Shown here in pieces: positions 1 through 37,032 of a DNA stretch of 37,032 nucleotides. The stretch's first letter is position 1. Every line of letters starts with the position of its first letter. The position numbers and the translations under genes are program-made. Source of the DNA: an uncultured Faecalibacterium sp. (GTDB lineage Bacteria > Bacillota > Clostridia > Oscillospirales > Ruminococcaceae); the NCBI GenBank assembly GCA_934503275.1, contig CAKSVD010000020.1, positions 1-37,032 of the forward strand. The letters run 5' to 3'. The notes beneath the pieces were generated by a model. The model was not told where the DNA came from. It searched no databases and worked only from the letters and a program-made list of their open reading frames with translations.

Positions 1-28
1 CTTTTGTCTCAGCGCTTGGCGCTCAAGT

Positions 29-57
29 ATAATACCACACCCCGGTGCTCTTGTCAA
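29..57 (-). promoter_or_regulatory. Leftward promoter for a gene beyond the left edge
   Basis: Read on the - strand there is TTGACA, a 17-base spacer and TATTAT, a near-consensus sigma-A promoter pointing out of the window. A small dyad, AGCGC-ttg-GCGCT at 11-23, lies at about the expected start site and could be an operator. The gene it serves is not in the window. Confidence 0.55.
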
Positions 58-139
58 CACTTTTTGACATCTTTTTTCCAATTTCTTTGCGGTGGGGGAA
101 ACGCCTCTGTTTTTCTCCTATTATAATAACCATCTTTTC

Positions 140-168
140 TTGACAAGGCAGCAGGCAAAACGTATTAT
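140..168 (+). promoter_or_regulatory. Promoter of aroD
   Basis: TTGACA (140-145), a 17-base spacer and TATTAT (163-168) form a near-perfect sigma-A promoter. Transcription should start near 175. The leader is about 50 bases and ends in the AAAGGAG ribosome binding site of aroD. Confidence 0.65.
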
Positions 169-227
169 GGAGTCATTCCAGCATCCTGTATAAGGTAGCT
201 ATACTTATTATATAAAGGAGAAGCACC

Positions 228-983
228 ATGTCCTGTGTCAACATCCGCGGCTGCCGCATCGGGGAGGGCCGCCCCAAGGTCATTCTGCCCATTGTGGAGC
301 GCACCGAAGCTGCTATTCTGGAAAAGGCTGCGCAGTTTTCAACCTTGCTGGCCGATTGTGTGGAATGGCGGGCAGACTGGTTCGAGGGCTTTCAGTCCCC
401 CGCTGCCATTGCCCGCTGCGTACAGAAACTGCGGATCGCTCTGCGGGACAAGCTTCTGCTGGTGACCTTCCGTACCAAGGCAGAGGGCGGCGAGCAGGCG
501 CTCTCCCATCCCGAATACCTTGCCTTTCTGCACCTGATCCTCGATACCGACTGCGCCGACCTGCTGGACATCGAGTTCTTCACCGCCGGAGCAGACCTGC
601 CCGCACTGGTGGAGCAGGCACATTCTGCCGGGGTGGCAGTGGTGTGCTCCAGCCACGATTTTGCCAAGACCCCGCCCCGGGCGGAGCTCGTTTCCCGCAT
701 GGTACAGATGCAGCAGGCCGGAGCCGACCTGCCCAAGCTGGCCGTAATGCCCCAGTGCCGCACCGATGTACTGGAACTGCTGGCCGCCACCGCCGAGATG
801 GCAGACCTTCACCCGGAAACGCCGGTCATCACCATGAGCATGGGGGCGCTGGGCGCGGTGAGCCGTCTGGCAGGAGAAGCCTTCGGCTCTGCCATGACCT
901 TTGCAAACCCCGGGCAGGCAAGTGCACCGGGGCAGGTGCCGCTTGACATCGTAAATGAAGTGCTAGATGCGCTACATTTGTAA
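228..983 (+). CDS. aroD: Type I 3-dehydroquinate dehydratase
   Basis: Cytoplasmic enzyme of the shikimate pathway. It converts 3-dehydroquinate to 3-dehydroshikimate through a Schiff base on lysine. The 251-residue length is normal for the type I (class I aldolase-like) family. Expected active-site residues fall exactly at the Salmonella numbering: E46 and R48 in VEWRADWFE, E86 in FRTKAE, H143 in SSHDF, Schiff-base K170 in DLPKLAVMP, R213, and S232/Q236 in the ASAPGQ loop. The ATG is preceded by AAAGGAG at good spacing and by a strong promoter. The gene stands alone apart from a small membrane protein 31 bases downstream; no other aro gene is nearby, so it is probably regulated by itself. Confidence 0.96.
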   Translation: MSCVNIRGCRIGEGRPKVILPIVERTEAAILEKAAQFSTLLADCVEWRADWFEGFQSPAAIARCVQKLRIALRDKLLLVTFRTKAEGGEQALSHPEYLAFLHLILDTDCADLLDIEFFTAGADLPALVEQAHSAGVAVVCSSHDFAKTPPRAELVSRMVQMQQAGADLPKLAVMPQCRTDVLELLAATAEMADLHPETPVITMSMGALGAVSRLAGEAFGSAMTFANPGQASAPGQVPLDIVNEVLDALHL

Positions 984-1014
984 CCAACAAATCGGAATTC
1001 AAGGAGGTTCTGTT

Positions 1015-1218
1015 ATGCGCACGGAGAAGAAATCCCACCGATCCAGGATGGATCCTATTGTTGCTTTAGTTTTGATTTTCGCTGTACTAAAAGTAACAGG
1101 ATTGATTTCGTGGTCATGGCTATGGGTACTCAGCCCGATTTGGATTACCCTTTTGATTTTCGCTGCTATTTTTTCTTCCATTTTGGTCGGTGGACGAATC
1201 GTTAAAGGAAAATGGTAA
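1015..1218 (+). CDS. Small membrane protein, 67 residues
   Basis: I do not recognise a family. The ATG at 1015 is chosen because AAGGAGG lies 7 bases upstream; a longer reading from 967 would overlap aroD and lacks a binding site. The protein has a basic, polar N-terminus (about 14 residues), then two hydrophobic stretches (about residues 16-33 and 38-55) with a Trp-rich turn between them, and ends in a basic tail (GGRIVKGKW). This predicts a two-helix membrane hairpin. It follows aroD by 31 bases and precedes a terminator, so the two genes probably share a transcript. The codons are more AT-rich than aroD. Small ORFs like this are common in Faecalibacterium, and no function is assigned. Confidence 0.7.
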   Translation: MRTEKKSHRSRMDPIVALVLIFAVLKVTGLISWSWLWVLSPIWITLLIFAAIFSSILVGGRIVKGKW

Positions 1219-1252
1219 CTTCCAGTTTGTCGCACATCCTGCCTAAAACACA

Positions 1253-1297
1253 AACCGGAACGATCTTCCCTTTTTCGGGTGGATCGTTCCGGTTTTT
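1253..1297. terminator. Bidirectional terminator between convergent units
   Basis: A 13-bp perfect stem, AACCGGAACGATC with its complement at 1282-1294, is followed by a T-run on the + strand and has A residues before it that serve the - strand. It lies between the aroD unit (+) and icd (-), which converge here. Confidence 0.85.
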
Positions 1298-1317
1298 ATG
1301 TTATATTGAAAATCGTT

Positions 1318-2529
1318 TTATGCCAGCTTGGCTTCCAGACGGGTGCGGATGGCCTTGATAAAGCCCTCGCTGTCCACGGCGGTGGGGGTGATGCCCTCTG
1401 CCAGACCGCACAGGTCCTTGGTCATGATGCCCTCGTTCAGGGTCTGCAGGCTTGCAGCCTCCAGTGCCTCACCAAAGTGCACCAGCTCCGGCAGGTTATC
1501 CAGCTCGCCGCGCTTCTTGAAGGCGCCGGACCACGCAAAAATAGTAGCCATGGGGTTGGTGGAGGTCTTTTCGCCCTTCAGATACTTATAGTAATGGCGG
1601 GTAACGGTGCCGTGGGCGGCCTCGTACTCGTACTTGCCGTCCGGGCTGACCAGCACACTGGTCATCATGGCCAGCGAGCCAAAAGCAGTGGAGACCATAT
1701 CACTCATCACATCGCCGTCGTAGTTCTTGCAGGCCCAGACAAAGCCGCCCTCGCTGCGGATGACGCGCGCCACGATATCGTCGATGAGGCTGTAGAAGTA
1801 GGTGATGCCGGCAGCTTCGAACTTTTCCTTGTACTCGGCGTCGTAGGTCTCCTGGAAGATATCCTTGAAGGTGTGATCGTACTTCTTGGAGATGGTATCC
1901 TTTGCGCCGAACCACAGATCCTGCTTCACGTCCAGTGCATAGTTGAAGCAGCTGCGGGCAAAGCTGCGGATGGAATCGTCCTTGTTGTACTGGCCCTGCA
2001 GCACACCGGCACCCTCAAAGTCAAAGACGGTGGCACGCTGCTGGCTGCCGTCTGCGCCGGTGAACACCAGTTCCGCCTTGCCTGCGCCGGGAATGCGGAA
2101 CTCGGTGCACTTATACACATCGCCGTAGGCATGGCGGGCAATGGTGATGGGCTTTTTCCAGTTCTTGACCACCGGATGGATACTGTCGATCATAATGGGT
2201 GCGCGGAACACGGTGCCGTCCAGCACAGCGCGGATGGTGCCGTTGGGGCTCTTCCACATCTCGTGCAGCTTGTACTCCTCCACGCGCTGAGCGTTGGGAG
2301 TGATGGTGGCGCACTTGACCGACACGCCGTACTTCTTGTTGGCGAGGGCGGCATCCATGGTCACCTGATCTGCGGTGGCATCGCGGTTGGGCAGGCCCAG
2401 ATCGTAGTACTCGGTCTTGAGGTCCACAAAGGGGAGGATCAACTCGTCCTTGATCATCTTCCACAGGATGCGGGTCATCTCGTCGCCGTCCATCTCCACC
2501 AGCGGGGTCGTCATCTTGATCTTTTCCAT
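1318..2529 (-). CDS. icd: NADP-dependent isocitrate dehydrogenase
   Basis: Oxidatively decarboxylates isocitrate to 2-oxoglutarate with NADP+, supplying the glutamate precursor and NADPH in the cytoplasm. At 403 residues it belongs to the homodimeric, eukaryotic-like subfamily rather than the E. coli type. Visible landmarks are the N-terminal [13 protein letters not shown], the substrate region [16 protein letters not shown], the metal-binding aspartate stretch [10 protein letters not shown] and the cofactor-loop [10 protein letters not shown]. The start is the ATG preceded by GAAAGGGAAA. It lies 60 bases downstream of the aminotransferase gene on the same strand, which is biochemically sensible because aminotransferases use the 2-oxoglutarate/glutamate pair. 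No citrate synthase or aconitase gene is in the window. Confidence 0.95.
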
Positions 2530-2589
2530 AGCAGGTTTCCCTTTCCTCTATTGGTTGTGTATTTTATGCCCCGGGCCGGGGCGTTCCGG

Positions 2590-3777
2590 TTATTTGCGGT
2601 AGGCGGCTGCCAGTTTTTCAAAGGCGGGCAGGCTGCGCTTTACCTTTTCGGTGTCGATGCAGTAGGCAAGGCGCACATAGCCCTTTACCCCAAAGCTGTC
2701 GCTGGGCACCAGCAGCAGGTCGAACTCCCGGGCTTTCAGGCAGAAGGCGTTGGCGTCCTCTTCCAGTGCCTTGGGGAAGATGTAAAAGGTGCCGCCCGGA
2801 CGCTCTACTTCAAAGCCCAGCGCGGTGAGTTTTTCGTATAGCAGTTCCATGTTGGTCTGGTAGACCGAAAGGTCGCTGGTCACCTTCTGGCAGCGGCTGA
2901 CCGCCCGCTGGATGATGCTGGGCGGGCAGTTGTGGCCGGTAAAGCGGGAGATCTGGCTCATCATGTCCACAAGGATATCCTCCCCCTCGCACCCCGGGCG
3001 CACCGCCACATAGCCCAGACGCTCGCCGGGCAGGCTCAGGCTCTTGGAGTAGGAGAAACAGGTCAGGGTGTGGGGGTAGAACGCCGCCGGGTAGGGCACG
3101 GTCTTGCCGTCAAACACGATATCCCGGTAGGGCTCGTCACTGACCAGAAAGATATTGTGGCCGTACTGGGCGCTCTTTTCAGTCAAAATCGCCGCCATGC
3201 GGGTCAGGGTGTCGGCAGAGTAGACCACGCCGGTGGGGTTATTAGGGGTATTGATGAGCACACAGGTGACCTTTTCGGTCAGCATCTGCGCAAAGGCATC
3301 CAGATTGGGCTGGAAGGTGGGCGCCTGCGGCGGCACCACCCGCAGCACTGCGCCGGTGCCCGCCACATAGGGGCCGTACTCCGGGAAGTAAGGCGCAAAG
3401 GTCAGCACCTCGTCCCCGGGCTGGGTCACCGCCCGGATGGCGTGGGCGATAGCACCCGCCGCGCCGGTGGTGGGGAAGATGTGCTTTTGCGCATAGGGCA
3501 GACCGAAGGTCTCCACCAGATGCGCCGCCACAGCGGTGCGAAAATCCGGGTCGCCCTGACTGGGACAATAGCCGTGCAGGCTTACCGGCTCTTCCTGTGC
3601 CAACAGGGTCTGCATGGCGGCGGTAAACTCCGGCGGGCAGGGCACGCTGGGGTTGCCCAGTGAATAATCGAACACATTCTCGCTGCCGATCTGGGCAGCA
3701 CGCTGTCTGCCATACATGAAGGTCTCGCGGATGACGCTTTTGTTGTTCAGCATGGCGCGATAGGTCTCGTTCAGCAT
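2590..3777 (-). CDS. Pyridoxal-phosphate aminotransferase, class I/II
   Basis: Fold-type I PLP enzyme of 395 residues, most like aspartate/aromatic aminotransferases, transferring an amino group to 2-oxoglutarate. Seen: NTPNNPTG (residues 177-184), SDEPYRDI with cofactor-contact D214, and FSYSKSLSLPGERLGY with the Schiff-base lysine K245. The C-terminal RLAYC includes the expected substrate-carboxylate arginine. The exact amino acid substrate cannot be read from the sequence; gene names such as aspC would be a guess. It lies between the CDF exporter gene (55 bases) and icd (60 bases), all on the - strand, so the three probably form one operon read from the promoter at 5066-5094. Confidence 0.9.
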   Translation of the reverse strand: MLNETYRAMLNNKSVIRETFMYGRQRAAQIGSENVFDYSLGNPSVPCPPEFTAAMQTLLAQEEPVSLHGYCPSQGDPDFRTAVAAHLVETFGLPYAQKHIFPTTGAAGAIAHAIRAVTQPGDEVLTFAPYFPEYGPYVAGTGAVLRVVPPQAPTFQPNLDAFAQMLTEKVTCVLINTPNNPTGVVYSADTLTRMAAILTEKSAQYGHNIFLVSDEPYRDIVFDGKTVPYPAAFYPHTLTCFSYSKSLSLPGERLGYVAVRPGCEGEDILVDMMSQISRFTGHNCPPSIIQRAVSRCQKVTSDLSVYQTNMELLYEKLTALGFEVERPGGTFYIFPKALEEDANAFCLKAREFDLLLVPSDSFGVKGYVRLAYCIDTEKVKRSLPAFEKLAAAYRK

Positions 3778-3832
3778 ACTACTTTCCCTCTGCTTTCCTT
3801 ATATCGCAAAGCCTGTGCGGGGCGGCTCCCCC

Positions 3833-5017
3833 TCATTTATGAGCCGCAGCCGTATAGCTCTGTTCCAGCTTGATAATGCAGTTGTAGGCAGGGTCCTGTG
3901 CCTTGATGAACTGTTCCATCTGGGTCAGCAGTTCCACCTTGTCCCCGGCATAACCCGCCGGGAGCACCAGATCAAAGAGCACGTTGGTGTGGGTCTTGCC
4001 CGGCACGATGCGCAGATCATGCAGCGAGAGCGCCGGGTCCAGCTGACGCAGCTTTTCGGTCAGGCGGCTGCGCAGCACCCCCACGGCGGCGTCCGAAGTG
4101 ACGATGGGGTCGTAGTGGATGGTCACCATCAGGTGATCATTTCTCATAAAGTCCCTCTCGATGTTATCGATCAGGTCGTGCGCTTCCAGCGGGTCCTGCT
4201 CGGCGGGCAGTTCCACATGGATGGACGCAAACTGATGGCCGGGGCCGTAGTCGTGCACCATCAGGTCATGTACGCCCAGCACGCCGGGATAACTCATCAC
4301 AGTCTGTTCGATATGCTCCACCAGATCCTCGCTGGGGCTTTCGCCCAGCAGCGGGCTCAGGGTATCCATCACCAGCCCCCAGCCGGAGATCAGGATGAAC
4401 ACTGCTACGCCCACGCCCATCAGGCCATCCAGCACATCCCAGCCGGTCACCCGGCAGAGGATGGCGGCCACCAGCACGGCAGCGGTGCTCAGTACGTCGT
4501 TGCGGCTGTCGGCGGCGGTGGCGATGAGGGTCTCCGAGGCGATGATGCGGCCAATGGTACGGTTAAAGCCGCTCATCCACAGCTTGACCAGAATAGACAC
4601 CACCAGCACCGCCACAGTCAGCCAGCCGAACTGCACCGGCGTGGGGTGCAGCACCTTGGTGACCGACTCCTTCAGCAGGGAAAAGCCGATGCCCAGAATG
4701 GTCACACTGACCACCAGCCCCGCCAGATACTCAAAGCGGGCATGGCCGTAGGGATGCTCGGCATCCGGTGCCTTGGCGGCCAGCTTAAAGCCCACCAGAC
4801 TGACGATATTGGAGGAGGCATCCGAAAGGTTATTCAGTGCGTCGGCAGTGATGGCGATAGAGCCGAACAGGGTACCCACCACAAATTTGCCCAGACAGAG
4901 CAGGATATTGCACACCATGCCCACCACACTGGCCAGATTGCCGTAGGCAGCGCGGACGCGGGGATCCTGCGGGGAATCCGGGCGGCGTATAAAAAGACGA
5001 ATCAAAAGCTGCGTCAT
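3833..5017 (-). CDS. Cation diffusion facilitator (CDF) metal exporter
   Basis: Inner-membrane metal/proton antiporter exporting divalent metal ions (Zn, Mn, Fe or Co; specificity not readable). The start at 5017 gives 394 residues and is chosen for the AAAGGAGC site just upstream; an ATG 13 codons earlier lacks one. Seen: about six membrane segments, the TM2 metal-site pattern ALNNLSDASSN, the loop HPYGHARFEY typical of CDF proteins, the TM5 DSRNDVLST with paired aspartates, and a cytoplasmic ferredoxin-like domain (from about residue 215) rich in His and Asp. The C-terminal part is long for the family, suggesting an extra cytoplasmic module. It is the first gene after a promoter and likely leads an operon with the aminotransferase and icd. 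Confidence 0.92.
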   Translation of the reverse strand: MTQLLIRLFIRRPDSPQDPRVRAAYGNLASVVGMVCNILLCLGKFVVGTLFGSIAITADALNNLSDASSNIVSLVGFKLAAKAPDAEHPYGHARFEYLAGLVVSVTILGIGFSLLKESVTKVLHPTPVQFGWLTVAVLVVSILVKLWMSGFNRTIGRIIASETLIATAADSRNDVLSTAAVLVAAILCRVTGWDVLDGLMGVGVAVFILISGWGLVMDTLSPLLGESPSEDLVEHIEQTVMSYPGVLGVHDLMVHDYGPGHQFASIHVELPAEQDPLEAHDLIDNIERDFMRNDHLMVTIHYDPIVTSDAAVGVLRSRLTEKLRQLDPALSLHDLRIVPGKTHTNVLFDLVLPAGYAGDKVELLTQMEQFIKAQDPAYNCIIKLEQSYTAAAHK

Positions 5018-5065
5018 AAAAGCTCCTTTCGGGCTGCGCATTTTCAGCGCACCCAATGTCCTTCT

Positions 5066-5094
5066 AGTATAGCATTTTACTTTATGGTTTTAAA
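5066..5094 (-). promoter_or_regulatory. Promoter of the CDF/aminotransferase/icd unit
   Basis: On the - strand TTTAAA, 17 bases and TATACT lie about 50 bases upstream of the CDF start codon and just beyond the terminator of the preceding operon. The -35 box matches TTGACA only partly, so a moderate-strength promoter is expected. Confidence 0.5.
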
Positions 5095-5148
5095 GGCGTT
5101 TCAAAAATTTCATCCCATTACGCCGGATATCAAACCGGGCTGCAGTAC

Positions 5149-5180
5149 AAAAAGCCCCGGCGGCCGCAACGGCCGCCGGG
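5149..5180 (-). terminator. Terminator of the ridA-desulfidase-symporter operon
   Basis: A perfect 11-bp GC-only stem (CCCGGCGGCCG with its complement, CAA loop) is followed on the - strand by GGCTTTTTG. It sits 70 bases past the symporter stop codon. Confidence 0.85.
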
Positions 5181-5249
5181 ACTTTTCGGAGATTTTGGGA
5201 CTGTCTGTTCACAGTCTCTTGTAATGAAGGAGGAACGCTCAGGTTTTTA

Positions 5250-6446
5250 TCACAGGATCGGGCTTTCGAGGTCGCCGGTATCAGCGATGCCGTGCTTCTC
5301 GGCGTAGCCGGTCAGCATCAGGGTCAGCGCGCCGTCACCGGTCACGTTGCAGGCGGTGCCGAAGCTGTCCTGCAGGGCGAAGATAGCCAGCATCAAAGCA
5401 GTACCGGCGTTGTCGAACATCAAAACACCGGTGATCAGACCCAGAGAAGCCATAACGGTGCCGCCGGGCACGCCGGGTGCGCCGATAGCAAAGATGCCGA
5501 GCAGCAGGCAGAACAGGATCATGGTGCCAACGCTGGGCAGCTTGCCGTACAGGATCTTGGAAACGGTCATGCAGAAGAACACCTCGGTCAGCACAGAGCC
5601 GCACAGGTGGATGTTGGCAAACAGGGGGATGCCGAAGCTGACCATGTCCTTACGCAGGACCTTGCTCTTGCGGGCGCACTCCAGCGCCACACCCAGCGTA
5701 GCGGCACTGGACATAGTGCCGACAGCGGTCAGGTAAGCGGGGCCGTAGTGGCGCAGCACTTCCCAGGGGTTCTTGCCGGAGTACGCACCGGCCAGCAGGT
5801 ACAGCACAGCCAGCCAGATGTAGTGACCGACCATAACGATGACGATGATCTGCAGGAAGGCGGGCAGCTGATGGGTGATGGTGCCCTCGTAGCTCAGGCC
5901 GCAGAAGGTGGCGGCAATGTAGAAGGGCAGGACGGGGATGATGACCTTGCTCACGATGTCCAGCACGATGTTCTGGAACTCGCTCAGGAAGTCGCAGGTC
6001 AGCTTGCTGTTGGTCCAGGTAGCAGCCAGACCCACCAGAACGCTCAGCACCAGAGCGCTCATAACGCTCATGATCTGGGGAATGTTCAGTTCAAAAACGA
6101 CGCCCGGCAGCTCGCGCAGACCGGCAACGTTGTTGTCGATGGACAGGTGCGGGATCAGGCCGTAGCCGGCGCCCATGCTCATGAAGGCTGCGCAGACAGA
6201 GGACACATACGCGATGACGATGGCCACTGCCAGCAGGCGGGAGGCGTTTTTGCCCAGCTTTGTGATGGACGGAGCAATGAAGCCGATGATGATCAGCGGC
6301 ACGCAGAAGGTGATGAGCTGACCCATGATGTACTGCAGGGTCACCACAACGCCCATGGTGCTCTCGTTGAACACCTGACCAAGGATGATACCAACAAAAA
6401 TGCCCAGCAAAAGCCGGAAGGGCAGACTATTGAATAGCTTTTTCAT
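5250..6446 (-). CDS. Dicarboxylate/amino-acid:cation symporter (DAACS)
   Basis: Na+ or H+ coupled uptake carrier of the DAACS (GltP/SstT) family, 398 residues, inner membrane, about eight helices plus two re-entrant hairpins. Seen: hairpin 1 serine motif GTMSSAATLGVALE, the TM7 region FANIHLCGS in place of the classical NMDGT, and hairpin 2 GAPGVPGGTVMASLG. The altered TM7 motif means the substrate is not necessarily aspartate or glutamate. Its place downstream of a cysteine-desulfidase-like gene and ridA suggests a substrate such as serine, cysteine or threonine; this is inference from context. The start has AAAGAGG 9 bases upstream. It is the last gene of the operon. Confidence 0.9.
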   Translation of the reverse strand: MKKLFNSLPFRLLLGIFVGIILGQVFNESTMGVVVTLQYIMGQLITFCVPLIIIGFIAPSITKLGKNASRLLAVAIVIAYVSSVCAAFMSMGAGYGLIPHLSIDNNVAGLRELPGVVFELNIPQIMSVMSALVLSVLVGLAATWTNSKLTCDFLSEFQNIVLDIVSKVIIPVLPFYIAATFCGLSYEGTITHQLPAFLQIIVIVMVGHYIWLAVLYLLAGAYSGKNPWEVLRHYGPAYLTAVGTMSSAATLGVALECARKSKVLRKDMVSFGIPLFANIHLCGSVLTEVFFCMTVSKILYGKLPSVGTMILFCLLLGIFAIGAPGVPGGTVMASLGLITGVLMFDNAGTALMLAIFALQDSFGTACNVTGDGALTLMLTGYAEKHGIADTGDLESPIL

Positions 6447-6496
6447 GACTTTCGTACCTCTTTCTTTTTCCCCGGAAAGGGGCTGGGTGGGGAGAC

Positions 6497-7831
6497 TTAT
6501 TCCGTCTCCGGGAGGTGTTTGTTCAGCATCAGATCAAGGATCACGCTGTCGCTGGTGCCGTGGGTGCTCAGGGTGGCAAAGTTGTCCAGCGTATACTCTA
6601 CATTGTGCTCCACGATGCCATCAGTGCTCTGCACCCGCACGCCGCGCACGCCCATGGCAGCTGCCTGACAGGCGGCGTTGACGCAGGTGGAGATCTTCAG
6701 CGCACAGTCGGCCTTTGCGCCGTCGCATACCATGCCGGTGATGTTGCCCACCATGTTCTGGATGGTGCAGCACACCTCGTGGTAGCCGCCGCCCAGCAGA
6801 TAGGCAATACCGCAGGCTGCGCCGGTGCCGGCAACCGTTGCACCACAAAGGTTGCTCAGGCGGCCAAACTTGGCCTTGATGCGGATCGCGATCAGGTTGG
6901 AAAGAGTCACGGCGCGGAGCATCTTCTCCTCGTCGATGTCCAGCCAGCGGGCAGTTGCCACGACAGGCATAGTAGCCGTGATGCCCTGATTGCCGCTGCC
7001 GGAGTTTGCCACCACCGAGACCGGTGCGCCTGCCATGCGGGCGTCCGCACCGGCAGAAGCGATGACCATGGCGTTGGTGGTCAGGTCGCGGGTCATCAGA
7101 CCCTTGCGGCAGTTCAGCTCCAGATTGCGGCCAATGGCAAGGCCGTATTCCTTGGAAAGACCCTCGTTGCTGATGGTCGTGTTCACCTGTACGGCGCTGC
7201 GAATGATGTCGATGGGGTCGTGCAGGGGGTCCAGTTCCTCAGTGCAGTAATCCCAGATGGAGCGGACGGTCAGAAATTCTGCGATCTGCTCCGGGGTCAC
7301 CACATCACTGTCCCCGGCTGCGGCGGGGTCGGCGTGCTGCTTGTCCAGCGCAGCAACGCCGTCCTGCTCCACCAGCACCACGTTGGTGTGCAGGTCCCGC
7401 ACCACCGCGCGGCCGGTGTGGCCGTCAGAAGTTACAAGCACTTCAATGTAGAGCTTCTGCGGCACCTGTGCCACCTCTACCTTGACCTTGCCTGCCCTGA
7501 CAAGGGCTGCGGCTTCTTCTATCTGCTCCCGGGGCACATAGTTCATGACCTCCAGCAGGTGGACGGGGTCGCCGCCTACGGCACCAATGGCGGCGGCGTA
7601 ATCCATGCCCTGATACGAGGTGCCCGGAATGCCCGCCGACATGGCGTTTTTGATAATGTTGATGCTGGCACGGACGGTCACGGCCTCTACCCGTGTGCCG
7701 CCCGCCTTGCGGAGTGCTGCGCCCGCCTCTGCGGCGGTGAGAGCGACTGCGCCGGGCTCCGTACAGCCCGTGGCCAGCTCCATCTCACTGTTCAGGATGC
7801 GAACGAACATCTGTTTATCCATTTGGTTCAC
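6497..7831 (-). CDS. L-cysteine desulfidase / UPF0597 (CyuA/YhaM) family
   Basis: Cytoplasmic Fe-S enzyme of the serine-dehydratase-alpha-like UPF0597 family. Characterised members split L-cysteine into pyruvate, ammonia and sulfide, and serine is a plausible alternative. The length of 444 residues is normal. Seen: the family hallmark ATGCTEPGAVAL with C23, the Gly/Ala-rich NSGSGNQGITATMPV, the cysteine-bearing LCGATVAGTGAACG, and VCDGAKADCALKIS; these cysteines are the likely [4Fe-4S] ligands. The first codon is either GTG at 7831 or ATG at 7822; neither has an ideal ribosome site. The neighbours fit: a transporter brings in the amino acid and RidA removes the reactive 2-aminoacrylate this chemistry releases. 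Confidence 0.9.
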   Translation of the reverse strand: MNQMDKQMFVRILNSEMELATGCTEPGAVALTAAEAGAALRKAGGTRVEAVTVRASINIIKNAMSAGIPGTSYQGMDYAAAIGAVGGDPVHLLEVMNYVPREQIEEAAALVRAGKVKVEVAQVPQKLYIEVLVTSDGHTGRAVVRDLHTNVVLVEQDGVAALDKQHADPAAAGDSDVVTPEQIAEFLTVRSIWDYCTEELDPLHDPIDIIRSAVQVNTTISNEGLSKEYGLAIGRNLELNCRKGLMTRDLTTNAMVIASAGADARMAGAPVSVVANSGSGNQGITATMPVVATARWLDIDEEKMLRAVTLSNLIAIRIKAKFGRLSNLCGATVAGTGAACGIAYLLGGGYHEVCCTIQNMVGNITGMVCDGAKADCALKISTCVNAACQAAAMGVRGVRVQSTDGIVEHNVEYTLDNFATLSTHGTSDSVILDLMLNKHLPETE

Positions 7832-7859
7832 CGTTTCTTTTCTTCCCGTGCGGGGGAAC

Positions 7860-8234
7860 TTACTTTACAGCAATGCACTCGATCTCCAGCGGAGCGCCCT
7901 TGGGCAGCTTGCCCACCTGCACCGCACTGCGTGCGGGGTAGGGCTGCGCAAAGTACTCGCCGTACACCTTGTTCATCTCTGCAAAATCGTTGATGTCTGC
8001 CAGAAACACCGTGGTCTTGACCACATTGGCCAGCGTCATCTCCTGCTGTGCCAGAATGGCCTGGATGTTCTTAAGGGACTGTGCCGTCTGGGCGGCGATG
8101 CCTTCCGGAATCAGGCCGGTGGCCGGATCGATGGGCAGCTGCCCGGACACATAGACGGTCTGCCCCGCAGCGATGCCCTGCGAATAGGGCCCGATAGCAG
8201 CGGGAGCATTGGGGGTAACGATCACCTGTTTCAT
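7860..8234 (-). CDS. ridA: RidA family enamine/imine deaminase
   Basis: Small cytoplasmic trimeric hydrolase that converts reactive enamines/imines such as 2-aminoacrylate to keto acids. The start at 8234 (124 residues) is chosen for AAGGAG at suitable spacing. Seen: NAPAAIGPYSQGI near the N-terminus, SGQLPID, the central TVFLADINDF, and the C-terminal PARSAVQVGKLPKGA-LEIECIAV block, which carries the arginine and glutamate expected of active RidA-type members. It is the first gene of the operon, 28 bases before the desulfidase-like gene. 2-Aminoacrylate is exactly the by-product of cysteine/serine elimination, so the pairing makes metabolic sense. The leader carries a large inverted repeat (8259-8425). 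Confidence 0.95.
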   Translation of the reverse strand: MKQVIVTPNAPAAIGPYSQGIAAGQTVYVSGQLPIDPATGLIPEGIAAQTAQSLKNIQAILAQQEMTLANVVKTTVFLADINDFAEMNKVYGEYFAQPYPARSAVQVGKLPKGAPLEIECIAVK

Positions 8235-8258
8235 CCGATTTTTCTCCTTTTCCATTTG

Positions 8259-8425
8259 TTAGGGTGTATCTGAAAACAAAGAAAATGACGAATATTTCGC
8301 AAGCACAAGCGGGATTTAAGGCAAACAGCCGCAGGAATCCTTTGTGGATTTCAAGGCTGTTTAACGCAAAATCCAGCTGTGTTTGTAGAAATAGGCTAAA
8401 TTTTCGACTTTTCAGGTACCCCTTA
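8259..8425. repeat. 167-bp near-palindromic, MITE-like element in the ridA leader
   Basis: The left half, starting TTAGGGTGTATCTGAAAA (8259-8276), matches the reverse complement of the right half, which ends TTTTCAGGTACCCCTTA (8409-8425), along almost its whole length. Inner matches include GGATTT (8312-8317) with AAATCC (8369-8374), and a perfect arm AAACAGCC (8323-8330) with GGCTGTTT (8355-8362). There is no ORF inside. The terminal repeats and lack of coding sequence fit a miniature transposable element; as RNA it would form one long hairpin. The alternative is a purpose-built structured leader. Confidence 0.6.
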
Positions 8426-8454
8426 GGAAGGGCTGTCCTTCCCTCGCTGACACT

Positions 8455-8483
8455 ATCCTAACGCACTGAGAATATTTTGTCAA
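8455..8483 (-). promoter_or_regulatory. Promoter of the ridA operon
   Basis: On the - strand TTGACA, 17 bases and TAGGAT. The predicted start near 8448 gives a leader of about 215 bases containing the entire palindromic element. No better promoter is visible between that element and ridA. Confidence 0.5.
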
Positions 8484-8582
8484 TAATGTTTTCTTATCAT
8501 GAGAACAAATTGTCGCGTGTGACAAAAACTTCCGAAAAATGTCATCGCTTTGACGAAACAATGGATACAATGCACCTTCTTA

Positions 8583-8611
8583 TTGTAAAAAACTGTCATT
8601 TCTGCTATGAT
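8583..8611 (+). promoter_or_regulatory. Promoter of the YheO-like regulator gene
   Basis: TTGTAA (8583-8588), 17 bases and TATGAT (8606-8611), with transcription expected from about 8618. Confidence 0.6.
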
Positions 8612-8623
8612 AGCAGCAGAACA

Positions 8624-8647
8624 CGCGTGAGAATTTTTTCTCACGCG
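8624..8647 (+). promoter_or_regulatory. Dyad at the start of the regulator's transcript
   Basis: Perfect 10-bp arms CGCGTGAGAA and TTCTCACGCG with a 4-base loop lie just after the predicted start site and before the AAAGAGG ribosome site. The dyad could be the regulator's own operator or a 5' stabilising hairpin. Confidence 0.5.
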
Positions 8648-8675
8648 CTCCAGCAGTACAAAAGAGGTGAACGGG

Positions 8676-9311
8676 ATGGATGCAAGACTTGAGCCTTATC
8701 GCGTAGTGGTATCCTTTCTGGGAGAAGCGCTGGGTCCGGACTACGAGGTAGTGCTGCACGACCTTACCAGTGAGGACGGCACCATTGTTGCCATCGTCAA
8801 CAACCACATCAGCGGACGCACCGAGGGGGCGCCCCTTTCCAACATGGCGCTGCGCTTCATTCAGGAGCGGATGTATGAAAAGCAGGATTATCTGGCGGGC
8901 TATCAGGGCGCTTCGCAGGCCAAGGGGCGGCTGCGCTCCTCTACCATGTTCATCAAGGACAACGGTCAACTCATCGGGATGCTCTGCATCAACTTCGATG
9001 CCGGCAAGTACAGCCGCATCGCGCAGGAGCTGCTTGCCCTTTGCGGGGCGCACACCGAGCCCTCCTCCACCGGCATGGGCGTGGAAAACTTTGTCAGTTC
9101 CCTGCCGGATGCCGTGCACAGTGCCATTGCCGAGGTAACCGGCAGCGCCGGGCTGCCGCCCGACCGGCTGACCATGGAAGAAAAGATCCGCATCGTGGAG
9201 TCCTTGCACCACGCGGGCATCTTTTATATGAAGGGCGCCGTCAGCGAGGTCGCCGCCCAGCTGGGCTCCTCGGAGGCCACCATCTACCGCTACCTGAGCA
9301 AGCTGAAGTGA
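8676..9311 (+). CDS. YheO/DauR-like PAS-HTH transcriptional regulator
   Basis: DNA-binding regulator of 211 residues. The N-terminal two thirds match the YheO-type PAS-like domain: an opening FLGEALGPDYEVVLHDL, then GRTEGAPLSNMALRFIQE, the strand SSTMFIKDNGQLIGMLCINFD. The C-terminus is a DauR-type helix-turn-helix (VSEVAAQLGSSEATIYRYL). The ATG at 8676 is preferred over GTG at 8667 because AAAGAGG overlaps that GTG. DauR of Pseudomonas controls amino-acid catabolism genes, and here the gene is divergent from the ridA/desulfidase/symporter operon. By position, it most likely senses an amino acid or derivative and controls that operon. Ligand and sign of regulation are unknown. Confidence 0.85.
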   Translation: MDARLEPYRVVVSFLGEALGPDYEVVLHDLTSEDGTIVAIVNNHISGRTEGAPLSNMALRFIQERMYEKQDYLAGYQGASQAKGRLRSSTMFIKDNGQLIGMLCINFDAGKYSRIAQELLALCGAHTEPSSTGMGVENFVSSLPDAVHSAIAEVTGSAGLPPDRLTMEEKIRIVESLHHAGIFYMKGAVSEVAAQLGSSEATIYRYLSKLK

Positions 9312-9353
9312 CCGTTTTCCCTCCCCGGGCTGCGGCACGCATTTTTACCAGAA

Positions 9354-9394
9354 AAATTCCGGACAGACTGCGCTCTGTCCGGAATTTCATTTTT
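9354..9394 (+). terminator. Terminator of the YheO-like regulator gene
   Basis: A 14-bp perfect stem AAATTCCGGACAGA with its complement at 9374-9387 and a 6-base loop, followed by CATTTTTG. Confidence 0.85.
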
Positions 9395-9419
9395 GCGGAG
9401 GAGGGGCGTTAATTTTCAC

Positions 9420-9448
9420 TTTACAAACGCTATAAGAACCGTTACAAT
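9420..9448 (+). promoter_or_regulatory. Promoter of the DUF3048 gene pair
   Basis: TTTACA (9420-9425), 17 bases and TACAAT (9443-9448), about 100 bases before the start codon of the first DUF3048 gene. Confidence 0.45.
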
Positions 9449-9553
9449 TACAATCAAAGCAGTGCCGCAAGGCAGTTCGTTTCCATCCACCGCGCGCAAC
9501 CATTCCGACAGCGCCGGGGCTGCGCAGAACTCTCTTGTCAGGAGGTTTTTTGC

Positions 9554-10765
9554 ATGAAAAAGATCACGCGCCGTACCGTTCTCCGTGCCTCGGGGCTGGC
9601 AGCCGCCTCGCTGGCTCTGTCCAGCTGTGCGCCCACCGGCAGCGCCTGTGTAGGCAACGGCTTTTCCGACTGGCTGCAGCAGACCCTCGGGAAGGGCGGC
9701 AGCACCGCCTCTTCTGAAAGCGCCGCTGCCCCGGACGCCGGAGCCGAAGCCCCGGCGGAAAGCGCCGACACCAGCCTTCCCGCCTACAACGCCGACCCCC
9801 TTACCGGTGAGCCGCGCCGCAGCAACGGGCGCATGGTGGGCGTAATGGTGAACAACATCAGCAACACTCAGCGGCAGAACGCCCGCCCGCAGCGCGGCAT
9901 CGGCTCTGCCGACCTGCTCATCGAGAGCAAGGTGGAGGGCGGCATCTCCCGCTTCTGCGCGGTGTATTATGACGCCAACGCCATCCCGGAGGTGGGGCCG
10001 CTGCGCTCCGGCCGCGACCAGTTTTTGCAGTTGCTCATGCCGTGGCAGGCGCTATACTATCATGACGGCGAAAGCGCCCCCTGCACCAAGTTCATCAACG
10101 TGTACAACTACTCCGGGTTGAACATCGGCGGTAAGAGCTACTTCAACACCCCCACCCATCCCCATGTGGCGCACCGCGACAGCCGCGGCCGCAACGTGGC
10201 CTACGAGCACACCGAGTTCACCTCCGGTGCCGAGATCCGGCAGGCCGCTGCCAACGCAGGCATCGGGCTGGAATACCCCTACGAGAGCACCTTCTTCCGC
10301 TTTGCGGACTACCGCACCGGCGCAGAGAACAAGATGTCCGGCGCTGCCGCCGCCAAGACCATCAACATCGTGCACTCGGACAGCTACAAGACCACCTTCA
10401 GCTACAACCGCTGGGAGCACCTTTATAAAATGTCCATGTACAGCCGCGCCGCCGGTGCCTTTGAAAACACCGTGGACGAGTTGACCGGCAAGCAACTCAG
10501 CTTTACCAATCTGCTGGTCTGCTTTGCAGGCATCGCGGACTACCCCGGCAACTCCGGCGGCGTGCAGCAGGTGGACTATGTGTCCGGCGGCGAGGCCTAC
10601 TTCTTCACCCGGGGTGCCGTGCAGCGCGGCACATGGCAGAAGGCTTCCCCGGAGCACCCGCTCAAGGTATATGCCGCCGATGGCAGCGAGATTTGCTTCA
10701 ACCGCGGCAAGACCTATCTGGCCATCGTGGATGATGACGAGTGGCAAAACTTCAACTATCAGTAA
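9554..10765 (+). CDS. DUF3048 (YerB-like) lipoprotein
   Basis: Exported protein of 403 residues in the DUF3048/YerB family, whose biochemical role is not established. The N-terminus has T-R-R-T-V-L-R (residues 5-11), a hydrophobic core and LSSC with C25 as a possible lipidation site: a Tat-like lipoprotein signal. A low-complexity Ala/Ser/Glu linker (about 47-75) follows. The DUF3048 domain begins at DPLTGEP and has VGVMVNNISNTQRQNARPQ, GIGSADLLIE, EVGPLRSGRDQFL and a C-terminal sub-domain with VDYVSGGEAYFFTRG and AIVDDDEW. The AGGAGG-type site before 9554 is clear. The paralogue begins 12 bases after the stop, so the pair is one operon. Confidence 0.88.
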   Translation: MKKITRRTVLRASGLAAASLALSSCAPTGSACVGNGFSDWLQQTLGKGGSTASSESAAAPDAGAEAPAESADTSLPAYNADPLTGEPRRSNGRMVGVMVNNISNTQRQNARPQRGIGSADLLIESKVEGGISRFCAVYYDANAIPEVGPLRSGRDQFLQLLMPWQALYYHDGESAPCTKFINVYNYSGLNIGGKSYFNTPTHPHVAHRDSRGRNVAYEHTEFTSGAEIRQAAANAGIGLEYPYESTFFRFADYRTGAENKMSGAAAAKTINIVHSDSYKTTFSYNRWEHLYKMSMYSRAAGAFENTVDELTGKQLSFTNLLVCFAGIADYPGNSGGVQQVDYVSGGEAYFFTRGAVQRGTWQKASPEHPLKVYAADGSEICFNRGKTYLAIVDDDEWQNFNYQ

Positions 10766-10777
10766 GGGGAGAAGCCC

Positions 10778-11854
10778 ATGAAACGCAAATGGAACCTGCG
10801 CCTTGGTGCTGCCGTGCTGTGCGCGGTGCTGCTGGGCAGCTGCAGCAGCACCGCCGCTGCGCCCGCAGAAAGCACCGCCCCGGCAGACCCGCTTACCGGG
10901 CAGCAGCTGCTGTACCCGGAGCAGCGGACGGCGGCGGTGGTCATTAAAAACGACACCGACAGCACCACCCAGTGGGGTATCGGCAGCGCCTCGGTGGTGC
11001 TGGAAGCCCTGACCGAGAGCGGAAGTTCCACCGAGTTGTGTCTGGTATACCCCGCCCTCAGCGCCATGCCCGTGGTAGGGCCGGTAACGCGCGGGCAGGA
11101 CTTATACTGGCGGCTGCTCAGCGGGCAGCAGGTGCTGCCCATCCAGTGCGGCAGCAGCGCCTACGCCAAGCGGTATCTGGAATACTATAACCTCCGCGCG
11201 GTAGACGCGCAGGAGGTGGGACGCAACGCCTTTGTCAGCACCGGCTACAGCTGGAGCAACACCCCCTTGTGGCGCACCAGCGGCAAGGCGGCAGCCTCGG
11301 TGCTGGACAGCCTGAGCATCTCTGCCACCGTCAACCAGAACACCGCCTCCGGCGAGAGCGAAACGGCAGGCGCTCTGCCCGCCCTGCTGCCCCAGCGGGA
11401 CACCGACCATCTGCCGGACGCAAACGCCGCCGATGCGGTAAACGTGACCGTGAATTTCCAGTCCGGCGGCGCCACCGGCTTTGTCTATGATGACGCCCTT
11501 GCCGCCTACGGGATGCTGCACGCCGACGGCACCCCCCAGCTGGATGCCAACACCGGCACACAGGCTGCCTTTGACAACCTGCTCATCCTGTATAGCGGCT
11601 CCTCCCTGCGGGACGATGGCCGCACGCTGGACTACGACCTTTCCATGGGCGGCGGCGTCTGGCTGAATGGCGGACACCTGTGGCAGATCACATGGACGCA
11701 GGGCACCCAGAGCACCCTTGCCCTCTACGATTCCAACGGCCAGCCGCTGAACCTCCCGACAGGGCGCAGCTACATCGCCCTGCTCTCCAGCCTTACCGGG
11801 CAGGAGCTGCTGGTGCAAAGCAGCACCGGCGAAGCGCTGCTGGGCGCCGGCTGA
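10778..11854 (+). CDS. Divergent DUF3048 paralogue, lipoprotein
   Basis: Exported lipoprotein of 358 residues. It has a conventional Sec signal (MKRKWNLRLG then hydrophobic core) with lipobox LLGSC and C22. The body aligns by eye with its upstream neighbour: ADPLTGQQ, then GIGSASVVLEALTE, MPVVGPVTRGQDLYWRLL and a matching C-terminal half, but with conserved Asn/Arg positions lost (for example NNISNTQRQ becomes KNDTDST). It therefore looks like a tandem duplicate that has drifted, possibly with a partner or regulatory role. The first copy uses a twin-arginine type signal and the second does not. GGGGAG precedes the ATG. Confidence 0.82.
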   Translation: MKRKWNLRLGAAVLCAVLLGSCSSTAAAPAESTAPADPLTGQQLLYPEQRTAAVVIKNDTDSTTQWGIGSASVVLEALTESGSSTELCLVYPALSAMPVVGPVTRGQDLYWRLLSGQQVLPIQCGSSAYAKRYLEYYNLRAVDAQEVGRNAFVSTGYSWSNTPLWRTSGKAAASVLDSLSISATVNQNTASGESETAGALPALLPQRDTDHLPDANAADAVNVTVNFQSGGATGFVYDDALAAYGMLHADGTPQLDANTGTQAAFDNLLILYSGSSLRDDGRTLDYDLSMGGGVWLNGGHLWQITWTQGTQSTLALYDSNGQPLNLPTGRSYIALLSSLTGQELLVQSSTGEALLGAG

Positions 11855-11932
11855 TCTCCGGCAACGGGACGATTTTAAATGCGCTCCGCGTTGCTTTGCG
11901 CATATTCAGCGGAAAATTTATTATTATAATTT

Positions 11933-11973
11933 GCGGCTCAGAAACGTCTGCGGACGTTTCTGAGCCGCTTTTT
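11933..11973 (+). terminator. Terminator of the DUF3048 operon
   Basis: A 16-bp perfect stem, GCGGCTCAGAAACGTC with its complement at 11953-11968, TGCG loop, then five T residues. Confidence 0.9.
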
Positions 11974-12010
11974 CACGGGAGGGGTCGCAGCGGCGAACGG
12001 CATTTGCTGC

Positions 12011-12052
12011 AAAAAAGAGCCATTGCACATCAACTTGTGCAATGGCTCTTTT
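12011..12052 (-). terminator. Terminator of the convergent SRR-type exported protein gene
   Basis: AAAAAAGAGCCATTGCAC (12011-12028) pairs with GTGCAATGGCTCTTTT. Read on the - strand the stem ends in TTTTTT, 10 bases past the stop codon of the gene at 12062. Confidence 0.88.
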
Positions 12053-12061
12053 GTTCTGCTG

Positions 12062-12667
12062 TTACAGATCCACCACGCTGCCGACCTCGGCGGGGGTGGT
12101 GGGCACGGGGCCCAGAGCGGCTTCATCGGCGTCGCGGCGCACCGTAAAGATGGCGCTGCGCCCGGCGGCAAAATCCGGGTGCCATGTCAGTTCAAGGGTC
12201 TGCCAGTCCTCCGGCACGGCGCAGAAGCAGTGCAGCAGCGCACCGCGTCCGGCGGCGAGGTTCAGGGTGAACACCGAGGCATCCACCGCGTTCTCGCTAT
12301 ACAACGGTGCGGCAAAGCTGCCGCAGGGCACGCTCTGACCGTTGCAGGCAGCGGTCACGCCGGTGCCCATGCTATACAACTGCTCCCGGGTACGCAGACC
12401 CCGGCTTTGCAGATAACTGGTATCCACCGGCAGGCTGGCTGCCGAAAGGTTTTCCACCGAGAGGTACACCAGCACGCCGCCCAACTCCGGTGCCGGGGCA
12501 TAGCCCAGCAACTCTACGGCAGCTTTGCCGTCCAGCAGGGCAGGCTCGCCCGCAAGACACGGCTGCTGCGCCGCAGCACAAACCCCGGTAAGCAGCGCAG
12601 CCGCAAGGCTGACCGCACCGGAACCGGCACATTTCAGGAATGACCGGCGGGAGATGGATTGGGACAT
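12062..12667 (-). CDS. Twin-arginine-signal exported protein, paralogue family A
   Basis: Exported protein of 201 residues. The start at 12667 has AGGAGG 8 bases upstream; longer readings do not. The N-terminus is MSQSISRRSFLKC: S6-R7-R8 then F-L-K is a textbook Tat motif. Cys30 follows TGV, so a Cys is kept at the lipobox position but the -1 residue is unsuitable for lipidation. The body resembles the protein at 15273: VENLSAASLPVDTSYLQ and VPEDWQTLELTWHPDF pair with the NRSKTESYAIGAQ and VPKDWKQLRVTYVPTF regions there. This suggests a beta-sandwich, DUF4352/DUF5067-like extracellular domain. Function unknown. It has its own promoter. Confidence 0.75.
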   Translation of the reverse strand: MSQSISRRSFLKCAGSGAVSLAAALLTGVCAAAQQPCLAGEPALLDGKAAVELLGYAPAPELGGVLVYLSVENLSAASLPVDTSYLQSRGLRTREQLYSMGTGVTAACNGQSVPCGSFAAPLYSENAVDASVFTLNLAAGRGALLHCFCAVPEDWQTLELTWHPDFAAGRSAIFTVRRDADEAALGPVPTTPAEVGSVVDL

Positions 12668-12708
12668 GACAGCGTTCCTCCTGTGTACGATACAATAACT
12701 ACCCCTTA

Positions 12709-12737
12709 ACAATAAAGGATTCTGCGCGTTCTGTCAA
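12709..12737 (-). promoter_or_regulatory. Promoter of the SRR-type protein at 12062-12667
   Basis: On the - strand TTGACA, 17 bases and TATTGT. The same hexamers and spacing occur before the paralogue at 16061. Confidence 0.6.
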
Positions 12738-12764
12738 GGGGCAGCGGGAAACTGTAACCCTTTC

Positions 12765-13439
12765 TTATTCGTAAGCCTCGTTCTCCTCGGCCTCGGCCTG
12801 CCCCTGCAGGGTGTCGGCGTAGCCAAAGGGTACGATGTCAATGGCCTCCACCAGCTTGTCCCGCATCCACAGCTGCACATCGGTCTGCACGGTGTAGCCG
12901 CAGCCCGGGTCTGCCATCCACTGCTCGGGGCGGCGGGTGGGCACGGCGCGCTGGCTGAGCATACTCATGATCACGCCGCCGTGGGTCACGCAGGCGGCCT
13001 CGGTAACGTCCATACGGATCATGTACTCAAACAGCTTCATAAGGCTGTCGGCGCAGCGGGCATGGAACTGCTCGGTGGGCTCTGCGCCCTCCGGCAGATA
13101 GCCGGAGCCCGGGGTGATCCACTTTTTAAAGTCCTCGTCCTGCACGAGTTCCTTCACGGGTCTGCCCTCAAACTTGCCAAAACCGGCCTCCCGCAGATCG
13201 TGCACCGTAAACTGGTGGGCAGCCCCGGGGAACAGGATGTTGGCGGTCTCCACCGCACGCAGCAGCGGGGAGGAGAAAACGGTGTCTACCTGCGGGTAGG
13301 TGAACCGCTCTTTCAGGTCATTCAACTGCGCACGGCCCTCGTCGCACAGAGGCAGGTCGGTACCGCTGCCGATATACAGGCCCTGCAGATTGCCCGCCGT
13401 TATGCCATGGCGGATGAGATGAAGCTTGAAGGTTTTCAT
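12765..13439 (-). CDS. Histidine phosphatase (phosphoglycerate-mutase-like)
   Basis: Cytoplasmic enzyme of 224 residues in the histidine phosphatase superfamily (GpmB/CobC-like branch). Seen: LHLIRHGITAGN with R10 and nucleophile H11, the second conserved arginine in FSSPLLRAVETA, the acid residue in DLREAGFGKFEG, and the second catalytic histidine in CVTHGGVIMSML. All catalytic residues are present. It could act on phosphosugars, a cobalamin precursor or phosphoserine; nothing in the context decides. It starts 38 bases after the LRR lipoprotein gene on the same strand, and the two may be co-transcribed. The C-terminus is strongly acidic (QAEAEENEAYE). Confidence 0.9.
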   Translation of the reverse strand: MKTFKLHLIRHGITAGNLQGLYIGSGTDLPLCDEGRAQLNDLKERFTYPQVDTVFSSPLLRAVETANILFPGAAHQFTVHDLREAGFGKFEGRPVKELVQDEDFKKWITPGSGYLPEGAEPTEQFHARCADSLMKLFEYMIRMDVTEAACVTHGGVIMSMLSQRAVPTRRPEQWMADPGCGYTVQTDVQLWMRDKLVEAIDIVPFGYADTLQGQAEAEENEAYE

Positions 13440-13477
13440 GGATCACACCTCTTTTGGTTCGAAATTACGAGATAGGC

Positions 13478-14044
13478 TTAGCCCTTGGCGTAGTTGACCT
13501 CCACGGTGGTGGGGAACACGTTCATGTCCAGACGGCAGTTGTCGCGGATGGTCACGCTGGTCAGGGCGTTGCAATCCTTGAAGGCGCCGGCCTTGATGTA
13601 GCCCACGCTCAGGGGGATGTTGACCTCGGTCAGGGCGGTGCAGCCGTTGAAGGCGCCGGCCTCGATGTACTCCACACCGTCGGCGATGTTCACGGTGGTC
13701 AGGGCAGTGCAGTCCTTGAAGGCGGTAGCGCCCACGCTGGTAACGGTGCCCTCCACCTCAACGGTGGTGATCTGGTCGGCCTGATCTGCCCAGGGAGCCG
13801 GAGCGTCCTTGGTGAAGTTGGTCATACGGCCGGTGCCGCTGATGGTCAGGGTGCCGTCAGCCAGTGCCCAGGTCACACCCTCGCCGCAGCTGTTGTTGGT
13901 GGCGGCAGCGGTGGAAGCAGCCACAGAAGAAGCGGCTGCGGAAGAAGCAGTGGTCTTGGAGCCGCCGCAGCCGGTCAGGGCGATGGCAGCGATCAGGACA
14001 GCAGCGGCAGCGCTGCACAGACGGACTTTGCGCTCGAGTTTCAT
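13478..14044 (-). CDS. Leucine-rich-repeat (LRR_5, BspA-like) lipoprotein
   Basis: Cell-surface lipoprotein of 188 residues. The signal peptide ends in the lipobox ALTGC with C26, then a Ser/Ala/Thr linker (to about residue 48), a short beta domain (WALADGTLTISGTGRM) and three to four repeats of the BspA/LRR_5 type: VTSVGATAFKDCTALTTVNI, VEYIEAGAFNGCTALTEVNI, VGYIKAGAFKDCNALTSVTI. Proteins of this family mediate adhesion or ligand binding at the surface; this one is very short, with only about one solenoid turn set. GAAAGAGGAAAC precedes the ATG. Confidence 0.9.
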   Translation of the reverse strand: MKLERKVRLCSAAAAVLIAAIALTGCGGSKTTASSAAASSVAASTAAATNNSCGEGVTWALADGTLTISGTGRMTNFTKDAPAPWADQADQITTVEVEGTVTSVGATAFKDCTALTTVNIADGVEYIEAGAFNGCTALTEVNIPLSVGYIKAGAFKDCNALTSVTIRDNCRLDMNVFPTTVEVNYAKG

Positions 14045-14459
14045 GGTGAAGTTTCCTCTTTCCTATTCTTAGTATATTACCTTTTATAGCGTCTGCCTTG
14101 TCCTTTGCCGATTTGTGCGCCGGTCAAGAACAGTCGCCAAAAAGAGATTATAGCACAAACTATGGAAAGATGGAACCACCTATTTGAAAAATTTTCGTTT
14201 CGGAAAAGACCTGCCTTCACCACTGCTGTCGGTTTTCTGCCACAGCGGAAACACAAAATCTATGTGTTAATACCCATAGTTTAGCATAGATGTGGGGTCC
14301 GGGCAAGACTTTTGACAATAATGACGAAAAAAGACGAAAAATATCGGCATTTTTCTTGCTTTACAAGTCGTTTTCCAATGTGTATAATCAACCTGTTGTA
14401 AACCAAAAACAAGGATGTTACCAAAAAATAGATCCTGCGGACATTGAGGAGAGCACACC
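14045..14459. other. Divergent intergenic region, LRR lipoprotein / XRE regulator
   Basis: No ORF is supported. It holds the LRR gene's leader on the left and the regulator promoter (14360-14388) on the right. Between them is AT-rich DNA with a separated inverted repeat, ACAAACTATGG (about 14156) and CCATAGTTTA (about 14274). Nothing else is recognisable. Confidence 0.4.
14360..14388 (+). promoter_or_regulatory. Promoter of the XRE regulator at 14460
   Basis: TTTACA (14360-14365), a 17-base spacer and consensus TATAAT (14383-14388). The leader is about 65 bases. Confidence 0.6.
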
Positions 14460-15155
14460 ATGGAGTTCAATCGTATCATCAAGCTGCTGCGCAAGGAGCG
14501 CGGCATCACCCAAAAGCAGGCGGCAGAGGATCTGGGGGTCTCTCAGGCACTGCTGTCCCACTACGAAAAAGGCATCCGCGAGTGCGGCTTGGACTTTGTG
14601 GTGCGGGTGGCAGACTACTATAATGTTTCCTGCGATTACCTGCTGGGGCGCAGCGCCGAGCGCAACGGCATGATGCTCTCTGCCGAGGATCTGCCCAACC
14701 CTGAAAAGATGAAGGACAATATCTACCACGGCAGCGTGCTGCCCACCATGAACAAAAAACTCATCTCCAACAGCCTGAACGTGCTCTACGCTAAGATCGG
14801 CCAGTGCCACAGCAAGGCGCTGACCACCGAGGTGAGCGCTTACCTGATGATGGCAGTGGCCAAGATGTTCCGGCTGCTCTACTCTGCAGAGCCGCATAAT
14901 GCCTCCAGTATGTTCAGCATCGAGCCCCACCGCTGGCACGGCTATTCCGACGCTGTGATGCGGATGTCCGAAGCCAATGTAGAGGCGCTGCTGGACGGGC
15001 AGGACGTAAACGGCGGCGAGGGCGTCAAAGACCCCGCCTGCCTTGCCATGACCACCGAAAGCCTGACGCGGGAGTTCCCCCTGTACACGCCCAGCCTGTT
15101 AAATCTGGTTAAAACCAGCGAGACCCACGTCAAGGGGCTTTCGCCGCAGGAGTGA
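14460..15155 (+). CDS. XRE-family helix-turn-helix regulator with C-terminal domain
   Basis: Cytoplasmic DNA-binding protein of 231 residues. The N-terminal 65 residues are a Cro/C1-type HTH: NRIIKLLRKERGITQKQAAE, LGVSQALLSHYEKG, then VRVADYYNVSCDYLLGRS, the usual end of this domain. The remaining 165 residues have no motif I recognise; they are helical and moderately hydrophobic and may sense a signal or oligomerise. The ATG at 14460 follows GAGGAG. A family of SRR-type exported proteins begins 117 bases downstream, with its own promoters, and could be a target. Confidence 0.88.
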   Translation: MEFNRIIKLLRKERGITQKQAAEDLGVSQALLSHYEKGIRECGLDFVVRVADYYNVSCDYLLGRSAERNGMMLSAEDLPNPEKMKDNIYHGSVLPTMNKKLISNSLNVLYAKIGQCHSKALTTEVSAYLMMAVAKMFRLLYSAEPHNASSMFSIEPHRWHGYSDAVMRMSEANVEALLDGQDVNGGEGVKDPACLAMTTESLTREFPLYTPSLLNLVKTSETHVKGLSPQE

Positions 15156-15195
15156 CCCCGCTTGTGAAATTGTTGTAAAGAATCCCCCCGGGCTC

Positions 15196-15224
15196 TTGCA
15201 TCTGCACGCCAGAAACGGTATAAC
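15196..15224 (+). promoter_or_regulatory. Promoter of the SRR-type lipoprotein at 15273
   Basis: TTGCAT (15196-15201), 17 bases and TATAAC (15219-15224). Confidence 0.5.
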
Positions 15225-15272
15225 CAAGGAAAGAAGAATAAGAAACTGACCCTTCAAGGAGGATATAACGTT

Positions 15273-15890
15273 ATGTCTACTGTCATTTCCCGCCGCAGCT
15301 TTCTTAAATGCACCGGCGTATCCGCCGTTGCACTGGGTGCAGCCAGCCTGCTGGGCGGCTGCCAGTCCAACGGTGATGACACCGTAGTGGAGGTCAAGGT
15401 CGGCGATACCGTCCGCAACTGGAACGGCCTGGGCGTGCAGCTGACCGGTGTGTACCACCTGACGCAGGATCCCGTGCAGCCCGCAGGCTACGAGTATCTG
15501 GGTGTGCGGGTGACCACCTTCAACCGCAGCAAGACCGAAAGCTACGCCATTGGCGCACAGGGCATTGAAGCCATCAACGAGGCCTACCCCGTACCCCCGC
15601 TGGAGAACGTGGACGCAAACTTTCAGGCCATGGTCGCTGCCACCCCGGATTTCACCGCCGTCTGCGATGGCCAGCCCGCAGCCTGCTGCGCCAATATCTC
15701 TCTGTACAACGTCAATTCTCAAAGTTTCTCCGATGCAGAGAGCCTGCCCCCGCAGGGCAGCGCCTACGTTGTGCTGATGCTCATGGTGCCCAAGGACTGG
15801 AAGCAGCTGCGGGTCACCTACGTTCCCACTTTTCTGGATGGCAAGAGCCTGACCTTTGTCATGAACGCCTCCGACGTGATCCGCAGCTGA
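15273..15890 (+). CDS. Twin-arginine-signal lipoprotein, paralogue family A
   Basis: Exported protein of 205 residues. MSTVISRRSFLKC gives S6-R7-R8-x-F-L-K, then a hydrophobic core ending LLGGC with C30: a Tat motif plus a good lipobox. The body (VEVKVGDTVRNWNGLGVQLT, then AGYEYLGVRVTTFNRSKTES, VPKDWKQLRVTYVPTF) looks like a DUF4352/DUF5067-type immunoglobulin-like fold and is clearly related to the protein at 12062-12667. AAGGAGG precedes the ATG. Function unknown; position and signal imply an outer-face membrane lipoprotein that binds a ligand or partner. Confidence 0.78.
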   Translation: MSTVISRRSFLKCTGVSAVALGAASLLGGCQSNGDDTVVEVKVGDTVRNWNGLGVQLTGVYHLTQDPVQPAGYEYLGVRVTTFNRSKTESYAIGAQGIEAINEAYPVPPLENVDANFQAMVAATPDFTAVCDGQPAACCANISLYNVNSQSFSDAESLPPQGSAYVVLMLMVPKDWKQLRVTYVPTFLDGKSLTFVMNASDVIRS

Positions 15891-15975
15891 CAAAATTGCC
15901 ATAAGATTCACTTAAGCCTCGTCCAAAATGTGCGATATTGCCACAAAATCTTCACATTTGTTTTGCCAAAAATTA

Positions 15976-16004
15976 TTGACATTTTCCCTTGTTTCGCCTA
16001 TTGT
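15976..16004 (+). promoter_or_regulatory. Promoter of the SRR-type pair at 16061 and 16591
   Basis: TTGACA (15976-15981), 17 bases and TATTGT (15999-16004), the same hexamers as in front of the paralogue at 12667. Confidence 0.6.
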
Positions 16005-16060
16005 ATAGGTAGTGCCTTATGGCAGAATCTGTATTGATGTGTCCTAAAGGAGGAACGAAT

Positions 16061-16555
16061 ATGACTGGGGAATTTTCCCGCCGCTCTTTCCTGAAATATA
16101 CCGCACTTACCGCTGTGGTCGTAGCGGGCAGCAGCCTGCTGACCGGCTGTGGCGGGCACGCTCCGGTGCAGCACGCCGTCGGCACCAGCAACAAGGTGCT
16201 GAAGGTCGTTTCCACACTGAAGAAGGTGGAATACGATGCGGCCTCCAACACCACCACCTTCGAATTAGAGGTAAAAAACGGTCGCCCGAATGCACTGGAA
16301 GTGACCAAGGCAAACTTTGCCGTAAAGGCAGACGGATATCTGGCCTATCAGAACGACAAGCTTCAGCTGATCTACTCAAGTGCATCGAGTCATCAGGTCA
16401 AGAATGGTGAGACCTTTACTTATACTGTGTCCGCAAAGGGTCTGAATGCACGGACGGACGGTCCGGTGACCTTTACCTTCTATCCTGATCTGGAGTACTT
16501 CGAGTTCAACGCCAACTGGGAGTTGGACGCAGACGCTTTGAAGTCTACGACCTGA
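16061..16555 (+). CDS. Twin-arginine-signal lipoprotein, paralogue family B
   Basis: Exported protein of 164 residues. The start at 16061 is chosen for AAAGGAGG just upstream. MTGEFSRRSFLKY has S6-R7-R8, and the core ends LLTGC with C30. The mature part is a short beta-rich domain (VEYDAASNTTTFELEVKNG, NFAVKADGYLAYQNDKLQLI) ending in FYPDLEYFEFNANWELD. The last motif and overall length match the next protein (YIPIRENSEYSMNWEI), so the two are a tandem pair. No characterised homologue is recognised. Confidence 0.75.
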   Translation: MTGEFSRRSFLKYTALTAVVVAGSSLLTGCGGHAPVQHAVGTSNKVLKVVSTLKKVEYDAASNTTTFELEVKNGRPNALEVTKANFAVKADGYLAYQNDKLQLIYSSASSHQVKNGETFTYTVSAKGLNARTDGPVTFTFYPDLEYFEFNANWELDADALKSTT

Positions 16556-16590
16556 GCCCTAACATTCTGGTAAAAACGGAGGAATAAGCC

Positions 16591-17133
16591 ATGTCTTATA
16601 CATTTTCCCGCCGCGCATTCCTGAAGTATTCGGCAGCCACCGCAGTGGCTGTGGCCGGTGCCAGTCTGCTGGGCGGCTGTGAATATCAGGATCCCAACAA
16701 CCCTGTCTGCAAGACGCTGCCCGGCGCGATCACTAGCAAGTTACAGGTCATTGCCGGCCTGCGGAGCATGAAGATCGAAAACGACGGCACCTGCATCATG
16801 GAGGTGGACATTGAGTCTGCCCGCACAAATCCCATTCCCTTGGACTCTGAGCGTTTCTCCGTCGCAGTGAAGGATGCTGATGGCAATTCGCGCTATTTCA
16901 GCCTGACCAAGGGCGGCGTTCAGATCTTGGACGCTGAGACCACCCGGATCGAGAAAAACAAGCCCATCACGATCCATCTGGCAGCTTCCAACCTCCCCAT
17001 TCTGAATGATGACGATACCGTAGTGTTCCAGTATATTCCCATCCGCGAGAACTCCGAGTATTCCATGAATTGGGAGATCTCCAAGAAGGTGTACGATGAC
17101 TTCATCGCAAATCAGAGCACCAGCAAGGACTAA
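16591..17133 (+). CDS. Twin-arginine-signal lipoprotein, paralogue family B
   Basis: Exported protein of 180 residues, starting 35 bases after its paralogue, with AACGGAGGAA before the ATG. MSYTFSRRAFLKY has S6-R7-R8 and the core ends LLGGC with C30, identical spacing to its relatives. The mature domain alternates charged strands (CIMEVDIESARTNPIPLDSE, FSVAVKDADGNSRYFSL) and ends VVFQYIPIRENSEYSMNWEI. Likely co-transcribed with the preceding gene and ended by the strong terminator at 17158. Function unknown. Confidence 0.75.
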   Translation: MSYTFSRRAFLKYSAATAVAVAGASLLGGCEYQDPNNPVCKTLPGAITSKLQVIAGLRSMKIENDGTCIMEVDIESARTNPIPLDSERFSVAVKDADGNSRYFSLTKGGVQILDAETTRIEKNKPITIHLAASNLPILNDDDTVVFQYIPIRENSEYSMNWEISKKVYDDFIANQSTSKD

Positions 17134-17157
17134 ACGTATCATAGCTGAACTATGACC

Positions 17158-17197
17158 ACAGGCCGCTGCACAGAACCTTGTGCAGCGGCCTGTTTTT
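17158..17197 (+). terminator. Terminator after the SRR-type lipoprotein pair
   Basis: A 14-bp stem ACAGGCCGCTGCAC with its complement from 17180, an 8-base loop, then TTTTTG. Confidence 0.9.
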
Positions 17198-17239
17198 GTG
17201 TAAAGCCAATTCATACTGCGTGCCACTTGGAGAAAACTG

Positions 17240-17268
17240 TTGACGGCAACCGGCTTTTTTGCTATACT
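17240..17268 (+). promoter_or_regulatory. Strong promoter ahead of the tRNA-Ser remnant and gene
   Basis: TTGACG (17240-17245), 17 bases and TATACT (17263-17268). The expected start (about 17275) lies 10 bases before the tRNA-like remnant. It is the only good promoter seen upstream of the intact tRNA-Ser. Confidence 0.6.
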
Positions 17269-17284
17269 GTATAAGGTTTATCAT

Positions 17285-17325
17285 GGAGATGTATCGAAGT
17301 GGTCGTAACGAGAACGACTCGAAAT
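17285..17325 (+). pseudogene. 5' half of a tRNA-Ser (remnant)
   Basis: These 41 bases align without a gap to the first 41 bases of the intact tRNA-Ser 192 bases downstream. They share GGAG, AAGTGGTCGTAA (D-loop) and ACTCGAAAT (anticodon loop). The D-stem differs from the intact copy but still pairs (TCG with CGA). After the anticodon loop the match stops: the anticodon stem cannot pair, and no variable arm, T-arm or acceptor partner follows. It is a truncated gene, not a working tRNA. Confidence 0.6.
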
Positions 17326-17476
17326 CTAACTGGCTTTTTGGAAGTGGACTTCCGATTTTGCTAGGTTTCATGCGGGTTTTCCGACTTCGAGAGCGAACGA
17401 TTTTCGGTCGTTCTCTCCTGAAATTCTCTCCAAAGTTTTCCCGGAATGCACGGTGCATTCTAAGAATTTAATATCT

Positions 17477-17568
17477 GGAGCATTACTCAAGTGGTCGTAA
17501 GAGGTCGCACTCGAAATGCGATAGGCCGGGAGACCGGTGCCAGGGTTCGACTCCCTGATGCTCCGCCA
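17477..17568 (+). tRNA. tRNA-Ser (CGA anticodon)
   Basis: A 92-base class II tRNA gene with encoded CCA. The acceptor stem GGAGCAT pairs with ATGCTCC; the D-stem CTC/GAG encloses AAGTGGTCGTAA; the anticodon stem TCGCA/TGCGA encloses CTCGAAA, giving anticodon CGA for UCG codons. A long variable arm (GGCCGGGAGACCGG region) and T-loop GGTTCGACTCC follow. Its 3' end is next to an integrase gene and is the probable attachment site of the mobile element. Confidence 0.95.
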
Positions 17569-17572
17569 AATC

Positions 17573-17613
17573 GAATGGACAGATGAATTTTATTCGTCTG
17601 TCCATTCTTTTTT
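17573..17613 (+). terminator. Terminator of the tRNA-Ser transcript
   Basis: The stem GAATGGACAGATGA pairs with TCGTCTGTCCATTC (one G-T pair), loop ATTTTAT, then six T residues, immediately after the tRNA. Confidence 0.85.
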
Positions 17614-17656
17614 GCCGGAACATCGCCCGTCCACCCTGTCTTTGGGGCGTATGGCA

Positions 17657-18832
17657 TCATGCTGACGCATTGCCATAGCCCAGCCCCTCCAGCATCGCCT
17701 GTGCAGACGAGAGCTTGGAAGCGTAATCGAGGTGGGCGTAAATATTGGCGGTGGTGGAGAAGTCGCTGTGACCCAACCATTCCTGAATCTGCTTCATGGG
17801 AACGCCGTTTGCCAGAAGAAGGCTGGCGCAGCTGTGGCGCAGATCGTGGAAGCGGATAGGACGCAGACCGTTTTTCTCCAACAGCTTCGGGAACTGCTCG
17901 GAAACGTAGTTGGGACGGATGATGTTCCCAATCTCGTCCACACACAGATAGCCGAGATAATCCCGATTGTAGCTTTTACCGCACAGGCGGCGGTAGGTGT
18001 CCTGCTGACCTTTCAGCATCAGCAGACGGTCACGGATGGGCGGCACAAGGGGCAGCGTCCGCAGGCTGGACTTCGTTTTTGCACGGTCTGCCTGCACCAG
18101 AACCTTTTTGCCGTCGATGGATGCCTGCGTGACGATGTGCTTGATCTCCAACGTGTTGGCTTCAAAGTCGATGGCATCCCATTTCAGACCCAGCACCTCG
18201 CTGCGGCGCAAGCCGTAGAAGGATGCCAGCAGAACCGGGATCTCCAGTTTGGTGCCCTCTGCGACCTCCGTCAAAGCATGAATCTCTTCGGCGCTGTAAT
18301 AGCTGCCTTTGAACGCATTCTTCTTCGGACGCTCGACCTTATCTGCCGGGTTGGTGGGAATCAGGTCGATCTTTACCGCATACTTCAACGCCTTGTGGAT
18401 GTTTGCATGATAATGGATCACCGAATTTGCCTTGACCCGTCCAAGCTGTTTGTTGTAGAAATCCTGCAAGTCGGTGGCTTTCAGGTCTACCAGCTTGATA
18501 TTGCGCTTTCGGAAATACGGAACGATGATGCGCTCCACCGTCCCCTGATAGCTTGCATAGGTCGTGATTTGGACAGTGCTTTTCGTGACTTCCAGCCATT
18601 TCAGCATGAAGTCCGAAAAGAGAATGTCATCGTCTAAGCGAATCTCCGCAGGTGCGGTGGGAACCATGAAGTTCCGCCGACGTTCCAGCAAAAGAGCCTC
18701 GGCTTTCTTCTTGTTCCTCTTGACGGACAGACCGGTGGCTTCCCACTTGGTCTTTCGCTTTCCAGCTGCGTCCTTGTAACTCAGAACGATGTAATAGAAG
18801 TCATTTTTTTCTTGCAGATGCCCTGCTACCAT
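17657..18832 (-). CDS. int: Tyrosine recombinase (integrase)
   Basis: Site-specific recombinase that inserts and excises the element. The start at 18832 (391 residues) has AGGAGG 8 bases upstream. Seen: an N-terminal AP2-like DNA-binding region (about 10-55), a SAM-like core-binding domain (about 70-165) and the catalytic domain from about 180. The full catalytic set is visible: R209 in YGLRRSEVLGLKW, K254 in AKTKSS, H329 and R332 in FHDLRHS, H355 in LGHS, and nucleophile Y365 in NIYAHLD. It belongs to the Tn916-like integrase group. It lies next to the 3' end of tRNA-Ser, the usual target of such enzymes, and is followed by its excisionase-like partner on the same strand. Confidence 0.95.
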   Translation of the reverse strand: MVAGHLQEKNDFYYIVLSYKDAAGKRKTKWEATGLSVKRNKKKAEALLLERRRNFMVPTAPAEIRLDDDILFSDFMLKWLEVTKSTVQITTYASYQGTVERIIVPYFRKRNIKLVDLKATDLQDFYNKQLGRVKANSVIHYHANIHKALKYAVKIDLIPTNPADKVERPKKNAFKGSYYSAEEIHALTEVAEGTKLEIPVLLASFYGLRRSEVLGLKWDAIDFEANTLEIKHIVTQASIDGKKVLVQADRAKTKSSLRTLPLVPPIRDRLLMLKGQQDTYRRLCGKSYNRDYLGYLCVDEIGNIIRPNYVSEQFPKLLEKNGLRPIRFHDLRHSCASLLLANGVPMKQIQEWLGHSDFSTTANIYAHLDYASKLSSAQAMLEGLGYGNASA

Positions 18833-18925
18833 AGTGTTACCTCCTGTCTTTGCATCCACTTGAATATGTAACTTCTGCCGCTGACACCATCAGTGTACCC
18901 AACGGCAGGAGAGAATGCAAGGATG

Positions 18926-19165
18926 TCACGCCCGGATGGTGTGACCGGGTGCGAATCCGATGAGATAGGTCAAAAGATGTGCCTTGGGGATGCGGTAGGA
19001 GCGTCCGACCTTCAAATGCTGGACGCTTCCTTTTTTCAGAAGAGCATACCCGGTTTTTGTGCTGACGCTCAATACCTCGCACATCTGGTCGATGTTCAAT
19101 ACATCCGGGTAATCCCGGAGCATCACACGGTACGCATCACGGGGATTCAGATTTTCCTCACCCAA
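18926..19165 (-). CDS. Excisionase-like helix-turn-helix protein
   Basis: Protein of 79 residues with an AlpA/Xis-type winged HTH: YPDVLNIDQMCEVLSVSTKT, then GYALLKKGSVQHLKVGRSYR and IPKAHLLTYLIG, the usual excisionase order. Such proteins bend DNA at the element ends and steer the integrase toward excision. The stop lies 93 bases before the integrase start, so the two are probably expressed together. Its start overlaps the end of the MazF-like gene by 8 bases, indicating translational coupling. Confidence 0.85.
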   Translation of the reverse strand: MGEENLNPRDAYRVMLRDYPDVLNIDQMCEVLSVSTKTGYALLKKGSVQHLKVGRSYRIPKAHLLTYLIGFAPGHTIRA

Positions 19166-19571
19166 ACAGATTCCCCCTTTCTTGGTTCATATTCTCCCGA
19201 TCCAATGCCAGACTGCATTTCAGGGCTTTTTCAATTTGCGCCATCTCCCACTCACTGGTCATTCCCATAAAACTGTTGATGCGCTCTTTATCAATGGTGA
19301 AAATCTGTTCCAGCAGCACCACAGACGGACGGCTGAATGCAGGGTTCTGCTCAATGAGAACATGGGTGGGCTGGTTTGGCTTTTTGGAGACTTTTGAGGT
19401 TACAGCAGCCACGATCACAGTCGGCGCAAATTTATTTCCTGTATTATTTTGAATCACAATAACAGGACGTTTACCGCCCTGCTCGGAACCATAGTGTGGG
19501 TCAAGGTCTGCAAAGTAGATCTCGCCCCGGCGAAAGCCGAAATTCTTTGTTACATAAACGGTAGCAATCAT
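19158..19571 (-). CDS. MazF/PemK-type endoribonuclease toxin
   Basis: Protein of 137 residues in the MazF/PemK family, normally ribosome-independent mRNA interferases. Seen: FRRGEIYFADLDPHYGSEQG, then GKRPVIVIQNN and APTVIVAAVTSK, the family's first strands with the catalytic-region arginine and the TSK motif, and the usual C-terminal helix. No antitoxin gene lies directly upstream; the gene at 19651 is a ParB-like protein on the same strand. It is translationally coupled to the excisionase gene instead, which is unusual for a stabilising toxin-antitoxin pair. The ATG follows AAAGGGGG at rather short spacing, and the N-terminal extension (MIATVYVTKNFG) may be partly untranslated. Confidence 0.88.
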   Translation of the reverse strand: MIATVYVTKNFGFRRGEIYFADLDPHYGSEQGGKRPVIVIQNNTGNKFAPTVIVAAVTSKVSKKPNQPTHVLIEQNPAFSRPSVVLLEQIFTIDKERINSFMGMTSEWEMAQIEKALKCSLALDRENMNQERGNLFG

Positions 19572-19650
19572 CCCCCTTTTCCTTATGTAGGCAAAAGCCG
19601 CCCTGCGGACGGCTTCTGCGACGTTTTAGGACTGTTACCACAGGAGAACA

Positions 19651-20421
19651 TCACTGCTTGATAGGAAGGCTCTTAGAGCGGCTGGAGCCGTTGTAGACCT
19701 TCAGGATCTGGTGCATATACTTCTGATAGTTCGGGCCGCTCATCGCCTGCCCGCTGCGGTAGATCGTCAGGGGGCTGATGCGCTTGAGCTGCTTGATCAG
19801 GCGAACCGGGTCATACTCGTGGTCGTACAGTGCAACGAAACGGACAACGCCCTGCAGCACCTCAGAGCGGAGCGAGTCAATGTCTCCCTCCCACGCTTCT
19901 GCCAGAACACGAAGCGCATCTGTGTAAATGCGTTCGCCGTGCTGCCGGTACTCTCCAAAGGCCGTAGCGATGCAGGCGATCTTCCACTTGGCGTGACTCT
20001 GGTTGAAACTCAGACCAAAGCCGGCGCGCTGGGTAGCACTCAGGAATGCGATGGCTTCCGAATCGCCGCCGTGGATCTTGGCACGCAGCTTTGCGCCCGC
20101 CGTAAGCGGTGCAGAAATACCCGTCTGCTGTGCGAACAGCAGGGCTTCTTCCTGTTCGGTCAGACCGGAGTATACCTTGCAGAGGATGTCGAGATCGCAG
20201 TTGTTGTTCCGCAGCTTGCGGGCGGCGATGGTATGCTGACCATCAAAGACGTAGTAGTGACCATTGCGGTAGCTGACCTTGGGCGCATTGGCGATGCGCT
20301 CATCAAACTCAGCAGCGATGCGCTTGACCCGGTTGGCGTTGAGATGCCGCTGGTAGTAGCTGCGCGGCACTTCCAGAAACTTACTGTTGATGAGCATTTC
20401 GTGGTGAACGAGTTTAATCAT
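19651..20421 (-). CDS. ParB-like nuclease-fold protein (DUF6551-like)
   Basis: Protein of 256 residues. The start at 20421 follows AAGGAG at 9 bases and overlaps the preceding gene by 8 bases, so the two are translationally coupled. It has a ParB/Srx-like N-terminal fold: VPRSYYQRHLNANRVKRIAA, then YYVFDGQHTIAARKL, the equivalent of the ParB G-x-x-R box. A helical C-terminal half follows. It resembles the DUF6551 group found on mobile elements of Firmicutes. Whether it acts in partition, DNA binding or nucleotide hydrolysis (ParB uses CTP) cannot be read here. Confidence 0.72.
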   Translation of the reverse strand: MIKLVHHEMLINSKFLEVPRSYYQRHLNANRVKRIAAEFDERIANAPKVSYRNGHYYVFDGQHTIAARKLRNNNCDLDILCKVYSGLTEQEEALLFAQQTGISAPLTAGAKLRAKIHGGDSEAIAFLSATQRAGFGLSFNQSHAKWKIACIATAFGEYRQHGERIYTDALRVLAEAWEGDIDSLRSEVLQGVVRFVALYDHEYDPVRLIKQLKRISPLTIYRSGQAMSGPNYQKYMHQILKVYNGSSRSKSLPIKQ

Positions 20422-21451
20422 AGGCAAATTCTCCTTCCAGTTTTACGATATAATCCTTTGCTTTCTGCAAAAGTTCAACGACTCTTTGACGGATGTTCGG
20501 GTTTTTGAGGAAATCCGGGTAATGCTCAAAGCAGACATCCAGACGATAGATCATCATATCTGCCGCAGATTCCACTTCGCTGAGCATTCCTTCCGCATCG
20601 GCCACTTGTTCAACAGATTCCATCTTATCGGATAGGACGCGGATAGTTTGCAGTTCGGTCAATGTTTTTGGGGGCTTTGATGGCTCCTCTATAACCGCTG
20701 GTGCTGTTTCAGTTTTGCACGGTAGTTCTCCCACCGCCGAGGTCTGTAACTTTTGATCTTTCTTTTTTGACTTGGATGCCGATTTTCCGGTAGACTTCTT
20801 CGGTTCCTTTGGTATACAGATTCTCTCGACTAGCGCAGGGCGTTCTTCAGGAGGGGTTCTGGCAAGCGCCATAACATCTTTGGCGGTGCCTTTTACCGTG
20901 CCTGACAGAATCTTTTGTCGGCTTCCAGGAGAGATTTCTTCTGCGGCATCCACGCCCTTGCTAAAACTTTCAGCAAATTGGATATATCCCTCACTTACAT
21001 TTAGTTCTTTAGCAAGACGTTTTCGGGTTGATTCGTTCGGAGGAACTTGACAATTTTTGTCAAGTTCCTCCTTTGAAAATACACCATGCTGATTATTTCC
21101 GTTTCCTCCATCTTTTTTCTTTTCAGACTGGTAACGGATTCCAGCAAGGTATTTTTTCTGTTCTGGTGTGAGGTTCCGCCGCCCAAGCTGGTTTTTGCAA
21201 ATCCAGATGATGGCTTCATAGCGGTCTGCAAACTCTTTCTCATGGACGGTGTAGGGAATATCGGGATGCTTCTGAAGAATAGCGTAACGGTTATGGCCGT
21301 CAACGATCAGCCCATTCCAGACGATGATGGGATTGATAACTTTTCCATCGTTGACGATGTTCTTCTCCAGCTGTTCCAGTTCCTCAAAAGTCAGCGGCGG
21401 AATCTTGCCCTGAAATTCCGGGTCGATCTTAAGCGCATTCAGATTCATCAT
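20414..21451 (-). CDS. ParB N-terminal-domain protein
   Basis: Protein of 345 residues. The N-terminal 100 residues are a ParB/Spo0J-type domain: PPLTFEELEQLEKNIVNDGK, then INPIIVWNGLIVDGHNRYAI with the conserved V-D-G-x-x-R box, then ICKNQLGRRNLTPEQKKYLA. A HTH-like middle follows (RKRLAKELNVSEGYIQFAE), then a low-complexity Lys/Ser/Pro linker (about 225-270) and a helical C-terminal part. The GRRNLTPEQ motif is typical of ParB relatives on conjugative elements. The start has AAAGGA upstream. It overlaps the zinc-ribbon gene by 23 bases and the next ParB-like gene by 8. Confidence 0.85.
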   Translation of the reverse strand: MMNLNALKIDPEFQGKIPPLTFEELEQLEKNIVNDGKVINPIIVWNGLIVDGHNRYAILQKHPDIPYTVHEKEFADRYEAIIWICKNQLGRRNLTPEQKKYLAGIRYQSEKKKDGGNGNNQHGVFSKEELDKNCQVPPNESTRKRLAKELNVSEGYIQFAESFSKGVDAAEEISPGSRQKILSGTVKGTAKDVMALARTPPEERPALVERICIPKEPKKSTGKSASKSKKKDQKLQTSAVGELPCKTETAPAVIEEPSKPPKTLTELQTIRVLSDKMESVEQVADAEGMLSEVESAADMMIYRLDVCFEHYPDFLKNPNIRQRVVELLQKAKDYIVKLEGEFAYD

Positions 21452-21674
21452 CGAACCGTCCTTTCTTCATATAAACGGCTTTCGGGCTGCTGGGCTGGAT
21501 GTAGTAGTCGTAGCCGAAGTTGGTCTGGCAGTAGGTGCAAGGCTCCTTGGTGAGCTGATAGGGGTCTGCACGGCGGACACGGATGCCACGCGTGTTCCGA
21601 AAGGCATTCAGGCAGCGGGGGCAGAGGGTGGTCAGGGTCGATTCATCGGTCTTGTGGGTAAAAGTACGGCTCAT
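21429..21674 (-). CDS. Small zinc-ribbon protein
   Basis: Protein of 81 residues. The ATG at 21674 is chosen because GGAGG lies 8 bases upstream; the ATG two codons earlier is too close to that site. Two CxxC pairs, LCPRCLNAF and PCTYCQTNFGYDYYI, form a probable zinc ribbon, followed by a basic tail. It is the first gene of a coupled operon with the two ParB-like proteins. Such small zinc proteins often sit in the regulatory part of Clostridial integrative elements, with unknown roles. Confidence 0.72.
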   Translation of the reverse strand: MSRTFTHKTDESTLTTLCPRCLNAFRNTRGIRVRRADPYQLTKEPCTYCQTNFGYDYYIQPSSPKAVYMKKGRFDDESECA

Positions 21675-21714
21675 AATCATTACCTCCGTGTCATCAGAAT
21701 GAATATTCGATATG

Positions 21715-22093
21715 GAAAAAGCCCACTGCCTAGATTCAGAAGAATCCCGGTGGTGGGCTTTGAAGATTTTGTTTTAAGTGTCCCACCCTATTTGTCCTCG
21801 ACGCCCGGTGGGTTTGGAATACACCTCGGTGAGGGGGACTGCACCCTTCCTCTCATTGGCCTTTCAGCCACCCCGCCTTCTTTATGGCCGGGCCGCGAAT
21901 TACGGAAGTTTCATTGTTTTGTCCGAGGGAATGATATTCAGTTTTCAAGGTACGGCTTACAGCTTCGGGCTTCTCCCCGTCTGGGGTGTTGCCCTTGCTG
22001 TGACCATAGTGTACCTGAAAACCGAATGCTTTTTTAGGAAGTAATAGTTCCGCTTTTTGCATCGAAAACCGGAACTATCACTTCCGGTTTTTT
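21715..22093. ncRNA. Highly structured non-coding region (candidate regulatory RNA)
   Basis: This stretch between the XRE and zinc-ribbon genes holds no convincing gene but many paired segments. The largest (21936-22027) is an extended stem: ATTCAGTTTTCAAGGTAC pairs with GTACCTGAAAACCGAAT, enclosing TTACAGC/GCTGTGA, GGGC/GCCC and an apical CCCC-GTCT-GGGG. On the + strand it is followed by T6 (22030-22035). A second hairpin (22037-22085, 16-bp arms) is followed by T6 (22088-22093). It could be a + strand small RNA with tandem terminators, or a - strand leader acting with the attenuator at 21720-21757. I cannot match it to a named RNA family. Confidence 0.5.
21720..21757 (-). terminator. Intrinsic terminator/attenuator just ahead of the ParB operon
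   Basis: GCCCACTGCC pairs with GGTGGTGGGC, with an inner GATTC-AGAA-GAATC hairpin. Read on the - strand the stem is followed by TTTTTCC (to about 21715), only about 40 bases before the zinc-ribbon start codon. That leaves no clear room for a promoter, so the operon may depend on read-through. Confidence 0.6.
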
Positions 22094-22164
22094 GCAAAAG
22101 TTGGCGTATTTCCGTGTGTTTTAAATTTACAAATTTTGAAAATCAGTTTAAGATTTTTTCAAAG

Positions 22165-22215
22165 AAAAAAGCCCTTCCAGACGGCAGCTCGTATGAGCCG
22201 ACCACCCGGAAGGGC
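22165..22215 (-). terminator. Terminator of the XRE regulator gene at 22228
   Basis: On the - strand GCCCTTCC pairs with GGAAGGGC, extended by an inner stem around CGGCTC/GAGCTG, then six T residues. It begins 13 bases past the stop codon. Confidence 0.85.
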
Positions 22216-22227
22216 AATCATGTGTAA

Positions 22228-22533
22228 TTATAAATCGTCTATAACAGCATCCAAACTTCGTGCGATACGGCGCAGTTTAGCGTAGAGCTTTTTCTTCATC
22301 AGTTCTTCTTGTTCCGAAGGGGTCTTTCCCAGTATCAAATAGTCAAGTGTACTATTGAAAATCGCCGTGATTTCAACAAAAAGATCAATCGACGGTGCTT
22401 CTTCCCCTCGCTCAAGGTTGCGGAGATGGCGGTCACTGATGTTCAGCCTGATAGCCAGTTCTTCCTGCGTCATGCCGTTGGCCTTGCGCAGATGCTGGAT
22501 ACGTTTGCCTGTGGCGTAAGAATCAAAGTACAT
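22228..22533 (-). CDS. XRE-family helix-turn-helix regulator
   Basis: DNA-binding protein of 101 residues, probable regulator of the mobile element. The start at 22533 follows GGAGG at 8 bases; the upstream in-frame extension belongs to another reading frame's gene. Seen: a Cro/C1 HTH (GKRIQHLRKANGMTQEELAI, then RLNISDRHLRNLERGEEAPS), the ending DYLILGKTPS, and a charged C-terminal helix. Its start overlaps the last codons of a 42-codon ORF (ATG inside ...GTACTTTGA), suggesting translational coupling. A strong terminator separates it from the structured region. Confidence 0.85.
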   Translation of the reverse strand: MYFDSYATGKRIQHLRKANGMTQEELAIRLNISDRHLRNLERGEEAPSIDLFVEITAIFNSTLDYLILGKTPSEQEELMKKKLYAKLRRIARSLDAVIDDL

Positions 22534-22651
22534 AAGCCAGCCCTCCGAACCCAAAGTGCGGGTGTTCGCGCCAGCGATGCCACTCGTGCATGGGTTCAGA
22601 GGCTTTGCAGCCAAAGGGGGCTTGCGTTACAATTTTGGAAATCTTAAACAT
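22523..22651 (-). CDS. Small ORF, 42 codons, overlapping the XRE gene
   Basis: ATG at 22651 is preceded by GAGGACGAAG, a plausible ribosome site. The 42-residue product begins MFKISKIVTQAPFGC and ends FGFGGLAYVL. It is rich in His and Trp (HEWHRWREHPHF) and has one Cys. Its TGA lies 11 bases inside the XRE gene, the layout expected of a leader peptide or a coupled small protein. The in-frame run from a good start to the overlap supports it, but it is short and I know no relative. Confidence 0.45.
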   Translation of the reverse strand: MFKISKIVTQAPFGCKASEPMHEWHRWREHPHFGFGGLAYVL

Positions 22652-22850
22652 CTTCGTCCTCGCTTTCTGTCGTTAAAGGCATAGTGGGGGCGGAGTTGAA
22701 AGAAAAAACGGGCGACAAAAATCAGACCCGCGTCACCTCGCCGCCACGACTTAATAGCGAGATGCTCGAAATCTATTTTTGCCACCCTGCGCAGAGCGTT
22801 TTTCCTTTCGTTGATAGGAACGGAAAAATTGTCCCTATACTAATAATGAC
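22652..22850. other. Leader region of the XRE/small-ORF unit
   Basis: There is no gene on either strand. On the - strand a weak CGGG...CCCG hairpin followed by T6 lies near 22703-22731, about 55 bases upstream of the 42-codon ORF. A clear promoter was not found. TTGATA-19-TATACT on the + strand (22811-22841) points away from any gene and is probably chance. Confidence 0.3.
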
Positions 22851-22874
22851 AAAAAATGCCCATTTGTATGGGTA
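22851..22874 (-). terminator. Terminator of the sigma-like gene
   Basis: On the - strand TACCCAT-ACAA-ATGGGCA is followed by six T residues, immediately after the TAA. Confidence 0.7.
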
Positions 22875-23303
22875 TTATGCGAAAACTTCACAGTTCTCTC
22901 GCAATTTCGCTAATGCAGCTTGAATGCTTTCATTTACACTGCCTCTTGTAACCCCCTCCAAGTGCGCGATTTCTTCTATTGTCTTATTATGGTGATAACG
23001 CTCGATCAGTCGTTTTATCTGTTTTTCAGAAAGCATCCGAAACGTATCACCAAGCTGCGTTAGCTGCCACCTCTTTTCCACTGTATCACAGGGGTCATTT
23101 AGAAAGTGCAGCACATCACATTCATATTGAGCATAAGGATTGTCCAAGGAGTGCTGTGCATGATAACGACACACTTGGCGCAAATGCGCTTTTTCGCGCC
23201 GAACCATTTCGTGCATGACTTCAAATATTTCTTGTGTCACCTCAATAAAGCAGTCTTGCTGGTGTGCATCGGGATAGTGGTCTTTCAAATTGATTTCTGG
23301 CAT
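22875..23303 (-). CDS. Sigma-70 region-4-like regulator
   Basis: Protein of 142 residues with AGGAGG before the ATG. The C-terminal 55 residues look like sigma-70 region 4: LSEKQIKRLIERYHHNKTIE, then EIAHLEGVTRGSVNESIQAA and a final LAKL helix. The N-terminal part (MHEMVRREKAHLRQVCRYHA, SLDNPYAQYE) is charged and lacks region 2, so it is not a full sigma factor. Proteins of this shape are common regulators on Clostridial conjugative elements. Its base composition is lower in GC than the core. It probably helps express element genes; the target is unknown. Confidence 0.82.
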   Translation of the reverse strand: MPEINLKDHYPDAHQQDCFIEVTQEIFEVMHEMVRREKAHLRQVCRYHAQHSLDNPYAQYECDVLHFLNDPCDTVEKRWQLTQLGDTFRMLSEKQIKRLIERYHHNKTIEEIAHLEGVTRGSVNESIQAALAKLRENCEVFA

Positions 23304-23366
23304 CGTGTTCCCTCCTTATACGAGCGGACAAGCGGTGTCGAGCCGAGATAATAATATAAATAAAGA

Positions 23367-23424
23367 TGGCAATATGAGATTCGGCTTGCACTCTATCGAG
23401 GATGCCACGAAAATCATATTGCCA
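23367..23424 (-). terminator. Possible terminator of the agr operon
   Basis: TGGCAATATGA (23367-23377) and TCATATTGCCA (23414-23424) are perfect 11-bp arms. On the - strand the stem is followed by a T-rich but interrupted stretch (CTTTATTTATATT), 24 bases after the agrD stop. The 36-base loop is long for an intrinsic terminator. Confidence 0.45.
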
Positions 23425-23447
23425 CCCAAAGTCATTCTGCGAATACG

Positions 23448-23630
23448 TTACAAAGTCTGTGTATGTTGAACAGAGCATTTGTTTGGCTCATCGGCTATGG
23501 AGTCATCATCTTTCAAGGGGCGCTGTGCTTGATAGAGCCATCCAAAGCATTCGGGTGGCCACGCTTCCATGTCTTTTTTGATCATTTTCTGAATCAAAAT
23601 TTTAGCGTATCTTTTTGTTGTTACATTCAT
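23448..23630 (-). CDS. agrD: AgrD-like cyclic autoinducer precursor
   Basis: Precursor of a thiolactone quorum-sensing peptide, 60 residues. The start at 23630 follows TGGAGGA at 8 bases and lies 29 bases inside agrB. The three AgrD parts are visible: an amphipathic basic N-terminus (KRYAKILIQKMIKKDM), the core PPECFGWL, and an acidic tail. The sequence C28-F-G-W-L then Y-Q-A-Q-R-P matches the Clostridial AgrD pattern C-x-x-x-x-Y-Q-P-x-x-P. A five-residue ring C28 to L32 is therefore predicted, with a short N-terminal extension. The tail is longer than usual (28 residues) and contains a second Cys (C52). Ring size and trimming are inference. Confidence 0.8.
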   Translation of the reverse strand: MNVTTKRYAKILIQKMIKKDMEAWPPECFGWLYQAQRPLKDDDSIADEPNKCSVQHTQTL

Positions 23631-24210
23631 ATGTAGCATCCTCCATTTTATGCTGGCTGACCTTATTATAATGTGCAACAATCAGAGAAATTGCATCTGC
23701 AATTAAAGCTGCTGCTACACAACGGAACAAATTGCCTAAATAGATTATATCAAAAAGGCAGATTAAATTTATAACAATCAGTCGAATTCGAGACTTCTTT
23801 CTTAACGCACAAATTTCGTCAATTGAAAGATGAATGCACGCATTATTACTTGGAGAATTAAACCAAACAACCAAATCTGATATTATTAGAAATATCGTTG
23901 TGGCAAGTAACGAGAAGCGATTCGAAAACCATAGACAGCAGATTTCCATACACAATGACAAAAACAAACAACGCATATATGAAGTGGCGTGGAAACCATT
24001 AGTACATGCTCTCAAAAACAAAAAACAGAATCCGAACACTATTGTTTGCACAAACCCAAAGAATAAGCCTCCTACCAGTATTAAAAGCGCCCAAGTTACC
24101 CAAGTGGTAAGCCGCTTTAACATACTATATACAAGCCATTCATAAGACTTGGGCTCTATAATGTTGAGAGCAATACATTTTAAAGCAAAACATTTTATTA
24201 ATGAATCCAT
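23602..24210 (-). CDS. agrB: AgrB-like autoinducer-processing protease
   Basis: Integral-membrane cysteine protease of 202 residues that cleaves AgrD at the C-terminal side of the core and forms the thiolactone. The catalytic pair is at the right spacing: H74 in NGFHATS and C81 in MRCLF, seven apart as H77/C84 in Staphylococcus aureus. The family sequence LRACTNGFHA is clear. About five or six hydrophobic segments are visible, including TWALLILVGGLFFGF, and a basic segment LRKKSRIRL. The ribosome site is weak (AAAGAAAGAG). It overlaps agrD by 29 bases. AT-rich composition marks it as acquired. Confidence 0.92.
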   Translation of the reverse strand: MDSLIKCFALKCIALNIIEPKSYEWLVYSMLKRLTTWVTWALLILVGGLFFGFVQTIVFGFCFLFLRACTNGFHATSYMRCLFLSLCMEICCLWFSNRFSLLATTIFLIISDLVVWFNSPSNNACIHLSIDEICALRKKSRIRLIVINLICLFDIIYLGNLFRCVAAALIADAISLIVAHYNKVSQHKMEDATYECNNKKIR

Positions 24211-24303
24211 ATACTCTTTCTTTCCATCGGTTGTTCGTTTTATTTATGATAGCATAAAATATGTGCATTATCTGCTTTTTTGTAACAAAAACGGTATTTT
24301 ATG

Positions 24304-25624
24304 TCATGAAACACGAGAAAATGCTATTTCCCCTGTAAACTGAAACCATCCATCTTTATAAGACATGGCGTAATCACCGCTGTATTTTTTTAGGATAAGT
24401 TTGACATTTTCCAATCCAAAGCCATGCATCTCAGGCTCTTGTTTTGTTGTGGGGATGCTGTCATTTATAATTTCAACTGGAGCAGAGGTATTACGCACCG
24501 TAAAAAAAAAATGTATCATTGGCCACTGCTGTAATCTGCACTATTTTCTTTCCGTTAAGTTTTTGACACGCTTCAATTGCGTTGTCTATCAGATTGGATA
24601 ATAACACTACCATATCGGCTGCATCCAATGAAATCTTTGATAAATCATTTACCTCAAAGTCCATTTCAACACCCACGCTTTCAGCAAATGAAGCCTTTGT
24701 ATTAAATAGCGCATCTAAGATTGGATGGTGTGTGTTAACTAAAAGCAACCGTTCTGACTGAAATTCTTTAACGGAAACAATATACGCCTCTGCTGCGGTG
24801 TATTCATGCGTTTGCAGAAGATTATCAAGTACATTGATATGCGCACGAAAATCATGAACTTTTTTTCGTTGTGCGGCATATAGATTGCTTGCTGCTTCCA
24901 TGTTTTTGATTTGAATTTGAAGTTGCTGATCTAAAGCTAATAATCGTTCCCTTGTTCTTGCAGCCTGCTCTATTTGTTCCAGCAAAAAAAGGACGGCAAT
25001 ATTTGCAATAAAAATCACAATGCAACAGACGGCAATCATTCCATCACTGAGAGGCCGAGCGCTGGATGCATAAAGAAGCACAATAAGCATCAAAAAAGAA
25101 GAAAAAGGATACAAAAAATACAGGCTCAATTGAGAAATCCCTAAAGTAGAAGCCTCACGTGAAGATGGTTTTACCCACGAAAATTTCCGAAAAGCGAGAA
25201 CGATTGTTAACTCAGATGAGTAATACAAAGCGGAGTAAATAACAAACGGAACTTGCGCATAGCCGAATTCGTTTCCTTCAATTCCATAAAGCGTAGACAC
25301 AAGCATTCCCATTCCCATTGAAAGTGCATAATTTAATAAGTACTCTATCGTAACAAGAAAGAAAATATAAATCGATGTTATTTCTTGATATAAAATTCGT
25401 GCCAAGAAAAAGCTCGTTACAAGCACAATAATGATTTTTGTGCTTTGTTCGCCAGAAAACAGCAGACGGTTTAAGAACAATCCGCCAAACGAAAGCAAAA
25501 CAAATGTAAGCAGAACGCCCCAAAAACGCACTCCTGTCCAACGACGTGTTGCAAAAGCATCCAAAAAGAAAACCATGCAGAGAATATCAATCAATGTAAA
25601 TGCAAGACTCAACAAATACTCCAT
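24304..25624 (-). pseudogene. agrC: AgrC-like sensor histidine kinase, frame-shifted at a T10 tract
   Basis: Receptor kinase for the AgrD-derived peptide. The start at 25624 has GAGGAG upstream and overlaps the response regulator gene. Residues 1-215 form six or seven membrane segments. A coiled-coil linker (LDQQLQIQIKNMEA) and dimerisation helix with H257 in KKVHDFRAHINVL follow, then the HPK10-type ATPase N-box LLSNLIDNAIEA. At 24502-24511 ten T residues (- strand) shift the frame and stop the protein at residue 377 (stop ending at 24491). The missing part continues in another frame as TVRNTSAPVEI and contains the G-box MHGFGLENVKLIL (to 24304). Nine Ts would restore one reading frame. Sequencing error, phase variation or slippage are all possible. 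Confidence 0.85.
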
Positions 25625-26328
25625 TTGTTTTCTCCTCTCCAAAGAAGATATTTTTTCTTTAATTCCGCCCGATTCTTTTCGCTGGGTGTCAACACAATTC
25701 CTCCTGCAAGTTGAATTCGATTGTGTTGAAAGATTTCAATGTATTCCATATTAACCAGATAGCTCTTTTGTATTCTTAAAAAGCCCAACATCTCCATTCT
25801 TTTCTCCATGTTGGTCATACTTTCATAGAAGCGATAAGTGGCATGACCGTTATGCACCAAATGCATCACAATAATTCGCCCCTCTGATTCAAGGTATAGA
25901 ATATCGTGAATCGGGATATCAATACTCTCAGCGTTGATTTTGATTGTAACAACTTTACGACATTTTAACATTTCTTGAACAGCAAGATCAAAAAACTCTA
26001 CCAAACGAATTGAAATATCCGATTTTAATAGGTAACGGAACGCCTTGACCTCATATCCTTCGGGCGCATATTGAATAAAATTTGTTACAAAAATAATGAC
26101 GGCTCTCGGTTGAACGAGTCGCAAATTTTTAGCCAATGTAATTCCATTCATGCCAGGCATATCAATGTCCAAAAAGGCAATGTCAATAATTTCCAGAACA
26201 TTCACACATTCAGGCTGCGTATATGAATATAGTTTGGCCGAAATGCATTTTTCTTGGCATCGCGTCTGTAGCATTGTTGTTATCGTATTAACGGCATTTT
26301 CATTATCATCACATACCAAAATATTCAT
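25609..26328 (-). CDS. AgrA-like LytTR response regulator
   Basis: Cytoplasmic response regulator of 239 residues. The start at 26328 has GGAGGG upstream; the earlier in-frame codons do not. The receiver domain (1-125) has the acid pair D7-D8, phosphoacceptor D54 in AFLDIDMPGMNG and K102 in RYLLKSD (Ser replaces the usual Pro after the Lys). The LytTR DNA-binding domain (about 135-235) has DILYLESEGRIIVM, then YESMTNMEKRM, GFLRIQKSYLVNMEYIEI and LTPSEKNR. It is the first gene of the operon and is followed by its kinase with a 16-base overlap. LytTR regulators of peptide circuits usually activate their own operon and peptide/transport genes. Confidence 0.92.
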   Translation of the reverse strand: MNILVCDDNENAVNTITTMLQTRCQEKCISAKLYSYTQPECVNVLEIIDIAFLDIDMPGMNGITLAKNLRLVQPRAVIIFVTNFIQYAPEGYEVKAFRYLLKSDISIRLVEFFDLAVQEMLKCRKVVTIKINAESIDIPIHDILYLESEGRIIVMHLVHNGHATYRFYESMTNMEKRMEMLGFLRIQKSYLVNMEYIEIFQHNRIQLAGGIVLTPSEKNRAELKKKYLLWRGENKWSIC

Positions 26329-26374
26329 CTGTTTTTCCCTCCAACGAACATGGGCCAAACCGGATTCTGAACAT

Positions 26375-26404
26375 AGCATAACTTTCCTACCCCCTACAAG
26401 TCAA
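26375..26404 (-). promoter_or_regulatory. Promoter of the agr operon
   Basis: On the - strand TTGACT, 18 bases and TATGCT, about 45 bases before the response-regulator start codon. Confidence 0.5.
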
Positions 26405-26410
26405 TCGAAG

Positions 26411-26457
26411 TTCAATATAATCGAACATTATATGTAGTATAGTACGATTATATTGAA
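26411..26457. promoter_or_regulatory. Inverted repeat in the agr/XRE divergent promoter
   Basis: TTCAATATAATCG (26411-26423) and CGATTATATTGAA (26445-26457) are perfect 13-bp arms separated by 21 bases. The dyad lies just upstream of the agr -35 box and overlaps the -35 region of the rightward promoter. It is a probable operator for the XRE protein or the LytTR regulator. Confidence 0.6.
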
Positions 26458-26481
26458 ATTTCAAATAGTACACTTTATATA
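26453..26481 (+). promoter_or_regulatory. Promoter of the XRE regulator at 26500
   Basis: TTGAAA (26453-26458), 17 bases and TATATA (26476-26481). A second dyad, AGTACACT (26467-26474) and AGTGTACT (26489-26496), straddles the predicted start and the AGGAG site. The leader would be very short (about 12 bases). Confidence 0.45.
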
Positions 26482-26499
26482 GGATAGGAGTGTACTGGA

Positions 26500-26856
26500 A
26501 TGGAGCATTATTTAGGAGAAAAGCTAAAAAAGCTGAGAGAAAGTCGTGGCTGGACGCAGGCGGACTTGGCTAAACGGTTAAATAAGGCTGTATCCACGGT
26601 CAGTGGATATGAAAGTGATGCACATGCAATTCCGTTGGATGTTCTTTCAAGCATTTCATCCTTATTTAGCATTTCAACAGATGAACTCCTAGGACTGGAT
26701 GCGCCAGAACTGTTGTCTCTTTCAGGACTGACGGAAGATCAAAAGAAAACGTTGGTAAAGCTACGGGATGAATTCTTAGCACCAAGTCAACAGGGAAATG
26801 ACCTTTCTCCACAACAAATGGAGATTTTGCATGATGTTATAAAAGCCTTTGGCTGA
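26500..26856 (+). CDS. XRE-family regulator next to the agr operon
   Basis: DNA-binding protein of 118 residues. The N-terminal HTH is classic (LGEKLKKLRESRGWTQADLA, KRLNKAVSTVSGYESDAHAI), with DVLSSISSLFSISTDELLGL finishing the domain. The C-terminal 45 residues (LTEDQKKTLVKLRDEFLA, SPQQMEILHDVIKAFG) are helical and may dimerise. It is divergent from the agr-like operon, with perfect inverted repeats between them, and precedes the secreted peptide gene. It is a good candidate for a repressor that keeps either side off until the peptide signal accumulates; this is inference. Confidence 0.88.
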   Translation: MEHYLGEKLKKLRESRGWTQADLAKRLNKAVSTVSGYESDAHAIPLDVLSSISSLFSISTDELLGLDAPELLSLSGLTEDQKKTLVKLRDEFLAPSQQGNDLSPQQMEILHDVIKAFG

Positions 26857-26902
26857 TAGCTGGCTTACGATATGGCGCGAGTACGCGGCAATCATCCGTT
26901 CT

Positions 26903-26946
26903 GATATGTCCCCCGATGCTGGAAGTCCAGTGTTGGGGGACATATC
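26903..26946. repeat. Long perfect hairpin downstream of the XRE gene
   Basis: GATATGTCCCCC (26903-26914) and GGGGGACATATC (26935-26946) are 12-bp perfect arms, with an inner CTGG-AAGT-CCAG hairpin. There is no T-run on either side, so an ordinary intrinsic terminator is unlikely; a protein-binding site or RNA processing element is possible. Confidence 0.55.
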
Positions 26947-27005
26947 GTTATATATGAATCCGACTTCGTTACAAATTTTCTCCATTTTGCTACAAAATTG
27001 TGGAC

Positions 27006-27034
27006 TTTAATTAACTCTTGTGCTTTGATATAAT
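27006..27034 (+). promoter_or_regulatory. Possible promoter of the secreted CxH/CxxC protein
   Basis: TTTAAT, 17 bases and consensus TATAAT (27029-27034), about 95 bases before the start codon at 27134. The -35 box is weak, as expected of an activated promoter. Confidence 0.4.
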
Positions 27035-27133
27035 CAATAGTTGTAATAAAATTTGAACTGGAGGTGGTTCCGGTGCAGAAGCAGTGACCATAAGACATAC
27101 ATTGTATAAAAACTCTATACAGGAGGAAGAACA

Positions 27134-27571
27134 ATGAAATCTATGAAAAAGATGTTTGCACTCTTTGCAGTGTTTTCGATGATGGTCACCTGTCTTTCCC
27201 TCTCTTCCTTTGCACTGGAGCCTGACACCGTTCCGTCGGACACCACCCCCGATGCGGACGCTGCTATGAGCGAAACCGATATCGCAGCGGATGCGATTGA
27301 AGAAGATACGCTCGTTATGCCTGAATACGATGCAGTGCTGGATGATGTTATCTCTGAAATTGCTCCAGAGGCAGAGATCGTAGATTCGGTTGAATCTGAT
27401 AATATTTATCCGGCTTGTAAGCACGACTACATTCGTTCTCCCGTTGGAAGCCGTTACCAAGTATATGACTCCGAAAAGAAACAGTATGGTTATGCGCAAG
27501 ATTATATCTATCGTTGCTCTAAATGTGGCGAATATTACTACCATACTGAATATTCTGAATGGCATTATTAA
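27134..27571 (+). CDS. Secreted acidic protein with CxH...CxxC tail
   Basis: I recognise no family. The 145-residue product has a Sec signal (MKSMKKMFALFAVFSMMV core, likely cut after SFA, residue 27). A strongly acidic, disordered-looking stretch follows (about 28-90), then a compact C-terminal part with C95 and H97 (ACKHDY) and C128/C131 (RCSKCGEYYY), rich in Tyr. The CxH...CxxC set suggests a small zinc-ribbon or disulfide domain released from a propeptide. AGGAGG precedes the ATG. It stands between the XRE gene and a FtsX/ATPase exporter, separated from the latter by a terminator. It may be a secreted effector or signal; an ordinary secreted protein cannot be excluded. Confidence 0.72.
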   Translation: MKSMKKMFALFAVFSMMVTCLSLSSFALEPDTVPSDTTPDADAAMSETDIAADAIEEDTLVMPEYDAVLDDVISEIAPEAEIVDSVESDNIYPACKHDYIRSPVGSRYQVYDSEKKQYGYAQDYIYRCSKCGEYYYHTEYSEWHY

Positions 27572-27630
27572 AATCATCTTAGAAGATAGTCATAGTTTTT
27601 TCTGACGATACAACTTGATTATATTCTTCT

Positions 27631-27666
27631 GCCTGCTCACAGGCACTTGTGAGCAGGCGTTTTTTA
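27631..27666 (+). terminator. Terminator between secreted protein and FtsX/ATPase genes
   Basis: GCCTGCTCACA pairs with TGTGAGCAGGC (11 bp), 6-base loop, then six T residues. Permease expression beyond it needs read-through or a separate promoter. Confidence 0.85.
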
Positions 27667-27710
27667 TTAAAGTAGATTTATGCTTGATTATTCTGCAGCG
27701 AGGGTGCGTT

Positions 27711-30206
27711 ATGAAAGTCAAAGAAAACCCATCTCTTATTTTGGCGTTCCATGGGATGCTTGGGCGGAAAAAGCAAACCAGCCTGTTGCTGATCCTGCTG
27801 ACGATGGTTTTTTCGTTTCTGACAGCAGCAACGATTTATTCCAACAGTTCCGCCCAGGCGTTGCAGGATACCCGATGCGAACTGTACGGCGAGTGGCAAT
27901 ATCTGAGATTATCGGATACGGACACGGATGCTGCACAGGTGCGGGAGAATCTGCCTGCGTCCGCAAAAGCCAGCACAACGATTCAGAATGGAATCGTTCT
28001 CGGCGCAGACGATGGCGTGGCGGGCGGGATCGGAACGGTAGACGATACCTTTGCACAGCTGGGGCGTATCGTGCCGATCAGCGGTGATTTCCCCACCCAG
28101 CCCGATGAGATTGCCATGACGACGACGCTGCTGGATGCGCTGGGCTGCTCCTATGACGTAGGGCAGACGGTCACGCTGAAGGTGGCTGCCAATGATTACG
28201 ACCCGCTGGCAGGCTCCGGCGCAGTGATGGAAAAAGCCTATACCCTGTGCGGTGTTCTTCCTGCCTATGATGTTTATTGGAATCTGAACGGCAATCTCAC
28301 CGTCAGCGGCATTGTAGCAGAGCCGCTTGCCTTGGACGGGCAAAAGTTCCAGACATTTTATTACCTGAATGCAGCCGCACCCGTGACCGCTTCGACCGAC
28401 CCTGCTTTAGTGGCAAACGAGTATGCCTACCCGCAGGAGGATACCGTTTCGTTCTCCCTGCGCTTTTTACTGGTCGCAGCGATTCTGGTCAGCTTTTTTG
28501 CAGTGGCGCAGTATTTCCTGATCGTTCTGCACAAGCGTGTACATACCATCAACACCTTCCTGACGCTGGGGGCTAAAAATCGGGATCTCCGGCTTATGTG
28601 CCTGTGGGAAGCGCTTTTTGCCGGGCTTGCAGCAGTTGCTGCAGGGTTTGCACTGGGCTGCGGTGCTGCGGCCGTCGGTCTGGGGCTGCAGAAGCACCTT
28701 TCGTTCTTGGCGGTCCCCGCTGCATCTCTTGTGCCGTTGGCGGTGCTGTTTCTGCTCTCCGTACTGCTGGGTGCACTTTTGCCTGCGGTGCTGGTTCGCC
28801 CGCAGACCGCAAAACCCAAAGAGAAGCCTGCAAAAAAATTCCGCTTGGCACAGCTGCCGCTTGCACCGCAGATCGGTGTCGGCTGCGCGGTATTGCTGAT
28901 CGCCGTCAGTTGTTTGTATGTCGGCTGGCGTGTCATGCTGCCATATGATCTGGATGCACCGTATGCCTGTCTGTCCATCAAGATGAACGGAACCTCCGGG
29001 ATGCCGTTTTCTCTGAAAGAGGATCTCGCTGCATTGCCCGGTGTGGAAGAGGTTTCCGCTGCAATTGATCTGACCGATACCTATACCGTGACGTCAGACA
29101 AGATCCAGTCCAGCAAGATGCTTGCCGATATCTGGGTCAAGGACAACGGTTTCTATACGGACATTCCGAGCTTGCTGCAAAATGCAGAAAGAGGAACGCT
29201 GAACACGACTGTCTGCGCCTTGCCGGAGGACGAACTGCGCCGCATTGCCGCAGATGCCGGCGTTTCGGACGAGAAAATAGAGACACTGCTGTCCGGGGAT
29301 TCTGTTTTGACCCTGTGGGGAGATTGCTATTATGACCCCGCTGCGGATGAATATTATCAGGGCTTCCAACCGGATGGCAGTACGTTGGTTGAACCGGTTT
29401 TTGCGGCCGGAGACAAGTTGAGTATCCAATATCGGCGTTATACCGGGCAGGATGAAGCCGGGAATGAGGTCTACCGGACGTACACCGCCCAGCTGCCCAT
29501 TGCCGGTGTCGTAAAGTCTGCAAGCAATTACACACTGCTGACAACAGACCGGCTCCTTTTCAGCGGCACAATTTTTGTCAGTACGGCTCTTTACCATAAA
29601 ATGTTTGAGAGCGCAGGAAGTTTCTTTATGGAAAAGGAAGGATACAGCAGCCTGAACGTGAAACTGTCCGCTGGCAGCAATTTCTCTTTGCGGCGGTCTA
29701 TTTCCTCCATTGCGACGCGCAGGAATGGTATCCTGAGTGCAGATAACTACGACCTGATCAGCCAGAGCTACACCGAGGGCACACAGAGCGCTTTCCTTGT
29801 CGGCATCCTTGCGGTATTCGGGGTCCTTCTGGGGTGTGCGCTGCTGGTGGTTTTGAATCTTTCAGCTTATGAAGTCCAGCAGCAGCGTCTGTCGCTTCTC
29901 CTGACGCTGGGCGTTTCCCCGAAAAAACTGGTGCTGTCCTATGCAAAGCTGCTGCTCCCGGTCATCGTTGGGACAACGCTGCTTGTGAACATCGTTGTCT
30001 ATGCGGTAGTTTCGCGTATCGTTCCGATCCAGAGCATTCTCGACCTGATCCGTATTCATACAAGCGGACGGGTATATGCGTTCCATAAACCCGTGGGAAG
30101 TCAGATCATGGTCAGCGTTCTGCTGATGGTGTTCTGGCTGTCCGCAGCGTTGCTGCCGATCTTCTCTTTTATTCGTAAAAAAGCATCCAAGGGGGACATC
30201 TTATGA
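27711..30206 (+). CDS. FtsX-like ABC transporter permease
   Basis: Membrane subunit of 831 residues for a MacB/BceB-type ABC system, which usually exports peptides or lipids or removes antimicrobial peptides from the membrane. The start at 27711 (MKVKENPSLILAFHGML) is chosen because the preceding in-frame codons overlap the terminator; its ribosome site (GAGGG) is weak. Topology by eye: one N-terminal helix, an extracellular domain (about 45-245), a bundle of membrane helices (about 250-430), a second large extracellular domain (about 430-690) and three C-terminal helices. The FtsX signature VHTINTFLTLGAKNRDLRLM and the related LSLLLTLGVSPKKLVLSY are present. It overlaps its ATPase gene by 4 bases. 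The GC content is much higher than the flanking cargo. Confidence 0.88.
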   Translation: MKVKENPSLILAFHGMLGRKKQTSLLLILLTMVFSFLTAATIYSNSSAQALQDTRCELYGEWQYLRLSDTDTDAAQVRENLPASAKASTTIQNGIVLGADDGVAGGIGTVDDTFAQLGRIVPISGDFPTQPDEIAMTTTLLDALGCSYDVGQTVTLKVAANDYDPLAGSGAVMEKAYTLCGVLPAYDVYWNLNGNLTVSGIVAEPLALDGQKFQTFYYLNAAAPVTASTDPALVANEYAYPQEDTVSFSLRFLLVAAILVSFFAVAQYFLIVLHKRVHTINTFLTLGAKNRDLRLMCLWEALFAGLAAVAAGFALGCGAAAVGLGLQKHLSFLAVPAASLVPLAVLFLLSVLLGALLPAVLVRPQTAKPKEKPAKKFRLAQLPLAPQIGVGCAVLLIAVSCLYVGWRVMLPYDLDAPYACLSIKMNGTSGMPFSLKEDLAALPGVEEVSAAIDLTDTYTVTSDKIQSSKMLADIWVKDNGFYTDIPSLLQNAERGTLNTTVCALPEDELRRIAADAGVSDEKIETLLSGDSVLTLWGDCYYDPAADEYYQGFQPDGSTLVEPVFAAGDKLSIQYRRYTGQDEAGNEVYRTYTAQLPIAGVVKSASNYTLLTTDRLLFSGTIFVSTALYHKMFESAGSFFMEKEGYSSLNVKLSAGSNFSLRRSISSIATRRNGILSADNYDLISQSYTEGTQSAFLVGILAVFGVLLGCALLVVLNLSAYEVQQQRLSLLLTLGVSPKKLVLSYAKLLLPVIVGTTLLVNIVVYAVVSRIVPIQSILDLIRIHTSGRVYAFHKPVGSQIMVSVLLMVFWLSAALLPIFSFIRKKASKGDIL

Positions 30207-30880
30207 AGGATAAAATTCTGGAAGCTGTACAGATCTCCAAAACCTACGGGGAAGGGGAAAGTGCGGTTCACGCCCTCAAAAATAGCGACCTGACCCTTGA
30301 AAACGGTACATTTGCGTCCATCATCGGTTCCAGCGGCAGCGGAAAATCTACGCTCCTGAAAATTCTGGGAGGACTTTTGCCGCCCACCACCGGTAAGGTG
30401 CTGCTGGACGGTCAGGACATTTATGCAATGAATGCGGAGCAGCTGGCACAGGTGCGGCGGCAAAAGATCGGCTTTATTTTTCAGGATTTCCGCCTGTTCC
30501 CGGAGTACACGGTGCAGGATAATATTCTGACCCCGTTTTATCTGGACCATAGAGCACCGGATGAACAGATGCTCCATAAGCTGACCGGAATCTTGGGCAT
30601 TGCGGGCAAGCTACATTCCCGCCCCGCACAGCTTTCCGGCGGACAGCAGCAGCGTGTGGCAATCGCCCGTGCGCTGATTGCAAAGCCCCACATCGTTTTT
30701 GCAGACGAGCCTACCGGAAATCTGGATACGCGGACGGGTGAGGATACGATGCGGCTGCTGATGGAATGTGCTGCGGAGTTCGGGCAAACGCTTATCGTTG
30801 TCACGCATAACCCGGAAATTGCGCAGAAGGCGCAGCAGATCATTCGGATCGAGGATGGACAAATTCTGAGCAACATTTGA
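30203..30880 (+). CDS. ABC transporter ATPase (MacB/LolD type)
   Basis: Cytoplasmic ATPase of 225 residues driving the upstream permease. Seen: Walker [10 protein letters not shown] (42-50), Q-loop [10 protein letters not shown], signature [15 protein letters not shown], Walker [13 protein letters not shown] and the H-switch VVTHN. The sequence DEPTGNLD marks the LolD/MacB/FtsE subgroup. The start overlaps the permease stop by 4 bases, indicating translational coupling. No membrane fusion protein or outer-membrane partner is present, as expected in a Gram-positive organism. With the CxH/CxxC protein upstream, export of, or protection from, that product is possible but unproven. Confidence 0.93.
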
Positions 30881-31227
30881 TCGATTTGATTGTAGGGTCT
30901 CTCCTTTGCATAATGATTTTCTGACAACTATCATTTTACAGGAGCCCTAGTGGCTTGTCTATTACTGATTCAATTTTGCGAACTCAATTATACGCTATCA
31001 TGGGTAAAGTCTAACCACCGTTTTATTGAGCACTTACGATAAAACAGATTTGAATGTACATGCCCATTCAAAAAAGAATGCGCTCCCCAAAAGTGTACAG
31101 CATGCAAACAACAGATTTGCTGAACAATCAAAATGACGCATTCACTTCGATATTTGGTGAGCGGCTTCACCTCCGTCCAACTTCATAGCGAAAAGTATCA
31201 ACCATGTAAAAAAGATTTTTGAATAAC

Positions 31228-31272
31228 GCCGATGGATTATGAGTGCCCCTCAAAATCCATCGGCTTCTTTTT
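31228..31272 (+). terminator. Terminator between the two cargo modules
   Basis: GCCGATGGATT pairs with AATCCATCGGC, with an inner TGAG/CTCA stem, then TTCTTTTTC. It ends transcription from the left before the AT-rich cassette. Confidence 0.8.
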
Positions 31273-31340
31273 CATTACAATAAAAACCTTGATTATAACA
31301 AAAATGTTGATTTATTGAAAAAGTATTATATCATATGAAC

Positions 31341-31376
31341 AAATCAAAATGTTCAGCTCCGCTATAATTTTGATTT
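31341..31376. promoter_or_regulatory. Operator-like dyad at the cassette promoter
   Basis: AAATCAAAAT (31341-31350) and ATTTTGATTT (31367-31376) are perfect 10-bp arms. The second arm overlaps TATAAT (31363-31368), and no good -35 box is present, which fits a regulated promoter for the thioredoxin/peptide cassette. It does not share sequence with the dyad at 26411. Confidence 0.45.
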
Positions 31377-31437
31377 TGAACGGTCAGACATGATGCTTAA
31401 AGCATTTTGAACCCATTAGGAAAGGACGCTCGACGGT

Positions 31438-32304
31438 ATGAAAAAAGTTGTTGTTGTTCAAAGCGCTATTATTGCGGTGCTATTATTGCTTTCTGGAGTT
31501 TTGGTGATTGCACAGGCAAATGGAATAAGCTTGTCATCCATATTAAATGATTCGAACGTATCATATATTGAATTCGGAGATGAGTTCTCCGGATTTGATT
31601 TATGGGATCATGAAGGTAAAGCCGTGACTAAGATTTCCAAAGGCAAGAAGTACACAGTTACCTTTTATCTCTCCAGTTCCTGTTCAAGCTGTCTTGACAG
31701 TATTTCTGATTTTGAGAGGTTTGCAGCTACCTTTGGTGACCAGATTGATTATGCGATTATTTGGCAGGATAAAATCCCTGATCATTATATAAATAAATAT
31801 TCGCTTGACCCAAGCATCAACTATTCGTTAAATGGGGAAGCTAAATTGTCCACCGCTACTCCGACATTCTTTATACTTGATGATTCTGGATTTGTAATAT
31901 TTAAGGATGTTTCCCGAGAAAATTTGATTGAGAAGCTTATTCTACTTGACGTAACAGATAGCGACGAATTAAAAAGCAACGCCAATAAATATATTGTTGA
32001 TAATTATTCAAATAGCTCATCAAATAAACCCGTGCTTATCTATTTTTACATGCCCGGCTGTTCTGATTGCGATGCCGCAAGCAAATTGTTTGAAAGTAAC
32101 AACGTTTCAGACGATTATGAAATTATCTATATTTATAAATATGATTCGGAGAATGGGGACTACAATATAGACAAAGACAAACTGTTTGGACTGGTTTACG
32201 ATATTAACTGGTATCCTTCATTTATAATGATAGATAAGGGTTCGTACCGAGAAATCGGGGAAACCCCAGTTGAAAACCTTTTATCTGTCATATATCAGCG
32301 GTAA
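31438..32304 (+). CDS. Membrane-anchored protein with two thioredoxin-like folds
   Basis: Exported protein of 288 residues. One N-terminal hydrophobic segment (about 5-27) serves as signal or anchor. The first thioredoxin-like domain (about 45-170) has SSSCSSCLDS (C82, C85) and cis-Pro P142 in TATPTFFILDDSG. The second (about 180-288) has YMPGCSDCDAA (C208, C211) and P260 in WYPSFIMID. Each CxxC therefore has its own cis-Pro loop, so both domains look redox-competent. A membrane-bound double thioredoxin beside a six-cysteine secreted peptide suggests a dedicated disulfide oxidase or isomerase. Low GC. AGGAAAGGA lies upstream of the ATG at somewhat long spacing. No single family name fits. Confidence 0.82.
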   Translation: MKKVVVVQSAIIAVLLLLSGVLVIAQANGISLSSILNDSNVSYIEFGDEFSGFDLWDHEGKAVTKISKGKKYTVTFYLSSSCSSCLDSISDFERFAATFGDQIDYAIIWQDKIPDHYINKYSLDPSINYSLNGEAKLSTATPTFFILDDSGFVIFKDVSRENLIEKLILLDVTDSDELKSNANKYIVDNYSNSSSNKPVLIYFYMPGCSDCDAASKLFESNNVSDDYEIIYIYKYDSENGDYNIDKDKLFGLVYDINWYPSFIMIDKGSYREIGETPVENLLSVIYQR

Positions 32305-32363
32305 TCTTCATGCCACAACATTTGTGTGCTTTCTCGGCTAGTCACACAGAAAGGAGTTCAATA

Positions 32364-32651
32364 ATGACAAATATCTCAAAGGCTGTGAATCGTCTTGTGG
32401 TTGTATGTATGCTATCTGTAATGATTTTCCTTGGGATAATCTGTAACGGTGCAATGCAAGCTAATGCTGCTTGTGGAAATTGGACCACATATAAAACTGG
32501 AAGTCCATACTGCGTGGATAAGGGATGCGGTTTATTCTGGTTAAGTGATACAGAATATCAAAAAGCATATCTTAAGCAAGTATGCACGACATCCAGTGGA
32601 ACCACTAATACTAATTATGATGTACAAGAGAATAGGTTGGGATGCTGTTAA
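32364..32651 (+). CDS. Secreted six-cysteine peptide precursor
   Basis: Precursor of 95 residues. The start at 32364 has AAAGGAG upstream; the in-frame extension to 32310 does not. The signal peptide spans residues 1-35 (hydrophobic VVVCMLSVMIFLGIICNG, cut predicted after MQANA). The 60-residue mature part begins ACGNW, has cysteines at 37, 50, 55, 74, 94 and 95 and ends RLGCC: six cysteines, so up to three disulfides. It is Thr/Ser/Tyr-rich with little charge. I recognise no bacteriocin family. The arrangement (thioredoxin-like protein, Cys-rich peptide, beta-propeller, transporter) recalls, from memory, the Bacteroidetes NVEALA peptide neighbourhoods, though the NVEALA motif itself is absent. 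Confidence 0.75.
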   Translation: MTNISKAVNRLVVVCMLSVMIFLGIICNGAMQANAACGNWTTYKTGSPYCVDKGCGLFWLSDTEYQKAYLKQVCTTSSGTTNTNYDVQENRLGCC

Positions 32652-32906
32652 TAGGGCTGCAATTATGCACATCTAACGGTGGAAGTCTATGTTGGCTTTA
32701 AGCTTTTGCTACAATTTCAAATAAGGAATCGCGATAGTGAATGTTGAGCCCAAACATTTTTCCCGTTCCAATAAAAACTCAATTCTTTATTGCTTGATTG
32801 TGTGACTGGCCGAGAAAACATATAAAAAGTATGAGGATTCAATTTATGAGTATGGATTGTAGTGACAATTGAATTCAATTTGTAGAGTAGTGAGGATACA
32901 AAACAG

Positions 32907-33860
32907 ATGAAAAAAATAATACTTGCTATCGTAACTGTTTTGGCCGTGTGCATCATAGGATACACGATGAGCTATCCCGATAGACAAAACATGGCTGCGG
33001 AAGAAATAAGCACAATTGTAAATTCCGACTATTTTTTTGAAAGGAAAATCAAATACTCGCAGCTCGCGGGGATAGCGAACTTTGGATCAAATATAGTTGT
33101 AGCGAGGCCAGATCAAAACTGCCTGGAAATATTGGATAGTTTTGGCGAAATCAAAGGACAGGTTGGTAATTTGGGAAATGCTTCAGGAGAATTTGTTCGC
33201 CCTACAGGTCTGGCTGTCTGGAATGATAGGCTTTATGTTATTGATTCCGGAAATTCTCGTGTTCAAATTCTTGATGAGAATTTTCATACGATTCGGTCAA
33301 TAGAGCTCGACCAATTGTCTGATTCTCAAAACAATTACTATATGGATATCTCAATTTCTGATGATGAAACACTTTTTCTTACTAATAATTGTGCAAATGA
33401 GGAGAAATCTTGTGTTTCTCTAATTGGTTCAAACGGGAAAAAACAAAGGTCTTCAGAACCCTTTTATGGATTTATAACATGTACAGATAAAACCGTCTAC
33501 GGTGTTAATACTTTTGTACATTGGAAAGATTCTCACTCATTTCATGCCAGTGGTGGAGAAAGTTATCTCTATGAAATAACGGCACATGGAAAATTGAAGA
33601 AAGTGTTTGCTTTTCCTTATAAATATTGTCCAACAGATTTTTGCATTGACGGTAAGGATATTTATGTGCTCACATGCGCTTGGGCGCGGTTAGATCATTA
33701 TAAGTTGGACGGCACATATGTTGAAACCTTAATAGAATTTGAAGAATTATCTCCGGAATCTTATCTTGTACGTACTGAAGATGGATTTTGGGTATCTGAT
33801 GCTACACAAGGCACTCTCTATCATATAAAACGCTCAAATTCTCCCTCTGAGGTATCTTGA
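32907..33860 (+). CDS. Secreted beta-propeller (NHL-type) protein
   Basis: Exported protein of 317 residues, with an N-terminal hydrophobic segment (about 4-20, no lipobox Cys), so membrane-anchored or secreted. Several blades are visible; the clearest is FVRPTGLAVWNDRLYVIDSG followed by NSRVQILDENF, the NHL repeat. Others are SQLAGIANFGSNIVVARPDQ, PTDFCIDGKDIYVLTCAWAR and TEDGFWVSDATQGTLYHIKR. About six blades fit the length. Beta-propellers of this kind bind peptides or ligands and are the usual neighbours of Cys-rich secreted peptides in Bacteroidetes. Its stop shares a base with the start of the next gene (TGATG), so it is coupled to the transporter. Low GC. Confidence 0.8.
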   Translation: MKKIILAIVTVLAVCIIGYTMSYPDRQNMAAEEISTIVNSDYFFERKIKYSQLAGIANFGSNIVVARPDQNCLEILDSFGEIKGQVGNLGNASGEFVRPTGLAVWNDRLYVIDSGNSRVQILDENFHTIRSIELDQLSDSQNNYYMDISISDDETLFLTNNCANEEKSCVSLIGSNGKKQRSSEPFYGFITCTDKTVYGVNTFVHWKDSHSFHASGGESYLYEITAHGKLKKVFAFPYKYCPTDFCIDGKDIYVLTCAWARLDHYKLDGTYVETLIEFEELSPESYLVRTEDGFWVSDATQGTLYHIKRSNSPSEVS

Positions 33861-34972
33861 TGAAAACGAATAGTTTTTCTTATTACATTTGGCTTTCAAC
33901 CGTGCAATTTTGTCATGAATTTAAAATCAATGTGATTTTGATTGTTTCTATGGCATTAGGGCTACTGTTCCCTATTTTTTGTCTTGGCAACATTAATGTA
34001 TTCGTACAGAACATCAAGACTATGCGTATTCAGGGGGGAGCAGATACAACCGTGCTTACTTTATATGGCGAAGATGTCGCATTTCAGGATGTTCAAAGAA
34101 CTATACAAAACGTAGGAATAAAGTCGGCAGATTTTGCCCTCATTGCGTATTGCAATAGTACTGTAGACTGGAACGATGAGCGTCACAGTGAGGTGGTCTA
34201 TTATACAACTGAAAACATCACAGACTTTGAAATGTTTGTACCTGTAGCAGGAGAATCCGTATTTTCTAAAAATCAAAATACATGCATTATAGAAAAAACG
34301 GATTTGGAGCAATATGGTGAGTTGTCTATAGGCGATACTGTCACGGTTGACGGTCAAGCATACAAGCTGGCGGGTGTTTATTCTTCTGTGCGCAACAACG
34401 GCAAAATTTTCCTTCCGCTTGCGCCGCAGACCAGTAAAGGCGCTTTACAGTACAGTCGAATCTATTTTCGCAATACGCAACAAAGTGATTTAGAGCGTTT
34501 GTGCACTGCGCTCGAAACCATTGGACTGAAAGTTCGTAGCGTTCGCAATGGTGAGCAGGACTTTCAAAAGCTTCTCAGTCAGTGCATCCAACAGTCAGTT
34601 CTCATATTCAGTGCGGGGGCTGTCAGCCTGCTGTTTGCAGGTCTTAACATTGGGCTCGTGCTTACCGGAAAAATCCTACACAATAAGCGGCTCATTGGCA
34701 TACATATGGCGCTGGGCTCTTCTTACAGCACGGAACTTTTCTCCGCATTGGTAGAAAACCTGTTGTGTTTCGCTGCTGCGTTTATTCTTGATTTGGCGCT
34801 TGTGCAACTTTTGCGGCCAACGGCTCCCCAAACCTTTGCTCTTGCCCTTACTGCTGGCGTATACATCGGAGCGTTTGTCTTCGGAGCAGGAATGGTATTG
34901 CTTGTCACGTGGGCCACCATGCGAAATTTGAAAAGAAGAAAGCTTGTAGAATTGATGGAGAGGGTGTCATGA
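33860..34972 (+). CDS. FtsX-like ABC transporter permease, first of pair
   Basis: Membrane protein of 370 residues in the MacB/FtsX family. The ATG at 33860 overlaps the propeller stop by one base. Topology: one N-terminal helix (INVILIVSMALGLLFPIFCL), a MacB-like periplasmic-type extracellular domain (about 45-245) and three C-terminal helices, including SVLIFSAGAVSLLFAGLNIG and a last AGVYIGAFVFGAGMVLLVTW. The FtsX motif KRLIGIHMALGSSYSTELFS is present. It is half the size of the permease at 27711, which matches the usual four-helix layout, so it probably pairs with the next gene as a heterodimer. Confidence 0.88.
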   Translation: MKTNSFSYYIWLSTVQFCHEFKINVILIVSMALGLLFPIFCLGNINVFVQNIKTMRIQGGADTTVLTLYGEDVAFQDVQRTIQNVGIKSADFALIAYCNSTVDWNDERHSEVVYYTTENITDFEMFVPVAGESVFSKNQNTCIIEKTDLEQYGELSIGDTVTVDGQAYKLAGVYSSVRNNGKIFLPLAPQTSKGALQYSRIYFRNTQQSDLERLCTALETIGLKVRSVRNGEQDFQKLLSQCIQQSVLIFSAGAVSLLFAGLNIGLVLTGKILHNKRLIGIHMALGSSYSTELFSALVENLLCFAAAFILDLALVQLLRPTAPQTFALALTAGVYIGAFVFGAGMVLLVTWATMRNLKRRKLVELMERVS

Positions 34973-36144
34973 TGTTATATCCGCTCTACCGTGCGGTGCA
35001 AAAGCTGTGGCTGAACCGTAAAACCTATCTTTTTCTGCTTATAGAGTTTGTGCTTGGCACGACAGTTGTACTTTGTGGATATTTGTCCGGCAGAGCCGCC
35101 ACATACCGTTTGGAAGCCTACGAAATGCAGAGCAGAAAAAGCAGTATATCCATTCAGTATTATGGCGGCGATGGTCTCAATGCTGCCGTAACGCCTGAAG
35201 ATTATACTCAGTTATGCGAAATATATGGCTCGGAGTATAGCTTTTCATATCTGTTGCTTGAACGAACAATCTATACATTTGAGCTACAAGAGGATAAGGT
35301 GCAAGATGTCATATTTTCTTCTATGGATGAGAACACTTTTGAATTCTTCTTCGGCGTACAGCCAGAACCGGATACGGTTTATTTCGGTGCGCAAATAGAA
35401 AAGGACTTGCCCAACAGATTGTTCTTTTGTCGTGATTGGTTTTTGCTTGATGAACAAGGCGCAACGATAAACGGACAGCTACTGCACACAGCAACCTTAC
35501 CTGACAATTCTGATCTCTTACTATTGAGCGCTATGGAAAGTGAAAATGTGGATACCGCACAGCTTATCGTTTTGCCGTTTTCGCAGCTAAATATGTTGAC
35601 TGCCAATGCTGACGCCCCCATGGCCTATTTGAGCGTATTTTTACAAAGCGGACAGGGTATTGACGATGTACAGAGAATTGCCGATTGGCTACAAAGCCGT
35701 CATCCGTCCTACAGTTATACGGTGTCTGACCAACGCGCGGAACTCAAAAAATCCATCCGCGATTTAACTCAATGGATGGAGCTGTTTGTATGGGTGGCAA
35801 AATGTTCGCTTGTCATTACAACGGTGGGCATCATCGGAGTTTTACTTATCTATGTAGAACAGCGCAGACGAGAATTCGTTATTGCGTTGACTTTGGGGGC
35901 AACACACGGTACGCTTATTTTTGAACTGTTTTGCGAAGTGTTGCTTTTTTCACTTTTGGGAGGCGTAATAAGTTTGCTGTTAACAATATTTATTGCACCG
36001 CAGCTTTCCACTGTGACATTCACAGTGCGGTTTTCCTGGACATGCGCGATACTTGCAATAGGCATGGCATTTGGAATCACGCTTATATGTTGTGTATGTA
36101 CGGTCCTCGGCACGCGTAGTCGCTACCCAACGAAGATTTTATAG
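34969..36144 (+). CDS. FtsX-like ABC transporter permease, second of pair
   Basis: Membrane protein of 391 residues. The start at 34969 overlaps the previous stop by 4 bases (ATGA). It has one N-terminal helix (YLFLLIEFVLGTTVVLCGYL), a large extracellular domain (about 50-270) and three C-terminal helices; the FtsX motif RREFVIALTLGATHGTLIFE lies between the first two of these. The layout is the same as the preceding protein, but the sequences are clearly different, so a heterodimeric permease is expected. ATPase gene follows 17 bases later. The substrate is most likely the Cys-rich peptide or a membrane-active rival of it; this is inference. Confidence 0.88.
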   Translation: MMLYPLYRAVQKLWLNRKTYLFLLIEFVLGTTVVLCGYLSGRAATYRLEAYEMQSRKSSISIQYYGGDGLNAAVTPEDYTQLCEIYGSEYSFSYLLLERTIYTFELQEDKVQDVIFSSMDENTFEFFFGVQPEPDTVYFGAQIEKDLPNRLFFCRDWFLLDEQGATINGQLLHTATLPDNSDLLLLSAMESENVDTAQLIVLPFSQLNMLTANADAPMAYLSVFLQSGQGIDDVQRIADWLQSRHPSYSYTVSDQRAELKKSIRDLTQWMELFVWVAKCSLVITTVGIIGVLLIYVEQRRREFVIALTLGATHGTLIFELFCEVLLFSLLGGVISLLLTIFIAPQLSTVTFTVRFSWTCAILAIGMAFGITLICCVCTVLGTRSRYPTKIL

Positions 36145-36161
36145 CGCTAAAAGGAGCAAAA

Positions 36162-36854
36162 ATGAAACCGATTCTAAAGCTGCAAGATGCAAGTAAAATT
36201 TATCGGCAGGGTGGTGTGAAAACTGTAGGGATCGAGGCGGTAAACCTTGAAATCTATCCTCACGACTTTGTTGCTATTACAGGCCGTTCAGGCTGCGGCA
36301 AATCGACTCTGCTAAACATTTTAGGCTGTATGGATGAACTGACAAGCGGCAGTTATTTCTTTGACGGCGAGGACATTACACGACTGAAAAGTAAAGCCGG
36401 CGCGGCATTACGTAACGAAAAAATTGGTTATGTATTCCAAGCATTCAACTTGGTCAATGAAATTAGCGCGCTTGAAAACGTCTGTATGCCGCTTGGTTAT
36501 GCGGGTGTGTCCAAACGGGAAAGAGATGCGGTTGCACATGAACTGCTCGCACGCGTTGGCATGGCCGAAAAAGCCAACAAGCGACCAGTAAATCTTTCTG
36601 GCGGCGAACAACAGCGCGTTGCCATTGCAAGAGCGCTGGCTCGTTCGCCGCGTGTGTTACTGGCCGATGAACCTACCGGCAACTTAGACAAAGCTAACAG
36701 CCTCGCCATTATGGAACTGTTTTCCAGTTTCAATCGCAGTGGCATGACGATTGTTATGGTAACACACTCTCCAGATGTGGCAGCGTACGCAAGTAGGCAA
36801 ATACATATCTGTGATGGAAAAATCATTGAATCCTTTTTAGGAGGAACATATTAA
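36162..36854 (+). CDS. ABC transporter ATPase (MacB type)
   Basis: Cytoplasmic ATPase of 230 residues. Seen: Walker A GRSGCGKST (41-49), Q-loop VFQAFNLVNEISA, signature [15 protein letters not shown], Walker [13 protein letters not shown] and H-switch VMVTHSPD. The subgroup is LolD/MacB/BceA. It follows the two permeases within 17 bases and has AAAGGAG upstream, completing a permease-permease-ATPase transporter. It is a different lineage from the ATPase at 30203 (differing linker and Q-loop), so the two modules are not simple duplicates. Confidence 0.93.
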   Translation: MKPILKLQDASKIYRQGGVKTVGIEAVNLEIYPHDFVAITGRSGCGKSTLLNILGCMDELTSGSYFFDGEDITRLKSKAGAALRNEKIGYVFQAFNLVNEISALENVCMPLGYAGVSKRERDAVAHELLARVGMAEKANKRPVNLSGGEQQRVAIARALARSPRVLLADEPTGNLDKANSLAIMELFSSFNRSGMTIVMVTHSPDVAAYASRQIHICDGKIIESFLGGTY

Positions 36855-37032
36855 TTTGTTTATCTCACTTGGTACAACCAGCGAGGTGATTTATGCGGTT
36901 ATTGATTGAATATCTAACGATAGAATCAAAAGCATAACATTACCAATCAGTACCTGCAAGCAGGGCGTCCGTATATACAAACGCCATTTTTGCTCTGCAA
37001 AATGCTTGTTGGGATAGTCCCAAACCCTTTGT
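36855..37032. other. Right edge, non-coding in this window
   Basis: No long ORF is seen. A 14-codon ORF at 36893 follows GCGAGGTG but is too short to support. Two small dyads lie near the edge: GGCGT...ACGCC (36964-36985) and TTGGGA-TAG-TCCCAA (37009-37023). They resemble sequences found upstream of mobilisation genes in Clostridial elements and could belong to a transfer origin, but the window ends here. Confidence 0.3.

Follow-up and report, generated by a model that had tools for sequence, protein, structure and literature searches.

Gene content of the locus

The window analysed here is a 37,032-nt stretch of DNA from a Faecalibacterium sp., in which six genes, all on the + strand as the initial annotation had described them, occupy positions 31438..36854 (Table 1). 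The same annotation had called the genes AT-rich and placed them on a mobile element, and both descriptions hold: G+C in 2-kb windows is 0.37-0.45 at the locus versus 0.54-0.64 over the first 17 kb, an integrase gene adjoins tRNA-Ser(cga), and positions 21147-37032 recur with 98.4% identity at a different site in Faecalibacterium sp. I4-1-79. The last four genes are tightly coupled, through TGATG at 33858-33862, ATGATG at 34969-34974 and a 17-base gap before 36162; the peptide and propeller genes are separated by 255 bases and are not coupled.

Table 1. Positions of the genes and other features in the window, with the basis of each assignment
Feature	Position	Strand	Basis
tRNA-Ser(cga), probable attachment site	17477..17568	+	inferred from position beside integrase
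Tyrosine integrase of the element	17657..18859	-	PF00589 4.4e-23
AgrD-like short ORF, possibly linked to control	23448..23630	-	translation; named by eye (beside agrB, C-terminal region)
AgrB	23602..24210	-	PF04647 2.5e-17
GHKL-type sensor kinase, ends early relative to L015	24491..25642	-	PF14501 3.4e-8, positions 2-41 of 102
LytTR response regulator	25609..26379	-	PF04397 1.4e-13
Membrane-anchored double-thioredoxin protein, 288 aa	31438..32304	+	Thioredoxin_2 1.8e-7; 12-sequence alignment; AlphaFold2 pLDDT 87.2
Upstream arm of inverted repeat bracketing the peptide gene	32321..32348	+	28 nt, 86% complementary to 32799-32826
Secreted six-Cys peptide precursor, C-terminal GCC, 95 aa	32364..32651	+	framework common to relatives
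Downstream arm of inverted repeat	32799..32826	+	complementary to 32321..32348
Secreted or surface NHL-type propeller	32907..33860	+	NHL 2.4e-8; PF17170 7.3e-6; relatives
FtsX-A permease, MacB-type extracellular domain	33860..34972	+	MacB_PCD 5.3e-8
FtsX-B permease, start 34969 or 34972	34969..36144	+	FtsX 9.5e-16
MacB/LolD/DarD-like ATPase	36162..36854	+	ABC_tran 4.8e-33

The first gene encodes a protein with two CxxC motifs (residues 82-85 and 208-211) and two cis-Pro loops (TPT at 141-143, YPS at 259-261), as had been noticed earlier, and the four cysteines and both prolines are invariant across 12 aligned sequences, the window's included. In its AlphaFold2 model a membrane anchor is followed by two thioredoxin domains, the first supported by PDB matches and the second by Pfam. 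The protein can thus be classed as a predicted two-domain thioredoxin-fold disulfide oxidoreductase, each fold carrying its own CxxC and cis-Pro loop. The propeller has NHL repeats and exceeds the PF17170 cut-off (25.8 bits versus 22.9), in keeping with a six-bladed propeller. Matches to PF12704, PF02687 and PF00005 identify the two permeases and the ATPase as a MacB-type (FtsX) ABC transporter, and the permeases do likewise in L022. The best NCBIfam model for the ATPase is DarD, at 235.9 bits, below the cut-off of 375.

A set of agr genes lies about 5 kb from the peptide system, and a link between the two is possible. AgrB and the LytTR regulator are recognized by Pfam and AgrD by eye, and the sensor kinase is short, ending inside its GHKL domain after 383 aa versus 445 aa in L015.

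A family of six-cysteine peptides

The peptide precursor probably starts at the ATG at 32364, within a mechanical ORF that begins at 32310, and its stop codon ends at 32651. With the end of the signal placed by eye between ANA and ACGNW, 60 mature residues with six cysteines remain, as the initial annotation had predicted, and the signal region holds two further cysteines. The window peptide and its relatives share the framework C-x11-13-C-x4-C-x16-19-C-x19-20-CC, while the mature sequences are only 22-32% identical between the window and the relatives. All six cysteines are kept in 10 of 13 peptide genes and the other three have four or five; in two peptides C1 and C4 were lost together, and a C1-C4 bond is predicted. 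Given six cysteines in 60 residues, the relatives' framework would arise by chance with a probability of 9.6e-7, and a search with the pattern through 2047 ORFs (40-250 aa) from the collected loci matches these peptides only. When the mature part alone is compared, the window peptide shows weak profile similarity to its relatives: 54 of 19972 shuffles, or 302 of 20000 with the cysteines fixed, score equally high. Neither Pfam nor NCBIfam contains a model that the window peptide matches, and six peptides tested against Pfam gave no match up to an E value of 10. AlphaFold2 predicts a confident all-beta fold without any helix, which has no clear match in the PDB. Net charges of the mature peptides run from -4 to +2, which is acidic to roughly neutral.

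Codon changes in four peptide pairs (dN/dS 0.11-0.48) indicate purifying selection. In one pair, G1199/G1239, the mature part is changing fast; in G1166/G1231, peptide a shows no such change and is conserved better than its partners. In two metagenome variants, P0003 and P0004, the C-terminus of the peptide is altered.

Recurrence of the gene set in relatives

The observation that these genes belong together is right: they form a conserved system, and the genes for the peptide, the propeller and the thioredoxin protein are found together again in relatives. The identical six-gene order is found in two genomes of another family (L020 and L036), and five further genomes carry rearranged, multi-copy or contig-cut versions of the set. 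Peptide and propeller genes are present at seven of the eight double-thioredoxin loci, the eighth being cut by a contig end. In total, 13 related peptide genes occupy corresponding positions in two families, all read in the same direction as their operon. In the arrays, duplication is paired: an FtsX-B copy of their own accompanies peptides c and d, and a propeller of their own accompanies peptides a and b.

Within one family, the peptide profile matches 2 of 378 genomes, and these are also the two in which the thioredoxin protein occurs among 397; both are absent from six genomes of one genus. In G1232 a peptide gene was detected but no thioredoxin gene, in G1230 a thioredoxin gene but no peptide gene, in both cases at a contig end. 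The peptide of G1233 was missed by profile A6 because four-Cys variants were left out when the profile was built. The initial annotation had held that independent occurrence of the genes, an unconserved peptide ORF or loss of the cysteine pattern in relatives would speak against a system; the genes recur together and the ORF is conserved, and cysteines have been lost in 3 of the 13 genes.

Inverted repeats around the peptide gene

The peptide gene of the window is bracketed by an inverted repeat with a score of 18, versus a control mean of 7.0; these repeats are absent from the initial annotation. Bracketing repeats occur at 9 of the 13 peptide genes, in four lineages and with differing arm sequences, and scores as high are reached by 3 of 173 controls, namely the called ORFs that had full flanks and a length of at least 120 aa (for the L021 and L034 peptides an internal Met was taken as the start). 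Fisher's test against these controls gives 2e-10, a value that overstates independence because peptides within one lineage are related; the independent observations amount to roughly four lineages that have repeats and one, that of the c/d copies, that lacks them. When arms were swapped across lineages, 4 of 128 combinations also reached a score of 10. The arms lie close against the ribosome-binding site and, in all cases but the window, against the stop codon as well. Their complementarity would let the repeats pair into a long-range mRNA stem; the RNA folds used stretches trimmed to just around the arms, a choice that biases them towards the stem.

Discussion

We tentatively propose that the genes of the locus are dedicated to one kind of secreted peptide, stabilised by disulfides. 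Sec would export the precursor, which would be cleaved after its signal peptide. Outside the cell, the membrane-anchored double-thioredoxin protein might form or reshuffle the disulfides of the peptide; such oxidation is plausible from the predicted fold, the two conserved CxxC motifs and the membrane anchor. Co-conservation and the pairing of extra peptide copies with extra propeller or FtsX-B copies suggest binding of the peptide by the surface propeller, and its release, or its clearance from the producer's envelope, by the split MacB-type transporter made up of FtsX-A, FtsX-B and the ATPase, which would confer self-protection. The peptide would then most likely be a narrow-spectrum bacteriocin. 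Because complementarity of the arms is kept while their sequence changes, the operon mRNA may form a long-range stem that loops out the peptide cistron, probably allowing it its own level of processing, stability or translation. One argument against this reading is that cationic membrane-active peptides are positively charged, whereas the peptides here are near neutral or acidic.

It would be tempting to regard the peptide instead as a signal, either a pheromone or an alarm peptide, with the propeller as receptor or scavenger and the neighbouring kinase and LytTR regulator responding. The near-neutral charge would suit this idea, as would the agr genes of the window and a GHKL kinase and LytTR regulator that are divergently adjacent in L020 (by Pfam) and L036 (by homology). 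However, the stretches listed around L021 and L033 contain no regulators of this kind, no AgrA-type consensus pair was found upstream, and a pheromone with 60 residues, three disulfides and an ATP-driven transporter would be unusual; we regard a signalling role as unlikely. Slightly less probable still is a structural, adhesive or metal-binding component of the envelope, whose cysteines the thioredoxin protein keeps reduced or reshuffled. Such a role would agree with a cysteine-rich secreted peptide and with the first thioredoxin domain, which resembles ResA/TlpA-type reductases as much as oxidases, but the ordered beta model, the conserved cysteine spacing and the paired loss of C1 and C4 fit disulfides better than metal, and multi-copy variation paired with FtsX-B copies is unexpected for a structural protein. 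That an unrelated small ORF merely happens to lie amid common transporter genes was conceivable as long as a first protein search returned solely near-identical or altered copies of the peptide. It is now scarcely credible, being refuted by conservation: related genes at corresponding positions in two families, a framework improbable by chance, and purifying selection.

A separate question is whether the inverted repeats act in DNA rather than RNA, delimiting a peptide cassette that can be exchanged or inverted. They flank the gene on either side, and in G1199/G1239 the thioredoxin gene and signal region have low synonymous divergence next to a diverged mature part, which suggests local recombination. 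All 13 peptide genes, however, read with their operon, the arms lie tight against translation signals, with the window's stop codon as the exception, and no recombinase gene is found inside the operons listed, in the window or in relatives. A role in DNA seems rather improbable, if slightly likelier than either alternative function of the peptide.

No description of this gene set was found among the titles and abstracts of the matches listed in searches of open-access papers, and the set is apparently both conserved and undescribed. It might represent, and again we say so with reservation, a new family of ribosomally synthesised, disulfide-rich beta peptides served by a membrane-anchored two-domain oxidase, a surface propeller for binding or immunity and a split MacB-type transporter, in which a drifting but pairing-conserved stem loops out the cistron and uncouples peptide dose from the machinery. 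Faecalibacterium is among the commonest genera of the human gut, and little is known of competition and signalling among its members; between gut bacteria, the peptide may act as a weapon or as a signal. A self-contained peptide system with its own folding enzyme makes the peptides directly testable and would provide an example of disulfide formation by a dedicated enzyme among Gram-positive anaerobes. Should the bracketing of the cistron work at the RNA level, it would represent a simple means of adjusting the dosage of a single gene in an operon.

Relation to known systems

Lactococcin 972-type systems combine a Sec-type signal peptide, a secreted beta-rich peptide and MacB-like ABC proteins. 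All three are found or predicted here, and the ATPase scores 203.1 bits with TIGR03608. Nevertheless, the present peptide is cysteine-rich, a propeller and a double thioredoxin accompany it, the TIGR03608 cut-off of 254.85 is missed and no lactococcin 972 peptide domain is matched in Pfam or NCBIfam; the last two points speak against membership. In Bacteroidetes, NVEALA peptides adjoin 6-bladed propellers and TlpA-like proteins, and the initial annotation had suggested a Firmicutes counterpart. A peptide with a thioredoxin-like partner is common to both, but the analogy holds for the PF17170 propeller alone: the peptides tested match neither PF14055 nor any other Pfam model, three carrier genomes gave no hit to PF14055, and here a MacB-type transporter and a double thioredoxin belong to the set; the word NVEALA had no match in the literature searched.

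According to two reports, sublancin, enterocin F4-9 and TMcin have dedicated oxidoreductases and require their disulfides for activity (PMC8620827, PMC13252029). As in sublancin and other glycocins, a small secreted peptide in which disulfides matter would here have its own oxidoreductase; unlike the glycocins as presented there, the six genes include no glycosyltransferase or peptidase-type ABC gene, and the peptide has a Sec-type signal rather than a leader (PMC8620827). TMcin clusters likewise join a dedicated oxidoreductase, putative in our case, to an ABC transporter and a disulfide needed for activity, but TMcin has a transmembrane helix and one disulfide (PMC13252029), whereas the peptide here has six cysteines and a mature model that is all beta with no transmembrane helix, which argues against membership. 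SdbA of Streptococcus gordonii is a single-domain protein with general substrates, unlike the two-domain protein here, and its bacteriocin loss was ascribed to the CiaRH stress response (PMC5112981).

The defensin-like bacteriocins, laterosporulins and actifensins, are among the closest known systems (PMC6989792). The actifensin/cis-defensin motif given there, C-X5-12-C-X3-C-X9-10-C-X4-5-C-X-C with an alpha helix, differs in cysteine spacing from the present framework, whose model has no helix, and membership was rejected. Laterosporulin and trans-defensin-like peptides are marked by a defensin-like fold with beta-defensin-type disulfide connectivity; for the present peptides, the two cases in which C1 and C4 disappeared together give only a hint of how the cysteines might pair.

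Gene order, mobile context and distribution

The six genes are present on a single strand as the initial annotation claimed, and the couplings it described are correct, as judged from ORF and Pfam analysis and from reading of the sequence; ATG 32364 is the most probable start of the peptide, giving 95 aa. Co-occurrence of peptide, propeller and thioredoxin genes, which it named as support for a system, was borne out in relatives: among eight loci with the thioredoxin gene, counting the window and its nearest genome, Faecalibacterium sp. I4-1-79 (G001, locus L015), as one, a propeller gene is adjacent or one gene off in all eight, and seven contain a peptide gene. Gene names in relatives denote homology to the window genes; Pfam assignments cover the six window genes, the permeases of L022 and, in L020, the propeller, the thioredoxin protein and the regulators. 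In L020 and L036, a kinase and a LytTR regulator are divergent from the operon. Contig L049 is probably the continuation of L022. Additional peptides are accompanied by an additional propeller or an additional FtsX-B, while thioredoxin, FtsX-A and ATPase genes remain single, as expected if peptide recognition falls to propeller and FtsX-B. The two long ORFs in the shortened transporter region of L034 (genome G1233) had no Pfam match, and its peptide, propeller and thioredoxin genes are apparently intact.

Gene order of the compared loci and positions of other features
Locus or feature	Position	Content or match
L020, L036		thioredoxin, peptide, propeller, FtsX-A, FtsX-B, ATPase (window order)
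L021		peptide, propeller, propeller, thioredoxin, FtsX-A, FtsX-B, ATPase
L034		peptide, propeller, propeller, thioredoxin (as L021), shorter transporter region
L034 shortened transporter region	L034:10707-12948	two long ORFs
L022		peptide a, propeller, thioredoxin, peptide b, propeller, FtsX-A, FtsX-B, peptide c, second FtsX-B start
L049		FtsX-B end, peptide d, FtsX-B, ATPase
L033		L022/L049 array on a single contig, minus b pair
L048		peptide, propeller, FtsX-A, FtsX-B, ATPase; contig end just before peptide
L035		truncated thioredoxin gene and propeller at contig end; further piece on second contig
RRSFLK-signal proteins	12062-17133	several; three in tandem at 15273-17133
PemK/MazF-type toxin gene	19158-19571	PF02452, 3e-32
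pemK RNA	21853-21917	RF02913, 65.4 bits
agr-type sensor kinase	24491-25642	383 aa
Second export-like group	27134-30880	
Large FtsX permease of this group	27708-30206	
ATPase of this group	30203-30880	

An element common to Faecalibacterium or close hosts carries the operon as cargo. Window positions 21147-37032 are 98.4% identical to L015, where the cargo occupies a different site and has to its right a MobA/VirD2-type relaxase, a NikA-like protein and an SNF2-type helicase protein; we infer conjugative movement. The isocitrate dehydrogenase gene of the window is 96% identical to that of four genomes of G001's genus, G001 among them, which places the host in or near Faecalibacterium. Integration modules differ between hosts: in the window a tyrosine integrase adjoins tRNA-Ser, far left of the operon, and in G001 the cargo lies near tRNA-Met and a second integrase of the same Pfam family. 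The stretches compared are L023:5406-10135 and window 17477-21147, with similarity resuming at 21147.

Searched against proteins, the peptide had four matches among five candidates, all near-identical copies or altered forms of the window peptide. Among metagenome proteins, P0002 fuses the thioredoxin-protein start to the mature peptide, and the C-termini of P0003 (10 member sequences) and P0004 are altered, with the final Cys residues gone; these are either true variants or assembly errors. Searches with the thioredoxin protein and the propeller returned, as sequences without genomic context, eight relatives at 42-49% identity (among 11 matches) and three at 35-37% (among 5). In overlapping genome draws, whose counts are not additive, the thioredoxin-relative profile matched a single genome, G001, both among 394 from the order and among 398 from the phylum, 2 of 397 in another family of the same class, perhaps Lachnospiraceae, 4 of 5 and 2 of 8 in the genera of these two carriers, and 1 of 246 in their order, the centre genome only. 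The peptide profile matched 2 of 378 genomes of the carrier family, the same two genomes, and 6 of 14 in a chosen set.

The peptide family

All 13 peptide genes gathered encode a C-terminal GCC or GxCC followed by no more than four further residues, and ten have six mature Cys in the framework C-x11-13-C-x4-C-x16-19-C-x19-20-CC, with Trp 3-4 residues past the first Cys (spacing 12-4-18-19 in the window and 12-4-19-20 in L020; framework assigned by eye for L049). Given six Cys in 60 residues, the chance probability of this framework is 9.6e-7. The second Cys is gone from the L048 peptide, and the first and fourth are both absent from those of L021 and L034, a joint absence that hints at a C1-C4 disulfide. 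A full-length profile built from ten relatives retrieves the window peptide (E 2.5e-6 among 1807 ORFs) at 25.6 bits, against 23.9 for the best of 20000 controls with shuffled mature part. Because the mature-only profile is weak (its score is matched by 54 of 19972 shuffles, and by 302 of 20000 with Cys fixed in place), framework, position and partners speak more for the kinship of the window's mature part than sequence does. AlphaFold2 with eight sequences predicted four strands (pLDDT 90.9, pTM 0.65), and PDB searches with this model gave no clear match.

The peptide genes are under purifying selection, as codon changes in four pairs indicate (dN/dS 0.48, 0.18, 0.14 and 0.11). Between genomes G1199 and G1239, identity is 60% in the mature part, 90% in the signal and 82-95% in partner genes. 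However, fast peptide evolution is not general, since peptide a is 99% identical between G1166 and G1231, above its partners, and the G1166/G1233 peptides are 67% identical, near one propeller's 69%.

Inverted repeats bracketing the peptide gene

The most surprising part is the bracketed peptide cistron, which is flanked on both sides by inverted repeats that went unnoticed in the first reading. Upstream, the arm falls within -47 to -16, 5' of the probable ribosome-binding site, and the downstream arm starts 10-44 bases past the stop (148 in the window). Under identical scoring, 9 of 13 peptide genes reach a repeat score of at least 10, against 3 of 173 control genes. These nine are all the copies outside the FtsX-B-paired c/d positions of the multi-copy arrays; the four c/d copies showed no bracketing repeats by the same scoring.

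Arm sequences differ among four lineages with complementarity retained, although 4 of 128 cross-lineage arm swaps also score 10 or more. L022 copies a and b differ at one position altered on both arms. The minimum-energy RNA fold includes long-range arm pairing in nine stretches tested, whose trimming close to the arms biases the folding towards the stem. From these sequence patterns we favour arms that act in RNA, perhaps through RNase III processing, stabilisation or dose control; the rival reading is that they act in DNA, with the peptide gene as a cassette.

Novelty and possible role

The peptide family and gene combination, which were not found in the Pfam/NCBIfam libraries or literature searched, appear to be new, and the overall kind is known. 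The logic of the system is familiar because the sublancin, enterocin F4-9 and TMcin clusters are reported to carry a dedicated oxidoreductase and to make a peptide whose disulfide is essential (PMC8620827, PMC13252029); a dedicated oxidoreductase is also predicted for the window operon. Judging from the protein families and their co-conservation, the peptide would be exported by Sec, oxidised and bound at the cell surface, with ATP-driven removal or release. Among possible roles a bacteriocin is our first choice, a tentative one held at somewhat short of even likelihood, in view of the varied multi-copy peptides, the paired duplications, the patchy occurrence and the location on a mobile element; a signal or an envelope role are the alternatives.

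Neighbouring genes

The agr-type sensor kinase, with its GHKL domain cut, is shorter than the intact copy of 445 aa in L015, which may reflect strain variation or sequencing error. The second export-like group, located after the agr genes and before the peptide operon, includes a small secreted acidic protein with CxxC near its C-terminus and no Pfam match. Several small proteins further left carry, by eye, twin-arginine-like RRSFLK signals and a lipobox-like Cys; the one checked matched TAT_signal weakly, under its cut-off. The PemK/MazF-type toxin gene lies 2.3 kb from the pemK RNA, on the same strand.
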